Below, piece after piece: positions 1 to 58,358 of a stretch of 58,358 bases of DNA (position 1 is its first letter; every line of letters begins with the position of its first letter). Both the position numbers and the translations under genes were made by a program. The notes under the pieces are model-generated. The model saw only the letters and a program-made list of their open reading frames with translations, ran no database searches and was not told the origin of the DNA. This stretch comes from Actinomycetota bacterium (GTDB taxonomy: Bacteria; Actinomycetota; Geothermincolia; Geothermincolales; RBG-13-55-18): the NCBI GenBank assembly GCA_014360655.1, contig JACIXC010000018.1:1-58358 (forward strand), read 5' to 3'.

Positions 1-158
1 AGCAGCTCAAGCAGGACCTGGAGGCCGTCTACGAGATCGAGGTAGCCGATGACGGGAAGAGATGGCTCTTGAGAAGCCCCCTCGAGGGAGTAGCCAGCAA
101 GGTTTTCAAGGCCGTAGGGGTGGCCCCGCCGCCAACGGCGAGGATGGCGGAGGTGTAG
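1..158 (+). CDS. C-terminal end of a probable transposase (5' end outside window)
   Basis: An open frame enters from the left edge (first full codon at 3) and stops at TAG 156-158. The last ~51 residues read QLKQDLEAVYEIEVADDGKR, then a segment with RSPLEGVASKVFKAVGV and a PPPT tail. This charged end followed by a proline-rich tail resembles the C-termini of IS1634/IS4-type DDE transposases (family memory, not a search). The following DNA (159-240) has an unusually AT-rich stretch of the sort found at insertion-sequence ends. The catalytic part lies outside the window, so the family is uncertain. Confidence 0.4.
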   Translation, partial: QLKQDLEAVYEIEVADDGKRWLLRSPLEGVASKVFKAVGVAPPPTARMAEV

Positions 159-315
159 TGCCAAGCCCTGTTTTTCATGCTAAAAAACGACTATCTACCT
201 GGTATTCTGAAAATGCAACTGTAGAAGATGAGTTAGGGCTCACTCATATCCGCATCCTCGCCCTTCCGGCGCGGGAATGGCGCACCGCGCCGGGCCGGGC
301 GGAAAAGTCATAAGG

Positions 316-406
316 GGCCGAAGATCGAAGATGTGACCCCATTAGCGCCGTTAGGTCCGTGGCCCCCTTAGCGACCCTTCGGCCGAAGATCGAAGATATG
401 ACCCCA
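316..406. repeat. Two direct copies of a 26-bp GAAGATCGAAGATRTGACCCC motif
   Basis: Copies at 316-341 and 381-406 share GGCCGAAGATCGAAGATRTG followed by ACCCCA. A third close match lies at 36591-36613, more than 36 kb away and upstream of the TreT-like gene. The copies sit between the transposase tail and the DUF2079 gene, outside any supported coding region. The remainder of 159-422 holds the AT-rich end of the putative insertion sequence and no gene that I can support. Confidence 0.7.
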
Positions 407-422
407 CTTTCCCCACTTTCGA

Positions 423-1955
423 TCATACGGGGAGGGGTTGCAGCTTGCCTTCCAGGTCGTATTCCGGCTTGATGGTGAAGAGCACCCAGCCGTAGCCGAA
501 GCGGTGGGCCACGTAGCGCGGGTCGCGGTACATCCTGGCGATCTCCCACACCAGGGTGCGGTTGGTGAGGGGATAACAGTCGAGGAACTTGTTGAGGACC
601 ACGTACTCCGCGCCGTAGGTATTGCCGTCGAACTGGTAGATGTGCTCGCGGTGGGAGAGGTGGGGGACCACCGGGTCCTGGGCGCACACCGAGGCGTCCG
701 GCGGGATCATGGAGATGATGTCGTACCCCGTCTTCTCCATGCGCGGGTCAAGCCGGTAGAAATTGGGGTCGAAGAGGGTCTTGGTGGATCGGCTCAGGGT
801 GAAGGGCACCTGGGCCACCAGGATCAGCACGCAGAGCGAGAAGACCAGCTTGCGGTAATCCACCTCCCGGCCGCGGCGCGCCAGCCGGCGGTGCAGGCGC
901 GGGAAGGCGTCCAGGAGAGCGAAGATCATGATGGGAGCGAAGACGGCATGGTAATGTCTCAGGATCTCCCAGTGGGGGAAGTAGTTGGAGAGCAGGTGCT
1001 CGTAGAGCGGTGGGATGGCCACGATGGCGAATGCGCCGATGAGCGGAAGGAAAAGGAAAGGGGCGAGTATGAAGAAGAGCAGCTTGGCCTTGTGGTAGGG
1101 CCAGAAAGTCTGCTTGACCAGCTCCCAGGGGTGCGTCAGCAGGTACTTTCCCGCCTCCACCCAGTTGTCCCCCATGTGGGAGTAGTACTTGAAGTAGAAA
1201 TAGTCGCCGCCGGCCGCCAGCGGGGGCATGATCTTGCGGGTGACGAAGTAGAACCATCCCATGGAGATGAGGCAGGTGGCCGATCCCTCGAACCACTTGC
1301 GCCGGAAGACGATCACGTACAGCCCCAGGAAGAAGACCAGCATGGCCATGGTCTCCTTGATCATGAGGAGGAAGGGAATGGTGAGGAGGTAGCATCCCCA
1401 CTTCTCCCTCTGCATGGAAAGGAAGGAGAGGGCGAGGATGGGACCGGCGAAGGCGAACTCGTGGAAGTCGAAGAAGATGAGCTCCATGGTCCCCCAGAAG
1501 AAGAGGTACACGGTCGCCAGGCACAGGGCGCAGAAGCTGCTCTTGAGCTCGTAGCGCACGGCGTAGTAGACGGGGAAAGCGCCCAGGGCCACCAGGATGG
1601 CCTGGTAGACGAGGAGGACGCGGGCATCGCACCATATCCAGTAGGCGGGAACGACCAGGAAGAAGATGGGGTGGAAGTGGTCGCCCCAGAGGGAGGGTAC
1701 CAGTCGCACCGTGTTGAAGCCGAACTCGAAGCGCGAGAGCTGCCAGATGTGCTGGTCGAAGATCCCCAGGTCCCACCCGTGTGACTGGAAGTTCATGTGC
1801 TTGAGCAGCGAGATGGCGCAGTAGAGCATGGCGAAGAAAATGACCAGGAAGAATATGGAATAACGGGCGAGCCAGGCGGTGAGGCGGGGATGCCTCTCCC
1901 GGAAGGCCACGTACCGCCGCCACAGGTAGCCCATCGCCTTGGTGAGCATATTCAT
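423..1955 (-). CDS. DUF2079 family polytopic membrane protein
   Basis: The 510-residue product has many hydrophobic segments. After an N-terminal membrane helix it carries the motifs SHGWDLGIFDQHIWQLSRF and LWGDHFHPIFFLVVPAYWIW, which are hallmarks of DUF2079 proteins (GT-C-like integral membrane proteins of unknown substrate). A soluble C-terminal part contains CAQDPVVPHLSHR. The frame is open upstream to 2111, but that extension is arginine/proline-rich repeat DNA; the ATG at 1955 begins MNMLTKAMG just before the first helix. No ribosome site precedes this ATG, and a TATAAT box ends 6 nt upstream, which suggests a leaderless message. The function, perhaps glycosyl transfer from a lipid donor, is inferred only. 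Confidence 0.85.
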   Translation of the reverse strand: MNMLTKAMGYLWRRYVAFRERHPRLTAWLARYSIFFLVIFFAMLYCAISLLKHMNFQSHGWDLGIFDQHIWQLSRFEFGFNTVRLVPSLWGDHFHPIFFLVVPAYWIWCDARVLLVYQAILVALGAFPVYYAVRYELKSSFCALCLATVYLFFWGTMELIFFDFHEFAFAGPILALSFLSMQREKWGCYLLTIPFLLMIKETMAMLVFFLGLYVIVFRRKWFEGSATCLISMGWFYFVTRKIMPPLAAGGDYFYFKYYSHMGDNWVEAGKYLLTHPWELVKQTFWPYHKAKLLFFILAPFLFLPLIGAFAIVAIPPLYEHLLSNYFPHWEILRHYHAVFAPIMIFALLDAFPRLHRRLARRGREVDYRKLVFSLCVLILVAQVPFTLSRSTKTLFDPNFYRLDPRMEKTGYDIISMIPPDASVCAQDPVVPHLSHREHIYQFDGNTYGAEYVVLNKFLDCYPLTNRTLVWEIARMYRDPRYVAHRFGYGWVLFTIKPEYDLEGKLQPLPV

Positions 1956-1961
1956 GGCGGT

Positions 1962-1967
1962 ATTATA
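1962..1967 (-). promoter_or_regulatory. -10 box of a probable leaderless promoter for the DUF2079 gene
   Basis: On the minus strand TATAAT is followed by ACCGCC and then the ATG at 1955. Normal -10 geometry would place the transcription start at or within 1-2 nt of the ATG. I see no good -35 hexamer at 16-18 nt, so the promoter call is tentative. Confidence 0.45.
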
Positions 1968-2024
1968 TAGGTTTCCGGAACGCAGCGGGATCAGGTTCAC
2001 TTTGTGCCCGATGGATGGGTACCC

Positions 2025-2385
2025 TTCTTTCGGCGGCCGGGCCGCCGCGCAATGGGGGTGAGGGGCGGGGATGGAGTGCGTCTCGACCCTCTGGACGGGT
2101 CTTCGCCGCACCCACCCCCGCAGGTGGGTTGCAGGTCAATTCTTCCGGCCCGGAGCCTTGGGGTAACGGTCTCGCTCGGCGCCCCGTGCCTTACCCGCAG
2201 TTCCGAAACCTCGGGTAAGGCGCGCTCGCTGCGACCGGCCCCATAGTTCTCCGGGCTGGCTGGGTGCAGATCCGTTCTTTCGGCGGCCGGGCCGCCGCGC
2301 AATGGGGGTGAGGGGCGGGGATGGAGTGCGTCTCGACCCTCTGGGCGGGTCTTCGCCGCACCCACCCCTGCAGGTGGGTTGCAGG
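2025..2385. repeat. 111-bp direct repeat pair, 250 bp apart
   Basis: 2025-2135 and 2275-2385 are near-identical; visible differences are A/G at the GGACGGG/GGGCGGG site and C/T in the ACCCCCGC/ACCCCTGC site. Each copy begins TTCTTTCGGCGGCCGGGCCG, contains the palindrome CGGCGGCCGGGCCGCCG and ends GCAGGTGGGTTGCAGG. A third, shorter relative begins near 2394 (GCGGGCCGGGCCGCCGAGCA). Between the copies lies a hairpin CCTTACCCG...CGGGTAAGG (about 2190-2221). The spacer 1956-2754 holds no gene I can support; it resembles a non-autonomous repetitive element. Confidence 0.8.
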
Positions 2386-2661
2386 CCACTTATTGCGGGC
2401 CGGGCCGCCGAGCAATGGTCTCGCTTCGCAGGCTCCGCTGCGACCGACTCGGTCGGTCCCGGCCGGGTGGGAGGATGTCCTTTCTTCTTCCGAAAACTCC
2501 GGGTCAGGGACCGGCTGTTGCGTTTTACGCACGGCCTTACGGAGGTTGCCGTTCGGTTAGCGGTGGGAGATATATAATAGACGTGAGAGTCGATTCCGAG
2601 GCCGTCAATTCCCACGCATTGCACCGGGTTCACGGTTGCCCATGCGCGCGGGCAGGCGGTG

Positions 2662-2698
2662 TTTCAGAGGCCTCAAGGGGTTTCAGGGGCCTCAAGGG
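2662..2698. repeat. 19-bp tandem duplication (TTTCAGRGGCCTCAAGGG)
   Basis: TTTCAGAGGCCTCAAGGGG (2662-2680) is followed directly by TTTCAGGGGCCTCAAGGG (2681-2698). It lies about 60 bp upstream of the HEAT-repeat gene. A lone TATAAT at 2573-2578 is a possible -10 box for that gene, but it has no convincing -35 partner. Confidence 0.7.
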
Positions 2699-2754
2699 AG
2701 CAGGAGATCCGCGTCGCCCGTCTTGCGCTGTGAGGAAGGCGGTGGAAGGCGAAA

Positions 2755-4179
2755 ATGGGTGATCACGGGAAGAGAGCGGATGGCCTCACCCGCCTGGGCC
2801 TGGCGCTCGGCAGGCGCCTGTTGCTGGCCTGGGCTGAGAGAAGGAGGGGTTACGGAGAGAAGGAAACGCGGGATCTTTTGCCGCGCCGGGGCATGCCAGA
2901 ATATGGTAGTACAGGGACCCTCCCGGACGTGGATGTGCCGGGAGCACGACCGGGAAGCGGCGGTGCAGGACATGCGCCTCCGGGGGCGGAGGCGGCCGGA
3001 GAGGGAAGGGCGACGGAGGCGGCTCCCGCGTCCCGCTCCCTGGAGGAGCTCATGGAGGCGCTAAGGGACAGGAGCGCCCGGGTCAGGAAGGAGGCCGCGA
3101 AGGAACTGGGCAAGCGCGGGGGCCCGGGGGTCGAAAAGGCACTGGAGCCCCTGCTGGACGACGAGGAACATGCCGTGAGGGAGGAAGCCGTCGCGGCACT
3201 CCGCGCCATAGGCGGCGTGCATGCCGCGCGCATCCTGAAGGAAGCCCTGAAAAGCGGGGATTGGGAGCGGCGAAAGGCCGTCGCGAGGGCGCTGCATGAG
3301 CTGGGTTGGAAGGAGGACCAGGGCGAGGCGAGCGCATTATACCACGTGGCCATGGGGGAATGGGAACAAGCGGCCCGCATGGGGAGGCGAGCCGTGCCCG
3401 CCCTCGTGTCCGCCCTGCAGTCAAGCGGCGATGAAAGCCTGCGGGAGGGAGCCGCCGCAGCGCTCGGACGCGTAGGGGACCAAGCGGCCGTGCAGGCGCT
3501 CATCGATGCCCTGCGGGACATCCATCCCCGGGTGAGGAAGGCGGCCGCCCGTTCTCTCGGGGGGATGGGTCGCCGCAAGGCGGTGGAGCCGCTTATCGAG
3601 GCCCTGGAGGACCCCGACGAGGAGGTGCGCCGGGAGGTGGTCGAGGCGCTGGTCAGGATAGGCAGCGCGGCCATGCAGCCCCTGGTCGCCGCCCTCAAGG
3701 AAGGTAGCGTCACCCTGCGCATGAGGGCCGCGGAGGTGATAAGCAGGTTTTACCAGTCCAGGGAGATGGAGCCACTGGTGAACGCCTTCCTGGTCTCCCT
3801 CCTGAAGGAAGGCGACGTCTGGGCGCGGGCGAGGACCGCGACCATCCTGGGCGAGATCGGGGAGCCCTGGGCGGTGGGGCCCTTGATCGAAGCGCTCTAT
3901 TTCTTCAACGTGAGGGAGGCGGCGCGCAAGGCGCTGGTGAGGATCGGGGAGCCCGCCGTCGCGCCGCTCATCGCGGCGCTGCGCCATCACCATATCGCCG
4001 TGCGCAAGGCGGCGGCGGACGTGCTGCGGGAGATAGGCGACGAGAGGGCGGTGAATCCCTTGCTGAGCGCCCTGAAAGACCGCGATTGGGAGGTGCGGGA
4101 GGCTGCCCGTGCCGCCCTTGCGGCCATCGAGAGGCGCGGAAGGGGCAAGGAAGGCATCACGGACCAGTTGATCCTGTGA
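2755..4179 (+). CDS. HEAT-repeat (PBS-lyase-like) scaffold protein
   Basis: The 474-residue product has a disordered, Gly/Ala/Arg-rich N-terminal ~90 residues. These are followed by about a dozen ~31-residue helical repeats of the form LIEALRDxxxxVRxxAAxALGxxG, for example VQALIDALRDIHPRVRKAAA and PLLSALKDRDWEVREAARAA near the C-terminus. This is the HEAT/PBS-lyase repeat signature of protein-binding scaffolds. No signal peptide or catalytic domain is visible. The start is the first ATG, preceded by GGAAGGCGAAA; a later start is possible because the first 90 residues are low-complexity. It is transcribed alone, with a 231-bp gap to padR. The partner cannot be inferred. Confidence 0.8.
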   Translation: MGDHGKRADGLTRLGLALGRRLLLAWAERRRGYGEKETRDLLPRRGMPEYGSTGTLPDVDVPGARPGSGGAGHAPPGAEAAGEGRATEAAPASRSLEELMEALRDRSARVRKEAAKELGKRGGPGVEKALEPLLDDEEHAVREEAVAALRAIGGVHAARILKEALKSGDWERRKAVARALHELGWKEDQGEASALYHVAMGEWEQAARMGRRAVPALVSALQSSGDESLREGAAAALGRVGDQAAVQALIDALRDIHPRVRKAAARSLGGMGRRKAVEPLIEALEDPDEEVRREVVEALVRIGSAAMQPLVAALKEGSVTLRMRAAEVISRFYQSREMEPLVNAFLVSLLKEGDVWARARTATILGEIGEPWAVGPLIEALYFFNVREAARKALVRIGEPAVAPLIAALRHHHIAVRKAAADVLREIGDERAVNPLLSALKDRDWEVREAARAALAAIERRGRGKEGITDQLIL

Positions 4180-4354
4180 ACGCCGCCCCGGCGCGACGCC
4201 GACGGTGTTTGAACCCATGCGTGATATCGACGGTAACTCCCTCCGTATGTGACCCCCTCTTTGTCTTTTCCTCCCCGGAAAGGGATGCTGTATCGTTTCG
4301 GCAGGCGCTTTCCGGATAGAAAAAGGTTGGGAGACCACCGGAAAGGTTTAGGAT

Positions 4355-4383
4355 TGCGCGACACGTGGTAAATATATATAAAG
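4355..4383 (+). promoter_or_regulatory. Sigma-70-type promoter for the PadR gene with AT-rich -10 region
   Basis: TTGCGC (4355-4360) and TATAAA (4378-4383) are separated by 17 bp, ending 27 nt before the ATG at 4411. The -10 lies in AATATATATAAAGTATATAG, an imperfect palindrome and the only strongly AT-rich DNA nearby. PadR proteins commonly bind AT-rich dyads over their own promoters, so autoregulation here is a reasonable inference. The upstream 4180-4354 has nothing else recognisable. Confidence 0.6.
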
Positions 4384-4410
4384 TATATAGTCAAGAGGGA
4401 GGGAGACAGC

Positions 4411-5031
4411 ATGTCGGTCAAGTACGCCATCCTCGGGCTTCTGCATTACGAAGACATGCACGGTTACCGCATCAAGAAGCACATCGAGCACAACTTCGGC
4501 CACATGTGGACCATAAACTACGGGCAGATCTTCACCGCCCTGAGGAAGATGGAGGACGAGGGGCTGGTGGTCATGCGGGACCTGGTCCCCTCCGACAACG
4601 GGGGACCCCGCCGCAAGGTCTATTCCATCACCCCCGCGGGCAGGGAAGAGTTCTCCCGCTGGCTGGCTTCCGCTCCCGAGAAGGAGATGCTCATCCGGGA
4701 CCCCTTCCTCCTGCGCTTCGTCTTCTTCGGCTTCGGCGACCCGCGGCGGGCCCTGGAGATCCTGGAAGGGCAGATAGAGAGCTACGAGAAGCAGCTCCGG
4801 AGGCGGCGGGATAACCTGGAGCGGTGGCGGCACCACGGCGACTACGTGCGGCTCATGGCGGAGCTGGGGGTGCAGTTCAACGAGCTCTACCTGGAATGGC
4901 TGCGGCGCGCCCACCGCGAGCTCTCGGCCGGCCTGCGGGAGAGCGGCAAGGGGAACACGAGGAGGCGCGGAGAGGCCAGGGGAGAGGTCGCAAAGGAAGG
5001 CAGGAAAGAAGCCGGCAGCAAGGCCAGGTAG
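4411..5031 (+). CDS. PadR family transcriptional regulator
   Basis: The 206-residue product has a PadR winged helix at residues 1-90: MSVKYAILGLLHYEDMHGYR, INYGQIFTALRKMEDEGLV and RRKVYSITPAGREEF. A vinculin-like C-terminal helical domain (about 100-180) follows, with LEGQIESYEKQLRRRRDNLE. PadR proteins are dimeric repressors of detoxification, lipid or catabolic genes. The start is the ATG at 4411 after GGGAGGGAGACAGC. Residues ~186-206 (GEARGEVAKEGRKEAGSKAR) are encoded by the first unit of the tandem repeat that fills the downstream spacer, so the native C-terminus has been replaced or extended by repeat DNA. The next genes, two SDR enzymes, are candidate targets. Confidence 0.88.
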   Translation: MSVKYAILGLLHYEDMHGYRIKKHIEHNFGHMWTINYGQIFTALRKMEDEGLVVMRDLVPSDNGGPRRKVYSITPAGREEFSRWLASAPEKEMLIRDPFLLRFVFFGFGDPRRALEILEGQIESYEKQLRRRRDNLERWRHHGDYVRLMAELGVQFNELYLEWLRRAHRELSAGLRESGKGNTRRRGEARGEVAKEGRKEAGSKAR

Positions 5032-5480
5032 AGGTAACGGCAGGGAGGCTAGGGAAGAAATAGCGGCAGGTAGGCCATGGAGAGATAACGACAGGGAAGC
5101 GCGGAGAGGCCAGGGGAGAGGTCGCAAAGGAAGGCAGGAAAGAAGCCGGCAGCAAGGCCAGATAGAGGTAACGGCAGGGAGGCCAGGGAAGAAATAGCGG
5201 CAGGTAGGCCATGGAGAGATAACGACAGGGAAGCGCGGGGAGGTCAAGGAGCGGCGGGGAGGCCAGGGGGAAAGGTCAGCAGCAAGGCCAGGTAGAGGTA
5301 ACGGCAGGGAGGCCAGGGAGAAAGGGCGGCGGGGAGGCAAGGGAGAAAGAGCGGCGGGGAGGCCAGGTAGAGGTAACGGCAGGGAGACCAGGGAAGAAAT
5401 AGCGGCAGCAAGGCCATGGAGAGATAACGACAGGGAAGCGCGGGGAGGTCAAGGAGCGGCGGGGAGGCAAGGGAGAGTGC
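4965..5480. repeat. 134-bp tandem repeat invading the padR 3' end
   Basis: Unit A (4965-5098) and unit B (5099-5232) are both 134 bp and near-identical; each starts GCGCGGAGAGGCCAGGGGAG. Unit C (5233-5437) is expanded to 205 bp by internal copies of GGTAGAGGTAACGGCAGGGA and GGCGGGGAGGC. A partial unit D runs 5438 to about 5480. The strand is purine-rich (G/A). The spacer 5032-5579 holds no gene I can support; scattered open frames on the minus strand here are low-complexity. Confidence 0.85.
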
Positions 5481-5579
5481 CGGACAGAAAGCGTGAGTGA
5501 CGGGATACGCGACGGCATCGGCTGAACGGCGACTCGGAGAACATGGGATCGACCGGGAGATCGACAAGGGGGAGGAGAC

Positions 5580-6605
5580 ATGGAATATTCCGGCATAACA
5601 CTGGTGACCGGCGCCGCCGGCTTCATGGGCAGCCACATGGTGGAGTACCTCGCTTCGCGGGGGGTCAGGGTCAGGGCCACCGCCCGCCCGCGCAGGGATA
5701 CCACCTTCTTCGACCGCCTGGGGGTTGAATACGTGGGCGCGGACCTCACCCGAGAGGAGACCCTGCCGCCCCTCTTCGCGGGAGACGTGGACAGGGTCTT
5801 CCACTTCGGGGCGGTGTGCAATTTCTCCACCCCCTACGAGAAGCTCTATCCCATAAACGTCCAGGGGGTGGAGCGCATCACCCGGCTTGCCCTGGAGAAG
5901 GGGGTGAAGGCCTTCGTGCACATCGCCTCCACGGACGTCTACGGCGCCTACAAGGGAACCCCCTTCACCGAGGAGAGCCCCCGCGAGCCCATCGACGACT
6001 ACGGGCGCAGCAAGCGGGACGGGGAGGACGTGGTGTTCCGGCGCATGGAAGAGGGGCTCCCGGCCATCATCACCCGGCCCTGCACCGTCTACGGGCCGCG
6101 CTGCAACGACGGCGCGGGCAAGGCCTTTTCCCGCCCCTCCTCCATCAAGGCCATCCCCGGTAGCGGGAAACAGCTTCTCTCCAACGTTCGGGCGGAGGAT
6201 GTAGCCGCCGCGGCATACCACCTCTCCCTGCGCGAGGGATGTTTCGGGCAGGTATACAACATCGCCGACGACAGCCACCCCACGCTGGAAGAAGCCCTGC
6301 TGCTGGCCGCGGAGGCCTTCGGCACCAAACCGCCGAGGCTCCACCTTCCCCTGTGGCTGGTCAAGGCATCGGCGCGGTTGGAGGGGTGGAAGGCCGCTCG
6401 CAAGGGAGTCGTCCCCGACCTGGAGTACGACGCCGTGCGCTTCCTCTACGACGACTACATCGTGGACAACTCCAGGCTCAAGGCCACCGGCTACCGCTTC
6501 ATCTACCCTGATTTCCGGGAGTCGATGCTCCAGCTCAAGGAGTGGTACGCACGGGGGGGCGGGAGGGACGAGCCCTCGCCGGGCAGGTACGAGGGCGACG
6601 CTTGA
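5580..6605 (+). CDS. Extended SDR family NAD(P)-dependent epimerase/dehydratase or reductase
   Basis: The 341-residue product has an N-terminal Rossmann motif GAAGFMGSH (GxxGxxG). Other landmarks are DVDRVFHFGAVCNF in the substrate lid region, the serine region HIASTDVYG, and the catalytic pair in DDYGRSK (YxxxK). Together with VYGPRCNDG these mark an extended short-chain dehydrogenase, close to the 3-beta-hydroxysteroid dehydrogenase/dihydroflavonol reductase/UDP-sugar epimerase branch. The start is an ATG with GGGGGAGGAGAC ahead. It is followed after a 101-bp purine-rich gap by a classical SDR on the same strand, so the two are likely co-transcribed. The substrate is unknown. Confidence 0.85.
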   Translation: MEYSGITLVTGAAGFMGSHMVEYLASRGVRVRATARPRRDTTFFDRLGVEYVGADLTREETLPPLFAGDVDRVFHFGAVCNFSTPYEKLYPINVQGVERITRLALEKGVKAFVHIASTDVYGAYKGTPFTEESPREPIDDYGRSKRDGEDVVFRRMEEGLPAIITRPCTVYGPRCNDGAGKAFSRPSSIKAIPGSGKQLLSNVRAEDVAAAAYHLSLREGCFGQVYNIADDSHPTLEEALLLAAEAFGTKPPRLHLPLWLVKASARLEGWKAARKGVVPDLEYDAVRFLYDDYIVDNSRLKATGYRFIYPDFRESMLQLKEWYARGGGRDEPSPGRYEGDA

Positions 6606-6706
6606 GAGGTTCCGGGAAAGGGGGCCGCGGGGGAGTGCAGGGGGGCTGCGGAGGAGTGCAGGAGAGTGAAGGGGAAAGAGGGCGAGAGGACAAAGGGGGT
6701 AGGAGC

Positions 6707-7534
6707 ATGGAACGCGTGGTGGTGATCACGGGGCTGGCCCAGGGGATAGGCCGGGAGGTGGCCAGGCTGCTGGACGGGAGGGGTTGGGCGGTGGCCGGCT
6801 TCGACGTGGACGCGGAGGGGCTGGCCTCCCTCGCGGGCGAACTCGCCGGCGGGGACCGGCACCACCTGGTGACCCTGGACATCAGCGACCGCCCGGGGAT
6901 CCGGTCCTTCAGCCGCGATGTGCTGGATAAATATGGCAAGGTGGACACGGTCCTCTCCAACGTGGGCATCGGTTTCTTCGGGCCCTTCGAGGAGATCGAC
7001 CTGGAGGCCGCCCTGCGCTGCCTGGAGATCAACGTCATCGGTGCGGCGGCGGTCTTCCAGGCCTTCCTGCCCTCCATGCGCGAGAGGGGGGAGGGGAAGC
7101 TGGTGGCCATGTCGTCGCTGGTGGGGCAGATCCCGTTCCCCTTCGAGTCCATCTACACCGCCAGCAAGTTCGCCCTGGAGGGGCTGCTCCTGGCCTTCCG
7201 CTACGAGGTGGAGCCCTTCGGCATCCGGGTGGCCATCATCGAGCCCGCCCAGGTTTCCACGGGCTTCGCGGCCAAGATACACAAGCTCCCTCCCGAGGGT
7301 TCCCCCTACCGCGAGCGGGTGAAGAGGTTCATCGACCGCGACAACGAGCTCATCAAGACCGCCCCGGACCCGGTGCAGGCGGCGCGCGCCGTCGCCAAGG
7401 TGGTGGAGGCGGAAAAGCCTCCCCTTTTCACGCGCCTCGCCTTCCGGGACTCCTTCTTCATCACCATCAACAGGTGGCTGCCTGCGGGGATACGGGACGC
7501 CATCCTGGTCAACTTCATGAAGATAAAGGTGTGA
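6707..7534 (+). CDS. Classical short-chain dehydrogenase/reductase
   Basis: The 275-residue product has the cofactor motif TGLAQGIGRE (TGxxxGxG) at about residue 8, with FDVDAEGLA after beta-2. The NNAG equivalent is NVGIG, and the active site is MSSLVGQIPFPFESIYTASK (Ser, then YxxxK). The PG-equivalent segment reads EPAQVSTGFA. The aspartate after beta-2 suggests a preference for NAD. The frame is open upstream to 6542, but that stretch is low-complexity spacer; the ATG at 6707 follows AAAGGGGGTAGGAGC and starts directly before the Rossmann strand. A hydrophobic C-terminus (ITINRWLPAGIRDAILVNF) may associate with membrane. Confidence 0.88.
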   Translation: MERVVVITGLAQGIGREVARLLDGRGWAVAGFDVDAEGLASLAGELAGGDRHHLVTLDISDRPGIRSFSRDVLDKYGKVDTVLSNVGIGFFGPFEEIDLEAALRCLEINVIGAAAVFQAFLPSMRERGEGKLVAMSSLVGQIPFPFESIYTASKFALEGLLLAFRYEVEPFGIRVAIIEPAQVSTGFAAKIHKLPPEGSPYRERVKRFIDRDNELIKTAPDPVQAARAVAKVVEAEKPPLFTRLAFRDSFFITINRWLPAGIRDAILVNFMKIKV

Positions 7535-7570
7535 GGGCATGATGATGGACTTCGGACATGGACGGGGCCT

Positions 7571-7591
7571 GACCCCAAATATGTTTGGGTC
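7571..7591. repeat. Palindromic GACCCCAAATATGTTTGGGTC element
   Basis: GACCCCAAA-TAT-GTTTGGGTC is an imperfect inverted repeat in the spacer before the glycyl radical enzyme gene. A related copy (GACCCCATGATGTGTTTGGG) lies at 20640-20659, before the 2-hydroxyacyl-CoA dehydratase B-type gene. The GGGTC/GACCC core recalls REP-like elements. Confidence 0.55.
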
Positions 7592-7632
7592 ATGACGGCG
7601 GTCATCGGCGGGCAGGCGGAGAAGGAGGTTTA

Positions 7633-7662
7633 ATGGCCTTGAGAAGCGGCCGGGAAATATAA
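7633..7662 (+). other. Nine-codon ORF with a strong ribosome site upstream of the glycyl radical enzyme
   Basis: GGAGAAGGAGGTTTA precedes an ATG that opens MALRSGREI followed by TAA, 31 nt before the glycyl radical enzyme start. The Shine-Dalgarno match is better than that of the real downstream gene. It could be a leader peptide, a translation-coupling device or the stub of a decayed gene. Whether it is translated cannot be decided from sequence. Confidence 0.3.
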
Positions 7663-7693
7663 CGCGAAAGGCAGCGAGGGAGGCGCATGTGCG

Positions 7694-10075
7694 ATGAGGG
7701 AAACGGGCACACGGGTGGTTGCGGCACCCACGGATAGGGTGAAGAGGCTGCGGGAGAGGATCGTCGCCGCTCCCCAGGAGGTGTGCGTGGAGCGGGCGCG
7801 CTACCTCACGGAGGCCATGCGCGCGCACTGGGACGAGGACCCCCTGACGCGCATGAGCATGGCGCTCGAACATATCCTGGAAAACATAACCATAACGATC
7901 AGGGAGGGCGAGGTCGTGGTCGGGTGCCGCACCTCCAAGCTGAAGGGCGCCCCCCTCTTCCCGGAGAACAAGGCGCGCTGGCTGGAGGAGGACGTCGAGA
8001 ACTTCGACGCCAGGATCCTGCAGCGGGCGCTGATAACGCCCGAGGAGAAACGGGAGCTGCGCGAGGACATCCTTCCCTTCTGGCGAGGCAGGACGGTGGA
8101 GGAGCGCTTCGAGAGCCTGCTGCCGCCGGACGTGGCCGAGGACATGGACAAGTACATCTTCACCATCATGCTGGAGATGACCTACGGGATCGGGCACTTC
8201 ACCATGGATCACCCCACCCTGCTGCGCCTGGGCATGGGGGGGATCGCGGCGGAGGCGGAAAGGCGCCTGGGAGAGCTTCCCGCGCGGGAGCGCGAGGGTG
8301 AAAAAGGGAGATTCTACCAGTCCGTGGTCCGCTCCCTGCGGGCGGCGGTCCGCTTCGCCCGCCGCCACGCCGACCTGGCCCGGCGCATGGCGGAGGAGGA
8401 GAAGGACCCATCTCGCGCGGAGGAGCTGCGGGAGATGGCCCGCGTCTGCGGTCGCGTCCCCGAGCGCCCCGCGGAGACCTTCCACGAGGCAGTGCAGAGC
8501 GTCTACTTCGCCCACCTCATCGCGCAGATAGAGAGCGGCGGCAACTCCATCTCCCTGGGGCGCATCGACCAGTACCTCCTCCCCTATTACCGCCGGGACC
8601 TGGAGGCGGGCCGCATCACCCCCGAGAAGGCCCGAGAGCTCCTCTCCCTCCTCTATCTCAAGACCTGCGAGATATGGAACGTCCTGGAAGAGGCCTTCAT
8701 CCCCGGCGGGGAGGGGGCGGAGGGAAAGACCACCCAGAACCTGACCATCGGTGGCCTGGGTCCCGACGGCGAGGACGCCACAAACGAGCTCAGCTACCTG
8801 GCGCTGGACGCCTTCGCGGACGTGCGCACGGTGCAGCCAAACGTGAGCCTGCGCCTGGGCTCGCGGGCCCCCCGCGATTTCTTCCTGCGGGCGGTCGAGT
8901 ATGCCCGGGACGGCGTGCCCCTGCACTTCTTCAACGACGACGCCGTGGTACCCACCCTGGTGCGCGGGGGCCATTCCCTGGAGGACGCGCGGGACTACGC
9001 GCTGGTGGGTTGCGTGGAGCCGAACGCCCAGGGCAAGACCTTCGGGTCCACCTTCGCCGTGCAGTTCAACGGCATCAAGTGCGTGGAGTTCGCACTCTCC
9101 AACGGGGTGGACAACATCTTCGGTTACAGCTCGGGCATCGAGACAGGCGACCCCGCCTCCTTCACCTCCTTCCAGCAGGTCTGGGAGGCCTTCGCCGCCC
9201 AGATGTCCCACTTCGTCGGGCAGATGGTCAAGGGCATGGAGGCCCTGGACACGGCCATCGCGGGCATGCTCCCCTCACCCTTCGCCTCGGCCCTCATCGG
9301 GGGGCCCCTGGAAAAGGGCCTGGACGTCACGCGGGGAGGGGCGACGTACAACTCCACCGGCGTGCAGTTGATGGGGTTTTCCAACACCGCGGACAGCCTC
9401 TACGCCGTGAAGAAAGCCGTCTTCGAGGATGGAAGATATTCCCTTGAGGACCTGGCGGACTGGCTGGCCGGGGACTGGGCGGACGCCGAGGAGGCGCGCA
9501 AGTACCTGCTCCTGAAGGTGCCCAAGTACGGCAACGACCTGGAGGAGCCGGACGAGATGGCGGCGCGCGTGCTCGACCTATTCTGCGACCTCCTGGAAGG
9601 TCATACCAACTACCGGGGGGGCGCCTTCTGGCCGGGGGTCTTCTCCGTGGGCTTCCACCTGGCCATGGGTTCCTTCACCGGCGCCACGCCCGACGGCCGC
9701 AACGCGGGGGATGCCCTGGGCAACGGCCTCACCCCCTCCAACGGCTGCGCCGTTTCGGGTCCCACGGCGGTGATGAACTCCGTGTGCAAGCTGCCCCTCG
9801 GCCGCCTCTACAACGGCGCCAACCTCAACATGCGCTTCCCCGGGACAAGGACGGACCCCGAGAAGCTGCTGGCCCTCATCCAGGGATACTTCAGCGGGGG
9901 CGGACTGCAGGTCCAGTTCAACACGGTGGACACGGAGACCCTGCGGCGGGCCCAGGTCGAGCCAGAGAAATACCGTGACCTGGTGGTGCGCATAAGCGGT
10001 TATTCCGTCCTCTTCACCGGCCTGAGCGACACCGCCCAGGAGGAGATAATCAGCCGCTACGAATACCAGGTCTGA
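7694..10075 (+). CDS. Glycyl radical enzyme, PFL/glycerol-dehydratase-like family
   Basis: This is an oxygen-sensitive radical enzyme of 793 residues, the normal family length. The glycyl radical loop is RISGYSVLF, with Gly769 as the predicted radical site. The thiyl site is GCVEP, with Cys440 and Glu442. A GCVEP loop is shared by dehydratases and C-N or C-S lyases (glycerol and diol dehydratase, choline TMA-lyase, isethionate lyase) and differs from the CC pair of pyruvate formate-lyase. The pyruvate formate-lyase reaction is therefore unlikely, but the substrate is open. No radical-SAM activase is encoded nearby, although these genes are normally adjacent. CoA transferase genes follow on the same strand. 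The start is ATG 7694 with GGGAGG 10 nt upstream. Confidence 0.93.
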   Translation: MRETGTRVVAAPTDRVKRLRERIVAAPQEVCVERARYLTEAMRAHWDEDPLTRMSMALEHILENITITIREGEVVVGCRTSKLKGAPLFPENKARWLEEDVENFDARILQRALITPEEKRELREDILPFWRGRTVEERFESLLPPDVAEDMDKYIFTIMLEMTYGIGHFTMDHPTLLRLGMGGIAAEAERRLGELPAREREGEKGRFYQSVVRSLRAAVRFARRHADLARRMAEEEKDPSRAEELREMARVCGRVPERPAETFHEAVQSVYFAHLIAQIESGGNSISLGRIDQYLLPYYRRDLEAGRITPEKARELLSLLYLKTCEIWNVLEEAFIPGGEGAEGKTTQNLTIGGLGPDGEDATNELSYLALDAFADVRTVQPNVSLRLGSRAPRDFFLRAVEYARDGVPLHFFNDDAVVPTLVRGGHSLEDARDYALVGCVEPNAQGKTFGSTFAVQFNGIKCVEFALSNGVDNIFGYSSGIETGDPASFTSFQQVWEAFAAQMSHFVGQMVKGMEALDTAIAGMLPSPFASALIGGPLEKGLDVTRGGATYNSTGVQLMGFSNTADSLYAVKKAVFEDGRYSLEDLADWLAGDWADAEEARKYLLLKVPKYGNDLEEPDEMAARVLDLFCDLLEGHTNYRGGAFWPGVFSVGFHLAMGSFTGATPDGRNAGDALGNGLTPSNGCAVSGPTAVMNSVCKLPLGRLYNGANLNMRFPGTRTDPEKLLALIQGYFSGGGLQVQFNTVDTETLRRAQVEPEKYRDLVVRISGYSVLFTGLSDTAQEEIISRYEYQV

Positions 10076-10222
10076 AGCGTGACCGGGTATGAAGGGTGAC
10101 CGGGTTTAAGGACGAACTGGCTTCAAGGGCGGCCTGGCTTGACGGGAGGCCGGCTCTAACGGCCTTGATGGATGACCGGCTTTGACGGGAGAACGGCTTT
10201 GACGGGAGAGCCCGCTTGCAGG
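10074..10222. repeat. Degenerate 17-bp tandem repeat, about nine units
   Basis: Starting at the stop codon of the glycyl radical enzyme gene, successive ~17-mers run GAAGCGTGACCGGGTAT, GAAGGGTGACCGGGTTT, AAGGACGAACTGGCTTC, AAGGGCGGCCTGGCTTG and so on, ending in GAGAACGGCTTTGACGG and GAGAGCCCGCTTGCAGG. One unit is only 13 bp. The array fills most of the 190-bp spacer to the CoA transferase A gene and has no coding signal. Confidence 0.65.
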
Positions 10223-10265
10223 AGCCGGCCGGCGACAGGAAGGAGTTTCCAGGAGGAGGTGGGGG

Positions 10266-11201
10266 ATGAGCAAAGTCATGACCATGCGCGAGGCCATCGC
10301 CGAGCACGTCCACGACGGGGATTTTCTCTTCATCGGCGGCTACATCTGCCGGACCCCCTTCGCCGCCATACACGAGATCATCCGGCAGGGTAAGAAAGAC
10401 CTCACCGTCACCCGCAGCAACGCCGCGGACGATTTCGACATGCTCATCGGGGCGGGGGCGGTGAAGCGGTTCATCGCCACCTTCCTCTCCCTGGGCGTTT
10501 ACGGGTTGGGAAGGTGCTTCCGGCGTTCCCTGGAGAAGGGGATACCGCACAGGATCGAGTTGGAGGAATACACCAACCTGTCCCTGCCCATGATGCTCAT
10601 GGCCGGCGCCCTGGGTATGCCCTTCATCCCGGTGAAGGACATGGTGGGGTCGGACCTGCTGAAGGTGAGATCCTTCCTGGGAGAGGGAAAGTACAAGGTC
10701 ATCGATAATCCCTTCGACGGCACACCCACCCTGCTGGTGCCGGCGCTCAACCCGGACGTGGCCATCATCCACGTGCAGCAGGCGGACGAGGACGGCAACG
10801 CCCAGGTATGGGGCATCGAGGGCGACTGCAAGTGGGGGGCCAACGCCGCCCGCAAGGTCATCGTGAGCTGCGAGAGGATAGTCTCCCGCGAGGTGATCGG
10901 GAAGGACCCCTCGCGCACCATCGTCCCCGACTTCCAGGTGGCGGCGGTGGTGGAGGAGCCCTTCGGGGCGCATCCCGGCTACACCCCGGGCTTCTACGAC
11001 GTGGACTTCATGTTTGGCAGCCTTTACCAGCAGGCCTCGGGCAGCGAGGAGGGTTTCCGGGCCTTTCTCGACGAGTGGGTCTTCGGGGTCGAGGACCGCA
11101 ACGCCTACGTACAGCATTACATCGAGAAGTTCGGGTACTCCCAGTTCCGGGGGCTCATGGCCGAGTTCGATTACGGTTACCCGGTCAGCTACGCGTACTG
11201 A
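10266..11201 (+). CDS. CoA-transferase family I, subunit A (glutaconate CoA-transferase A / IpdA-like)
   Basis: The 311-residue product has the N-terminal MREAIAEHVHDGDFLFIGGY of family I alpha subunits, VTRSNAADDFDMLIGAGAVK in the fold core, and HVQQADEDGNAQVWG and EEPFGAHPGYTPGFYD typical of the glutaconate-CoA-transferase/IpdA branch. The alpha subunit binds substrate; the active-site glutamate is in the partner encoded next (20 bp away). IpdAB from actinobacterial steroid catabolism are homologous but act as ring-opening hydrolases, so transferase versus hydrolase activity is not settled. The start is an ATG after an excellent GGAGGAGGTGGGGG. Confidence 0.9.
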   Translation: MSKVMTMREAIAEHVHDGDFLFIGGYICRTPFAAIHEIIRQGKKDLTVTRSNAADDFDMLIGAGAVKRFIATFLSLGVYGLGRCFRRSLEKGIPHRIELEEYTNLSLPMMLMAGALGMPFIPVKDMVGSDLLKVRSFLGEGKYKVIDNPFDGTPTLLVPALNPDVAIIHVQQADEDGNAQVWGIEGDCKWGANAARKVIVSCERIVSREVIGKDPSRTIVPDFQVAAVVEEPFGAHPGYTPGFYDVDFMFGSLYQQASGSEEGFRAFLDEWVFGVEDRNAYVQHYIEKFGYSQFRGLMAEFDYGYPVSYAY

Positions 11202-11221
11202 GGACGCGGGGGGTGAGGTGG

Positions 11222-12022
11222 ATGAGCGCGACGGAGACGGATTACATCAAGCCCGAGCTCATGGCATGCTGCGGGGCCCGGGAGATACGCGACGGGGACC
11301 TGGTCATCGTGGGCACCGGGTTCCCCAGCGTGGCCGCCAACATCGCCCGCTACACCCACGCGCCCAACGCGCGCATGATGCAGGAGTCGGGGGTTTACGA
11401 CGCCCAGCCCAAGCGCCCGGCCCTCTCGGTGGGAGACCCCTGCCTCAACCCCGGGGCCGCCTTCATCGGCTCCCTCATAGACGTGATGGGCATGTTCCTG
11501 CAGGGTGGAAAGGTGGACGTGGGTTTCCTGGCCGGGAGCCAGGTGGATAAATATGGCAACATCAACACCACCGTCATCGGGGACTACGAGCGGCCCAGGA
11601 GCCGCCTGCCGGGGAGCGGGGGAGCCAATCCCATCGGGCTCCTTGCGAAGAGGGTGCTCATCATCGCCCTGCACGACAAGCGGCGCCTGGCGGAGCGGGT
11701 GGACTTCATCACCACCCCCGGCTACATCGACGGCCCGGGAAGCCGCGCCGCGTGGGGTCTCCCGGAGGACCAGGGGCCGGAGGTCATCATCACCAACAAG
11801 GGCGTGCTGCGCTTCGACAAGGAGAGCAAGGAAGCCTACCTGGAGTCCTACCACCCGGGAAGCACCATCGAGGAGATCCTGGAGAACACCCCCTGGGAGC
11901 TCAAGGTGGCGGAGGACGTGCACGAGACGCCGCCGCCCACCGCGGAGGAGCTGCGGGCCATCCGGGAGATCATCGACCCCATGCGCATGATCACCATCTA
12001 CCTCAAGCGCGGCTACGTCTGA
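11222..12022 (+). CDS. CoA-transferase family I, subunit B (glutaconate CoA-transferase B / IpdB-like)
   Basis: The 266-residue product carries ARMMQESGVYD; Glu55 of this ESG motif aligns with the nucleophilic glutamate of glutaconate CoA-transferase B. Other landmarks are SVGDPCLNPGA, LQGGKVDVGFLAGSQVDKYG and NINTTVIGDYERP. It forms the catalytic half of a heteromer with the preceding subunit. The ATG at 11222 follows GGGGGGTGAGGTGG. The C-terminus (PPPTAEELRAIREIIDPMR) is also typical of the family. Clustering with a glycyl radical enzyme and acyl-CoA dehydrogenases suggests activation, or ring cleavage, of a CoA ester intermediate. Confidence 0.9.
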   Translation: MSATETDYIKPELMACCGAREIRDGDLVIVGTGFPSVAANIARYTHAPNARMMQESGVYDAQPKRPALSVGDPCLNPGAAFIGSLIDVMGMFLQGGKVDVGFLAGSQVDKYGNINTTVIGDYERPRSRLPGSGGANPIGLLAKRVLIIALHDKRRLAERVDFITTPGYIDGPGSRAAWGLPEDQGPEVIITNKGVLRFDKESKEAYLESYHPGSTIEEILENTPWELKVAEDVHETPPPTAEELRAIREIIDPMRMITIYLKRGYV

Positions 12023-12072
12023 GAGGGCATCCCGCGGAGGGGGATGCAGGGGATGAGCGGGAGGTGAAAGGA

Positions 12073-13440
12073 GTGGACGAAACGCGCAAGCTGGCCGGCT
12101 TCTGCGCGCGCGCGCGCTGGGATGACCTGCCCCCCGAGGTGCGGCGGCGCGCCAGGATCTGCGTGCTGGACTTCGTGGCCAACGTCTACGGTTCGCTGCA
12201 GTTGCGCGAGGTGAGGGGGATCGCGGACTACGTCCGTTCCCTGGGGGGAGCCCCCACGTCCGCCGTCCTGGGCTGCGGGTACGGGACGGCCCCGCAGCTG
12301 GCGGCCTTCGTCAACGGCACGCTGGCGGAATCCATCGAGGCGCAGGACGGGCTGCGCTACGGCGGCAACCACCCGGTTTCGGCGGTGATGCCCGCGGCGC
12401 TGGCGACGGCGGAGAGCGAGGGCTGCGGCGGAAGGAAATTCCTGGAAGCACTGGTGGCGGGCTACGAGGTGGCCAACCGCACGGCGGCCGCCGTGCACCC
12501 CTCCCACACCCTTTCCGGCTTTCTGCCCACGGGCACCTGCGGGACCTTCGGGGCCGCGGCGGCGGCGGCCCTGCTCATGGGCCTGGACGAGGAGGGCATA
12601 CTCAACGCCCTGGGGATCGCGGGCTACCTGGCTCCCCTTTCCATGGCGGAGATCCTCATGGGCGGCTTCACCGCCAAGGTGGTGCAGGGCGGGCAGGCGG
12701 CCGCGGCGGGTATCACCGCCGCCGCCCTGGCGAAGTCCGGGATCACGGGGGCGCCCTACGTACTGGAAGGCTCCCAGCTGCAGGGGGGCTTCACCCAGAT
12801 CACGCTGCGTGGGGAAGCCAACCTGGAAAGGATCACCGAGGGGCTGGGAGAGCACTACAGCATCCTGGACATGTACCTCAAGCCCTATTCCGCGTGCCGA
12901 CACACCCACGGGGCGGTGCAGGCCCTGCTGGAAATACTCGCCGAGAGGGACCCGAAGCCCGACGAGGTGGAGAAGGTGGAGGTCTACACCTACGGCATCG
13001 CGGTGGTGGCGGTGGGCAAGGGGCTGGGCGAGAACGAGAGCTTCGTGTCCGCCCAGTTCTCCATCCCCTACGTGGTGGCGGCGGCCATGCTGGACCGTGA
13101 GCTGGGGCCGCGCCAGCTCACCGCGGAGAGGCGCGCCGACCCCGCGCTGAGGGAGCTCATGTCGCGGGTGGAGGTGAAGCTGGACGAGGACCTGCAGAAG
13201 GTCTACCCGGAGAAGACGACCAGCCGCGTGGAGCTGCTGCTCGCGGGAGGGGAGAGGCTGGCGCGGCAGGTGGACGTCCCCAAGGGAGACCCCCGCGACC
13301 CCATGGAGGAGGACGACGTGCGCGAAAAACTGCGGCGCTTCGCCGGAGACCGCGACGCGGGGAAGCTGGAGGAGCTGGCCGGCATGGTCATGCGCCTGGA
13401 GGAGATCGGAGACATGGGAAGGTTCACGGAGATGGTATAG
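12073..13440 (+). CDS. MmgE/PrpD family protein (2-methylcitrate dehydratase-like)
   Basis: The 455-residue product shows the MmgE/PrpD fold: N-terminal LPPEVRRRARICVLDFVANV, central EAQDGLRYGGNHPVSAVMPA, HPSHTLSGFLPTGTCGTFGA, KVVQGGQAAAAGI and KPYSACRHTHGAVQA. Family members include 2-methylcitrate dehydratase, cis-aconitate decarboxylase and many catabolic hydratases or dehydratases of unknown substrate. The usual PrpD cluster partners (PrpB, PrpC) are absent here, so a role in the local acyl-CoA pathway is more likely than propionate metabolism. The start is GTG 12073, placed 8 nt after GGGAGG; GTG 12064 is the alternative. Confidence 0.9.
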   Translation: MDETRKLAGFCARARWDDLPPEVRRRARICVLDFVANVYGSLQLREVRGIADYVRSLGGAPTSAVLGCGYGTAPQLAAFVNGTLAESIEAQDGLRYGGNHPVSAVMPAALATAESEGCGGRKFLEALVAGYEVANRTAAAVHPSHTLSGFLPTGTCGTFGAAAAAALLMGLDEEGILNALGIAGYLAPLSMAEILMGGFTAKVVQGGQAAAAGITAAALAKSGITGAPYVLEGSQLQGGFTQITLRGEANLERITEGLGEHYSILDMYLKPYSACRHTHGAVQALLEILAERDPKPDEVEKVEVYTYGIAVVAVGKGLGENESFVSAQFSIPYVVAAAMLDRELGPRQLTAERRADPALRELMSRVEVKLDEDLQKVYPEKTTSRVELLLAGGERLARQVDVPKGDPRDPMEEDDVREKLRRFAGDRDAGKLEELAGMVMRLEEIGDMGRFTEMV

Positions 13441-13497
13441 GCGGTTCCGGGAAGCGAGGAACGCGGCGGAGCCGGAACGCGAGGGGAGCGCAAGAAA

Positions 13498-13637
13498 GAC
13501 GCGAGGGGAACCCGTGGGAACACGGGGGAGGAGACGCGAGGGGAACCCGTGGAAACACGGGGGAGGAGACGCGAGGGGAACACGGGGGAACGCGGGGAAG
13601 GAGACGCGAGGGGAACACGGGGGAACGCGAGGAAGGA
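13498..13637. repeat. 35-bp tandem repeat, four units
   Basis: Units begin with GACGCGAGGGGAAC at 13498, 13533, 13568 and 13603, an exact 35-bp period. Two units carry GGGAACCCGTGG and two GGGAACACGGGG, so the array has paired sub-variants. There are no unique spacers, so it is not a CRISPR array. It fills most of the 280-bp gap between the MmgE/PrpD and acyl-CoA dehydrogenase genes; the strand is purine-rich. Confidence 0.85.
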
Positions 13638-13720
13638 AAGGAAAATAAAGGAAAACGCCTGGGACTCGAAGCGGGTGCTCGAGGCGACCGGGATGGCAAC
13701 GGGACGGGAAAGGAGCGGAG

Positions 13721-14887
13721 ATGGACTTTTCCTTCAACGACGAACAGAAGCTGCTGATCGAGACCATCCGCGCCATGGGGGAGAGGGAGGACTTCAAACA
13801 GCTCGCCGCGGACATAGACGCCAGGGCCGAGTTCCCCCACCACCTCCTGAAGAAATACGCGGACATGGACCTCCTGGGGATGACCCTCTCCCCGGAGTAC
13901 GGGGGAGGGGGCGCTCCGGCCATCAACGCCATTTTGGCCATCGAGGAGCTGGCGAAGTTCAGTCCCATGATCGCCGCGCCGGTCTTCGAGTCCAACGTAG
14001 GGGCGGTGCGGGTGATAGACCTCTTCGGCACGGAGGAGCAGAAACGGGCCATCATCCCCGGGGTGTGCCGGGGGGAGCTGAGCGTGTCCGTGTGCATGAC
14101 CGAGCCGGAGGCCGGTTCCGACCTCACCTCCCTCAAGACCCACGTGGTGGAGGACGGCGACGACCTCATCCTCAACGGGCAGAAGATATTCATCTCCGGG
14201 GGCGGGGAAGCCAGCCATTACCTGGTCTACACCCGCTTCGGGGACATCATGGGCTACAAGGGGATCGGGGGCATCATCGTGGAGAGGGACATGCCGGGGT
14301 TCTCCTTCGGCAAACAGGAGGAATTCATGGGCCTGCGCGGCATGCCCTCCTGCGAGCTCATCTTCGAGGACGTGCGGGTTCCCAGGAAGAACGTGGTCCT
14401 GGAGGCGGGGGAGTTCAGCAAGCTCATGCTCACCTTCGACATCGAGCGCTGCGGGAACGCGGCCATGTGCCTGGGGGTGGCGGGGGGCGCCCTGGAGGAG
14501 GCCAAGGCCTACGCCATGCAGCGCCGCGCCTTCGGGAGGCCCATCTGCGAGTTCCAGGCCATCCAGTTCATGATCGTGGACATGGCCATGAAGCTGGAGG
14601 CGGCGCGCCTGCTTGTCTACCGGGCGGCCAGCGGCGCGGGTCAGGGCTTGCCCTCCGTCTACGAGGCCTCGCTGGCCAAGTGCTTCGCCAACGAGATGGT
14701 GGTGGAGGTGACCAACGCGGCCATGCAGGTCTTCGGCGGCTACGGGTACAGCAGGGACTTCCCGGTGGAGAGGATGATGCGCGACGCCAAGGCCTGGGGA
14801 GTGGCGGGTGGCACCGTGCAGATGCTGCGCATCACCCTGGCCAGTTTCCTTTTCGGCAGGCGCTTCGACCAGCGGCCGGGAAAGTGA
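13721..14887 (+). CDS. Acyl-CoA dehydrogenase with relocated catalytic glutamate
   Basis: The 388-residue flavoprotein has the usual order. These are N-terminal FNDEQKLLIETIRAMGE, the FAD-site CMTEPEAGSDLTSLKT, FISGGGEASHYLVYTRFG, and C-terminal QVFGGYGYSRDFPVERMMRD. At the site where medium- and short-chain enzymes have YEGT with the catalytic Glu, this protein has GVAGGTVQ. It does have TFDIERCGNAA, where IVD and LCAD place their base (DLER). Use of that alternative glutamate is therefore predicted, consistent with a branched, cyclic or bulky acyl substrate. It oxidises an acyl-CoA to the enoyl-CoA, passing electrons to ETF. The start is an ATG after GGAGCGGAG. Confidence 0.92.
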   Translation: MDFSFNDEQKLLIETIRAMGEREDFKQLAADIDARAEFPHHLLKKYADMDLLGMTLSPEYGGGGAPAINAILAIEELAKFSPMIAAPVFESNVGAVRVIDLFGTEEQKRAIIPGVCRGELSVSVCMTEPEAGSDLTSLKTHVVEDGDDLILNGQKIFISGGGEASHYLVYTRFGDIMGYKGIGGIIVERDMPGFSFGKQEEFMGLRGMPSCELIFEDVRVPRKNVVLEAGEFSKLMLTFDIERCGNAAMCLGVAGGALEEAKAYAMQRRAFGRPICEFQAIQFMIVDMAMKLEAARLLVYRAASGAGQGLPSVYEASLAKCFANEMVVEVTNAAMQVFGGYGYSRDFPVERMMRDAKAWGVAGGTVQMLRITLASFLFGRRFDQRPGK

Positions 14888-14988
14888 CGGGTTGGCCGCA
14901 CCGCCGGCGGTGAGGGCGGGCCGCGCGGCCCGCCGCAACGAAGGGGCGCCGGGGAGGCCCGGCGGCGACCTCGAGGAGGGGGTGCGAG

Positions 14989-15429
14989 ATGGGAGAATAT
15001 TACAGGGACGCGGAGCAGCTCTACGAGATCTACGGGTACTTCATGGACAGGATCCTGCGGGACCCGAAGGCGGGCCCCAAGATGGCGAGGGCGGGGATCA
15101 TCATCAAGTTCATCTACACGGATCCCGACGCGGAGATCACCATCGACCTCAAGAACCCGCCCGAGAAGGAAGGCTATTACGGCACCTACTACCTTGGACC
15201 GTGCGACCTCAAGGAGGACGTGTGGTCCAAGCAGGCGGCGGACTTCTCGCACAGCTTCTGGCACGGGCTGGAAAACCCCGTGGCCGCGGTGACCAAGGGC
15301 AAGATAAAGCAGGGCGGGAAGATCACCGCCATGCTCAAGCTGCTTCCCGTGGTGCGCCCCGCCTTCGACCTCTTCCCCAAGGTCCTGGAGGAGATGGGCT
15401 ACGGGGACAAGGTGATCCGCAAGGAATAG
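14989..15429 (+). CDS. SCP2 sterol-binding domain protein
   Basis: The 146-residue single-domain protein has the SCP2 pattern. A helical start (YYRDAEQLYEIYGYFMDRIL) leads to beta strands (IIIKFIYTDPDAEITIDLKN), then DVWSKQAADFSHSFWHGLEN and the typical KGKIKQGGKITAMLKLLPVV, matching the conserved G(K/R)IK..GD segment. SCP2 domains bind lipids or fatty acyl-CoA and are used as carriers in several catabolic clusters. It lies 101 bp after the acyl-CoA dehydrogenase gene and before the dehydrogenase pair. The start is an ATG after GAGGAGGGGGTGCGAG. Confidence 0.82.
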   Translation: MGEYYRDAEQLYEIYGYFMDRILRDPKAGPKMARAGIIIKFIYTDPDAEITIDLKNPPEKEGYYGTYYLGPCDLKEDVWSKQAADFSHSFWHGLENPVAAVTKGKIKQGGKITAMLKLLPVVRPAFDLFPKVLEEMGYGDKVIRKE

Positions 15430-15444
15430 CGGACACGTACGAGG

Positions 15445-15500
15445 TCGGGCCCCGTCCGTGTCCGGAAAAGGGAGGGGTCAGGCCCCGTCCGTGTCCGGGG
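15445..15500. repeat. Two copies of GGGCCCCGTCCGTGTCCGG-type repeat in a 515-bp spacer
   Basis: TCGGGCCCCGTCCGTGTCCGG (from 15446) and TCAGGCCCCGTCCGTGTCCGG (from 15479) are a direct pair. CTGGCCCCGTCCGTGACTTC at about 39067-39086 is a distant relative. The rest of 15430-15944 is a non-coding spacer with one AT-rich patch (GGGCATATCATATCTATACGG, about 15572-15592). I see no reliable promoter or gene in it. Confidence 0.6.
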
Positions 15501-15944
15501 CTCCGCCTATGCCTGGGGGATATCCCGACGGGGGAAAGGGGGTTATCCCCCATTGTCCCCTGTGACGGGGTGGGCATATCATATCTATACGGTTTCGGTG
15601 CACTTTGTACGTGAAAGGGGGAGGTGCGGCTGTTCCCGGTCTTTTGACCCTTCCTGGCGGCGTCGTGTCCCGTCCTCCCGTCCTCTTTCCTCGCGTGAAG
15701 GTGGAAGCGTGTTCCCGCAAGGAGCAGGCGGAAAAGACGGCTCGCGCCGCACGGGTTGCGCACGCCGCGTTGAAGGCCGCGCGAAGCGCCGGAAAAATGG
15801 GAGCATTGCCGAGATCTCGAACCCCGTGATCACCGTTATTCACCGGAATCACTGAAATCGCCAAGGCGTGGCCGCCCCGCCGGCGGAGCCGGCATGTTTT
15901 GCCCGGGGCGGCACCAGAGGGAGTTGCGATGGAAGGAGGTTCAC

Positions 15945-17153
15945 ATGAGCGACCACGACCGGTTTCCCTGTCTCTATGAATGGGCGAGCGACATGGACGT
16001 CTCCCTGGCCGGGAACCTCAGGCGCTGGGCGGAGAACGAGGTGATGGCCAAGCGCCTGGAGCTCAAGGAGGACTACGAGCAGTTGCTTGAGCCGGCCCTG
16101 CGCCGCCTTTTCCTGGAGATCGGCCTGCAGCGCCTGCTGTGGCCGGAGGAGCACGGCGGTGATGGGCACAACACCCCCGCGGCCGCCGTGACCGTCACGG
16201 CGGCCCTGGAGCAGGTGGCGCGCGGAGACGTGGGCATAGCCCTGCTCCTCTCCTCCCTCCTGGCCCTGCAGAGCGCGGTGGCCATGGAGGGGGCGGTGAA
16301 CGAGGAGGTGTGCGCCGCGCTGGCGGGGAAGATGGGCGCCGACGGAGAGCCCGTCCTGGTATCTCCGGTCCTCCCCCTCTTTCGCGACGAGCCCCAGGCC
16401 GCGGCGAAGCACGGCAGGGGAGGGTGGACGGTGGAAGCCTCCTCGGCCCGCCCCCAGGCCTGCGGCGGGAATGCCTCGTGGTACGCGGTCCTCTGCGCCC
16501 TGGAGGGATCCGACGATGAGTGGGGGGTGCTGGTGATCCCGGGGGACGCCAAGGGGGTCAAGCGCGGTGAGCCGCTCAAGCGCACCGGGCTCGCCGCCGA
16601 CGTCAACGCGCCGGTGAGCTTCGACAAGGTCAAGGTGCCGGAGGGGATGTGCGCGGCGCGGGGAAAGGATGCGTGCCGGGCCATGCTCTCCTGGTTCTAC
16701 CTGGGAGTATCTGCCAGCACGGTGGGGGCCCTCTTCGCTTCCTACGAGATACTCAAGGAATGGGGGGACAACCGGGTGATCAAGGGCAGGGGCAACATCT
16801 TCAAGGAAAATCCTCTTACCGCCGCGGTGATGGCCGAGGTGGCCAGGGAGACCTCGCTGGCGCGCATGCTCACCTGGGACCTCGCCCGCATCCTCTCCGA
16901 CCCCGCGGTCTACGGGCCACCGGGGCAGGAGGGGAACTATGTGACCGCGGCCATGGTCGTCCACCAGGTCTCGCAAGCGGGGGAGAGCGCCATCAACCGG
17001 GCCATGGAGATGATGGCCTCCGCCGGCTACGCCAGGGAGTGGAACCTGGAGCGCTACTGGCGGGACGTGAAGGCCATGCAGCTCTGCCTGGGCCCCTACG
17101 AGCTGGCAAAGATGGACATTTCCCGCTACTTCTACCAGGCGAGTACCCTTTGA
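15945..17153 (+). CDS. Acyl-CoA dehydrogenase-like protein, probable non-catalytic partner subunit
   Basis: The 402-residue protein is a clear relative of the next gene: C-terminal LERYWRDVKAMQLCLGPYEL aligns with VEKHWRDLKIVQLWMGGKQL, and MASAGYAREW with MSMYGGDRDW. It lacks the TEPxxGSD flavin motif; the corresponding stretch reads LVSPVLPLFRDEPQAAAKHG. It also lacks the YEGT catalytic glutamate. Heteromeric alpha2beta2 acyl-CoA dehydrogenases of actinobacterial steroid degradation (FadE28-FadE29 type) likewise pair an active subunit with a degenerate one; that parallel is inferred. The start is an ATG after GGAAGGAGGTTCAC. It lies 22 bp from the next gene. Confidence 0.85.
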   Translation: MSDHDRFPCLYEWASDMDVSLAGNLRRWAENEVMAKRLELKEDYEQLLEPALRRLFLEIGLQRLLWPEEHGGDGHNTPAAAVTVTAALEQVARGDVGIALLLSSLLALQSAVAMEGAVNEEVCAALAGKMGADGEPVLVSPVLPLFRDEPQAAAKHGRGGWTVEASSARPQACGGNASWYAVLCALEGSDDEWGVLVIPGDAKGVKRGEPLKRTGLAADVNAPVSFDKVKVPEGMCAARGKDACRAMLSWFYLGVSASTVGALFASYEILKEWGDNRVIKGRGNIFKENPLTAAVMAEVARETSLARMLTWDLARILSDPAVYGPPGQEGNYVTAAMVVHQVSQAGESAINRAMEMMASAGYAREWNLERYWRDVKAMQLCLGPYELAKMDISRYFYQASTL

Positions 17154-17175
17154 CGTGGAGTGGGAGGAGATGGAA

Positions 17176-18444
<1,269 letters not shown>

Positions 18445-18467
18445 ACGTGGAGGGGCGGGTGAGAAGG

Positions 18468-18932
18468 ATGAACGATAAGGCGGCGCAGGCGGGGCAGGCG
18501 CAGGCGACGATAACGGCGCAGCCGGGGCTCACGGAACGCATGCTGCGGGAGCTCATCAGAAGTCCAAAGTTCAAGTCGAGCTTGAGAATCATGGTGAACG
18601 GCATCGACCCGGCGCATGCTCCGGGTATGGTCAGGGCCCTGCTCTGGGAGGACGTGGAGACCTTCATGGGGACGACGAGCGTCCTTCCCAAACTGGTCAA
18701 CTTCACGATCCAGGCGCTGCGGGAGCTGGCGGTGCAGCTAAACTCCTTCCCGCCGGAGATACTGCTGGCCTTCCTCTCGCGCCTGGCGAAGGAGATCGAT
18801 TTCGCGACGGCGGGAGAGGCCCTGCGCGAGTTCTCGCTGCTCCTGGAGAAGCTGGGTCCGGTGGTGGAGGTATTGAGGGAATCCTCGCAGCAGGTCTTCG
18901 ACGAGGCCCTGCGGGGCCGGGCTGCGGAGTGA
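18468..18932 (+). CDS. Uncharacterised helical protein, short paralogue of the next gene
   Basis: I do not recognise this 154-residue protein. It is almost all helical, without a signal peptide or membrane segment. Residues ~25-115 match the N-terminal domain of the following 542-residue protein: LRELIRSPKFKSSLRIMVNG against VRELIRSPGFKELVNIHLRG, MVRALLWEDVETFMG against LVRAFLWEDVGFSMG, and LRELAVQLNSFPPEIL against LIELGVQLNNFTKDIL. The pair is in the acyl-CoA dehydrogenase operon (23 bp after the previous stop, 16 bp before the next start). The ATG at 18468 follows GAGAAGG. A role as adaptor or lipid/acyl-chain-binding partner is speculative. Confidence 0.7.
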   Translation: MNDKAAQAGQAQATITAQPGLTERMLRELIRSPKFKSSLRIMVNGIDPAHAPGMVRALLWEDVETFMGTTSVLPKLVNFTIQALRELAVQLNSFPPEILLAFLSRLAKEIDFATAGEALREFSLLLEKLGPVVEVLRESSQQVFDEALRGRAAE

Positions 18933-18948
18933 AAGGAGGGTTCGCGAC

Positions 18949-20577
18949 ATGAGCGACGTGATGAGTGGGCAGCGAACCTCGACGGAGGGCGGGTCTCCGG
19001 CGGTCGGGCCGGCCGCGGAGGCCGGCGACGCCTCCCGGGCCGCACAGGGAGCCCTGCCGGGCCTGGTGCGTGAGCTCATCAGGTCACCCGGCTTCAAGGA
19101 GCTGGTGAACATTCACCTGAGGGGAGCGGACCCCGCGAGCGCGAGGGAGCTGGTGAGGGCTTTCCTCTGGGAGGATGTGGGCTTCTCCATGGGGGTGCTG
19201 GGAGCGAGCCCGAAGATCCTGAACTGGCTGGTGGAGGCGCTCATCGAGCTGGGTGTGCAGCTGAACAACTTCACCAAGGACATACTGCGGGATTTCATGG
19301 TGCGCATGGGCAGGGACCTGGACGTGGAGAGGATGAAAGCCCTGCCGGCCGCGTACGCTCCCATGCTCAATGACCTGCTCCTCGAGGACCGCGAGGCGCT
19401 GGACGCCCTTATAGCGGGCCTGGGTTCGCTCGCGGAATCCATGATGAAGGCCACGGGAGCGACGCTGAAAAAGATAGGCAACACCGCCGATTTCGGGAAA
19501 GTGAGGGTGGGGCTCACGCGGCACTTCGAGTCCAGGCGGGAGGAGCTCTCGGGAGAGCCGCCGACCCTCAACCCCGTGGTGCTCTCCAACCTCCTGGGCG
19601 TGGTGCCGCCGCTGACCAACTACCTGCTGCGGGTGTTCACGCGCGCCCTGCAGGGCATGAACCTCCCCTCGGAGATACTGGCCAGCGCCACCTTCCAGCT
19701 CCTGGAAGACATCGACCAGGCCGAGCTGGGCGGCCTGGTGAACGCCCTCTGCGACGTGGTCATCTCGCTGCACCGGGGCAACCTGCTCCTGGGCAGGGAC
19801 GAGCCGCGCTTCAAGCAGGTGCTGGAGAGGGTCAGCGGGAAGCTCCTGGACAACGTGGACGCGGAGAGGTTCAAGGAGGCGGCCGTAGCCCTGGGAGAGG
19901 ACGGCAAGGTCATAGGACAGGTGGTGTCAGGCTACCTCTTCGCCACCCCGGAGAGCACGGCGAGGGTGGCCAGGGCCATGTCCGTGGCGGTGAACGCCGC
20001 CCTGCGCGCCACGGCCGATCTCCTGCGTCGTTTCGCCGAGCTGTCCCCGGAGGCCATGGAGGAGGTGGTGTCCCACTACCGGGAGACCTTCGACCCGCGG
20101 GAAGCTGCGCGCCTGCTCAATACCAACGCCGTCATCCTCAACAAGGCCTGCGCCGTGGCGCCGGAGCTGGTCGGGGAAACGGTCGGCGGTTTCATGACCG
20201 CCCTCGACCGGGAGGAGCTGGCGAGGGCGGGGAAGTCGCTGGCGTTGCAGGCGGCGCGTGCCGTGCTGGCGGACCCCGCCGTGGACGCCGCCCTGCAGCC
20301 GGAGGCGCTGGGAGAGAGGATAAACGCCGGGCTCGCCGCCTTCAACCGCGTGGTGCGGGAGAACCCGGACCTGGTGAGCAGGGTGGCGCGCACCATCGGC
20401 GCCGTCGACGGGAAGGAGCTGCGCAGGGCCACCCTCGGGTTCGCCTTCCCGCTGATCCGTGCCCTGGCCAGGGAGACGAAGGCGGGGAAGACGGCGGTAA
20501 GGGCGGGGGCAGGTGTCCTCGCGCTGTTGGGCGCGGGAGGAGCGCTGCTCGCCCTCAGGGCCTGGAGGAGACGTTAG
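18949..20577 (+). CDS. Uncharacterised helical protein with C-terminal membrane anchor
   Basis: I do not recognise the family of this 542-residue protein. An N-terminal ~90-residue domain (35-125) is paralogous to the preceding protein. The middle and C-terminal parts are further amphipathic helices, including EILASATFQLLEDIDQAELG, LVNALCDVVISLHRGNLLLG and IDALNR-like repeats rich in Ala and Leu. A single hydrophobic segment near the end (GVLALLGAGGALLALRAW) followed by RRR* predicts a tail-anchored inner-membrane protein with the bulk in the cytoplasm. The start is an ATG after AAGGAGGGTTCGCGAC. Its position at the end of the dehydrogenase operon suggests a membrane platform for that pathway (inference). 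Confidence 0.7.
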   Translation: MSDVMSGQRTSTEGGSPAVGPAAEAGDASRAAQGALPGLVRELIRSPGFKELVNIHLRGADPASARELVRAFLWEDVGFSMGVLGASPKILNWLVEALIELGVQLNNFTKDILRDFMVRMGRDLDVERMKALPAAYAPMLNDLLLEDREALDALIAGLGSLAESMMKATGATLKKIGNTADFGKVRVGLTRHFESRREELSGEPPTLNPVVLSNLLGVVPPLTNYLLRVFTRALQGMNLPSEILASATFQLLEDIDQAELGGLVNALCDVVISLHRGNLLLGRDEPRFKQVLERVSGKLLDNVDAERFKEAAVALGEDGKVIGQVVSGYLFATPESTARVARAMSVAVNAALRATADLLRRFAELSPEAMEEVVSHYRETFDPREAARLLNTNAVILNKACAVAPELVGETVGGFMTALDREELARAGKSLALQAARAVLADPAVDAALQPEALGERINAGLAAFNRVVRENPDLVSRVARTIGAVDGKELRRATLGFAFPLIRALARETKAGKTAVRAGAGVLALLGAGGALLALRAWRRR

Positions 20578-20639
20578 GCACGGGGGTCATGGACACGGGG
20601 GTCAGGACTCGTTTCGTGCGCGGGGCATCAAAGCGACCA

Positions 20640-20661
20640 GACCCCATGATGTGTTTGGGGG
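20640..20661. repeat. GACCCCATGATGTGTTTGGG element before the dehydratase cluster
   Basis: A relative of the palindrome at 7571-7591 (shared GACCCC, then GTTTGGG). Just upstream, CACGGGGGTCATGGA and CACGGGGGTCAGGA (20579-20607) form a 14-bp direct repeat with the same GGGTCA core. It ends 10 nt before the ATG at 20672, so it also supplies part of the leader of that gene. Confidence 0.5.
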
Positions 20662-20671
20662 TGAAGAGAGG

Positions 20672-21784
20672 ATGAGCGTGTTGCAGAGCCGGTCGACGGA
20701 CATCTACACGGATTACGTGCGCGACTGGAAGGAAAAGGGAGGACGGGTGCTCGGCTACTCCTGCGTGGCCACCCCGGTGGAGATCGTGGAAGCGGCGGGC
20801 ATCCTCCCCTACCGCATCAAGGCCTTCGGCCATCCCGATACCGAGCTGGGAGATTCCTATTTGGCGCGCTTCAACTGCCGTTTCTGCCGCTCCTGCCTGC
20901 AGCTGGGGCTGGACGGCACCTACGATTTCCTGGACGGGCTGGTGGAGACCAACGGCTGCGACCACCTGCGCGGGATGTTCGAGAACTGGCAGTACGCCAA
21001 GAAATACGATTTCTTTCACTACCTCAAGGTGCCGCACTTCGTGCGCGAGGATTCCCTGGAATATTTTACCGAGGAACTCGGTCTCTTCCGCCTGGCCATA
21101 GAGGAGCATTTCGAGGTGGAGATAACGGACAACGCGCTGCGCGAGGCGATGGGCACCATGGAACAGGTCTACGCCAGGCTCAGGGACCTCTACGCCCTGC
21201 GGGAGCGTGAGAGGCCGGTGGTGAGCGGGGCGGAGGTCATGCGGGTGGTCTGCACGGGGTCCTCCATGCGGGCGGCGGATTTCCTCGGCCTCCTGGACCG
21301 CCTGGTGGAGGAGAAGTCAAGGGGACCGGCGCTCGATTACCGCGCCCGTTTCATCCTCATGGGGAGCGCCACCGACGAGGTGGACCTGGTGGCGGACATC
21401 GAGGAGCAGGGAGGGCTGGTGGTCACAGATGCCCTCTGCTACGGGTCCCGGTCCTTCTGGGGGCGGGAAGGGGAGTCGGAGGAGCCCCTGCGCCGCCTGG
21501 CCGAGAAGTACCTGGGCAACCTCTTCTGCCCGCGCATGTTCACAGAGTACGAGCGGCGGCGGGATTTCATCCTGGAGCGGGCGAGGCAGGCGCGCGTGGA
21601 CGGGGCCATCATCACCTACAACAAGTTCTGCGACCTGCACGGGGTGGAGGCGGTCTCCCTGCGCACCGACCTGGAAAAGAATGGTATACCGGTCCTGGTG
21701 CTGGAGAAGGACTACGGCTCGCCGGCGGATACCGGCCGCATCAAGACCCGCGTGCAGGCCTTCCTGGAGCGGATCGGGAGGTAA
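20672..21784 (+). CDS. 2-hydroxyacyl-CoA dehydratase family protein, B/D-type subunit (HgdB/BcrC-like)
   Basis: The 370-residue protein has the family pattern GYSCVATPVEIVEAAG near the N-terminus, FNCRFCRSCLQLGLD, GCDHLRGMFENW and ADIEEQGGLVVTDALCYGSR, with a C-terminal end LEKDYGSPADTGRIKTRVQA. The cysteines are candidates for [4Fe-4S] ligation. Such proteins pair with an HgdA-type subunit to dehydrate (R)-2-hydroxyacyl-CoA or reduce benzoyl-CoA by a ketyl-radical mechanism, after activation by an ATP-dependent HgdC-type protein not encoded in this window. The ATG at 20672 follows GAAGAGAGG. The A-type partners are encoded 2.3 and 3.9 kb downstream on the same strand. Confidence 0.9.
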   Translation: MSVLQSRSTDIYTDYVRDWKEKGGRVLGYSCVATPVEIVEAAGILPYRIKAFGHPDTELGDSYLARFNCRFCRSCLQLGLDGTYDFLDGLVETNGCDHLRGMFENWQYAKKYDFFHYLKVPHFVREDSLEYFTEELGLFRLAIEEHFEVEITDNALREAMGTMEQVYARLRDLYALRERERPVVSGAEVMRVVCTGSSMRAADFLGLLDRLVEEKSRGPALDYRARFILMGSATDEVDLVADIEEQGGLVVTDALCYGSRSFWGREGESEEPLRRLAEKYLGNLFCPRMFTEYERRRDFILERARQARVDGAIITYNKFCDLHGVEAVSLRTDLEKNGIPVLVLEKDYGSPADTGRIKTRVQAFLERIGR

Positions 21785-21819
21785 AGGGGTAAGGATAAGG
21801 GCAAAGAGGAAGGGACGGC

Positions 21820-23007
21820 ATGGCCTACATGGATTGCTGCGACTGGGAGAGATGCACCCTGTGCGGAGAATGCCTCGTGAAATGCCCGGTCATGGGGATG
21901 GATGAGGCGGAGGCGAAGAAGGAGTTCGGGCTGCTGCTCAAGGGGGAGGTAGCGCCCAGGGTCTTCAGCGAATGTACCCTGTGCTTCAGGTGCAACGCCT
22001 ACTGCCCGGAGGGGTTGCGGCCTTACGAGCTCATCCTGCAGCGCATATCCGACAGCCGGCCCAGGAAGCCCGCCATGCTGGGCTATTTCATCAACGGATT
22101 GCCGGCCCCCAACCTCTTCCAGGAATTATACGGTTCCCTCAGCTTCGATGAACAGCAGATCATCAGGCGCTGGTCCTCGGCTCCCGAGCCCGCGCAAGAC
22201 GTGCTTTTCGTGGGCTGCGTGGGGAAGACCGTCTGTTACGACATCGAGAACTCGCGGGTGATGAAGGACCTGCCGAAATTCGGTCCCAGCGACGTGTGCT
22301 GCGGCGAGCTCGCCTACCGGGGCGGGGACTGGGAGACCTACAGCCGGGTGGTCGAGAGGCTGCTGGCGCGCCTTGAAAAGGTGCAGGCGGAGAGGCTGGT
22401 CTGTTACTGCGGGTCCTGCTACAACTTCCTGGGCAACATCCTCCCCAAGGTCTACGGGAAGAGCCTGCCCTTCCGGCTGGTATCGCTCTACGAGTGGATG
22501 CTGGAGAAGGTGGAGGCGGGCGAGTTGGAGGCCAAGAGGCCCCTCGGCTACCGGGCCGCGATACACGAGTCCTGTTACGTCAGCGAGCTGGGCCACGACT
22601 TTCAGGATGCCCTCCGTGAGCTGTACCGGGCGGCGGGGGTGGAGGTCGTGGAGCTGGAGCATAACCGGGACGAGTCGCTGTCCTGCGGGGCGGCGAGCAT
22701 CGCCCGCCGCTGGAGCATACTCGACCTGCTCAAGGAACAGAACAGGCGCTACCGGGAAGTGAAGGCCTCGGGAAGCAAGGACATGGCGCTGAACTGCCCG
22801 GGATGCTTCCTCACCCTGGCCCCCACCAGCCGGTTCCACGGCATCAGGGTGCATTACATGGTGGAGGAACTGCTCAGGGCCTTCGGAGACGATATCACTA
22901 CGCCATTGATCAGGCGCCTGCCCCGTTTTGCGTGGTTGTTGACCAGGAGGGCACCGCTGGCCTTGAAGAAGGTGGAACCGCCGTTTCCCGGATTGCAGGC
23001 TCGCTAG
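21820..23007 (+). CDS. HdrD/GlpC-like iron-sulfur protein (two 4Fe-4S motifs plus CCG domains)
   Basis: The 395-residue protein has two N-terminal ferredoxin-type motifs, CTLCGECLVKCP (Cys12, 15, 18, 22) and CTLCFRCNAYCPEG. These are followed by two CCG-type regions (DVCCGELAYRGG with CYCGSCYN, and SCGAASIARRW with CPGC). This is the layout of heterodisulfide reductase subunit D, GlpC and related (Fe-S) oxidoreductases that move electrons between carriers and a substrate or partner flavoprotein. No membrane helix is evident. It sits between the B-type and A-type dehydratase genes and 12 bp before the MetV-like gene, suggesting an electron-transfer unit for that enzyme. The start is an ATG after AGAGGAAGGGACGGC. 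Confidence 0.88.
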   Translation: MAYMDCCDWERCTLCGECLVKCPVMGMDEAEAKKEFGLLLKGEVAPRVFSECTLCFRCNAYCPEGLRPYELILQRISDSRPRKPAMLGYFINGLPAPNLFQELYGSLSFDEQQIIRRWSSAPEPAQDVLFVGCVGKTVCYDIENSRVMKDLPKFGPSDVCCGELAYRGGDWETYSRVVERLLARLEKVQAERLVCYCGSCYNFLGNILPKVYGKSLPFRLVSLYEWMLEKVEAGELEAKRPLGYRAAIHESCYVSELGHDFQDALRELYRAAGVEVVELEHNRDESLSCGAASIARRWSILDLLKEQNRRYREVKASGSKDMALNCPGCFLTLAPTSRFHGIRVHYMVEELLRAFGDDITTPLIRRLPRFAWLLTRRAPLALKKVEPPFPGLQAR

Positions 23008-23019
23008 CTGGGAGGTTCC

Positions 23020-23754
23020 ATGAACAGGACGGCGTGGAAATCCGCGGAAGAGCTCTCACTGTTAATGGGAGAGGCAAGGAGGGTGTCCATCTTCTCCTGC
23101 GGAATATGCGCCAACCTCAGCGGCACGGGAGGAGCAAGAGGCATAAGGCACCTTTCAAGGCTCTTGAAGAACTGGGGCAAAGAGGTGGTATGCAAGGAAT
23201 GCCTCATCGCCTGCTGCCCCCTGGAGATCATGAAGCAGGCGGTGGAGAAGAACGGGAAGGCATTGCGGCAGAGCGACGCGCTGGTGGTCATCAGTTGCGC
23301 GGCGGGAGTGAAGTCCGCTTTCCTTGCCCGGCCGGGAGTGCCCGTTGTCCCCGTGGTGGACTCGGTGGGAAGCGTCCCCGTGGCAAGCTACGAAGACGAC
23401 CTCGCGGCTCGAAGCCATTGCACCAATTGCGGCCGCTGCGTCCTGGCTTTCACGGGTGGAATCTGCCCCTTGAACGAATGTCCGGCGGGGGTGAAATACG
23501 GGCCTTGCTCCAGGTACGGAGAGGAGGGAAGCCGTTGCGCCCTGGACCCGACCCGGGAGTGCATATGGAAGGAGGTGGAGCGCAGGGGGGACCTGGCGAA
23601 GCTCGAACGGTTGAAGGAACTGCACAAGAGAGATGACCTCGAGAGGTTGCCCCTCCCTCCCCGCAGGAACACGCCCAGGCCTATCAGGAAGATCGCGGGC
23701 CGGTTGACGGTGCACGCGGGGTGGTTCGCGAGGTTCATCCCCTTGATCGATTGA
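23020..23754 (+). CDS. MetV-like protein (methylenetetrahydrofolate reductase C-terminal domain family)
   Basis: The 244-residue protein has an N-terminal part with SIFSCGICANLSGTGGARG, KECLIACCPLEIM and VVISCAAGVKSAFLARPGV. Its C-terminal cysteine motif CTNCGRCVLAFTGGICPLNE runs on to ECPAGVKYGPC (Cys134, 137, 140 and later cysteines). This matches the zinc/Fe-S MTHFR_C family that includes MetV of acetogens. MetV normally accompanies MetF; here there is no metF, and the neighbours are HdrD-like and 2-hydroxyacyl-CoA dehydratase genes. That suggests reuse as an electron-transfer or scaffolding subunit. Fe-S versus zinc ligation cannot be told. The start is an ATG after GGGAGGTTCC. Confidence 0.8.
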   Translation: MNRTAWKSAEELSLLMGEARRVSIFSCGICANLSGTGGARGIRHLSRLLKNWGKEVVCKECLIACCPLEIMKQAVEKNGKALRQSDALVVISCAAGVKSAFLARPGVPVVPVVDSVGSVPVASYEDDLAARSHCTNCGRCVLAFTGGICPLNECPAGVKYGPCSRYGEEGSRCALDPTRECIWKEVERRGDLAKLERLKELHKRDDLERLPLPPRRNTPRPIRKIAGRLTVHAGWFARFIPLID

Positions 23755-24057
23755 GCGCGGCATCGCGCGCCTTGGTGATCGGCCGAGAGCTGAGAGAAGA
23801 AAGGCGAAGAGGGTGTTGGAGGTGCATAAGGTTTGCGCAAAGGAGCCGGAAAGGGAAAGATGGGTACGGTACGGGTGGTTTTTCGTACGGACAGGTTGGA
23901 TGCAGTTGCGACGGCAGGACTTATAAAGGGAGGAGACAGGCGGCATGGCTCGTGATGGTTTGCAGGCAGGGGTGTAGCGATGGCTCCCGGATGTAAAATG
24001 GAAAATTTATGCATTCTTGCACGGCGGTTCGGAAAGATGCTGAAGGGGGTATAAGAG
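23755..24057 (+). other. 303-bp spacer before the first A-type dehydratase gene
   Basis: No coding signal is visible. A moderately AT-rich patch (GGGTGGTTTTTCGTACGGAC, about 23873-23892) lies in the middle, and AATGGAAAATTTATGCATTC (23996-24015) lies near the end. No hexamer pair at proper spacing is convincing. The last 20 bp (AAGGGGGTATAAGAG) are the ribosome site for the next gene and are also repeated before its paralogue at 25685-25697. Confidence 0.5.
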
Positions 24058-25458
24058 ATGGCGGTGCAGACGATCAGGCCGTACGAGGGGTTGATAAACC
24101 GCGTATACGGGATCTTTTCCATCGTCGATCTGCTGCCCTACGAAATGAGCGACGAGGAGGTGGAGGGCATGCTGCACGTCCTTCCCTCCGACCTCCAGAA
24201 GACCATGCGGGCCTTCCTCATCCCCCGCATGCGCAGGGTCAGCCTGGATTTCCTGAAGGCCATCAAGGCCTGGCTGGACGGCGCTCACCGCGCCAAGCGG
24301 GAAGGAAAGAAGGTGCTCCTGGTCCCGTTCAACTTCCCGCCGGAGATAGTGTACTGTTTCAAGAACGCCTGGCCCATCACCAGCGAGGTCCTCTCCACCC
24401 TGGGAGTCGCCGCCCTGGAGGGACAGGGCGAGAGGTATTGGGATTACGCCATGGGCTTGGGACTCCCGGACTTCGCCTGCTCGGCGAACATGATCGAGGT
24501 GGGCTCCTGCCTCACGGAGTCCGACTTCACCCCCGACGCGGTGATCAATGACTGCTTCGCCTCCTGCGACATCAACTCGAAGACGCACGAGTTCCTGGCG
24601 CGCTACCTCGACATACCGCTGCTCTTCCTGGAGAAGACGGTGGATAATTCCGAGAGGGGAATACGGCAGTACTACCGCTACTTCAACGCACTCGTCCGCG
24701 ACCTGGAGGAATTCCTGGAGGAGAAGCTGGACGAGGAGCGCATGCGGGAGGTCATAGGATACGCCAACCGGGCCACCGAGCTCTACTGGGAGCTCTGGGA
24801 CCTGCACAGGTACTCGCCCTGCCCGGTGCCCAACGCCTTCTCCCTCTTTACCTACGGGGCGCGTTTCGTCATGTGGGGCACGGAGGACGGCGTAAGGTTC
24901 ATGCGCTCCATGGTGGAGACGTCCAAGGAGAGGCTGGAGAAAGGGGAGTACCCGGCGCCGGAGGAGGTGGCCCGCAGCCTGTGGACGTACACCAGCTACT
25001 ACTTCGACATGGCAGGGCTCTTCAACTGGATGGAGGAGAACGGCATCACCCACCTGGGGGACGGGCTGGACCTCTTCTTCCCGCGAGTCATAGACACCGG
25101 ATCACGGGAGTCCATGCTGGAGGGGCTGGCAGAGGTGGCCCGGAACATGCCCATGACCCGGTGGATGGGCGCTCCCTCCATGTCCATGCACTGGCTGGAC
25201 GACATCGCCTGGTGGGCCCGGGAACTGAACGCGGACTGCTGCGTCTACTGCGGACACCACAGCTGCAAACAGACCTGGAGCGTGTCCTCGATGGTGCGGA
25301 ACGAGTTGATGAAACAGGCGGGGATTCCCACCCTCATCCTGCAGGGGGACTCCTGGATCCGCCGCATGACCCCCATCGAGACGCTGCAGGAGCTCATCCA
25401 GGAGTTCGTGGACAACGTGTTGAGACGCGGGAGAAGGAGGGCGGCCAGGACGCGATGA
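24058..25458 (+). CDS. 2-hydroxyacyl-CoA dehydratase family protein, A-type subunit (HgdA/BcrB-like), copy 1
   Basis: The 466-residue protein carries cysteine-bearing family segments GLPDFACSANMIEVGSCLTE, INDCFASCDINSKTHEFLAR and NADCCVYCGHHSCKQTW, plus LFLEKTVDNSERGIRQYYRY. It should pair with the B-type protein encoded at 20672-21784 to form an iron-sulfur dehydratase/reductase acting on an aromatic, alicyclic or 2-hydroxyacyl-CoA. The start is an ATG after AAGGGGGTATAAGAG. The next full gene (25698-27098) is a tandem paralogue of the same length, clearly homologous along its whole length and also across the first bases upstream of the start. Confidence 0.9.
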   Translation: MAVQTIRPYEGLINRVYGIFSIVDLLPYEMSDEEVEGMLHVLPSDLQKTMRAFLIPRMRRVSLDFLKAIKAWLDGAHRAKREGKKVLLVPFNFPPEIVYCFKNAWPITSEVLSTLGVAALEGQGERYWDYAMGLGLPDFACSANMIEVGSCLTESDFTPDAVINDCFASCDINSKTHEFLARYLDIPLLFLEKTVDNSERGIRQYYRYFNALVRDLEEFLEEKLDEERMREVIGYANRATELYWELWDLHRYSPCPVPNAFSLFTYGARFVMWGTEDGVRFMRSMVETSKERLEKGEYPAPEEVARSLWTYTSYYFDMAGLFNWMEENGITHLGDGLDLFFPRVIDTGSRESMLEGLAEVARNMPMTRWMGAPSMSMHWLDDIAWWARELNADCCVYCGHHSCKQTWSVSSMVRNELMKQAGIPTLILQGDSWIRRMTPIETLQELIQEFVDNVLRRGRRRAARTR

Positions 25459-25556
25459 ACGGCCCGGTCCCTGACCGGGAGGGCTTTTCGCCCTCGTTGC
25501 ATCCTTGTCCGTCCGTGGTGCGCGGGTCGGGTAAGCCCGGCTGCGTTGTCGGAAGA

Positions 25557-25634
25557 GGGGGTTACGGTTCACTGGCGGACACCGGCGGCATCAAGGCCCG
25601 GGTGCAGGCTTTCCCGGAAAGGAGAAAGGGAAAG
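25557..25634 (+). pseudogene. Relic of the C-terminal end of a B-type dehydratase subunit
   Basis: Read in the frame through 25563, the DNA encodes YGSLADTGGIKARVQAFPER. This aligns almost residue for residue with the C-terminus of the B-type protein (YGSPADTGRIKTRVQAFLER, ending at 21784). At DNA level GGCGGACACCGGCGGCATCA matches GGCGGATACCGGCCGCATCA. The frame is not preceded by any B-type coding sequence, and the reading frame continues past the normal stop. The simplest explanation is that a larger B-plus-A unit was duplicated and all but the tail of the second B gene was then deleted. Confidence 0.8.
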
Positions 25635-25697
25635 GCCGGCCGATCCCGGTTCGGATGGATCGGGAAGAGCGGAACGCCTCTGAAGGGGGGATGAGAG

Positions 25698-27098
25698 ATG
25701 GCGGTGCAGACGATCAGGCCGTACGAGGGGTTGATAAACCGCGTGCACGGCGTCTTCTCCATCGTGGACAGGCTGCCGTACAACATGAGCGACGAGGAGG
25801 TGGAGGGCATACTGCACGTCCTTCCTCCCGACCTCAAGAAGACCATGCAGGCCTTCCTGGTGCCGCGGGTGCGCAGGAACGGCCTCGATTTCGTGAGGAT
25901 GATCAAGGTCTGGCTGGACGGCGCCCACGAGGCCAAGAGGCAGGGCAAGAAGGTCATCCTGGTGCCTTTCAACTTCCCGCCGGAGATCGTCCACTGCTTC
26001 GAGGGCGCCTGGCCCATAACCAGCGAGGTCCTCTCCACCCTAGGCGTCACGGGCCTTGAGGGGCAGGGGGAGAGGTACTGGGACTACGCCATGGGCTTGG
26101 GGCTCCCCGACTTCGCCTGCTCGGCGAACATGATCGAGGTGGGCTCCTGCCTCACCGAGTCGGACTTCGCGCCGGACGCGGTCATCTCGGACTGCTTCGC
26201 CTCCTGCGACATCAACTCGAAGACGCACGAGTTCCTGGCGCGCTACCTCGACATCCCCCTCATCTTCCTGGAGAAGACGGTGGACAACAGCGAGCGGGGG
26301 GTGCGGCAATACCACCGCTATTTCATGACCATGATCGAGGAGATAGAGGAGCTGCTGGGCGAGGAGCTCGACCTGGAGCGCATGCGCCGGGTGGCGGAGT
26401 ACGCCAACCAAGCCTCGGAGCTCTACTGGGAGCTGTGGGACCTGCACAAGTTCTCCCCCTGCCCGGTGCCCAACGCCTTTTCCGTCATGACCTACGGCGT
26501 GCGCTACACCATGTGGGGCACCGAGGAAGCGGTGAAGGTGATGCGCTCCATGGTGGAGACGTCCAAGGAGAGGCTGGAGAAGGGGGAGTACCCTGCGCCG
26601 GAGGAGGTGGCCCGCAGCCTGTGGACCTACACCAGCTATTACTTCGACATGGCCGGCCTCTTCAACTGGATGGAGGAGAACGGCATCACCCACCTGGGCG
26701 ACGGCCTGGACCTGGTCTTCCCGCAGGTGATAGACACCACCTCGCGCGAGAGCATACTGACCGGCCTGGCGGAGATCACCCGCAACATGCCCATGACGCG
26801 GCAGATGGGCGCTCCCTCCATGTCCGCGCAGTGGCTGGACGACGTCACCTGGGCGGCGAAGGAGATGAACGCCGACTGCTGCATCTACTGCGGGCACCAC
26901 AGTTGCAAGCAGACCTGGAGCAGCGTGACCATAGTCCGCAACGAGCTGCTCAAGCGCGCCGGCATCCCCACCCTCGTCCTGCAGGGGGATTCCTGGATAC
27001 GCAGGATGACGCCCATCGAGACCCTGCAGGAGCTCATCGAGGAGTTCGTGAACAACGTGGTGAGGAAGAGGCGCCGGCGGGCGTCCCGGGAGGTGTGA
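25698..27098 (+). CDS. 2-hydroxyacyl-CoA dehydratase family protein, A-type subunit (HgdA/BcrB-like), copy 2
   Basis: The 466-residue paralogue of the 24058-25458 product begins with the identical MAVQTIRPYEGLINRV and has the same cysteine segments (ACSANMIEVGSCLTESDFAP, SDCFASCDINSKTHEF, NADCCIYCGHHSCKQTW). Differences concentrate in 215-260 (the region with MTMIEEIEELLGEELDLERM against ALVRDLEEFLEEKLDEERM) and near 373-410. This indicates functional divergence rather than a very recent copy. The ATG is preceded by GAAGGGGGGATGAGAG. Two A-type subunits with a single intact B-type subunit suggests alternative complexes or an AA'B arrangement. Confidence 0.9.
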   Translation: MAVQTIRPYEGLINRVHGVFSIVDRLPYNMSDEEVEGILHVLPPDLKKTMQAFLVPRVRRNGLDFVRMIKVWLDGAHEAKRQGKKVILVPFNFPPEIVHCFEGAWPITSEVLSTLGVTGLEGQGERYWDYAMGLGLPDFACSANMIEVGSCLTESDFAPDAVISDCFASCDINSKTHEFLARYLDIPLIFLEKTVDNSERGVRQYHRYFMTMIEEIEELLGEELDLERMRRVAEYANQASELYWELWDLHKFSPCPVPNAFSVMTYGVRYTMWGTEEAVKVMRSMVETSKERLEKGEYPAPEEVARSLWTYTSYYFDMAGLFNWMEENGITHLGDGLDLVFPQVIDTTSRESILTGLAEITRNMPMTRQMGAPSMSAQWLDDVTWAAKEMNADCCIYCGHHSCKQTWSSVTIVRNELLKRAGIPTLVLQGDSWIRRMTPIETLQELIEEFVNNVVRKRRRRASREV

Positions 27099-27192
27099 GG
27101 TTCGATCGTGCGTGAGGGCCCCGCGGCTCGCGGGACAGGCCGTTTCTTCCCCGCCGCCGGACGCTTTTCCCGCGGCCGCCGGGGAGGGAGCT

Positions 27193-27198
27193 TATAAT
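27193..27198 (+). promoter_or_regulatory. Possible -10 box before the sensor kinase gene
   Basis: TATAAT at 27193-27198 lies 140 nt before the ATG of the histidine kinase gene in a 239-bp spacer. The bases 16-18 nt upstream (TCCCGCGG area) do not form a recognisable -35, so an activator-dependent or alternative-sigma promoter is possible. Confidence 0.4.
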
Positions 27199-27337
27199 CA
27201 GGGTGAGCGGAGGTTTCCGGTCATCGGAGAACCGCCGCGGTAGCCGGCGGGTAGAGAAGGGAAGCGGCCGCATGGCCGCATGGAGAGGAGATGGAGACCG
27301 AAGGCTCACGGGCCTGCGGAAGGGAGACGAGAAGCGT

Positions 27338-29038
27338 ATGAGCGTGCAGACGCAGCGCCTGCTGGAGGAGCTCGCGGAGCGGCTTTTCGTGAGCAGGAGC
27401 AGCCCCATATGGCCCGCCCTGGAGCAGTTGAAGGACGGAGCCGCGCTCAAGGTATGCGCTCCCGGCGGGTGCGCGGTGGGAAGGAAGCAGGACGGAGAGG
27501 TGGTCCTGGTGGACCCGGCCTCGACCAGGCCGTTGCTGGAGCTCCGTTTCGAGGACGTGGGCGACCTGGAGGCCTTCGGGAGGGTCAAGGACGCCGGGGA
27601 ATTCGGCAGGCTGTTCCTTTCGCTCGCCGGCACGGGCAGGATGAAGGTGCAGGTGCTCGGACCATTCATGGAACTGTGGGCCATGGGGGTGGGCCAGTTC
27701 CTGATGAAGACGGGGATCCTGGCGCCGCCGGCGGAATACCGCGAGCTGATGGAGCCCCTGCGCCTGCGGGAGATCGCCTTCACGGAGATACTGGACGTCG
27801 CCTACCTCCAGGAGCTGGTGGACGAACTGGCCCTCATCCTGGGGGTGCGCCTGTGGGTCCTGGACATGGACTGCATGCCGGTGGTGGTAAGCACCACGGG
27901 AGGCGAGCACTGCAAGCTGATCATCGATTCCCTGGGAGGGGTGATGCGCTGCTACGACTCGGCCATCGGGGGTATGGCCGAACTGAGGAGGACCATGGCC
28001 CCCAGGGTGCGCATCTGTCACGCGGGGTTCCTCTGCTTTGACGCGCCGCTCATCCTCGGGGACGAGATGGTGGGGATGATAAGCGGGGACGCCTCCCTCG
28101 CGGAAGCCCCCGACACGGAGAGATACCGCGGGCTGGCCGAGGAGCTGGGGCTGGACCCCGCCCCGCTGCTCGCCTCGCTGGACAAGGTGCGCAAGGTCAA
28201 TATCGAGGAGGTGGAATTCCTGCTCTCGGTGATCAACGCCATCGCCAAGGCGGTCGCGGAGATGAGCTACAAGCAGTACGTGAACACCAGGCTGAACCGG
28301 GAGCTGGAACAGAAGAACCTGGAGCTGAGAGCGCTTTTCCAGTCCATCACCGGCATCCAGGAGAAGGAGAAGGCGGCCATCGCGCGCGACCTGCACGACG
28401 ACACCGGCCAGGACCTCACCAGCGCGCTGGTGAACCTGGAGATGGCGTTGGGGGAGGAGGGGATGCCGGAGAGCACGCGCCGGCACCTGAGGTCCGCGGC
28501 CGACGCCATATCCAAGGTCCTGGAGAAGCTGCACGACCTCTCCGCGTCACTGCACCCTCCCGTCCTCGACGACCTGGGCCTGCTGGAGGCGCTGCGCAAC
28601 CTGGTGCGGCGCCTGAACGCATCGCACCCCACGGAGTTCAGGTTGCTGGTGAGAGGGGAGGACGACGACCTTCCGGGGGAGGTGAAGATAAACCTCTACC
28701 GCATAGCGCAGGAGGCTCTCTCCAACGTGATAAAGCATTCCGGGGCCAGCAGGGCCGTGGTCTACTTCGGCCGCGACGGCGGTGGTATCGACCTCATGAT
28801 AAGCGACAACGGCAGGGGGTTCGCCCACCTCGCGGAGGGCGGCAAGTCGGGAGGCGGCGTTGCGGGAGAGGGCGGCAAGGAACGCGAGGGCGGGACGGAC
28901 GACGGGAGGATACACCTGGGCCTGGTGAGCATGCGGGAGAGGGCGGAGCAATTGGGCGGCACCTTCCAGGTCTTTACGGGAGAGAGCGGGGTAACGGTGG
29001 GGGTGCATATCCCCGTGGAGAGGGACGTCGGCGCGTAG
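27338..29038 (+). CDS. Cytoplasmic PocR-domain sensor histidine kinase (NarL-system type)
   Basis: The 566-residue protein has three parts. Residues 1-125 form an alpha/beta domain (FEDVGDLEAFGRVKDAGEFG then GTGRMKVQVLG) that resembles SCP2-like lipid-binding domains. Residues ~150-280 form a PocR ligand-sensing domain (LGVRLWVLDMDCMPVVV, CHAGFLCFDAPLILGDEMVG). A coiled coil leads to HisKA_3 (AIARDLHDDTGQDL, phospho-acceptor His353) and a HATPase_c domain (NLYRIAQEALSNVIKHSGAS, SDNGRGF, HLGLVSMRERAEQLGG). No membrane helix is seen, so the ligand is sensed in the cytoplasm. The cognate regulator follows 176 bp later. The start is ATG 27338 after GGAGACGAGAAGC; the open frame to 27203 is low-complexity. 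Confidence 0.9.
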   Translation: MSVQTQRLLEELAERLFVSRSSPIWPALEQLKDGAALKVCAPGGCAVGRKQDGEVVLVDPASTRPLLELRFEDVGDLEAFGRVKDAGEFGRLFLSLAGTGRMKVQVLGPFMELWAMGVGQFLMKTGILAPPAEYRELMEPLRLREIAFTEILDVAYLQELVDELALILGVRLWVLDMDCMPVVVSTTGGEHCKLIIDSLGGVMRCYDSAIGGMAELRRTMAPRVRICHAGFLCFDAPLILGDEMVGMISGDASLAEAPDTERYRGLAEELGLDPAPLLASLDKVRKVNIEEVEFLLSVINAIAKAVAEMSYKQYVNTRLNRELEQKNLELRALFQSITGIQEKEKAAIARDLHDDTGQDLTSALVNLEMALGEEGMPESTRRHLRSAADAISKVLEKLHDLSASLHPPVLDDLGLLEALRNLVRRLNASHPTEFRLLVRGEDDDLPGEVKINLYRIAQEALSNVIKHSGASRAVVYFGRDGGGIDLMISDNGRGFAHLAEGGKSGGGVAGEGGKEREGGTDDGRIHLGLVSMRERAEQLGGTFQVFTGESGVTVGVHIPVERDVGA

Positions 29039-29100
29039 CGCCGCGCGGAGGCGGAGACGTGAAAAGTTGGGGGCAGAGCGTTGCGGTAACGGGGAGAGGG

Positions 29101-29165
29101 GGAAAGGAAGCGATAGGGAAAGGAAGCGATAGGGAAAGGAAGCGATAGGGAGACGGGAAGCGATG
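29101..29165. repeat. 16-bp tandem repeat (AGGAAGCGATAGGGAA)
   Basis: AGGAAGCGAT begins at 29105, 29121 and 29137 with a 16-bp period; degenerate copies (GGGAAGCGATGG) follow and recur just before the regulator start at 29215. The spacer between kinase and regulator is otherwise empty. Confidence 0.75.
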
Positions 29166-29214
29166 GAGGGAAAGGAAGCGAGGAAGAGAGTAAACGACAG
29201 GGAGACGGGAAGCG

Positions 29215-29877
29215 ATGGCGGAGCGAGGGCGTGACGGGGCGACGCGGGTGCTCCTCGCCGACGATCATGCCATCCTGCGCGAGGGGTTGACGTCCCTCAT
29301 CGAGAAGCAGGGCGACATCGTGGTGGTGGGCGAGGCGGAGAGCGGCGAGGAATGCCTGGAGAAAGCGGCGGAGCTCTCCCCGGACGTGGTGGTGCTGGAC
29401 ATCAAGCTGCCGGGGATGTCGGGCATCGAGGCATGCCGCCTGCTCAAGTCCGGCCACCCGGAGACGAAGGTGATAATCCTCTCCATGTACGAGGATTACG
29501 AGTACGTGAACCGCGCCCTCATGGCCGACGCTGACGGGTACCTGCTCAAGAAGGTGGTGGGCTCGGAACTGGTCAGCGCCATCCGCAAGGTCGCCCGAGG
29601 CGAGAAGGTCTTCAGCCCCCAGGTGTTGGAGATGATCGTCTCGTCGCTGCGGGACGACACGCGCGCCCGCGAGAAAGCGGGCACCATCGAATCACTGAGC
29701 ACGCGCGAGTACGACGTCCTCTCCCTCATGAGCGAGGGGATGAGCAACAAGGAGATCGCCTCGTCCCTGCTGGTGTCACCCAAGACGGTGGAGAAGATAA
29801 TCTCCGGGATCTACCGCAAGCTGGGGGTGAGCTCGCGCACGGCGGCCGTGAAGGTCTTTCTCAGCCCCCAGGCATGA
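29215..29877 (+). CDS. NarL/FixJ family response regulator
   Basis: The 220-residue protein has a receiver domain at 1-125 with acidic pair ADDHAILREG, phospho-acceptor Asp62 in VVVLDIKLPGMSG, Ser in ILSMYEDYEYV and Lys in YLLKK. A LuxR-type HTH occupies 150-215 (IESLSTREYDVLSLMSEGMS, NKEIASSLLVSPKTVEKII). It partners the preceding PocR kinase. The likely targets are the upstream anaerobic catabolic genes, on the basis of position only. The start is an ATG after GGGAGACGGGAAGCG, a sequence that is itself part of the local repeat. Its 3' end is 7 bp from the convergent glycosyltransferase gene. Confidence 0.93.
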   Translation: MAERGRDGATRVLLADDHAILREGLTSLIEKQGDIVVVGEAESGEECLEKAAELSPDVVVLDIKLPGMSGIEACRLLKSGHPETKVIILSMYEDYEYVNRALMADADGYLLKKVVGSELVSAIRKVARGEKVFSPQVLEMIVSSLRDDTRAREKAGTIESLSTREYDVLSLMSEGMSNKEIASSLLVSPKTVEKIISGIYRKLGVSSRTAAVKVFLSPQA

Positions 29878-29884
29878 GGCGTGG

Positions 29885-31018
29885 TCAGGGGTTGTAGCAG
29901 GCGAGGAGTCTGCGGCGCATCTCCCCGTGATCGAAGTCGCGTTTCACCTTTTCCAGCGCGCGTTCCGTGTAGGAGCGCGCCGCCTCCGGGGTTTCCAGGA
30001 GAAAGGCCACGGCCGCGGCGAGCTCTTCCTCGTCGCGGTCCCGCACCAGTATGCCGTCCAGGCCGTCGTCGATGATCTCACGCGGGCCGCGCACCCGGCT
30101 GGCGACCACGGGGGTGCCGGAGGCCATGGCCTCGATGATGCTCACCCCGAATCCCTCGCGCGAGGAGGGGTGAACGTAAACGTCGCACAGGCGGTGGAAG
30201 CGCTCCGGGTCATGCCGGTAGCCGGTGAGATGCAGCCGGCCCGCCAGCCCCAGGCGCGAGGCGAGAGCGAGCAGGCGCCGGGGCTCTCCCGGCTCGTGGG
30301 AGGAGTCTCCCACCAGCACCACGTGGAGACGGGGGTGCACGGGGAGGAGACGTGCCGCCGCCCGCAGCAGCACGTCGAGGTTCTTCTCGCGCCGTATCTC
30401 GCCGATGTAGCCGAGGACCACGGCCTCGGGCGGCAGTCCCAACTCCGCGCGCAGCCCCGCTTCCTCGCCGGGATGAAAGCGCTCCAGGTCCACGCCGTTG
30501 TACACCAGCAGCGCCTTGCCGGGCCCCACGATCTTGCGGGCGGCGGCGAGGGCCAGGTCCTCCGTGTTGACAAATATTACCAGATGACAGCGCCGTGCCG
30601 CGAAGCGCTCCGCCCGCAGCACCAGGCGGCGCCTCAGCCACGAGGAGCGGTGCGAGAAGTAGAAACCGTTGCAGGTATGGAGCACCCTAGGCACGCCCGC
30701 CTTCCAGGCGGCGGCGCGGCCCAGTATGCCGTCCTTGGGATTGTGGGTATGCACGACATGGAAATCGCCGTCGCGCACGAGCGCTTTCAGGCGGCGGTAG
30801 CAGGAGAGGTCGCGCAGGGGGGTGACACGGCGGGTGATGGGCAGGTCGTGCACCACGAGCCCCGCGTCCTCCAGCACCTCGGCGAAAGAGGTCACCCGGC
30901 AGGCCACGTGCACCTCGTGTCCCCTGCGCACCAGCTCGCGGAAGAAGGGGAGCATGTAGGGGGAAGCGGCGAAGCGGTCCAGGTTGCATACCTCGAGGAT
31001 CTTCAGCCCGCGGCCCAT
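29885..31018 (-). CDS. GT4 family glycosyltransferase
   Basis: The 377-residue GT-B protein has N-terminal ILEVCNLDRFAASPYMLPFF and an HTHNPKDGILGRAA acceptor-domain motif. The central VLGYIGEIRREKNLDVLLRA and C-terminal HPSSREGFGVSIIEAMASGT give the E(x7)E retaining motif of GT4. It transfers a hexose from a nucleotide sugar to an envelope glycan or lipid; the exact substrate is unknown. It starts 1 nt after the nadE stop (GAGTTATGAGATG), so the two are translationally linked. Confidence 0.9.
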   Translation of the reverse strand: MGRGLKILEVCNLDRFAASPYMLPFFRELVRRGHEVHVACRVTSFAEVLEDAGLVVHDLPITRRVTPLRDLSCYRRLKALVRDGDFHVVHTHNPKDGILGRAAAWKAGVPRVLHTCNGFYFSHRSSWLRRRLVLRAERFAARRCHLVIFVNTEDLALAAARKIVGPGKALLVYNGVDLERFHPGEEAGLRAELGLPPEAVVLGYIGEIRREKNLDVLLRAAARLLPVHPRLHVVLVGDSSHEPGEPRRLLALASRLGLAGRLHLTGYRHDPERFHRLCDVYVHPSSREGFGVSIIEAMASGTPVVASRVRGPREIIDDGLDGILVRDRDEEELAAAVAFLLETPEAARSYTERALEKVKRDFDHGEMRRRLLACYNP

Positions 31019-31019
31019 C

Positions 31020-31799
31020 TCATAACTCGCAGACGGGCGGCATGCGCCGCTTGAACGACGACGCCTCCGCCATTCTCCTCACCTTGCGGACCAGGGAGGG
31101 GTCGCATCCCCGCCGCACCGCTTCCTCCTCGTCCAGGTGGAGATCGTAAAGGAAGTACAGGATGCGGTCCGCATCCTCGTAGGAGATGCCCATCTCACCC
31201 TCGTCGGTCTGCCCCTCCCAGAGATCCGCGGTGGGCGGTTTCTCGATGATGCCGGCAGGGACTCCCAGGTGGCGCGCGAGCATCCTGACCTGCGTCTTGT
31301 AAAGGCCTCCCAGCGGGCTGAAGGCGCAGGCCATGTCGCCCCACAGGGTGGTGTAGCCGAGCAAGGCCTCGGTGCGGTTGCCGGTGCCCAGCACCAGGGC
31401 GTCGAGGGCCGCCGACTGGTCGTAGAGGACGGCCATGCGGCAACGGGCCGTGAAGTTCCCCCGCCGCTTGCGGTCCGCCTGCGGAAAGAGGTTGAAATAG
31501 GCGTCCACCACGGGGGTGATGTCGATGACCTGGTGGGCGATGCCCAGTTCCCCGGCCACCTTCTTCGCGTCCTCGATGGACTGTGGGCTGGTGGTGCGGT
31601 AGGGGAGGAGGAAGGCCGTCAGGCTCTCCCTGCCCAGCGCGCGCACGGCGAGGTAAGCGGAGGTGGCGGAATCGAGGCCGCCGGAGAGGCCCACCACCAG
31701 GTGCCGCCTGCCCGCCTCCGCCGTCCTCTCGCGTATGAAATCGAGGAGGCGGGGCAGGGCTTCTTCCACGTCGAGGGTCGGTCCGCCGCAAACGTCCAT
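31020..31799 (-). CDS. nadE: NH3-dependent NAD(+) synthetase
   Basis: The 259-residue N-type ATP pyrophosphatase has the PPi-loop SGGLDS (residues 39-44) and no glutaminase domain, so ammonia is the nitrogen donor. Further motifs are LGTGNRTEALLGYTTLWGD and KPPTADLWEGQTDEGEMGIS, the classic NadE C-terminal signature. It converts deamido-NAD to NAD via an adenylate in the cytoplasm. The start is an ATG after GGGAAGGCAAC. It is the first gene of a two-gene unit with the GT4 transferase. Confidence 0.95.
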   Translation of the reverse strand: MDVCGGPTLDVEEALPRLLDFIRERTAEAGRRHLVVGLSGGLDSATSAYLAVRALGRESLTAFLLPYRTTSPQSIEDAKKVAGELGIAHQVIDITPVVDAYFNLFPQADRKRRGNFTARCRMAVLYDQSAALDALVLGTGNRTEALLGYTTLWGDMACAFSPLGGLYKTQVRMLARHLGVPAGIIEKPPTADLWEGQTDEGEMGISYEDADRILYFLYDLHLDEEEAVRRGCDPSLVRKVRRMAEASSFKRRMPPVCEL

Positions 31800-32510
31800 G
31801 TTGCCTTCCCGTGCCTCTCCCCGCGCCCTTATCCCTTGTTCTCATTCTGCGGTCCTGCGCGCCCATGCCGTGCGGGCCACGTTTACCGCGCGAGGTTTCC
31901 GCGACGTGGCCTTACCGATGAAGTCCCGGGGTCGCCGCGCCGTGACGGTCGCGATGCCGCGGCGGCGCACGTGGGGACGCGGGGCATCATCGTGCAAGTG
32001 GCGCTCATCGCGCGTCATATCGCGCCTCGCGGTATTGCTACCCCTTGCATGATAACATAGCTACCATGGCGTGGGAGAAGAGCGGGGGAGCCTGGCGGGG
32101 AATGCTGGGGAGTTTGCTGGAGGAGTGCCGGGGAGCATGGCGAGGAGCGCAGGTGGTTCGGGAGGGAAACCCTGGGGCATGGGGGAAGTAAGGAGCGGCG
32201 AAAAACGGAGGGGGAGGCAAGGGGTGGAAGGGGGCGGAAAGAAAGGCGAGGGGCGCCGGGCGACTGAGACGCGGCGGCATGCCGGGGGCCGAGGGAGGCA
32301 GGGGAGCGATGGGGCGGAAGAAGGGGCGGTGGGGAAGGTAAAGCGGAAGCACCGGGTGAAAGAAGGACGATAAAGCGATAAAGCGAGAAAGCGAGAAAAG
32401 GGAAGACGGGAAGGCAGGAGGAGACGAGAGGCGGCTCAGCGTGCCATCGGCACGCGTCACTGTGCCGGGACGGAAAGCGCGCTTCCGGATGATCGAGAAG
32501 GAGAGGTGAT
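31800..32510 (+). other. 711-bp gene-poor spacer with purine-rich repeats
   Basis: The spacer lies between the divergent nadE and UDP-sugar dehydrogenase genes. The left part is mixed-composition DNA with one AT-rich patch (GCATGATAACATAGCTACC, about 32047-32065), a possible promoter area. From ~32070 the plus strand becomes strongly purine-rich with short imperfect repeats (GGGGGAGCCTGGCGGGGA, GGGGAGTTTGCTGGAGGAG, GGGGAGCATGGCGAGGAG), and later AAAGCGATAAAGCGAGAAAG (32371-32390). Open frames here are compositional artefacts. Confidence 0.6.
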
Positions 32511-33794
32511 ATGGGCCTGGGTGAGGCTATCGAGAAGAAGGAGGCCGCGGTAGGGGTCATCGGCCTGGGGTACGTCGGCCTGCCCCTGGCCCTGGAGGCC
32601 GCCGGGGCCGGCTTCTGGGTGGTCGGACTGGAAAAGGATGGAGAGAAGAGGAAGCGCCTCCTACGGGGGGATGCCCTCTACGAAGGGGTGGACGGGGAGA
32701 GGTTGCGGGGGCTCCTGGAGGCGGGCAGGCTGCGCGTGAGCGGCGACAGCGGGGACCTGCTCCCCTGCGGCGTTATCTGCATATGCGTTCCCACCCCCCT
32801 CACGCGCACGCGCGAGCCCGACCTTTCCCACGTGCGGGAGGCGGCGCGGAAAGCGGGGAAAGTCGTCCGCGAGGGAGAGCGCCCGAAGCTCGTCATCCTC
32901 GAGTCCACCTCCTACCCGGGGACCACGCGGGAGGTGGTCCTGCCGGCGCTGGAGAGGGAGGGGTTGGTCGCGTGCGGGGACTTTCACCTGGCCTACTCGC
33001 CCGAGAGGGTCGACCCCGGCAGCAGGGACTGGAACATCGCTAACACGCCGAAACTGGTCGGCGGCCTGCGGGAGTGCTGTGGCGGCCTGGCGGAGAGGTT
33101 TTACGGTCATTTCGTGGAGAGGACGGTGCGCGTGAGCAACCTCGAGGTGGCCGAGATGGCCAAGCTCCTCGAGAACATCTTCCGCGGCGTCAACATCGCG
33201 CTGGTGAACGAGTTGTGGATGCTCTGCGACCGCATGGGGCTGGATGTCTGGGAGGTCATCGAGGCGGCTTCCACCAAGCCCTTCGGCTTCATGCCCTTCT
33301 GGCCCGGTCCGGGGCTGGGCGGTCACTGCATCCCGATAGACCCCTTCTACCTGGCCTGGAAAGCGCGGGAATACGACTTCCAGACGGAGTTCATAGAGCT
33401 GGCGGGAAAGGTCAACGTGGGCATGCCCTATTTCGTGGCCGGCCTGGTGGGGAGGGAGCTGAACCGGGCGGGCAGGACCCTGCGGGGTTCCCGCGTGCTG
33501 GTGCTCGGCGTGGCGTACAAGCCGGACGTGGCGGACACGCGCGAGACGCCGGCGGCGAAGCTCATGGAGCTGCTGAGGGCGGAGGGCGCCGAGGTGGCTT
33601 ACCACGATCCCCACGTCCCGAGTTTCAGGCTCGGCGGGGAGTTGCTGGAGAGCGTGGAGCTGAGCGAGGCCGTTCTCGGGGAATGCCACTGCGTGGTGAT
33701 CGTAACCGCGCACAGCGGGGTCGATTACGGCCTGGTGGCGCGTTGCGGGCTGCCGGTGGTGGACACCCGCAACGCCCTGCGCAAGATGGCCTGA
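32511..33794 (+). CDS. UDP-N-acetylglucosamine/mannosamine 6-dehydrogenase family protein (WecC/WbpA-like)
   Basis: The 427-residue nucleotide-sugar dehydrogenase has NAD motif GVIGLGYVGLPLAL, PTPLTRTREPDLSHV and ESTSYPGTTREVVLP. The active-site loop GPGLGGHCIPIDPFYL holds the catalytic Cys273, and the C-terminal part has VAYKPDVADTRETPA. The spacing of the STSYPGTT and GGHCIPIDP motifs is that of the UDP-HexNAc branch rather than UDP-glucose dehydrogenase. It makes a UDP-hexosaminuronic acid for surface polysaccharide. The start is an ATG after GAAGGAGAGGTGAT. It is transcribed alone, facing otsA. Confidence 0.9.
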   Translation: MGLGEAIEKKEAAVGVIGLGYVGLPLALEAAGAGFWVVGLEKDGEKRKRLLRGDALYEGVDGERLRGLLEAGRLRVSGDSGDLLPCGVICICVPTPLTRTREPDLSHVREAARKAGKVVREGERPKLVILESTSYPGTTREVVLPALEREGLVACGDFHLAYSPERVDPGSRDWNIANTPKLVGGLRECCGGLAERFYGHFVERTVRVSNLEVAEMAKLLENIFRGVNIALVNELWMLCDRMGLDVWEVIEAASTKPFGFMPFWPGPGLGGHCIPIDPFYLAWKAREYDFQTEFIELAGKVNVGMPYFVAGLVGRELNRAGRTLRGSRVLVLGVAYKPDVADTRETPAAKLMELLRAEGAEVAYHDPHVPSFRLGGELLESVELSEAVLGECHCVVIVTAHSGVDYGLVARCGLPVVDTRNALRKMA

Positions 33795-33921
33795 CCACGC
33801 CGCTTTACCGGAGACGGCCCGCGCGAGGTCGGAACACGAACAGCGCCTCTCCCATGATACCCGTGCCCATGACCCCTTTGCCGGCCGTGGCCGGGCCCCG
33901 GGCGCAGGACGAACCCCCTTC

Positions 33922-35511
33922 CTATTCGAATTCCTCGTAGCGCGGGAGGGACAGGAAGGGCTCCGCCTGGCGCCGGGTCTCCTCGCGCTGCCGCTCCACC
34001 AGGCGCAGCGCGCGCATCTGCTGGAGGAACCACCGGAAGGACGTGTTGGCCTGCACGGTCTCGCGCGCCGCCTTCGCCATGGCCCTCCTCTTCCTCTCGC
34101 CCAGGGCCAGGGCGCGGTGGACGGCATCGGCGGTCTCCGAGATGTCCAGGGGGTTCACCGGGATCACCGCGTTCCTCAGTTCCTGGTAGGCGCCCGCTCC
34201 CACCGAGAGGATGATCACCCCGTCCCGCTCGTTGAGCACCGCGCCCTCCTTGGATACCAGGTTCATGCCGTCGACCACGGGGTTGACCAGCAGCACGTCG
34301 TATTCCCGCAGGGCCGCCACGGACCGGGGGTAATTGTCCTCGATGTCCAGGTAGACGGGGTCCCATTCCAGCGAACCGTATTCGCGGTTGATGGCGTGGG
34401 AGAGCTCCTCTATCTCCCGCTTGAGGTCACGGTATTCCGCGAGCTCCAGGCGGGAGGGATAGAGGAGGTTGGCGAAGACGATGCGGTTGTGCCACTCGGG
34501 ATGCCGGCGCAGGAAGAGGTCATAGGCCTGCAGGCCGCGCAGGATGTTCTTGGAGGGCTCCACGCGGTCCACGCGCACCAGGAGCTTGCGGCCCTGCGCC
34601 AGGGCGCGGAAGCGCGCGCGATACTCGGCCACGTCCGGCCTGTTGGAAATCCTTTCCAGGGCCTCGTGGTCGATGGAAATGGGGTAATGGCGGACGAAGG
34701 TCTCCCTTTCCCCGTGGCGGACGACCCTGCGCTTGAAGTCGACGGACGCCCTCACCGCCTCCCCCTCGCGGCAGCAGTGGAGGAAGTTGTTGGCGTAGTG
34801 GTGGGTGTGGAAGCCGAGCACGTCGTTGGCCAGCATCCCCTGCAGCAGCTCCCGGCGCAGGGGCTGGGGCAGGAGGCGCAGGTAGTCCGACTGCACCCAG
34901 GGGCTGTGGGTGAAATGGTGGATGAGGACGTCGGGCTCCCGCCTCCGGATGTATTGCGCGCAGAGGAAGAGGTGGTAGTCCTGCAGGAAGACGAGGGGCT
35001 TCTTGTCGGAGGAGCGTATTTCCCTGACTATCTCGTCGGCGAAGAGGCGGTTGACCTTGCGGTAGCCGTTGACCCAAGCCTCGTGCACGTACTCGTCTAT
35101 GGTGGGTTTGCGGATAACGTCGAAGAGGTAGTGCTGCAGGGGCCAGAGCAGCGAGTTGCTGATGACGTTGTAGTACTGGTGGTAGTCACGGCTTTCGGGC
35201 GTGATGAACCTCACCCAGTACTGCGGCCTTTCCGGGGGCATGGCCAGTCGCTGCCGCGCCGTTTCCTGTGCCATGCGCGCGTCCTCGCGGGTGCGCGCCG
35301 CGGAGATCCACACCGCGTCGGTGGCGGTCAGGGCGGTGGACATCGCGGTGACGACGCCGCCTGCCCCCCGGTAGGCCTTGATGCTCCCGTCGGGTGCGCG
35401 CCTGAACTCCACCGGGCCGCGGTTGGAGGCGACGATGACGTACTTGTCCTTGAGGTACTGGCGGACCTGGCGCGGGGTTATGGTCTCCAGGTCCAGCTCG
35501 TCCAGCTCCAT
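33922..35511 (-). CDS. otsA: Alpha,alpha-trehalose-6-phosphate synthase (GT20)
   Basis: The 529-residue GT20 enzyme joins UDP- or GDP-glucose and glucose-6-phosphate. Signatures are VIVASNRGPVEFRR near the N-terminus, VFLQDYHLFLCAQYIRR, HHFTHSPWVQSDYLRLLP, LGFHTHHYANNFL, RVDRVEPSKNILRGLQAYD and NPVVDGMNLVSKEGA. The ATG at 35511 follows AAGGAGGTGGGC; a GTG at 35526 would add MKEVG but sits before that ribosome site. TATACT (minus strand, 35536-35531) lies 19 nt upstream of the ATG as a possible -10. The matching phosphatase gene is 3.6 kb away, separated by the nitroreductase, TreT-like and ABC ATPase genes. Confidence 0.93.
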   Translation of the reverse strand: MELDELDLETITPRQVRQYLKDKYVIVASNRGPVEFRRAPDGSIKAYRGAGGVVTAMSTALTATDAVWISAARTREDARMAQETARQRLAMPPERPQYWVRFITPESRDYHQYYNVISNSLLWPLQHYLFDVIRKPTIDEYVHEAWVNGYRKVNRLFADEIVREIRSSDKKPLVFLQDYHLFLCAQYIRRREPDVLIHHFTHSPWVQSDYLRLLPQPLRRELLQGMLANDVLGFHTHHYANNFLHCCREGEAVRASVDFKRRVVRHGERETFVRHYPISIDHEALERISNRPDVAEYRARFRALAQGRKLLVRVDRVEPSKNILRGLQAYDLFLRRHPEWHNRIVFANLLYPSRLELAEYRDLKREIEELSHAINREYGSLEWDPVYLDIEDNYPRSVAALREYDVLLVNPVVDGMNLVSKEGAVLNERDGVIILSVGAGAYQELRNAVIPVNPLDISETADAVHRALALGERKRRAMAKAARETVQANTSFRWFLQQMRALRLVERQREETRRQAEPFLSLPRYEEFE

Positions 35512-35768
35512 GCCCACCTCCTTCACCTAGAGTATAGCACCCGCGGCGTCGGGGAGCGGAAATGTATGGTAATAATTTACAGGAAACGGAAAAGGCGGAG
35601 GGTCAAGCGCGCCGTAGGCTGCCCGCGCCGGGGACCGGGCGCCGCAGGGATTTCGGTCCCGGGCGCCGCCCGCGCGCCGGGCTGGCCACGGCCCCACCTG
35701 TTCTGGCAGGGTCCTGTTGCGCCGCGTCGCCCGCGCGCCGCGCAAGCCGTGCCGGCCGGACCGCGGAA

Positions 35769-36317
35769 CTATTCCCCGGAAACGCCGAGGCGCAGGGGCC
35801 GGCCCCACTTCTCCCGGAAGGCGATCTCCTCGAGGGGCTTGCGGCTGCGCGCCTCGGGATAGACGGCCGGGTACCCCAGCGGGGTCATGGCCACGATGCG
35901 CATGTTCTCGGGCACTTCCAGGATGGAACGGACCTTCTCCTCGTCGAACCAGCCGACCCAGCAGGTGCCGAGACCCTGGTTCCATGCCTCGAGGCACAGG
36001 TGCTGGAAGCAGATTCCGATGTCCACCAGGTAGTAATCCTGGCCGTTCGCCTTCCCCGATGCCTCCGGGTCCGCGCAGGCCACGATGAGCACGGGTGCGG
36101 TGGCCACCGCCTTCTGGGCGGGGTTGTTCTGCAGGGTGGCGGCGACCGCTTCCCTTATCGCCCGGTCCGTGACGACGATAAAGCGCCAGCACTGCATGTT
36201 GGCCCAGGAGGGGGCGAGGCGGGCCGCCTCCAGGACGGCCTGCAGCTTCTCGTCCTCCACGGGACGGTCGCCGAACCTGCGTATGCTGCGCCTCTCCTCG
36301 AAGAGCTTCATCACCAT
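35769..36317 (-). CDS. Nitroreductase family FMN oxidoreductase
   Basis: The 182-residue protein begins MVMKLFEERRSIRRFGDRPV, the canonical nitroreductase start with the FMN-phosphate-binding RRS/R triplet. It continues with LAPSWANMQCWRFIVVTD, DIGICFQHLCLEAWNQGLGT and AMTPLGYPA. Members reduce nitro, quinone or enone groups with NAD(P)H. The same frame is open far upstream, to 37898, but only because it runs antisense to the TreT-like gene; the ATG at 36317 follows AAGGAGATGATCCC. It is divergent from the TreT-like gene and not in an obvious operon. Confidence 0.92.
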   Translation of the reverse strand: MVMKLFEERRSIRRFGDRPVEDEKLQAVLEAARLAPSWANMQCWRFIVVTDRAIREAVAATLQNNPAQKAVATAPVLIVACADPEASGKANGQDYYLVDIGICFQHLCLEAWNQGLGTCWVGWFDEEKVRSILEVPENMRIVAMTPLGYPAVYPEARSRKPLEEIAFREKWGRPLRLGVSGE

Positions 36318-36695
36318 GGGATCATCTCCTTCTCCCTCGTCCGCCCGGTTCCGCTCCACGGGCGATGCAGCTTCAGGCATCCCGCTTCGCTTTTCCGTCA
36401 TGCCGGCTAACGAGAATTTATCAGATTCCCCGCGCGTGTTGAAGGCCGCGCGAGGCGGGAGCGGGAGGGGGTGGGGTGTTGCCGGCGGGGCGCGGGATCG
36501 CGAAAGGAGAGGCGTGGCGCGGCCCCCCGAAACCATGTCCTGCGACCGGAGGGCGAAGACGTGATCCCCGCGGGGAGCCCCGGGGGAAGCAGAAGATCGA
36601 AGATGTGACCCCCGCCGGGAGCTTGGTATAGAATTACAGTTGATCCGCACTGCGGAGGTCGTGAGCGGCGAAAACGGGAACGGTAAGGAGGGCAG
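36318..36695 (+). other. 378-bp divergent spacer with a dispersed repeat and possible TreT promoter
   Basis: AGAAGATCGAAGATGTGACC (36591-36610) is the third copy of the motif seen at 316-406. Directly after it lies TATAGA (36627-36632), a possible -10 for the TreT-like gene, with TGTGAC (part of the repeat) 17 bp upstream as a poor -35. If real, the repeat would supply a promoter element. Nothing else is recognisable. Confidence 0.4.
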
Positions 36696-37940
36696 ATGCT
36701 GCCGAGGGTACCGGTTCAACCGCGCAGCCTGGAGCAGTACCGGGGAATAGCCGACGCCGAGGTCCTGGAGGACATACGCTCCCTGGCGAAGGGGCTGCAG
36801 GGCGCGCGGGTCCTGCACCTTAACAGCACCGCCCACGGGGGAGGGGTGGCGGAGATGCTCTACACCCTGGTTCCCCTCATGGAGAGCGTGGGCCTGCGTG
36901 CCGAGTGGAGGCTGATCGAGGGCGACCAGGACTTCTTCACCATCACCAAGCTGTTCCACAACTCCCTGCAGGGCATGGAGATCCCCATCACCGACGAGAT
37001 GAAGATGAAGTACCTGACGGTGTGCGACGAGAACGCCGCACGCTTCGACCAGGAATACGACTTCGTGATCGTGCACGACCCCCAGCCGTGCGCCCTCATC
37101 GCCGCACTGGAGGGGACCCCCTACCGCAGGGGAAAGTGGATATGGCGCTGCCACATAGACTCGACTTATGCCCGCGACGACGCCTGGGAGTTCCTGAAGC
37201 ATTACATCGACCGTTACGATGCCGCGGTTTTCACCATGGACAAGTACATCAAGACGCCGCTGCGGGTGCCCTACCTGGCCTTCATCCCGCCCTCCATCGA
37301 CCCCCTGAGCGCCAAGAACATCATCCCGGAAAAAAGGGTGCAGTCGGACATCGCCCGCCGCTACGGCGTGGACGAGACGCGCCCCATCATGCTGCAGGTG
37401 TCCCGCTTCGATCCCTGGAAGGACCCCCTGGGCCTGGTGGACTGCTTCCGGGAGGTGAAGAAGGTCCACCGGGACGTGCAGCTCGTGTACCTGGCCAGCA
37501 TGGCCGATGACGACCCGGAGGGATGGCACTATTACGAGAAGACCTACGAGTACAGCGCAGGGGATCCCGACGTGTTCCTCCTCTCCAACCAGCAGGGCAT
37601 CGGCAACGTGGAGGTGAGCGCCTTCCAGGCCATGGCCACGGTGGTCATCCAGAAGTCCCTGCGGGAGGGATTCGGGCTCACCGTTGCCGAGGCCATGTGG
37701 AAGCGCAAGCCCGTGGTGGCCGGCCGGGTGGGGGGCATCCTCCTGCAGGTGGACGACGGGGTCAACGGTTTCCTGGTGGACAGGATAGAGGAGGCCGCGG
37801 AGAAGGTCTGCCTGCTCCTGGAGAGTCCCGCAACCGCCCAGCGCATGGGCGACGCCGGACACGAGAAGGTGAGGCGTAACTTCCTCTGCACGCGCCACCT
37901 GCGCGATTACCTGCGCTTCTTTGACCTGCTTCTCGCGTGA
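36696..37940 (+). CDS. treT: Trehalose synthase of the TreT type (GT4 glycosyltransferase)
   Basis: The 414-residue GT-B protein carries LHLNSTAHGGGVAEMLYTLV, WRLIEGDQDFFTITKLFHN, VIVHDPQPCALI, KWIWRCHIDSTYARD, SRFDPWKDPLGLVDCF and QKSLREGFGLTVAEAMWKRK. This sequence set is characteristic of trehalose glycosyltransferring synthase, which makes trehalose from NDP-glucose and glucose (reversibly). The homologous clade also includes glucosylglycerate phosphorylase-like enzymes, so activity should be treated as probable. The start is an ATG after GTAAGGAGGGCAG. With OtsA and OtsB encoded nearby, the organism appears to have two trehalose routes. Confidence 0.87.
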   Translation: MLPRVPVQPRSLEQYRGIADAEVLEDIRSLAKGLQGARVLHLNSTAHGGGVAEMLYTLVPLMESVGLRAEWRLIEGDQDFFTITKLFHNSLQGMEIPITDEMKMKYLTVCDENAARFDQEYDFVIVHDPQPCALIAALEGTPYRRGKWIWRCHIDSTYARDDAWEFLKHYIDRYDAAVFTMDKYIKTPLRVPYLAFIPPSIDPLSAKNIIPEKRVQSDIARRYGVDETRPIMLQVSRFDPWKDPLGLVDCFREVKKVHRDVQLVYLASMADDDPEGWHYYEKTYEYSAGDPDVFLLSNQQGIGNVEVSAFQAMATVVIQKSLREGFGLTVAEAMWKRKPVVAGRVGGILLQVDDGVNGFLVDRIEEAAEKVCLLLESPATAQRMGDAGHEKVRRNFLCTRHLRDYLRFFDLLLA

Positions 37941-38218
37941 GAGCCGTATGCGGGGCGCCCCGTGGCGGAACCACGGACGTGTCGGAGGCCCATACCGCCC
38001 CGGGCCGGGCCGGAGGCTCCTGCCGCCGCGGGAAAGCCCCGCGGGTAAACCTCGCGCTCCCGGCGGTCGAGTGAAACCATAGTGTATCCTTATTGATATG
38101 TACTGTGCGTGCCCGTCGCCGCCGGCGTCCGCAGCGGGACCGGGCGGCGCTCAGGGCGTCCCGGTAATGCGGAGGCGGCCCATGTCCCGGTCCGGGGACC
38201 GGGCGGGGGAAGGTGGAT
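37941..38218 (+). other. 278-bp spacer between treT and the ABC ATPase gene
   Basis: It contains one AT-rich patch, CCATAGTGTATCCTTATTGATATG (38078-38101; 24 bp, of which ATCCTTATTGATATG is the richest), a likely promoter region for the ATPase gene, but no clean hexamer pair. A GC-rich dyad (GGGGCGCCCCGT) near 37970 could act in treT termination, although no T-run follows. Confidence 0.4.
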
Positions 38219-39034
38219 ATGGAGGAGATCGTCTCGTTGGGTGAAGAGGCTGACCCGCGGAACACGCCACCGTGCGCGGAAGAAGGGTACGGGAAGGCGG
38301 ACGGGAGGGTCGTGGAGCCGAGAGGGAAGGACCTCATCGTCTTTGAGAAGGTGAGCAAGGTCTACCACCTGGGCGAGGTCGAGGTGGCCGCCCTGCGAGA
38401 CGTGGACCTGGTGGTGAGGGAAGGGGAGTTCATCGTCATCCTGGGGCCGAGCGGTTCCGGCAAGACCACGCTCCTGAACCTCATCGGCGGCATGGACACC
38501 GTCACCAGCGGCAGGTTGACCGTAAACGGACGGGACATCTCCGGCCTTGACACCAGGGGGCTGACGGACTACAGGCGCACGCAGATAGGTTTTATCTTCC
38601 AGTTCTTCAACCTCATCCCCACCCTCACTGCCCTGGAGAACGTGGAGTTCGCCCTGGACCTGGTCTCGCAGAACGAGAGGGGGAAGGCCAGGGAGGCGCT
38701 GGAGATGGTGGGCCTGGCGGCGCGGGCGGACCATTTTCCCAGCCAACTTTCGGGCGGCGAGCAACAGCGGGTGGCCATCGCCAGGGCCATCTGCAAGGAC
38801 CCGCCCATACTCCTGTGTGACGAGCCCACCGGGGAGCTGGATTACGAGACGGGGAAGAACGTCCTCGGCGTGATGCAGCGCATCAACAGGGAAAAAGGCC
38901 AGACCATCATACTGGTCACCCACAACTCGGCCATCGCGGAGATGGCCCACCGCGTCGTGCGCCTGCACAGCGGCGAGATAGCCGAGATAGTCGAGGTGGA
39001 GAACCCCAGGGACGCCGGCGAGCTCGTCTGGTAG
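38219..39034 (+). CDS. ABC transporter ATP-binding protein, LolD/MacB type, without a permease
   Basis: The 271-residue ATPase has an extra ~40-residue N-terminal lead before the core. Walker A is [12 protein letters not shown], the Q-loop region is [20 protein letters not shown] (typical of the LolD/MacB/FtsE-like family), the signature is [14 protein letters not shown], Walker B is [12 protein letters not shown] and the H-loop is ILVTHN. Such proteins drive MacB/FtsX-fold permeases that move lipoproteins, peptides or signals. No permease gene is adjacent, because otsB lies downstream on the opposite strand. The ATG at 38219 follows GGGGGAAGGTGGAT; the GTG at 38213 is less likely. Confidence 0.92.
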
Positions 39035-39106
39035 CAAGCGCGGAGCCGCAGGTCATGGCCAGCGCCTGGCCCCGTCCGTGACTTCCCGGGCACGTTCACG
39101 GCACGC

Positions 39107-39877
39107 TCACAGGAGGCGGGAGAGGAGTTCCAGGAGGCCGCTGGGGCCCTCCACGGTGAGGTCGGCGACGGCCTCCAGTTCCACGGGGGTCTCCGGGGAG
39201 AGCACGGCCACGGCGATCCCCTCGAACCCTCCCTCGCGCATGAGCCGGCGCAGGCCCCGGAAGGCGTCGACGTCGGTCAGGTCATCGCCGGCATAAAGGG
39301 CGCGGCGCAGTTTCCAGCCCCGGGAGAGGCGGGCGAGCACGGTGCCCTTGTCGATCTCCACCGGCGGGCGCAGCTCCACCGTCTTGCGGCCGCGGCGCGT
39401 CCGCAGGCCGAACCTGAGCGCTGCGCTTTCCGCCAGGCGCAGCACGTCAGCCTCCAGGGCGGGGTTTTCCCGGTAATGGAGGGAAACGGTGAGCATCTTG
39501 TCCTCCAGCGTCACGCCGGGCAGCCCGGAAAGGGAGGCGCGCAGCTCCTCGCGGGCCTGCTCCAGCGCGGGAAGATGGGGCAGGACCTCGGGGTCCACGC
39601 GGGGCTCCTCCTCCATCCATTCCATGCCGTGCACGCCCACGTAATGGATGTGGGGGAGCCCGACCAGTGAGGCGACATCGGCGGCTCTCCGTCCGGAGAG
39701 TATGCAGAGGGGGTAGCTCATGGCCAGGCGGGGGAGCAGCTCCGCGGCCATGGGATGCAGACGGGCGCCGCCCGGTGAGGGCGCTATGTCGCTGATGGTG
39801 CCGTCGAAGTCGAGGAAGAGGCCGCTGCGCCGGGTGTCCTCGCGGAAGTCCTCGATCCAGCCTGGTTTCTCGTCCAT
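39107..39877 (-). CDS. otsB: Trehalose-6-phosphate phosphatase
   Basis: The 256-residue HAD phosphatase has motif I FLDFDGTISDIAP (nucleophile Asp24 region), motif II ILSGRRAADV, the cap motif YVGVHGMEW, motif III with RPPVEIDKGTVL and motif IV YAGDDLTDVDAF. This set is diagnostic of OtsB. It dephosphorylates trehalose-6-phosphate made by OtsA. The start is an ATG after GGGAGGACGC. The gene is on the same strand as otsA but separated from it by 3.6 kb including two plus-strand genes, so the pathway genes are not one operon. Confidence 0.93.
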   Translation of the reverse strand: MDEKPGWIEDFREDTRRSGLFLDFDGTISDIAPSPGGARLHPMAAELLPRLAMSYPLCILSGRRAADVASLVGLPHIHYVGVHGMEWMEEEPRVDPEVLPHLPALEQAREELRASLSGLPGVTLEDKMLTVSLHYRENPALEADVLRLAESAALRFGLRTRRGRKTVELRPPVEIDKGTVLARLSRGWKLRRALYAGDDLTDVDAFRGLRRLMREGGFEGIAVAVLSPETPVELEAVADLTVEGPSGLLELLSRLL

Positions 39878-40118
39878 GCGTCCTCCCGATGTCGAACGGG
39901 TCGAAGGCCTGGAGCGCGGCCGCTCCGGTTCCCGCGGGGGCGACGTTCCTTCTCATGCAGGCGTTGTACCGGTTGTGCCGCCGCCGCGCTGCCGCGCGCG
40001 GTGTTCCCTACGCCGCCCCTTCGATGTTAACGGTGTTCGCGCGCGTGGCGCAACGGCTGTGCGTCACGCTCGGGGCGCGGGAGCGCGCCCGGACACCCGG
40101 GGCGGGAGAGGCGAAGCG

Positions 40119-40258
40119 GGGGACAGGTGCCGGCGGGTCGGGGCCCGTGACAAGTGGACGGGTACGGGCGGGTCAGGGCCCGTGACGGGGGACAGGTGCC
40201 GGCGGGTCGGGGCCCGTGACAAGTGGACGGGTACGGGCGGGTCAGGGCCCGTGACGGC
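40119..40258. repeat. Tandem repeat of four 34-35-bp units ending inside the CpsB-like gene
   Basis: Units start with GGACAGGTGCC or GGACGGGTACG at 40121, 40156, 40190 and 40225 (steps 35, 34, 35). They alternate in type, giving a 69-bp higher-order period. Every unit holds CGGGTCRGGGCCCGTGAC. The last unit overlaps the 3' end of the CpsB-like gene (stop at 40242-40244), supplying its stop codon and last few residues. The spacer 39878-40241 otherwise holds only GC-rich non-coding DNA between two minus-strand genes. Confidence 0.85.
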
Positions 40259-41042
40259 GCAGGGGCGCAAAGACGCGCAGGCGCCGCGGTGGCCGCGCCG
40301 CCACCGCGGCCGTTTCCTCCCCCGCCACCACCGCGGCCGGGTTCTCCTCGAGGAGGAGGCGGGCCGCATCCTCACCGAGGCTGCGGGCGAGAAGGGCGTA
40401 GGCCGGGGAGAGGTCGGGGTCCCTAGCGGCGGGGCCGTGGGCGTCGGAGGCGACCAGCCTCGCCAGTCCCTGCGAGAGCAGGGCTGCGGAGCACCGCCTC
40501 GCTGCCCGCCCGTAGAGCCCCAGCAGGGAGCCGGAGTTGACCTGGATGAGGATCCCCCGCTCCGCCAGCTCCCTCACCCTATCGGGACGGGAGGCCAGGA
40601 AGCGGTTGCGCTCAGGGTGTGCGAGTATGGGTGTGATGCCCCTCAACTGCACGAGGAAGAGTATGTCCGCCGCAGCGTTGGGCATGTCAACGAGGGGGAG
40701 GTCCGCGAGGAGGTAACGTCCGTTCCCGGCCAGGGTCAGGCGCTCCATTTCCCCGCTCTCCCTGGCCCAGCGGTAGAGACCGGCGTTGATCCTGACCTCC
40801 ACCCCGGGCACGAGGTCGAGGCCCAGGTCCCGCGAGCGCAGGAGCCCCCGGTATTTCTCCACCGCCGTGGGAATATCTTCCAGGCAAGGCAGGGATTCCT
40901 CGAGGTCGCAGTGGGGCGTGGCGACCATGCGCGCCGTCCCTCCCCGCAGGGCAATGGCGGCCATCTGCAGGAATTCCCCGTCGTCCGCGGCGCCGTCGTC
41001 GAAGCCTGGAAGGATATGGGAGTGGATGTCCGTGAAGGCCAA
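40242..41042 (-). CDS. CpsB/YwqE-type tyrosine-protein phosphatase (PHP domain)
   Basis: The 266-residue PHP protein has metal motifs DIHSHILPGFDDGA, TPHCD, PGVEVRI, LAHPERNRF and SDAHG, the order seen in CpsB/CapC/YwqE phosphatases that act on bacterial tyrosine kinases controlling capsule synthesis. It starts with TTG at 41042 after GGAGGTAAC. That ribosome site lies across the stop codon of the epimerase gene (41044-41046), so the pair is translationally coupled. The final residues RRHGP and the stop codon are encoded by the tandem repeat. No cognate tyrosine kinase is encoded here. Confidence 0.88.
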   Translation of the reverse strand: MAFTDIHSHILPGFDDGAADDGEFLQMAAIALRGGTARMVATPHCDLEESLPCLEDIPTAVEKYRGLLRSRDLGLDLVPGVEVRINAGLYRWARESGEMERLTLAGNGRYLLADLPLVDMPNAAADILFLVQLRGITPILAHPERNRFLASRPDRVRELAERGILIQVNSGSLLGLYGRAARRCSAALLSQGLARLVASDAHGPAARDPDLSPAYALLARSLGEDAARLLLEENPAAVVAGEETAAVAARPPRRLRVFAPLRRHGP

Positions 41043-41043
41043 G

Positions 41044-41994
41044 TTACCTCCGCAAGTTCTGCCTGTACCAGTCCACGGTGCGCGCGAGCCCCTCGGAGAT
41101 GCTCGTGCGCGGCTTCCACCCCAGGACCTTCCCGGCCCTGTCGGCGCGCAGGGCTATGTGCTCGAGCTCGCCGGCGCGAGGCGGTTCGTACTGCGGGCGC
41201 CCTTCGAAGTCCAGCATCTCCGCCAGCAGGCGGTAGAGCTCGTTGACCGAGGTCTCCACCCCGGTGCCGATGTTCAGGAACTCCCCTTCCCCCGTGGAAA
41301 GCGCCGCGCGGTAGGCGTCGACGACGTCTTCGACATAGACGAAATCCCTTGTCTGCTCGCCCGTTCCGAAGATCACCGGCTCCTCCCCGGCCAGTATCTT
41401 CCCTATGAAGATGGCCACCACGCCCGCTTCGCCGAAGGGGTTCTGGCGCGGGCCGTAGACATTGGCCAGGGCCAGGGTGCAGCAGGCCAGGCCGTAAGTG
41501 CGCTCGTAATAGCGGATGTATTCTTCGGCCACGAGCTTGCTCACGCCGTAGGGGGAATCGGGGCGCCGCGGGGCGTCCTCGGAGACGGGAAGGCTGTCGG
41601 GTTCCCCGTAGACGCATCCCCCCGAGCTCGTGTTGATGAAGCGGCGCACCCCGTTCTGCGCCGCCAGCTGCAGGAGGTTGATGGTCCCGAGCACGTTAAC
41701 GTCGGCGTCGAAGACGGGGTCCTTGACCGAGACCCTCACGTCGGGCTGGGCCGCGAGGTGGATGACCGCGTCCAGCTCCTTCCCCTTGAAGGCGGCGACG
41801 ACGTTGCCGTCCCTGATGTCCATGTGCAGGAAGGAGAAGCGGTTTTCCCGGGCGGCGTCCTTGACCCGGTAGAGGTTCTCGAACTTCCCTGTGCTGAGGT
41901 TGTCAACCACAGTCACCGTGTGCCCCTCCTCCAGGAGGGTATCCACCAGGTTGGAGCCGATGAAGCCGGCCCCTCCCGTGACCAGAATACGCAT
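41044..41994 (-). CDS. UDP-glucose 4-epimerase-like NAD-dependent epimerase (GalE family)
   Basis: The 316-residue extended SDR starts MRILVTGGAGFIGSNLVDTL (GxxGxxG). It has VVDNLSTGKFENL, HLAAQPDVRVSV, the serine region NTSSGGCVYGEP, the catalytic SPYGVSK (YxxxK), NVYGPRQNPFGEAGVVAIF and TRDFVYVEDVVDA. This matches short GalE/WbpP-like epimerases using UDP-Glc/Gal or their N-acetyl forms. The start at ATG 41994 follows GGAGGTGACGGG. It is co-translated with the CpsB-like phosphatase, which supports an exopolysaccharide role together with the UDP-sugar dehydrogenase upstream. Confidence 0.92.
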   Translation of the reverse strand: MRILVTGGAGFIGSNLVDTLLEEGHTVTVVDNLSTGKFENLYRVKDAARENRFSFLHMDIRDGNVVAAFKGKELDAVIHLAAQPDVRVSVKDPVFDADVNVLGTINLLQLAAQNGVRRFINTSSGGCVYGEPDSLPVSEDAPRRPDSPYGVSKLVAEEYIRYYERTYGLACCTLALANVYGPRQNPFGEAGVVAIFIGKILAGEEPVIFGTGEQTRDFVYVEDVVDAYRAALSTGEGEFLNIGTGVETSVNELYRLLAEMLDFEGRPQYEPPRAGELEHIALRADRAGKVLGWKPRTSISEGLARTVDWYRQNLRR

Positions 41995-42087
41995 CCCGTC
42001 ACCTCCCGTCATTCTCTCTTGCTCTCCTGCGGGCCCGTTGTCGCCCCCACCGCCGTTCGCCGCCGTGGTGGTCCCGGGCCGCGCGGC

Positions 42088-42969
42088 TCATGATGTCCTG
42101 CCCGCCACGCCCTTCCGCGCCTGGGGGGAGGACGCAGGGACCTCCTCCCCCGCCGCTTCGCGGCGGAGGGAAGCGAAAATGGACCAGAACTGCGGCCGCA
42201 CGCCCCTGTATTCATCCCTGGGCGCGCGCCCCTCGCACTGGAAATAACAATCGTCGGCAACGACGAAGCAGAGGATGAAGGTGGTCTCCTCCCCCATGAC
42301 GTTGCCGTCGCATTCCACGTAGAAAGCTGGCATGTTCCCGATCCTGGTATAGGTGAAGATCTCCGGGTCCTCACCGGCTTCCCCGGCGGGAGGCGTCCCT
42401 CCCGGGACGCCCTCTTCGCCCGTGTCGGGTGGTGCGCCGGTCACCGTTCCCCCCAGGGCGCGTATGCGCTCCTCCGCGATGCCTTCCAGGTACTCCTTTA
42501 TAGCTTCCAGTCCCCCTATGGAGACCACGGGATCGAGGTAGCTCACCTGGATGTCGAGGAGCTTGCGCGAGCTTAGGGAGATGCGCACGGAGGCGAGCGC
42601 CCCGTTTGCGGGAGGTTGCTCGCTCAGGGTCCAGTTGTCGGGATAGGCAAGGCTGTAACCTACCCTGTCGTCGCGGTACTCGAGCGCGCTCTCCCGGCTC
42701 TCCTCCCGGCTCTCCCCCTCTCCCTTGCCTCCCCAGGCCATGCGGTAGACGAAATAGCCGGCGCCCGCGAGCACGGCGAGGGAGGCCAGGACCAGGAGGA
42801 ACACCGCGAGGTAGAACCAGAGGCTGCGGCGACGGGGAAGGGCGATGTCCGGCTCGGGCGATTCGCTCAGGAAGCTCTCAACCAGGCTCTCCTGCGAGAG
42901 CGGCGTGCCGCAGATGCCGCAGAACTTCGCACGCTCCGGCTGGTAGCTGCCGCACTCGGGGCAGATCAA
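42088..42969 (-). CDS. Zinc-ribbon single-pass membrane protein with extracytoplasmic PsbP-like domain
   Basis: The 293-residue protein has a zinc ribbon CPECGSYQPERAKFCGICG at residues 3-21. One membrane helix near residues 50-73 (LWFYLAVFLLVLASLAVLAG) is followed by an acidic linker. The outer domain (residues ~95-270) contains YRDDRVGYSLAYPDNWTLSE, the opening of PsbP/DUF1795-like folds, interrupted by a Gly/Pro/Glu-rich loop (TGAPPDTGEEGVPGGTPPAG). The start is TTG at 42969, supported by GGAGGTGAGGAG and by the ribbon cysteines that follow at once. The function is unknown; surface sensing or lipid binding is possible. Confidence 0.78.
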   Translation of the reverse strand: MICPECGSYQPERAKFCGICGTPLSQESLVESFLSESPEPDIALPRRRSLWFYLAVFLLVLASLAVLAGAGYFVYRMAWGGKGEGESREESRESALEYRDDRVGYSLAYPDNWTLSEQPPANGALASVRISLSSRKLLDIQVSYLDPVVSIGGLEAIKEYLEGIAEERIRALGGTVTGAPPDTGEEGVPGGTPPAGEAGEDPEIFTYTRIGNMPAFYVECDGNVMGEETTFILCFVVADDCYFQCEGRAPRDEYRGVRPQFWSIFASLRREAAGEEVPASSPQARKGVAGRTS

Positions 42970-43294
42970 CTCCTCACCTCCGTCCCGGCGCCCGGGTCAA
43001 GTCTGGCGCCGCGCCCTCGCGCGTCCCCACCAAGCATACGCCATCCTCGCGCGTCCCCATGATATGACATCCTCTATGACTTCCTCGCGCGTCCATACGA
43101 TCTTGGCTCCCATAATCTTATTCTTGGCTCCTATAATCTTATTCTTTGCGCCCGTTTGCGTCACCTTGGTAGACGCCGGCAGCATCGCCCTTGTGCCGGG
43201 ATATGCCGTCGGGGCGGCCGCGCCCGCTCGTTTTCTCCGCATGTGCCGCCGGGGCCGCCTCGCCGCGGGTCCCTCCCAACGTGGATAGCCCCGC
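42970..43294. other. 325-bp spacer with short direct repeats
   Basis: TCTTGGCTCCCATAATCTTA (43101-43120) and TCTTGGCTCCTATAATCTTA (43122-43141) are tandem 21-bp copies; TTCTTTGCGCC follows as a decayed third. CCTCGCGCGTCC recurs at about 43016, 43045 and 43083. TATAAT occurs within the second 21-bp copy, but neither neighbour is transcribed rightward from here. No gene can be supported. Confidence 0.6.
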
Positions 43295-44800
43295 TCAACG
43301 CGGATAGTTGAAGTACACCACGCGCTCCACGAGACAGGGCTCACCCATCTCCACCCGCAGCGAGAACTCCTGGTTCTCCAGCCCCGGGACCTCGTTCGCC
43401 TTGAGGGTGGCGCGGCTGTGCGCGGGGACAAACAGGGAAAGGGGGACCAGGCCGCCGTCGTTCTTCATGAAGGTGACGGACGCGCCGGTGTCGGCGTCCC
43501 CCGGGTTCATGATGGTTATCCAGGTGTCGAAGAAGGGAGAGGTGTATCCCTCCGCCAGGAGGTGCACCCTGGAAAGCTCCCTGCGGCCCAGTTCCGCGTG
43601 GCCGCCGGGGCACTCGCGGTAACCGAAGTAAACGGCCCTCTCCGCCACCACCGGCCGGGTGGAGGTTATGCGCACCGACACGTCGGTGTTCCCCAGCCCC
43701 GGCAGGGCGTCCACGTGCACCGTCATGCGGCTGTGGGGGGCGGCGGTGAAGGTGAAGGGGCGCACGCCGCCGTCGGGCAGCATGAAGTCGAAGCAGGTGA
43801 CGGCGTGATCGTCCCCGGGGTTGAGCACCACCAGGTACTCGTCGAAGCCCTCCCCCGTGTACCCCTCGGCGAAGTACCAGCGGTCGCGGAGCTGCGTCAG
43901 CCCCGCCGTCGCGTGCCCTCCCGTCTTCCCGTGGTATTCGAAGTAAACGGCCCTCTCCGCCACCACCGGCCGGGTGGAGGTTATGCGCACCGACACGTCG
44001 GTGTTCCCCAGCCCCGGCAGGGCGTCCACGTGCACCGTCATGCGGCTGTGGGGGGCGGCGGTGAAGGTGAAGGGGCGCACGCCGCCGTCGGGCAGCATGA
44101 AGTCGAAGCAGGTGACGGCGTGATCGTCCCAGGGGTTGAGCACCACCAGGTACTCGTCGAAGCCCTCCCCCGTGTACCCCTCGGCGAAGTACCACTCTTC
44201 GGAGGCCTCCCGCACGGCCGCCGCCGCATGCCCCCCGCGTATGGGCTGCGGGGGTGGCTGGAAACGGCCGGGGATGATGGAGATGGGGGTGCCGTTAGGG
44301 GCCCAGTAGTAGGGGATATGCGCCTGATCGGGATGCAACCTTATGCAGCCGTGCGAGGCGGGGCTTCCCAGGCCCGCGTAGTTCCCCTGCACGCCGTTGT
44401 ACGTGGGCCAGGCATGCAGGGCGTAATCCTCGAAGAAACCCATCCAGTAATAACACACGGTGCCGGGATACTTGGGGACGGGGTGCGCGTAGTCGTGGTA
44501 GAGAATGCGGAAGTCCCCGGTGGGCGTTGGGGTCGCGCCCGTTCCCGTGGAGACGGGGAAGACGTAGACCACGCGCCCGTTCTCCATGCAGTACAGCTTC
44601 TGCTCCGCCAGCGAGACCACCATCGATTTGCGCACGCTGACCGCGGCGGAGGGCACGGTAAAGACGGTGGCCAGCAAACAGGAGGCGAGGAGGAGCGCGG
44701 CCCCCATGCGGAAAAGCCCCTGCCGCCTCCACGTCCCCTCTATGGAATGCCGCGGCGCCGCCGCGCGCGGCCACGTTCTTCCTCCCGACTTCTCCATCAC
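43295..44800 (-). CDS. Secreted L,D-transpeptidase (YkuD) with C-terminal surface repeats
   Basis: The 501-residue protein has an N-terminal membrane/signal segment (MGAALLLASCLLATVFTVPS, residues 32-51). A YkuD domain (~55-180) has catalytic motif SHGCIRL with Cys152 and the His/Gly context expected for peptidoglycan 3-3 crosslinking. Three ~105-residue repeats follow, each opening with a YFAEGYTGEGFDEYLVVLNP-type motif and closing with VVAERAVYF. Repeats 1 and 2 (starting near residues 203 and 308) are nearly identical in protein and DNA; repeat 3 is diverged. The start is GTG 44800 or ATG 44797. The repeats probably form a cell-surface beta-domain. Confidence 0.9.
   Translation of the reverse strand: MMEKSGGRTWPRAAAPRHSIEGTWRRQGLFRMGAALLLASCLLATVFTVPSAAVSVRKSMVVSLAEQKLYCMENGRVVYVFPVSTGTGATPTPTGDFRILYHDYAHPVPKYPGTVCYYWMGFFEDYALHAWPTYNGVQGNYAGLGSPASHGCIRLHPDQAHIPYYWAPNGTPISIIPGRFQPPPQPIRGGHAAAAVREASEEWYFAEGYTGEGFDEYLVVLNPWDDHAVTCFDFMLPDGGVRPFTFTAAPHSRMTVHVDALPGLGNTDVSVRITSTRPVVAERAVYFEYHGKTGGHATAGLTQLRDRWYFAEGYTGEGFDEYLVVLNPGDDHAVTCFDFMLPDGGVRPFTFTAAPHSRMTVHVDALPGLGNTDVSVRITSTRPVVAERAVYFGYRECPGGHAELGRRELSRVHLLAEGYTSPFFDTWITIMNPGDADTGASVTFMKNDGGLVPLSLFVPAHSRATLKANEVPGLENQEFSLRVEMGEPCLVERVVYFNYPR
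43626..44193. repeat. 253-bp near-perfect intragenic direct repeat in the L,D-transpeptidase gene
   Basis: 43626-43878 and 43941-44193 are 253-bp copies with a 315-bp period. The only difference I find is GTCCCCGGG against GTCCCAGGG. Because even silent third positions agree, the copies reflect recent duplication or ongoing gene conversion. The third protein repeat is not similar at DNA level. Confidence 0.9.
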
Positions 44801-45208
44801 ATGCCTTGCTTCTCGCTTTAGTGCCGCCTTCCCTGCTCGCGCACAGGGTTAATTATGGGTGAACGCGGCGGGTTTAACAATAGCGCGTGGCGGTCCCGGG
44901 AAGGGAGGACGAGGAGGGAAGAGGAGGGACGAAGAGAGGCGAGGGAGGACGACAGATATGTGGGTGAGGGCAGCGATGCGGCCCCGGCAGAGAGGGGCAA
45001 GCAAGAGCGGGGAAGGACGAGGGAGTGCGAGGGGGGGGCGAGGGAGGGCGAGGGAGGACGGCGGGAATGCAGGACGGGGGGTCGATGCGGCCCCGGTAAA
45101 GAAGGGCGACCGGGATGCCGAATAAAAAAGCAGTTTAACGTTGTCAGGCGGGACGACTTGCGCGCCAGGCCGGGACGGAGACGACCGGCGGACGGCAGAG
45201 GTGAGGAC
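44801..45208 (+). other. 408-bp purine-rich spacer
   Basis: The plus strand is dominated by short GGAGG/GAGGGA repeats, for example GGACGAGGAGGGAAGAGGAG (44907-44926) and GCGAGGGAGGGCGAGGGAGG (45038-45057). The sequence GCAGCGATGCGGCCCCGG (44970) partly recurs as GTCGATGCGGCCCCGG (45081). AGGGTTAATTATGGG (about 44847) is the only AT-rich patch, lying between divergent genes. An open frame continues through it into the next gene but is pure low complexity. Confidence 0.55.
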
Positions 45209-45550
45209 TTGGCGAGGATAGGAAAGTTCATCGTACGAGACGAGGACATCGACAGGATAAAACTGGAACTCATCACCTTTTTCAAGGACAATCCCGGCAC
45301 GGTTGACAGCGCTGAGAGGATAGGCATGCGCCTGGGCCGCGCCAGGGAAGAGGTGGAGAGGTCACTCGATGAGCTGTCGGAACACGGGATCTGTTACAAG
45401 GTCCCTTCACGCCCCGTGCCCATCTACATGTATTACGCAACGGCGCGCATCCTGCACAGGCTGGCCGAGGTAGCGCCGGAGCTGGATTACAACGCGCAGA
45501 TGGAGCTGGTGGAGAAGCTGCTCGCGCGGCGCACCGGCGCTCTCTCGTGA
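45209..45550 (+). CDS. Small winged-helix-like protein of unknown function
   Basis: The 113-residue protein begins LARIGKFIVRDEDIDRIKLE and has the helix-turn-helix-like core NPGTVDSAERIGMRLGRARE, EVERSLDELSEHGICYKVPS, then a helical end (ARILHRLAEVAPELDYNAQM). The core resembles a winged helix in which a recognition helix precedes a beta wing (KVPSRPVPIYMYY). It may bind DNA or another protein. I chose the TTG at 45209, after GAGGTGAGGAC, because upstream codons are repetitive spacer. It lies 174 bp before rsmI on the same strand. No specific family is recognised. Confidence 0.6.
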   Translation: MARIGKFIVRDEDIDRIKLELITFFKDNPGTVDSAERIGMRLGRAREEVERSLDELSEHGICYKVPSRPVPIYMYYATARILHRLAEVAPELDYNAQMELVEKLLARRTGALS

Positions 45551-45590
45551 CCGCCCTTTGCCCGTATCCCTCACGTCTCCCTACCGGTTG

Positions 45591-45596
45591 TATAAT
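45591..45596 (+). promoter_or_regulatory. Possible -10 box for rsmI
   Basis: TATAAT at 45591-45596 in CCGGTTGTATAATCGACGTG lies 128 nt upstream of the chosen rsmI start. No -35 is evident at 16-18 nt. Open frame exists between it and rsmI but lacks a ribosome site. Confidence 0.4.
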
Positions 45597-45724
45597 CGAC
45601 GTGATCGGCATGATGCGCGTGTGGGGCGTGATGAACGGGCGTGATCCTTTTCGGGAGGCGTCGGCCGTGCGGGAAGGCGCCCGCCGCGCGCGTCCGCAGC
45701 ATGACCCGAAGGCGGGGAGAGGTA

Positions 45725-46597
45725 TTGAAAGGCAGGCTTTTCCTGGTAGGGACTCCCATCGGAAACCTTGAGGACGTGACCCTGCGCGCCCTGCGCGTCC
45801 TGCGGGAAGCCGACGTCATCGCCGCCGAGGATACGCGTCGCGTCCGCAAGCTCCTCAGCCGTTACGACATCCATACCCCGACCGTCTCCTATCACGGCCA
45901 CAACGAGCGCGAGAAGGCGGCGGCCGTCGCGGAGGAGGTGGCGCGCGGGAAGAAGGTGGCGCTGGTGAGCGACGCGGGGATGCCCGGCGTCTCGGACCCC
46001 GGTTTCATGGCGGTCGGGGAATGCGTCCGGAGAGGCCTGGAGGTGGAGGTGGTGCCCGGGGCGAGCTCGCTGACGGCCGCCCTGGCCCTCTGCGGTCTTC
46101 CCCTCGCGCGCTTCCGCTGCGAGGGGTTCCTTCCCCGCAGGCGCACGCAGCGCCGCTCGCGCCTGCTGCCGCTGCTGCGGGAGGGGGAGGCTTTCGTCTT
46201 TTACGAGGCCCCGCACCGCATCCTGGAGACGCTGCGCGACCTGGCCGAGCTGGCCCCGGAGCGCATGCTGGTGGTGGCCAGGGAACTGACCAAGGCACAC
46301 GAGGAGGTGTTGCGGGGCACGGCGCGCGAGGTGCTGCGCGCCTTCGCGGGCCGTGAACCCATGGGAGAATTTACCATAGTGGTGGCCCCGGCGGAGCGCG
46401 GGACGGAAGAGCCCCTGTCCGCGCTGGCGGCGGAGGTGACACGCCTGCGCGACGAGGGGTTGCCCACGCGCGAGGCCGTGCGCGCGGTGGCGCAGAAGCA
46501 CGGCGTCTCCCAGCGGGAGGTCTACCGCGCCTGGCTGGACGAGAGGGCGGAGCGCGAGGGATGCGAGGCTGCGCCCGGAAACGGGGACATGGCATGA
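45725..46597 (+). CDS. rsmI: 16S rRNA (cytidine(1402)-2'-O)-methyltransferase
   Basis: The 290-residue tetrapyrrole-methylase-fold enzyme opens LKGRLFLVGTPIGNLEDVTL. It has ADVIAAEDTRRVRKLL, YHGHNEREKA, ALVSDAGMPGVSDPG, VVPGASSLTAALALCGLP and FYEAPHRILETL. It 2'-O-methylates C1402 of 16S rRNA using SAM. TTG 45725 is preferred because GGGGAGAGG precedes it and it aligns with the family N-terminus; ATG 45701 would add eight residues without a ribosome site. In Bacillus the rsmI homologue also lies next to abrB and metS, and here it is 3.4 kb from abrB across the inverted metG-tatD pair. Confidence 0.93.
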   Translation: MKGRLFLVGTPIGNLEDVTLRALRVLREADVIAAEDTRRVRKLLSRYDIHTPTVSYHGHNEREKAAAVAEEVARGKKVALVSDAGMPGVSDPGFMAVGECVRRGLEVEVVPGASSLTAALALCGLPLARFRCEGFLPRRRTQRRSRLLPLLREGEAFVFYEAPHRILETLRDLAELAPERMLVVARELTKAHEEVLRGTAREVLRAFAGREPMGEFTIVVAPAERGTEEPLSALAAEVTRLRDEGLPTREAVRAVAQKHGVSQREVYRAWLDERAEREGCEAAPGNGDMA

Positions 46598-46682
46598 TGG
46601 CCCGCGCGCGGCATGATGGGCCGCACGCGGCGTGGTGAAGGGTAGTAACGGGTGCCGGCGCGCGCATGGGCGCCGCGGAACG

Positions 46683-47432
46683 TCAGGGACGCGGGAAGAA
46701 GGGGTTGGGGAGGGCGAGCTCCTCGAAAGGGATGCCCTTGAGCTCCGCCACCTTGCGCGCGACGAGCACGACCCTGTCCGGCGCGTTGGGCTTTCCCCGG
46801 TGGGGATGGGGCGAGAGAAAGGGGCAGTCGGTCTCCACGAGCAGGCGCTCGAGCGGCGTTTCCCTCACCACCTCCTGCAGGCGCCGTGCGTTGGGGAAGG
46901 TGACGGGGCCTGCCACCGAGATATATCCTCCCAGGTCCATGACGGCGCGTGCCATGGCCGTGTCGCCGGAGAAACAGTGCATGACGAGGCGGCCCTCGAA
47001 GGGGGCGTATTCCTCCAGGATGCGCAGGGTTTCGGCGTGGGCCTCACGGTCATGGACCACCACGGGCAGGGAGAGTCCCCGCGCCAGTTCGAGCAGGGAG
47101 CGGAATGCCCTCTCCTGGTCGGCACGGGGGGAGAGGTTGCGGTAGAAGTCGAGCCCCGTTTCGCCGATGCCCACCACGCGGGGATCTTCCGCCAGTGAGG
47201 CCAGGGCCCGCAGGGTGGCACGGTCGAGATGCCTGGCGTCGTGGGGATGGATGCCCACCACCGCGTGAACGGACGGGAAGGCGTGCGCGAACTCCACGGC
47301 GCGGCGGCTGGACTCCAGGTCGATGCCGACGGCCACCACCTCGCTGACCCCCGCCTCGGCGGCCCTGCGCAGCGCGACGCCCACGTCCTCCTCGAGGAGG
47401 TCGAGGTGCGCGTGGGTGTCGACCAGGCCCAT
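46683..47432 (-). CDS. tatD: TatD family metal-dependent DNase
   Basis: The 249-residue TIM-barrel hydrolase has DTHAHLDLLEEDVG with the HxH metal site, VGIHPHDARHL, GIGETGLDFYRNLSPRADQE, PVVVHDREAH, MHCFSGD, GPVTFPNA and LLVETDCPFLSPHPHRGKPN. All metal ligands of TatD/YcfH (3'-5' DNase, DNA repair or turnover) are present. The ATG follows GGGAGGGAAC. It starts 20 bp after the metG stop on the same strand, forming the conserved metG-tatD operon. Confidence 0.95.
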   Translation of the reverse strand: MGLVDTHAHLDLLEEDVGVALRRAAEAGVSEVVAVGIDLESSRRAVEFAHAFPSVHAVVGIHPHDARHLDRATLRALASLAEDPRVVGIGETGLDFYRNLSPRADQERAFRSLLELARGLSLPVVVHDREAHAETLRILEEYAPFEGRLVMHCFSGDTAMARAVMDLGGYISVAGPVTFPNARRLQEVVRETPLERLLVETDCPFLSPHPHRGKPNAPDRVVLVARKVAELKGIPFEELALPNPFFPRP

Positions 47433-47451
47433 GTTCCCTCCCGCGGGGTCG

Positions 47452-48984
47452 TCATGCCTTGCGGGGAAAGAGCGGGCCGCCCTTTCCGACCCTCTGGCCG
47501 GGAGGGAAGAGGCCCCACGCGGCCGCCGCGGGCAGGTGGTGTTCGTGCACGGGGCGCCGGTAACCCAACCTCTGCCAGATGCCCTCCCCGGTGGCCGGCA
47601 TGAAGGGGAGCACCAGCAGGGCGGTGATGCGCACCGCCTCCACCTGGTTGTAGAGCACCGTGTCCAGGCGGTCGGAGCGGTCGGGGTCCTTGGCCAGGTC
47701 CCAGGCCGCCGTCTCGTCCACGTAGCGGTTGACCGCCGCCAGGTAGTTCCACACCGCCTGCAGCGCCTCGTTGAAGGCGAAACGCTCCATGCAGCGGTCC
47801 AGCTCCGCGACGGCCATGGCCGCGCTCTCGCGCAGCGCTGCGTCCGCGACCTCCTCGACGCCCGCGGGAGCGGGCACCTCGCCGCCGCGATAGCGCTCCA
47901 CCATGGCCAGCACGCGGCTGACCATGTTCCCCAGGGAATTGGCGAGGTCCGCGTTGTAGCGCCCCGTCATGTTCTCGCGCGAGAAGTTGCCGTCGTAACC
48001 GAAGGAGAACTCGCGCAGGAAGTAATAGCGGTAGGCGTCCACCCCGTACTCGTCGACCAGCTCGTGGGGGCTGATGACGTTCCCCTTGGACTTGGACATC
48101 TTCTCGCCCTCCACCGTGAGCCAGCCGTGGGCGAAGACCTGGCGGGGAAGGGGCAGGTCCGCGGCCATGAGCATGGCCGGCCACACGATGGCGTGGAAAC
48201 GCAGGATCTCCTTGCCGATGAGGTGCACGTCGGCGGGCCAGATGCTGCGGAAACGGGCCTCGTCCAGGCTGTAGTCGATGGCGCTTATGTAATTGATGAG
48301 CGCGTCGAACCACACGTACATGACCTGGCTCTCGTCGAAGGGCAGGGGGATGCCCCAGGAGATGGTCTTGCGGCTGATACTCTGGTCCGCGAGGCCTTGC
48401 CTGATGAAGCTGACCACCTCGTTGCGGCGCATGTCCGGCTGTATGAATTCGGGGTGGGAGGAGATATGTTCCAGCAGGCGCTCGGCGTAGGCGGAAAGCC
48501 GGAAGAAGTAGTTCTCCTCCTGCACCATCTCCACCTCCCGGCCGCACTGGGGACATTTTCCATCCACCAGTTGGGAGGGGAGCCAGAAGGACTCGTCGGG
48601 AACGCAGTACCATCCCTCGTAGGTGTCCAGGTAGATGTCCCCCTTGTCGTAGAGGAGCTGTATGAAGTTGCGCGCCACCTCCATGTGCTTGGGGTCGGTG
48701 GTGCGGATGAAGAAGTCGTTGCTTATGTTGAGGCGCTTCCAGACCTCGGTGAAGTGCGTCACCATGCGGTCCGCCCATTCCTGGGGGGAAACGCCGTTGC
48801 GCTCGGCGGCGCGGGCGACGTGCTGGCCGTGCTCGTCGGTGCCGGTGAGAAAGAACACTTCCTCGCCCTTGAGGCGGTGGTAGCGGGCGAGGGCGTCCGC
48901 GGCCACCGTGGTGTAGGCGGTGCCTATGTGCGGCATGTCGTTGACGTAATAGATCGGCGTGGTCACGTAGTATGATTTGTCCAT
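47452..48984 (-). CDS. metG: Methionyl-tRNA synthetase
   Basis: The 510-residue class I synthetase has PIYYVNDMPHIGTAYTTVAA containing the HIGT (HIGH) motif, TGTDEHGQ, and a short zinc knuckle around CPQCGREVEM with WYCVPDESFW before it. Further motifs are SWGIPLPFD, VWFDALINY and the KMSKS loop (GEKMSKSKGNVISP). It ends with the anticodon-binding helical domain and lacks the C-terminal EMAP-like dimerisation domain. This is the shorter metG type. The ATG at 48984 follows GGGAAGGAAAAAA; upstream codons up to 49242 overlap the abrB promoter. It heads the metG-tatD operon. Confidence 0.96.
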   Translation of the reverse strand: MDKSYYVTTPIYYVNDMPHIGTAYTTVAADALARYHRLKGEEVFFLTGTDEHGQHVARAAERNGVSPQEWADRMVTHFTEVWKRLNISNDFFIRTTDPKHMEVARNFIQLLYDKGDIYLDTYEGWYCVPDESFWLPSQLVDGKCPQCGREVEMVQEENYFFRLSAYAERLLEHISSHPEFIQPDMRRNEVVSFIRQGLADQSISRKTISWGIPLPFDESQVMYVWFDALINYISAIDYSLDEARFRSIWPADVHLIGKEILRFHAIVWPAMLMAADLPLPRQVFAHGWLTVEGEKMSKSKGNVISPHELVDEYGVDAYRYYFLREFSFGYDGNFSRENMTGRYNADLANSLGNMVSRVLAMVERYRGGEVPAPAGVEEVADAALRESAAMAVAELDRCMERFAFNEALQAVWNYLAAVNRYVDETAAWDLAKDPDRSDRLDTVLYNQVEAVRITALLVLPFMPATGEGIWQRLGYRRPVHEHHLPAAAAWGLFPPGQRVGKGGPLFPRKA

Positions 48985-49020
48985 TTTTTTCCTTCCCATG
49001 TAAAAAAAGGTAAAAATTTC

Positions 49021-49080
49021 TTGACATCCCTCCTGCCTTGTCCATATAATTATATCCTTGGAACATCCCTTTATTGTCAA
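49021..49080. promoter_or_regulatory. Overlapping divergent promoters for abrB (+) and metG-tatD (-) sharing one -10 palindrome
   Basis: On the plus strand, TTGACA (49021-49026) and TATAAT (49045-49050) are 18 bp apart, reading toward abrB. On the minus strand, TTGACA (49080-49075) and TATAAT (49054-49049; 20-bp spacer, or GATATA at 18 bp) read toward metG. The two -10 boxes overlap inside the palindrome ATATAATTATAT (49044-49055). Polymerase cannot occupy both promoters at once, and each -35 lies just downstream of the opposing start point. The plus promoter is the best sigma-70 match in the window. Confidence 0.75.
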
Positions 49081-49141
49081 GGTAAGGGCATCTCGTCCGG
49101 GTTGCGAGAGCCCGGTGAGTATGGAAGAAAGGGTGGGCGAT

Positions 49142-49384
49142 ATGAAGGATACGGGAATCGTGAGGAAGATCGACGAACTCGGACGCATCGTCATACCCAT
49201 GGAGATGCGCCGCACCTTGGACATCAAGGAGCGCGATCCCATCGAGATCTACGTGGAGGGGGAGCGCATCGTCCTCAGCAAGTACAATCCGGGATGCATT
49301 TTCTGCGGCAACCCGGAGAACAACAAACGTTTCAAGAATACCCGCGTCTGCCAGAAGTGCATCAACGAGCTCAAGCGCAAGTAG
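49142..49384 (+). CDS. abrB: AbrB/MazE-type transition-state regulator with C-terminal zinc motif
   Basis: The 80-residue protein has the SpoVT-AbrB swapped-hairpin domain at 1-50 (MKDTGIVRKIDELGRIVIPM, EMRRTLDIKERDPIEIYVEG). A C-terminal CIFCGN...VCQKC motif (two CxxC pairs) follows, as in Firmicutes AbrB. It is a dimeric or tetrameric DNA-binding global regulator. The start is ATG 49142 after AAAGGGTGGGCGAT; the longer frame includes the promoter. The gene lies divergent to metG, the same neighbour as in Bacillus, and is followed by a clear terminator. Confidence 0.93.
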   Translation: MKDTGIVRKIDELGRIVIPMEMRRTLDIKERDPIEIYVEGERIVLSKYNPGCIFCGNPENNKRFKNTRVCQKCINELKRK

Positions 49385-49416
49385 GGGCCGTAAAAAGGAT
49401 CTTCATGCCAGCACGG

Positions 49417-49446
49417 GGGCGGAGGCATTCCGCCCTCTTTCTTATT
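49417..49446 (+). terminator. Rho-independent terminator after abrB
   Basis: GGGCGGA (49417-49423), loop GGCAT, TCCGCCC (49429-49435), then TCTTTCTTATT. The 7-bp perfect stem plus T-rich tail sits 33 nt after the abrB stop, and on the other strand just past rsmA, which ends at 49508. Confidence 0.8.
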
Positions 49447-49507
49447 GCCGTCTTGCGGGTGTTGAATGCCGGGGCGAGCGGGTGAGCGTGCCCGTCGCGG
49501 CCGGGCA

Positions 49508-50362
49508 TCACCCCTCCCCCTCGAGGGCGCGGAAGAGCAGCAGGAGCTCGTCGCGGGAGAGCTCCTCGGCGCGGCAGGCGGGGGAGAGGCCGAGGCGTCG
49601 CAGGGCCTCCTCGACCCGGGAGCGGGGACGGTAGGGCTCCCTGCCGCCCGCGAGCGCGTTTACCAGCATTTTCCGCCTGAAGGAGAAGCAGGCGTCCACG
49701 AAGCGGAAGAACGGCGCCGTTTCCCCGGGCGCCAGGTCGCTCGCCTTCCTCTCCATGCGCAGCGCGCATGAGTCCACGCGGGGTGGCGGGAAAAAGACGG
49801 TCGGCGGCAGGTGGCAGACGCGGCGCATGTCGCAGAAGGTCTGCACCTTTACCGCAACGCCGCCGTAGGCGTCCCCGCGGGGTCCCGCGAGGTAACGGTC
49901 GGCGAGTTCCCTCTGCACCGTGACCACCAGGACCTCGGCCTGCGGGAGCTCGAGCAGGAGGCGGATGATGAGCGGGGTGGCCACGTTGTAAGGAAGGTTG
50001 GACACCACCTTGACCCGCTCGCCGGAAGGGAAGAGGTGGGCCAGGTCCAGGCGCAACGCATCGCCCTCGACCAGCAGCAGGTTGCGGGGTGCTCCCAGCA
50101 CCTCGGGCAGGATGGCCGCGAAACGACGGTCCATCTCCACCGCCACCACCCGTCCCGCCCGCGCGCAGAGCTCCTCGGTGAGCGTTCCCAACCCGGGGCC
50201 GATCTCCAGGACGGTGTCCCGCGGCGAGAGTTCCGCGGCGTCCAGGAGGAGCCGCAGCATGTTGCCGTCCACCAGGAAGTGCTGCCCGAGGGAACGCGAG
50301 GGATGCAGGCCGTGTCTCTCCAGGATCTCGGCCACAACGCTGGGCCTGGCAAGTTCTCCCAT
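49508..50362 (-). CDS. rsmA: 16S rRNA (adenine(1518)-N6/adenine(1519)-N6)-dimethyltransferase
   Basis: The 284-residue SAM enzyme of the KsgA family has SLGQHFLVDGNMLRLLL, the SAM motif VLEIGPGLGTLTEELC, AVEMDRRF, EGDALRLDL, the catalytic VVSNLPYNVATPLII, VQRELADRYLA and FFPPPRVDSCALRM. The C-terminal helical domain is present (FFRFVDACFSFRRKMLVNAL). It dimethylates the conserved adenines in helix 45 of 16S rRNA. The start is an ATG after AAAAGGTGAACCGGC. It is transcribed opposite to ispE and abrB. Confidence 0.95.
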   Translation of the reverse strand: MGELARPSVVAEILERHGLHPSRSLGQHFLVDGNMLRLLLDAAELSPRDTVLEIGPGLGTLTEELCARAGRVVAVEMDRRFAAILPEVLGAPRNLLLVEGDALRLDLAHLFPSGERVKVVSNLPYNVATPLIIRLLLELPQAEVLVVTVQRELADRYLAGPRGDAYGGVAVKVQTFCDMRRVCHLPPTVFFPPPRVDSCALRMERKASDLAPGETAPFFRFVDACFSFRRKMLVNALAGGREPYRPRSRVEEALRRLGLSPACRAEELSRDELLLLFRALEGEG

Positions 50363-51067
50363 GCCGGTTCACCTTTTCGGGGCCTAACCATCGTCGTGTG
50401 CACGACGCCCGGCCGCTCGCCGGCGCCGTTCCTTCCCGACGCGCCGCGGCACGTACGGCCCGGTAGACGAGGTCTTGGGCGCCCTCTCCGCGCGGCGGTC
50501 TCCAAGCACATGATACACGAGAGGCCAAGGGGCGAAAACGTGCCGCCGGCGGGGTTTATGAAAGCGGAACGTTGTTGCCCGTAAGATCTATGGAGATGCG
50601 GGGGGAACGGGAGAGAAGAAGGGGAAGGGACGCCGGGGGAGGGAAAGAAAGCGGGAGAGGGGAAAGAAAGGAAAGATCTGCGGAAAGCATCCCGTGTGCC
50701 CCCTTCCTTTTCGCCATCCTGCTGCTGTTGTCGACGATATCCGGTTGCACGGGCGCCTTTGTCTTATCCGCAAAAAGGCACCCTGATCCGGATTTCCAGG
50801 CGGGGGAGAGCGACCCCCGGTCTTTTATGCGGTGAAGACCGGTCGCATAAAGGGTATTTCTCGCGAGGGAAGGGTTGGAGTGAGCGTCGGGCAAAGCGCT
50901 CGGGGCGGAGGGGGAAGGGAGATGGCGGGGAAGGGAGGGGACGAAAGGAAAAGCGGGAGGAAGGGCGGCAAGGAGCGGGGAAGCGGCATGGATGAGCGGG
51001 GAGGGGGAGGGGAGATAATGGTAAGATAGGCGGGGGAAGCTTAAGGCGCGGAAGGGAGGAGGCGGAC
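50363..51067 (+). other. 705-bp spacer between divergent rsmA and ispE
   Basis: The first half is mixed-composition DNA. A frame around 50690-50835 encodes a hydrophobic stretch (FLFAILLLLSTISGCTGAF) that resembles a lipoprotein signal, but it lacks a clean start and is followed by only ~28 residues, so I do not call it. From ~50870 the plus strand is a GGGA/GGAGG purine tract that leads into the ispE ribosome site. GGAGATAATGGTAAGATAGG (51010-51029) may hold the ispE -10. Confidence 0.45.
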
Positions 51068-51988
51068 TTGCGCGGCGGGTTAAGTCTCAAGGCGCCGGCC
51101 AAGATAAACCTTTACCTGGAAGTGGGCCAGCTACGGCCCGACGGGTACCACCTCGTGCGCACCGTCATGCAGGCTGTCGCCCTGTGCGACCTGGTCAAGG
51201 TGGAGGTCCAGGACGGCGGGGTGGGCGTGGAGCTCTTGGTCGAGGGGGACGCCCCCCCGGGGGAGGAGAACCTGTGTCACCGCGCCGCCACGGCCTTCCT
51301 GGAGGCGGCGCGGCTGGAGTGGGGGGTGAACATCCGGCTCCGCAAGCGCATACCCGTGGCTGCAGGCCTGGGAGGGGGGAGCTCGGACGCCGCCGCCGTG
51401 CTGCGGGGCCTGAACCACCTGGCAGGAGATATCCTGCCGCGGGAGGAGTTGATGGGGCTCGCCGCCTCGCTGGGCAGCGACGTGCCCTTTTTCCTGGTGG
51501 GGGGAACCGCCCTGGGCGAGGGAAGGGGGGAGAGGATAATCCCGCAGGTGCAGGCGCCGCCCCTGCCCGTTGTTCTGGTAAATCCTGGCAAGCAGCTTTC
51601 CGCCGCCGACGTGTACCGCCGCTTCGACCTGGTGGGCGGGGACAGGCCCCCGCGCAGGGGGCCTTATCCACTGCTGGAATACCTGGCGAGGGGCGAGATG
51701 GGACGCCTTCCCGACCTCCTTTACAATTCCCTGCAGAGAGCCGCGTGCGAGCTGGAGCCCTCGCTCGAGCGCCTTCTCGCGCTGGCGCGGGAAGCGGGAG
51801 CTGCGGGTGCCCTGGTGAGCGGAAGCGGCCCCACCGTCTTCCTGCTGGCGAGCGGGGAGGAGGAAGCGAGCCGCCTGGAGAAGAGGATGGGGGAGGCGGC
51901 TCCCTGGGTGTGCACGGCGTCCTTCTGCCCGCACGGAGCGGCGCTCGCGGAGGAAGAGGCGGAAGGCGAGGGGCGGCCGGGATGCTGA
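51068..51988 (+). CDS. ispE: 4-diphosphocytidyl-2-C-methyl-D-erythritol kinase
   Basis: The 306-residue GHMP kinase has the N-terminal LKAPAKINLYLEVGQLRPDG, glycine-rich ATP loop VAAGLGGGSSDAAAVLRGLN, GSDVPFFLVGGTALGEGRGE and C-terminal ALVSGSGPTVFLLAS. It phosphorylates CDP-ME in the MEP isoprenoid route, in the cytoplasm. The start is TTG 51068 after GGAGGAGGCGGAC. A Glu/Gly-rich tail (EEEAEGEGRPGC) extends past the usual end. It leads toward spoVG with a 106-bp gap containing the spoVG promoter. Confidence 0.95.
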   Translation: MRGGLSLKAPAKINLYLEVGQLRPDGYHLVRTVMQAVALCDLVKVEVQDGGVGVELLVEGDAPPGEENLCHRAATAFLEAARLEWGVNIRLRKRIPVAAGLGGGSSDAAAVLRGLNHLAGDILPREELMGLAASLGSDVPFFLVGGTALGEGRGERIIPQVQAPPLPVVLVNPGKQLSAADVYRRFDLVGGDRPPRRGPYPLLEYLARGEMGRLPDLLYNSLQRAACELEPSLERLLALAREAGAAGALVSGSGPTVFLLASGEEEASRLEKRMGEAAPWVCTASFCPHGAALAEEEAEGEGRPGC

Positions 51989-52021
51989 GCGAGCAGGATC
52001 GTCCAGGGAAGCAACTCTTTA

Positions 52022-52050
52022 TTGAAAACGCGAACGGTAAAGCATAATAT
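52022..52050 (+). promoter_or_regulatory. Promoter for spoVG
   Basis: TTGAAA (52022-52027) and TAATAT (52045-52050) are separated by 17 bp, 44 nt before the GTG at 52095. The area is clearly AT-rich against the surrounding high-GC DNA. It is a reasonable sigma-70-type promoter and does not resemble the Bacillus sigma-H spoVG promoter. Confidence 0.65.
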
Positions 52051-52094
52051 GTTTATATGTTTCCGGTCGGTAATTGCGATGATGGGGGAAAGCC

Positions 52095-52385
52095 GTGGAG
52101 ATCACAAGGGTAACCGTGCGGGAGATCGACATGAACATGGTGAAGGGGATCGCGAGCATCATCATCGACGACTGCTTCGTGGTGCACGACCTCAGGGTGG
52201 TGGACGGCGACCGTGGGTTTTTCGTGGCCATGCCATCGCGCAAGCTGCCGAACGGTGACTTCAAGGACATAGCGCATCCGCTCAACGCGGAGACGCGGGA
52301 TAAGATCCAGAGGGCGGTACTCAACGAGTTCTTCAGGATGAAGAGGGAGAAGGGCGAGGAGATAGGGGATTCGGGAGAGGTCTGA
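52095..52385 (+). CDS. spoVG: SpoVG family RNA/DNA-binding regulator
   Basis: The 96-residue protein has the complete family signature: EITRVTVREIDMNMVKGIAS, IIIDDCFVVHDLRVVDGDRG, FFVAMPSRKLPNGDFKDIAH and PLNAETRDKIQRAVLNEFFR. SpoVG proteins bind nucleic acids and affect septation, capsule and metabolism; they occur in non-sporulating lineages too. The start is GTG 52095 after GGGGGAAAGCC. The gene lies between ispE and glmU as in Bacillus, with a tRNA-Gln inserted just downstream. Confidence 0.95.
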   Translation: MEITRVTVREIDMNMVKGIASIIIDDCFVVHDLRVVDGDRGFFVAMPSRKLPNGDFKDIAHPLNAETRDKIQRAVLNEFFRMKREKGEEIGDSGEV

Positions 52386-52401
52386 CCGCTCGGCTTGTCG
52401 C

Positions 52402-52475
52402 TGGGGCGTGGCCAAGCGGTAAGGCAGCGGCCTTTGGAGCCGCGACCGTAGGTTCGAATCCTACCGCCCCAGCCA
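52402..52475 (+). tRNA. tRNA-Gln (anticodon TTG), CCA encoded
   Basis: The 74-nt cloverleaf has acceptor stem TGGGGCG paired with CGCCCCA (52465-52471), discriminator G, and encoded CCA (52473-52475). The D arm is GCC...GGC with AAGCGGTAA in its loop. Anticodon stem GCGGC/GCCGC encloses loop CTTTGGA with anticodon TTG at 52434-52436, and the T arm is GTAGG-TTCGAAT-CCTAC. It is a single gene 16 nt after the spoVG stop, probably processed from the same transcript. Confidence 0.97.
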
Positions 52476-52483
52476 GGAGAAAC

Positions 52484-52504
52484 GGGGGCGCAAGCCCCCT
52501 TCTT
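52484..52504 (+). terminator. Rho-independent terminator after tRNA-Gln
   Basis: GGGGGC (52484-52489), loop GCAA, GCCCCC (52494-52499), then TTCTT. It sits 8 nt after the tRNA CCA end and would end the spoVG-tRNA transcript. Confidence 0.8.
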
Positions 52505-52732
52505 CGCGTTGCGGGAAGCGATGCCGCTCGGCGGCCTCCGCGTTTTCATCCTGCGGGAACGGTGCGGGCTCCCGGCCCGCTTTCGCAGCGGCGCGGCCCG
52601 CGACGTTCGAGCCCGCGAGGCCCGGGACCGGGCGGGAGGCTTCCCTCACGGCGGGGACCATCCCGGACGGATGTTTCTCTTGTCACCGGGTGTCGGATAA
52701 AATAAGGCCGTTGATAAGGAAGGGGGAGAGAG

Positions 52733-54142
52733 TTGACGCGTGCCGCCCTTGTCCTCGCGGCCGGCGAGGGCACCAGGATGAAGTCGCGAACGCCCAAGGT
52801 CCTGCACCGCGTATGCGGGAAGCCCATGATATCCTGGGTGATCGATGCCGTGCACGCGCTTCTCGAGGAGGGGACGGTGCGGCGCATCCTGGTGGTGGTG
52901 GGAAACGGCGGCGATGAGGTGAAAGCCGAGCTGGAAGGGCGCGCCGAGTTCGTCTTCCAGCGGGAGCGCAGGGGAACGGGACATGCCGTGATGGTGGCCG
53001 CGCCCCTCATCCATGAGGAGGAGCTGCTGGTGCTCACCGCCGACTCCCCCCTCATCACGCCCGACACCCTGCGCCGGCTCTGCCTGCTGCACGAAGCCGA
53101 GAGGCCGGCGGTCACCATGTTGTGCGCGGTGATGGAGGACCCCACCGGCTACGGGAGGATAAAGAGGGACGCGGGAGGTGCCGTGGTAGGCGTGGCGGAG
53201 GAGAGCGAGGCCACGCCCGGGGAGAAGGAGATACGCGAGGTCAACACCTCCACCTACGTGTTCGATTGGGAGCGCCTGCGCTCCGTGCTGCCACGCTTGG
53301 AGGCCGACAATGCGAAAGGGGAGTACTTCCTCACCGACGCCCTGGGCATCCTGGCCGCCGAGGGGGGGCGCCTGGCGGCCCTTACGGTCGAGGATCCCGT
53401 CGAGGTGCTGGGGGTGAATTCCCGTGTCCACCTGGCGCAGGCGGAACGCGCCATGCGGGAGCGGCTGAACCGCCGCTGGATGGAGGAAGGCGTTACCATG
53501 GAAGACCCTTCCACGGTCTATATCGGGGGGGAGGTTGTCATCGGCCGCGACACCCTGCTGCGCCCCATGGTCATCCTGGAGGGGAAAACGGTGATCGGTG
53601 AGGGGTGTGTCCTGGGTCCGGGGACGAGGATCGTGGATTCCAGGCTGGGCAGGGGGGTGGTGGCGGAGCAGGCGGTGATCCGCGGCAGCGAGCTGGAGGA
53701 CGGCGTGACCGTGGGCCCCTTCGCCAGCCTGCGCCCGGGCACCGTGCTCAAAAGCGGCTCCAAGGCGGGCACTTTCGTGGAGACCAAGAAGACGGTGCTG
53801 GGGAGGGGCAGCAAGATACCCCATCTCAGCTACATGGGCGACGCGGAGATCGGGGAGGGCGTAAACATCGGGGCGGGGAGCATAACCTGCAATTACGACG
53901 GCGTGAAGAAACACACGACGATAATAGAGGACGAGGCCTTTATCGGCAGCGACACCATGTTCATCGCCCCGGTGCGCATAGGCAGGGGAGCGGTGACGGG
54001 GGCCGGCTCCGCCATCAGCAAGGACGTGCCGCCGGGAGCGCTGGGTGTGGAGCGCAGCCACCAGCGTAACGTGCCGGAATACAGGAGCAGGAAAGCGAGG
54101 AAGAAGGAGGAGGCGGAAGGTCTTGAAGGAGATAACCCGTAA
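52733..54142 (+). CDS. glmU: Bifunctional UDP-N-acetylglucosamine diphosphorylase/glucosamine-1-phosphate N-acetyltransferase
   Basis: The 469-residue enzyme has an N-terminal nucleotidyltransferase (LVLAAGEGTRMKSRTPKVLH, QRERRGTGHAVM, LTADSPLI, EVNTSTYVFDW, DNAKGEYFLTDALGIL) and a C-terminal left-handed beta-helix acetyltransferase (IGEGCVLGPGTRI, GPFASLRPGTVL, FVETKKTVLGRGSKIPHLSY, GDAEIGEGVNIGAGSITCNY, AGSAISKDVPPGALG). It makes UDP-GlcNAc for peptidoglycan. At GTADSPL the usual GDxPL reads ADSPL. The start is TTG 52733 after AGGGGGAGAG. It overlaps prs by 20 bp. The 250-bp spacer upstream after the terminator has no gene. Confidence 0.96.
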   Translation: MTRAALVLAAGEGTRMKSRTPKVLHRVCGKPMISWVIDAVHALLEEGTVRRILVVVGNGGDEVKAELEGRAEFVFQRERRGTGHAVMVAAPLIHEEELLVLTADSPLITPDTLRRLCLLHEAERPAVTMLCAVMEDPTGYGRIKRDAGGAVVGVAEESEATPGEKEIREVNTSTYVFDWERLRSVLPRLEADNAKGEYFLTDALGILAAEGGRLAALTVEDPVEVLGVNSRVHLAQAERAMRERLNRRWMEEGVTMEDPSTVYIGGEVVIGRDTLLRPMVILEGKTVIGEGCVLGPGTRIVDSRLGRGVVAEQAVIRGSELEDGVTVGPFASLRPGTVLKSGSKAGTFVETKKTVLGRGSKIPHLSYMGDAEIGEGVNIGAGSITCNYDGVKKHTTIIEDEAFIGSDTMFIAPVRIGRGAVTGAGSAISKDVPPGALGVERSHQRNVPEYRSRKARKKEEAEGLEGDNP

Positions 54143-55088
54143 GAGGTTGATGATCTTCAGCGGGAGGTCATACCCGGAGCTGGGAAGGCAGATAGCGGGC
54201 CACCTGGGCATAAGCCTGGGGAGGGTGGAGCTCAAGACCTTCAGCAACGGCGAGCTCTATGTCCGCTACGAGGAGAGCGTGCGCGGCTGCGACGCCTTCG
54301 TGATACAGACCTGCTCCGACCCCATCAACGACCACCTCATGGAGTTGCTGCTGATGATCGACGCCCTCAACCGTGCCTCCGCCAAGCGCATCTCCGCCGT
54401 CATCCCCTACTACGGTTACTCGCGCCAAGACAAGAAGACGCTGGCGCGCGAGCCCATCAGCGCGCGGCTGGTGGCGGACATGATATCGGTGGCCGGTGCC
54501 GACCGCATCCTCACCATGGACCTCCACGCGGGCCAGATACAGGGTTTCTTCTCCGGCCCCATGGACCACATCACCGCCGTCCCGCTGCTGGCCTCTTACG
54601 TCTCCCGCCACGTCGACGGCGACATGGTCATCGTGTCCCCCGACGCGGGCAGGGTGAAGATGGCCAAGAAATACTCCGACCACCTGGGGGTGCCCATGGC
54701 CATACTGCACAAGCGGCGCCCGGGGCATAACCGGGCGGAGGTCATGCACGTCATCGGCGAGGTGGCGGGGAAGACGGCGGTCCTGGTGGACGACATGATC
54801 GATACCGGCGGCACCCTGGTGGCCTCCTCGGAAGCCCTGATAGACGCGGGAGCCAGGGAGGTCTTCGCGTGCGCCACCCACGGCATTTTCTCCGGCCCCG
54901 CCAAGGAGAGGCTGGACAAAAGCGTCCTGAAGAAGGTGGTGGTGACGGATACCCTTCCCATCCCGGACGAGCGGCGCAGTTCCAAGGTGGAGATACTCTC
55001 CATAGCCTCCGTCTTCGCCAACACCATCGCCAGCGTGTTCAAGGACGAGTCGGTGAGCGAGCTCTTCGGGGGCGACAACCAGCCCTGA
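54123..55088 (+). CDS. prs: Ribose-phosphate pyrophosphokinase (PRPP synthetase)
   Basis: The 321-residue class I enzyme has IFSGRSYPELGRQIAGHLGI, TFSNGELYVRYEESVRG, VIPYYGYSRQDKK, TMDLHAGQIQGFFSGPMDH, VSPDAGRVKMAKKYSDHLG and the PRPP loop VLVDDMIDTGGTLVASSEAL. It makes PRPP from ribose-5-phosphate and ATP. The start is TTG 54123 after GGCGGAAGG, inside the glmU 3' end (20-bp overlap). The ATG at 54150 is an alternative that would remove a short basic leader common in this family. The glmU-prs pair is conserved in Firmicutes. Confidence 0.95.
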   Translation: MKEITRKRLMIFSGRSYPELGRQIAGHLGISLGRVELKTFSNGELYVRYEESVRGCDAFVIQTCSDPINDHLMELLLMIDALNRASAKRISAVIPYYGYSRQDKKTLAREPISARLVADMISVAGADRILTMDLHAGQIQGFFSGPMDHITAVPLLASYVSRHVDGDMVIVSPDAGRVKMAKKYSDHLGVPMAILHKRRPGHNRAEVMHVIGEVAGKTAVLVDDMIDTGGTLVASSEALIDAGAREVFACATHGIFSGPAKERLDKSVLKKVVVTDTLPIPDERRSSKVEILSIASVFANTIASVFKDESVSELFGGDNQP

Positions 55089-55136
55089 GGCGTGGGGTTG
55101 CCGCGTGCCCGGGCCGCGGGGCTGGCGCCTGGCGGG

Positions 55137-55760
55137 TCAGCCGGCGAGTTCGCGGTAGAGCGCCTCGGCTTCCTCTTCCCCTTTCTCGATCTCGCCGGTA
55201 AGCTCACGGGCCTGCTTTATCGTTCGGTCCATGCCTTCGAGGGCGGACATGAGCTTGCCCGGATCTTCCCGGAAGGGAAGTCCTCCCACGACGGCGTTGC
55301 AGAAGCCGAGGTATTCCGCGTAGGCGTTGACGACCTCGACGTTCAGGGTCACCAGGGTCGCCAGTCGACTGCCGTACGGGGAGAACTTCTTTTCGTTCTC
55401 GCCCTCCAGCAGGCTTAATTTCTCCTGCACGGTGCGGAAGGCGGCGTAGGCCTCGGAAACGAGCCTCCTCCCCTCCTCGACGCACGCGCGTGCCCTGGGC
55501 TCGAGCGAAGCGATATCTTCCTCGCTGCGAAGGAGGAGTTCCATGCGGGAGGGCAGCTCCTTGACCTCTGCCAGCACGGCTCGGGCGCCGATGTACGCGG
55601 AGCGGGCTTCCCGGGCATACCTGGCCGCCTGCGAGCCGCAGCCGGAGGAGAGGAGGGGTAACGCGAGGGCCAGGACCGCCGCGAGAAACGACGTGAAAAG
55701 CGCAGACGCCGCCCCTCTGCCCCCTCGCCTTCCACTTCCCTTACGTTCTGCACATCCCAT
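55137..55760 (-). CDS. Predicted lipoprotein, helical (tandem pair, second gene)
   Basis: The ~207-residue protein has a basic lead (GSGRRGGRG), a hydrophobic segment ending in the lipobox LLSSGC (FLAAVLALALPLLSSGC), and then an all-helical, charged domain (SAYIGARAVLAEVKELPSRM, EEDIASLEPRARACVEEGRR). It should be lipid-anchored outside the membrane. Its architecture and end (EIEKGEEEAEALYRELAG) match those of the neighbouring lipoprotein (LLQKGSRAAEEADAYYRSAG), so the two are likely diverged paralogues. The start is ATG 55760 or GTG 55763. The family is unknown; it lies 108 bp after the other lipoprotein gene. Confidence 0.72.
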   Translation of the reverse strand: MGCAERKGSGRRGGRGAASALFTSFLAAVLALALPLLSSGCGSQAARYAREARSAYIGARAVLAEVKELPSRMELLLRSEEDIASLEPRARACVEEGRRLVSEAYAAFRTVQEKLSLLEGENEKKFSPYGSRLATLVTLNVEVVNAYAEYLGFCNAVVGGLPFREDPGKLMSALEGMDRTIKQARELTGEIEKGEEEAEALYRELAG

Positions 55761-55867
55761 CACCGCATCCCCGTCCTTTCCCCGGCAGGCCTTACGCCGC
55801 CCTGGCTCTCTTGGCGTTTCCGGCGACCCGTGACGCCCTGCCCGTTATGCAAGCCGTTTCACTTTCC

Positions 55868-56443
55868 TCACAGGCCGGCGCTCCTGTAATACGCGTCGGC
55901 CTCCTCCGCCGCCCGGGAGCCTTTCTGCAGGAGGTCGCGTATCTCGTCCGTCAGCCGGTCGATCTCGTCCACGTAGAAGGAAAGCTGCTCCGTGCTCTCC
56001 GCCATGGGCAGGACGTCGAGCATGTCCGTGACGGTGGAGAGAAGCTCCCGGTTGCGCGAGAAGGCTTCCAGCTCTATCTCCACGGCCTCCAGGGCGAGGC
56101 GGGCGTATTCCGCGTACTTGCCGCCCTCGGTTTCCATGACCTGCCGAAGCAGGTCCCCGGCCTTCGTGTAGCGGGACTCCAGCTCATCCACGTCTACCAG
56201 GGCCATCTCCGCGAGGGATTTCCCTTCCGCGATGGTCTCCTCCACCTGGCTGTAGCGGGTTCCCAGGGTGTCGAAGCGCTCCACCAGCTCCAGGAGGTCC
56301 TCGAGCAGGGGCCGGGAGGAGGAGATCATGGAGACGGCCTCATCCACCTTGCCCCTGCCGTCGCCGCCGCCGGAACAACCCGTCGCCGCGAGGAGGACGA
56401 CGAGCACGGCGGTGTACGCGAGAACCTTTTTCCCGTAACTCAT
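55868..56443 (-). CDS. Predicted lipoprotein, helical (tandem pair, first gene)
   Basis: The 191-residue protein has signal and lipobox MSYGKKVLAYTAVLVVLLAA-TGC, then a Gly-rich hinge and ~165 residues of amphipathic helices (RPLLEDLLELVERFDTLGTR, TIAEGKSLAEMALVDVDELE, LSFYVDEIDRLTDEIRDLLQ). It probably forms an extracytoplasmic helical bundle. The start is the ATG directly before the basic n-region. It is followed by its likely paralogue on the same strand and preceded, 100 bp away, by the pth gene, also on the minus strand. No domain family is recognised. Confidence 0.75.
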   Translation of the reverse strand: MSYGKKVLAYTAVLVVLLAATGCSGGGDGRGKVDEAVSMISSSRPLLEDLLELVERFDTLGTRYSQVEETIAEGKSLAEMALVDVDELESRYTKAGDLLRQVMETEGGKYAEYARLALEAVEIELEAFSRNRELLSTVTDMLDVLPMAESTEQLSFYVDEIDRLTDEIRDLLQKGSRAAEEADAYYRSAGL

Positions 56444-56543
56444 TTGCTATCTTTTTTCTTTGCCCGCGGCCTTTTCCCTTTCCCGCGCGCGGGGCCGTCC
56501 CCGCGTCCGCCGCCCTCGGGCCCGTGCCGGCGGGCAGCGGCGC

Positions 56544-57098
56544 TCAGTTGAAGAGGTTCATGGCGGTGTCCAGCCCGTCCATGATGACCGACTCGGCCGC
56601 CGATGCCGCGCGCTCGCACCAGGAGAGGAATTCCTCCAGCTCCCTGCCGCGCAGTTCCGCGAGGACGTACGCTGCCGGGTCCATGCCTTCCGGGGGCCTT
56701 CCCACCCCCACGCGTACGCGCGGGAAGTCGGCGGTACCCAGGGCCTCGATCACCGATTGCACGCCCAGGTGGCCCCCCGAGGAGCCGCCCCTGCGGATGC
56801 GGATGGCGCCCGGCTTCAGGTCTATATCGTCGTGCACCACCAGTATGCGCGAGGGGTCCACGGCCAGCTTGCGGCGCAGCTTGCGGGCGGCCTTGCCGCT
56901 GAGGTTCATGTAGGTGAGGGGGCGGGCGAGATAGATCTCCTCGCCGTAGATGGTGGCCCCGGCCAGGTCATAGAGGCGGCCGTGCCGGAAGGAGACCCCG
57001 TTGCGGCGGGCCAGCGTCTCCACCGTCCAGAAACCGGCGTTGTGCCTCGTGTGCCGGTACCTGTCCCCCGGGTTCCCCAGTCCGAGAACGAGAAACAT
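56544..57098 (-). CDS. pth: Peptidyl-tRNA hydrolase
   Basis: The 184-residue enzyme has MFLVLGLGNPGDRYRHTRHN with the catalytic His/Asn set, YGEEIYLARPLTYMNLSGKA, VVHDDIDLKPGAIRIRRGGS and SGGHLGVQSVIEALGTADFP. It rescues stalled peptidyl-tRNA. The frame is open upstream to 57302, but the ATG at 57098 follows GGGAGGGTCG and matches the family start. It lies downstream of rplY on the same strand (295-bp spacer), the same pair (ctc-spoVC) as in Bacillus but transcribed opposite to prs. Confidence 0.96.
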   Translation of the reverse strand: MFLVLGLGNPGDRYRHTRHNAGFWTVETLARRNGVSFRHGRLYDLAGATIYGEEIYLARPLTYMNLSGKAARKLRRKLAVDPSRILVVHDDIDLKPGAIRIRRGGSSGGHLGVQSVIEALGTADFPRVRVGVGRPPEGMDPAAYVLAELRGRELEEFLSWCERAASAAESVIMDGLDTAMNLFN

Positions 57099-57369
57099 CG
57101 ACCCTCCCGCTGTTGCATGCCAGGAATGCGCTTCCTTCCCGCCCGGTCGCCGCGGAACCCGCGCCGTGCCCCGCGCGGCATCGGCCGCTTTCCCGGCTGC
57201 CCCGAGCCCCTGCCTGCCTGCAAGCCGCGTGCTCGGCCATGCCTCATCCTGCAAGGGACGCTCCGACGCGCGAGGAAGGCGCTTTACCGCCCGTATGCCC
57301 ATAGCCGCGCTGCATGTACCCGCGCGTTTCTCGTGGGGGTTGCGGAAGGACTGGATTTCGCGCCGCGGC

Positions 57370-57407
57370 GGGCACCTATTCCCCGCCGGGCACCTATTCC
57401 CCGCCGG
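57370..57407. repeat. 19-bp tandem duplication at the rplY stop codon
   Basis: GGGCACCTATTCCCCGCCG occurs at 57370-57388 and again at 57389-57407. The second copy contains the rplY stop (57394-57396) and its last codons (GGE). The rest of the spacer 57099-57393 is GC-rich without a gene. Confidence 0.85.
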
Positions 57408-58116
57408 CTTCCTCCTCGGGGGCGCCGACCGCCTCCTCCGCGTCGGCTCCCGTCTCCGTGGCGACCCCTTCTTCAGCGGCCTCCTCCGCCGCCTCCTCCG
57501 CGGCTTCCTCCGCGGCTTCCTCGGCGTACAGTTCCATCACGGCCCTTGCCGCCTCGCGCACGCGCTTCGGTGTGACCGCGGCCACTATCTCCTCGGGCTT
57601 GTTGAGGTACTTCACGCCCTCGAGGCGTGGGAGATCGCCGATACGCAGGTTTTCCTTGAGGTCCAGGTGGGACACGTCCACGGTGATGTGTTCCGGGAGG
57701 TCCTTCGGCAGGCACTGCACGTTGACCTCGTAGAGGTAGTGCTGCAGGATGCCGCCCGACCTCACCCCCACGGGTTCGCCCGTGAAGTGCAGGGAGACCA
57801 CGGCGTGCAGCTCCTCGTCGGCGTGTATCTTCTGCAGGTCCACGTGGAGAATGTGGTCCTTGAGGGGGTCACGCTGTACCTCCTTGACGACCACGGTATG
57901 CTCCTCTGAATCGCCCGCTATATTGAGGCGCAGAAGACCGTGCAGGCCCCTCTCGCGCCTCAGGGCGGCCATGAAGGGTTTCTCCTCCAGGGCCAGCAGC
58001 ACGGGGTCGAACCTGTGCCCGTAGAGGACAGCGGGGATGAGTCCCTCCCGCCGCATCCGTTTCGCCGCCTGCTTCCCCTTGTCCGTGCGGCGGGCAGCCT
58101 GCAATAACGTCTGCAT
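57394..58116 (-). CDS. rplY: 50S ribosomal protein L25, general stress protein Ctc type
   Basis: The 240-residue product has an N-terminal L25 domain binding 5S rRNA (AARRTDKGKQAAKRMRREGL, IPAVLYGHRFDPVLLAL, VVVKEVQRDPLKDHILHVDL). The Ctc C-terminal domain follows (VNVQCLPKDLPEHITVDVSH, LDLKENLRIGDLPRLEGVKY). The tail contains four AAEE steps (EEAAEEAAEEAAEEAAEE) and ends EEAGGE, whose last codons lie in a 19-bp tandem duplication. The start is ATG 58116 after AAGAGGTGTTGCAA. A clear promoter lies upstream. Confidence 0.95.
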   Translation of the reverse strand: MQTLLQAARRTDKGKQAAKRMRREGLIPAVLYGHRFDPVLLALEEKPFMAALRRERGLHGLLRLNIAGDSEEHTVVVKEVQRDPLKDHILHVDLQKIHADEELHAVVSLHFTGEPVGVRSGGILQHYLYEVNVQCLPKDLPEHITVDVSHLDLKENLRIGDLPRLEGVKYLNKPEEIVAAVTPKRVREAARAVMELYAEEAAEEAAEEAAEEAAEEGVATETGADAEEAVGAPEEEAGGE

Positions 58117-58170
58117 TTGCAACACCTCTTATCGTCATCATTTTCCGCGCTGCCGCGGATCGACTAAACA

Positions 58171-58199
58171 ATTATAGGTAAACGCACCCCGCCCCGCAA
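58171..58199 (-). promoter_or_regulatory. Promoter for rplY
   Basis: On the minus strand TTGCGG (58199-58194), 17 bp, then TATAAT (58176-58171), 55 nt before the ATG at 58116. The -10 is perfect and the spacing ideal. It abuts the 3' end of the transposase gene that enters from the right edge. Confidence 0.75.
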
Positions 58200-58216
58200 G
58201 AATCTGTGCTGGTTCA

Positions 58217-58358
58217 CTACATGGTGAACACATCATCCCTATCCTTGCTCTCCTCCATCCACGCCTTCAGGAACTCCATGGGGGTGAGATAACCCAGGCT
58301 CTGGTGTGGTCTCACGTAATTGTACACGTAATTCCATCTGCAAAGGATCTCGTTGAGC
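58217..58358 (-). CDS. C-terminal end of an IS3/IS481-type transposase (integrase core; 5' end outside window)
   Basis: A minus-strand frame enters from the right edge and stops at TAG 58219-58217. The last ~46 residues read LNEILCRWNYVYNYVRPHQS then LGYLTPMEFLKAWMEES. The N..Y..RPHQSLGYLTPMEF pattern is the classic end of the rve integrase core of IS3/IS481-like elements, including the region after the last catalytic Glu. It is only partly visible, so intactness is unknown. Confidence 0.85.
   Translation of the reverse strand, partial: LNEILCRWNYVYNYVRPHQSLGYLTPMEFLKAWMEESKDRDDVFTM

Follow-up and report, generated by a model that had tools for sequence, protein, structure and literature searches.

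A complete gene for an oxygen-sensitive glycyl radical enzyme (GRE), here called GRE-X, is located at positions 7694-10075 (plus strand) of a 58,358-nucleotide stretch of Actinomycetota DNA (the window), and we give roughly even odds (about 0.5) to the reading that this enzyme, which stands near the diol-dehydratase (CxE, eliminase) branch, is the key enzyme of an anaerobic cassette for a hydrophobic alcohol and is activated in trans. GRE-X represents an uncharacterised and probably isofunctional GRE subfamily, and the genes which accompany it point to an undescribed anaerobic catabolic pathway, as far as this can be judged from sequence. If right, the known GREs gain an uncharacterised subfamily, whose operon is already assembled in uncultured anaerobes from several phyla, together with a pathway open to testing by which a hydrophobic compound would be used in anoxic habitats.

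The window is contig C18; the genome to which it belongs measures 2.97 Mb and is estimated to be 99.96% complete. The 793-residue product is placed in the GRE superfamily by its PFL-like (8e-199) and Gly_radical (2.5e-22) Pfam domains, in which the glycine and cysteine are kept, and by a score of 711.8 bits against the NCBIfam model TIGR01774, above the cut-off of 678.2. The motifs reported in the initial annotation are present, with GCVEP providing Cys440 and Glu442 and RISGYS providing Gly769, and all three residues are invariant across the 17 homologues aligned; since this invariance extends over large divergence, it argues for selection for radical chemistry. GRE-X reaches no NCBIfam equivalog cut-off, each score amounting to at most 55% of its threshold, including those for CutC (456.7 bits, cut-off 1050), HypD (488.7 bits, cut-off 1100) and the sulfopropanediol dehydratases HpfG and HpsG (554.5 and 473.4 bits, cut-off 1000). 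In a maximum-likelihood tree it forms its own clade on a long stem, with a 100% bootstrap value that applies to the clade and not to its deeper placement. Identity is at least 60% inside this clade and 25-39% to HypD, CutC, PflD, YbiW, PflB, GD, PDD and the paralogues of the same genome. GRE-X thus falls outside the characterised isofunctional GRE clusters, and its nearest neighbours, both in sequence and in the fold of its model (TM about 0.9), are the glycerol and propanediol dehydratases.

The residues around the catalytic trio differ from those of these neighbours. Only alignment-based residues were used here, because the loops around Cys440 and Thr347 are of low confidence in the GRE-X model. 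On the residue numbering of glycerol dehydratase (GD) that we assume for the alignment, the beta1 histidine is kept (GRE-X His168 for GD H164), whereas the beta2 position is Asn284 in place of GD His281 and the beta3 position, usually aromatic, is Thr347 in place of GD Tyr339 or CutC Phe395. Furthermore, GD Asp447 is replaced by Phe454, and Asn284, Thr347 and Phe454 are all invariant in the same 17 homologues. GRE-X therefore lacks the combination of Asp447, Tyr339 (or another aromatic residue) and His281 that characterises glycerol and propanediol dehydratases, and the change of GD Asp447 and Tyr339 to Phe454 and Thr347 implies a substrate, and possibly also a reaction, other than those of GD. 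For the same reason, a filing of GRE-X as glycerol/propanediol dehydratase by best match was rejected on its substrate residues. The CxE motif alone is no proof of elimination, as arylacetate decarboxylases carry it as well. The position of CutC Asp216 is occupied by a histidine. HypD, the trans-4-hydroxy-L-proline dehydratase, shares CxE and the beta1 histidine with GRE-X at 34% identity, but its essential Asp278 and Phe340 (PMC7077986) are represented by Asn284 and Thr347, while the beta1 residues Arg189 and Gln193 of the isethionate sulfite-lyase IslA (PMC8473560) correspond to Tyr164 and His168. Judged from these alignments, the radical machinery of GRE-X is of the eliminase type, in a pocket unlike that of every characterised GRE compared.

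Counting the genome of the window, GRE-X was found in about 33 genomes from Actinobacteria, Dehalococcoidia, Desulfobacterota, Spirochaetes and SAR324, a number which combines a contig scan with a Desulfobacterota sample after the merging of two split bins and the removal of three overlaps. The contig scan yielded 24 loci of 60-94% identity, and all 24 named records are metagenome-assembled genomes (MAGs), among them Candidatus Solincola, Geothermincola, Geohydrothermomicrobium, two Dehalococcoidia, Deltaproteobacteria, Spirochaetes, SAR324 and Zymogenus; in the Desulfobacterota sample, 13 of 345 genomes carry the gene.

These loci share a recurring gene order, PadR - SDR (epimerase-like) - SDR - GRE-X - GctA - GctB - MmgE/PrpD - ACAD - SCP2, and the spread of one gene order over several phyla suggests horizontal transfer. 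In the window all of these genes lie on the plus strand, and the following counts refer to loci whose contig extends far enough. The unit begins with a PadR-family regulator (4411-5031; Pfam PadR, 4.1e-19), present in 17 of the 21 loci with enough upstream contig, and continues with a 341-residue extended SDR of the epimerase/dehydratase-like type (5580-6605; Pfam Epimerase, 4.8e-33; GxxGxxG and YxxxK motifs; 24/25 loci) and a classical SDR, the start of which was set at the ATG of MERVVVITG (6707-7534; Pfam adh_short, 1.6e-43; YTASK motif; 26/27 loci). The initial annotation had let the run begin with GRE-X; its account of the genes that follow holds, but the run was drawn too short upstream: the conserved unit takes in the two SDR genes and the PadR gene as well (4411-7534). 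Downstream, Pfam supports the two CoA-transferase subunits, the MmgE/PrpD-family protein and the acyl-CoA dehydrogenase (ACAD) named there.

Both CoA-transferase subunits match the Acidaminococcus glutaconate CoA-transferase (1poi) over most of their length, GctA (10266-11201; Pfam CoA_trans; 25/28 loci) having 1poi_A (E 2e-61) and GctB (11222-12022; 25/27 loci) having 1poi_B (E 7e-61) as its nearest PDB chain. The catalytic glutamate of GctB is kept, with its ESG aligned with that of 1poi_B and QESG in every homologue examined; the genomic context differs from that of the Acidaminococcus enzyme. The MmgE/PrpD-family protein (12055-13440, start approximate; N and C domains in Pfam; 22/24 loci) is nearest to IDS-epimerase and cis-aconitate decarboxylase among solved structures. 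The ACAD (13721-14887; Pfam; 21/23 loci), aligned to 3pfd, shows GGT at a site that reads EGT in its nearest relative, and the glutamate of its FDIER motif stands at what we take to be the base position of the isovaleryl/long-chain type. The last gene of the unit (14989-15429; 20/22 loci) encodes a 146-residue protein that the initial annotation had called SCP2; it has no Pfam match even at E values up to 1, yet Foldseek pairs its AlphaFold2 model (pLDDT 88) with sterol carrier protein 2 (E 7e-7, probability 1.00, TM 0.65/0.77), a fold which indicates a hydrophobic ligand. The nearest solved relatives of the MmgE/PrpD protein take di- or tricarboxylic acids in their free form; this agrees more readily with a polar acid than with a lipid and counts against a hydrophobic substrate.

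Departures from the common order bear on the roles of individual genes. In one locus (L022), an AMP-ligase stands in place of GctAB and the MmgE/PrpD protein, so that CoA activation of an acid fits as the role of GctAB. A second locus (L119) retains the two SDRs, GRE-X and SCP2 only, which ties the SCP2 carrier fold to the radical step. Two further loci (L026 and L027) contain an ALDH and a DUF362 protein in addition. An aldehyde:ferredoxin oxidoreductase (AOR) is linked in 7 of 19 loci; it was rejected as a core gene owing to this count and because the linked genes do not form one orthologous group. A linked AOR or ALDH, as found in a minority of the loci, is consistent with an aldehyde as the product.

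The absence of a gene for an activating enzyme from the window, which the initial annotation had pointed out, is borne out by the searches: TIGR02494 has no match on the 58 kb of contig C18, and the sole tblastn match to 80 activases is a short stretch near 21841-22140 that resembles ferredoxin. Elsewhere in the genome, three activases are encoded, one on contig C1 (4050-4904) and a tandem pair on contig C29 (4877-6707), and these may serve GRE-X in trans. The absence is, however, a stable trait of the cassette and not a loss in this genome, as no activase was found in any GRE-X locus compared. A weak ACT_B match upstream in one further locus (L118), at 34% identity, covers just a stretch of 48-76 residues and was not counted as an activase. 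An unlinked TIGR02494 activase is present in 28 of 30 distinct carrier genomes, the window's own included, from which two genomes had been dropped as duplicates (G040 of G009 and G041 of G002); the two carriers without a TIGR02494 match (G158 and G273) are MAGs that may be incomplete.

Among the 28 carriers with activases, 25 possess a member of one activase clade, ACT_B (support 0.999 in the activase tree), while three (G034, G083 and G129) have other activases only. In the cases where its flanking genes were read, ACT_B usually adjoins another GRE, GRE-B, together with a PNPOx-like gene. In two Dehalococcoidia genomes (G031 and G032), which carry GRE-X as well as GRE-B, ACT_B is the sole activase. 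The single-contig chromosome CP070630.1 has one activase only, an ACT_B that adjoins neither GRE: it stands in its own neighbourhood, some 15 kb away from GRE-X, and GRE-B is far off. The link to ACT_B is suggestive and not specific, because GRE-B is near universal in the class (27/31) and a further GRE, GRE-C, co-occurs with GRE-X as well; on these grounds, naming the cognate activase from the phylogenetic profile was rejected. In the Desulfobacterota, 11 of 13 genomes with GRE-X and 25 of 332 without it have GRE-B; for GRE-C, at a minimum identity of 60%, the corresponding counts are 6 of 13 and 3 of 332. As these genomes are not independent and lifestyle was not controlled, the counts are read as the sign of a guild that uses GREs and not of one specific partnership. 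The most economical reading is that GRE-X is probably activated in trans by ACT_B, the activase of the unlinked GRE-B operon. The E. coli activase PflA works on PflB as well as on GrcA (PMC12338860), and a single activase can therefore serve two or more glycyl radical proteins. GRE-X has been retained without a linked activase over long evolutionary time, and genome mining by activase adjacency consequently misses some GREs.

In the proposed pathway, a radical-SAM activase encoded elsewhere, most likely ACT_B, would place the radical on Gly769, from which it would pass to Cys440; by the chemistry of the family, the resulting thiyl radical would take a hydrogen from the hydroxyl-bearing carbon of the substrate. 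Glu442 may help to deprotonate that hydroxyl, and loss of a leaving group in beta position (OH, OR or similar) would give an aldehyde or ketone. The two SDRs would interconvert alcohol and carbonyl, and the acid would be produced by an aldehyde oxidoreductase or an aldehyde dehydrogenase, a gene for which is linked in part of the loci. A CoA ester would then be made by GctAB (by the AMP-ligase in L022) and broken down further by the ACAD and perhaps the MmgE/PrpD protein in a beta-oxidation, with the SCP2 protein carrying the hydrophobic substrate or its acyl-CoA.

Several other readings of the same genes were weighed against this pathway. GRE-X may act at an intermediate rather than the entry step, converting a hydrophobic polyol-, terpenoid- or lignin-derived alcohol towards a dicarboxylate-type acid for GctAB and the MmgE/PrpD protein; we regard this as unlikely, even though GctAB is nearest to a dicarboxylate CoA-transferase, the MmgE/PrpD protein is nearest to enzymes of di- and tricarboxylates, and both were lost together in L022 and L119, and sequence does not separate it cleanly from the hydrophobic-alcohol pathway. 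It appears equally unlikely that GRE-X is a decarboxylase or C-C lyase, similar to the arylacetate decarboxylases, which feeds a pathway for an aromatic or alicyclic acid, the CoA ester of which would be the substrate of GctAB and the ACAD. In favour of this, many PadR regulators are responsive to phenolics, and three HGD-D genes (2-hydroxyacyl-CoA dehydratase/benzoyl-CoA-reductase-like) follow downstream in the window; these genes, however, are outside the conserved unit, the arylacetate-decarboxylase models (HPAD and IAD) give 266 and 360.7 bits against cut-offs of 1100-1150, and the arylacetate decarboxylase structure ranks well below the diol dehydratases in the fold search. That GRE-X is an ordinary small-diol dehydratase, the CoA genes of which use propanal or a similar short product, agrees with the best sequence and fold matches, namely the B12-independent glycerol dehydratase (1r8w) and the GRE 1,2-propanediol dehydratase (5i2a/5i2g, 9rco), with which it shares CxE, the beta1 histidine and the glycine loop. 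Identity to these enzymes is merely 38-39%, however, and the invariant Phe454, Thr347 and Asn284, the lack of an adjoining activase and a CoA/SCP2 gene context with an SCP2-fold carrier in most loci set GRE-X apart, so that we consider this quite unlikely. A relic or structural protein that is never activated would explain why an activase never adjoins GRE-X and why two carriers have no TIGR02494 match, but it is highly improbable in view of the invariant catalytic residues and the unlinked activases of the other carriers.

The hydrophobic-alcohol pathway, which remains our preferred reading, can also be set beside known systems. We found no description of a GRE accompanied by SCP2, SDR and GctAB genes in the open-access literature. 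The initial annotation had held that this neighbourhood fits none of the known GRE clusters well, an interpretation which is supported, given the separate position of GRE-X and the lack of an adjoining activase wherever the locus is conserved. In its logic, the cassette comes closest to the limonenylsuccinate synthase operon, in which a GRE is followed by a CoA-transferase and an ACAD for a hydrophobic substrate (PMC12583861). This combination is shared with the cassette by the operons of the fumarate-adding GREs (benzylsuccinate, alkylsuccinate and limonenylsuccinate synthases) in general; in contrast to these enzymes, GRE-X is only a distant match to the benzylsuccinate synthase alpha chain and has no linked small subunits or activase, its neighbours all being assigned to other families.

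A different precedent comes from the fold-search matches YbiW (8id7) and PflD (8id0), the structures of which hold 1,5-anhydrohexitol 6-phosphates, cyclic ethers that set a precedent for C-O-C cleavage by GREs. Both are 34-37% identical to GRE-X; their active-site residues differ from those of GRE-X, and YbiW has an adjoining activase on the E. coli records inspected. It is conceivable, though decidedly doubtful, that GRE-X uses its radical to break the C-O bond in a hydrophobic hydroxy-ether, for example in a glycerol alkyl ether (the core of an ether lipid from archaea or bacteria, for instance) or in a beta-ether of lignin, and that the alcohol and aldehyde thereby released would be degraded by the SDRs, the aldehyde oxidoreductase, the CoA-transferase, SCP2 and the branched-chain-type ACAD. 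If true, uncultured bacteria of sediments and hot springs would possess an anaerobic pathway for the breakdown of ethers.

Immediately after the cassette of the glycyl radical enzyme (GRE) GRE-X lie two divergent acyl-CoA dehydrogenase-like genes (window 15894-18444), which are common to the window and the same-genus bin L033 and are absent from the other loci. The same bin holds an apparent counterpart of a 542-aa open reading frame at 18949-20577, for which a Pfam search returned no significant match. The region at 20513-27098 comprises three HGD-D genes (2-hydroxyacyl-CoA dehydratase/benzoyl-CoA-reductase-like), accompanied by genes for an Fe-S CCG protein and a protein with an MTHFR C-terminal domain, and after these, a PocR sensor kinase and a LuxR-type response regulator.

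Several GREs may be served by a single activase, and a further hint of such sharing comes from GRE-B and GRE-C, two other enzymes which co-occur with GRE-X and whose genes lie near each other in four Desulfobacterota genomes (G093:C39, G111:C2, G334:C56 and G173:C46).

The genome of the window also carries, on another contig (L042, G000:C29, 4847-6725), a tandem pair of activase genes close to a GRE gene truncated by the contig end; this tandem pair is also found in G017, G024 and G014.

In a spirochaete metagenome-assembled genome that likewise carries GRE-X, a single open frame (L177, G036:C28:44000-48700), no shorter than 1182 aa, joins an N-terminal activase, with the motif CALRCAWC, to a C-terminal GRE, distinct from GRE-X, with GCVEP and RVAGY. 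This frame is a natural activase-GRE fusion.

Finally, a plasmid of Peptoclostridium acidaminophilum encodes a GRE (L113, 3010-5379) which groups with CutC in the maximum-likelihood tree and, in contrast to the eliminases, has Val at the position of the Glu in their CxE motif; its neighbourhood includes a gene for an amino acid racemase.
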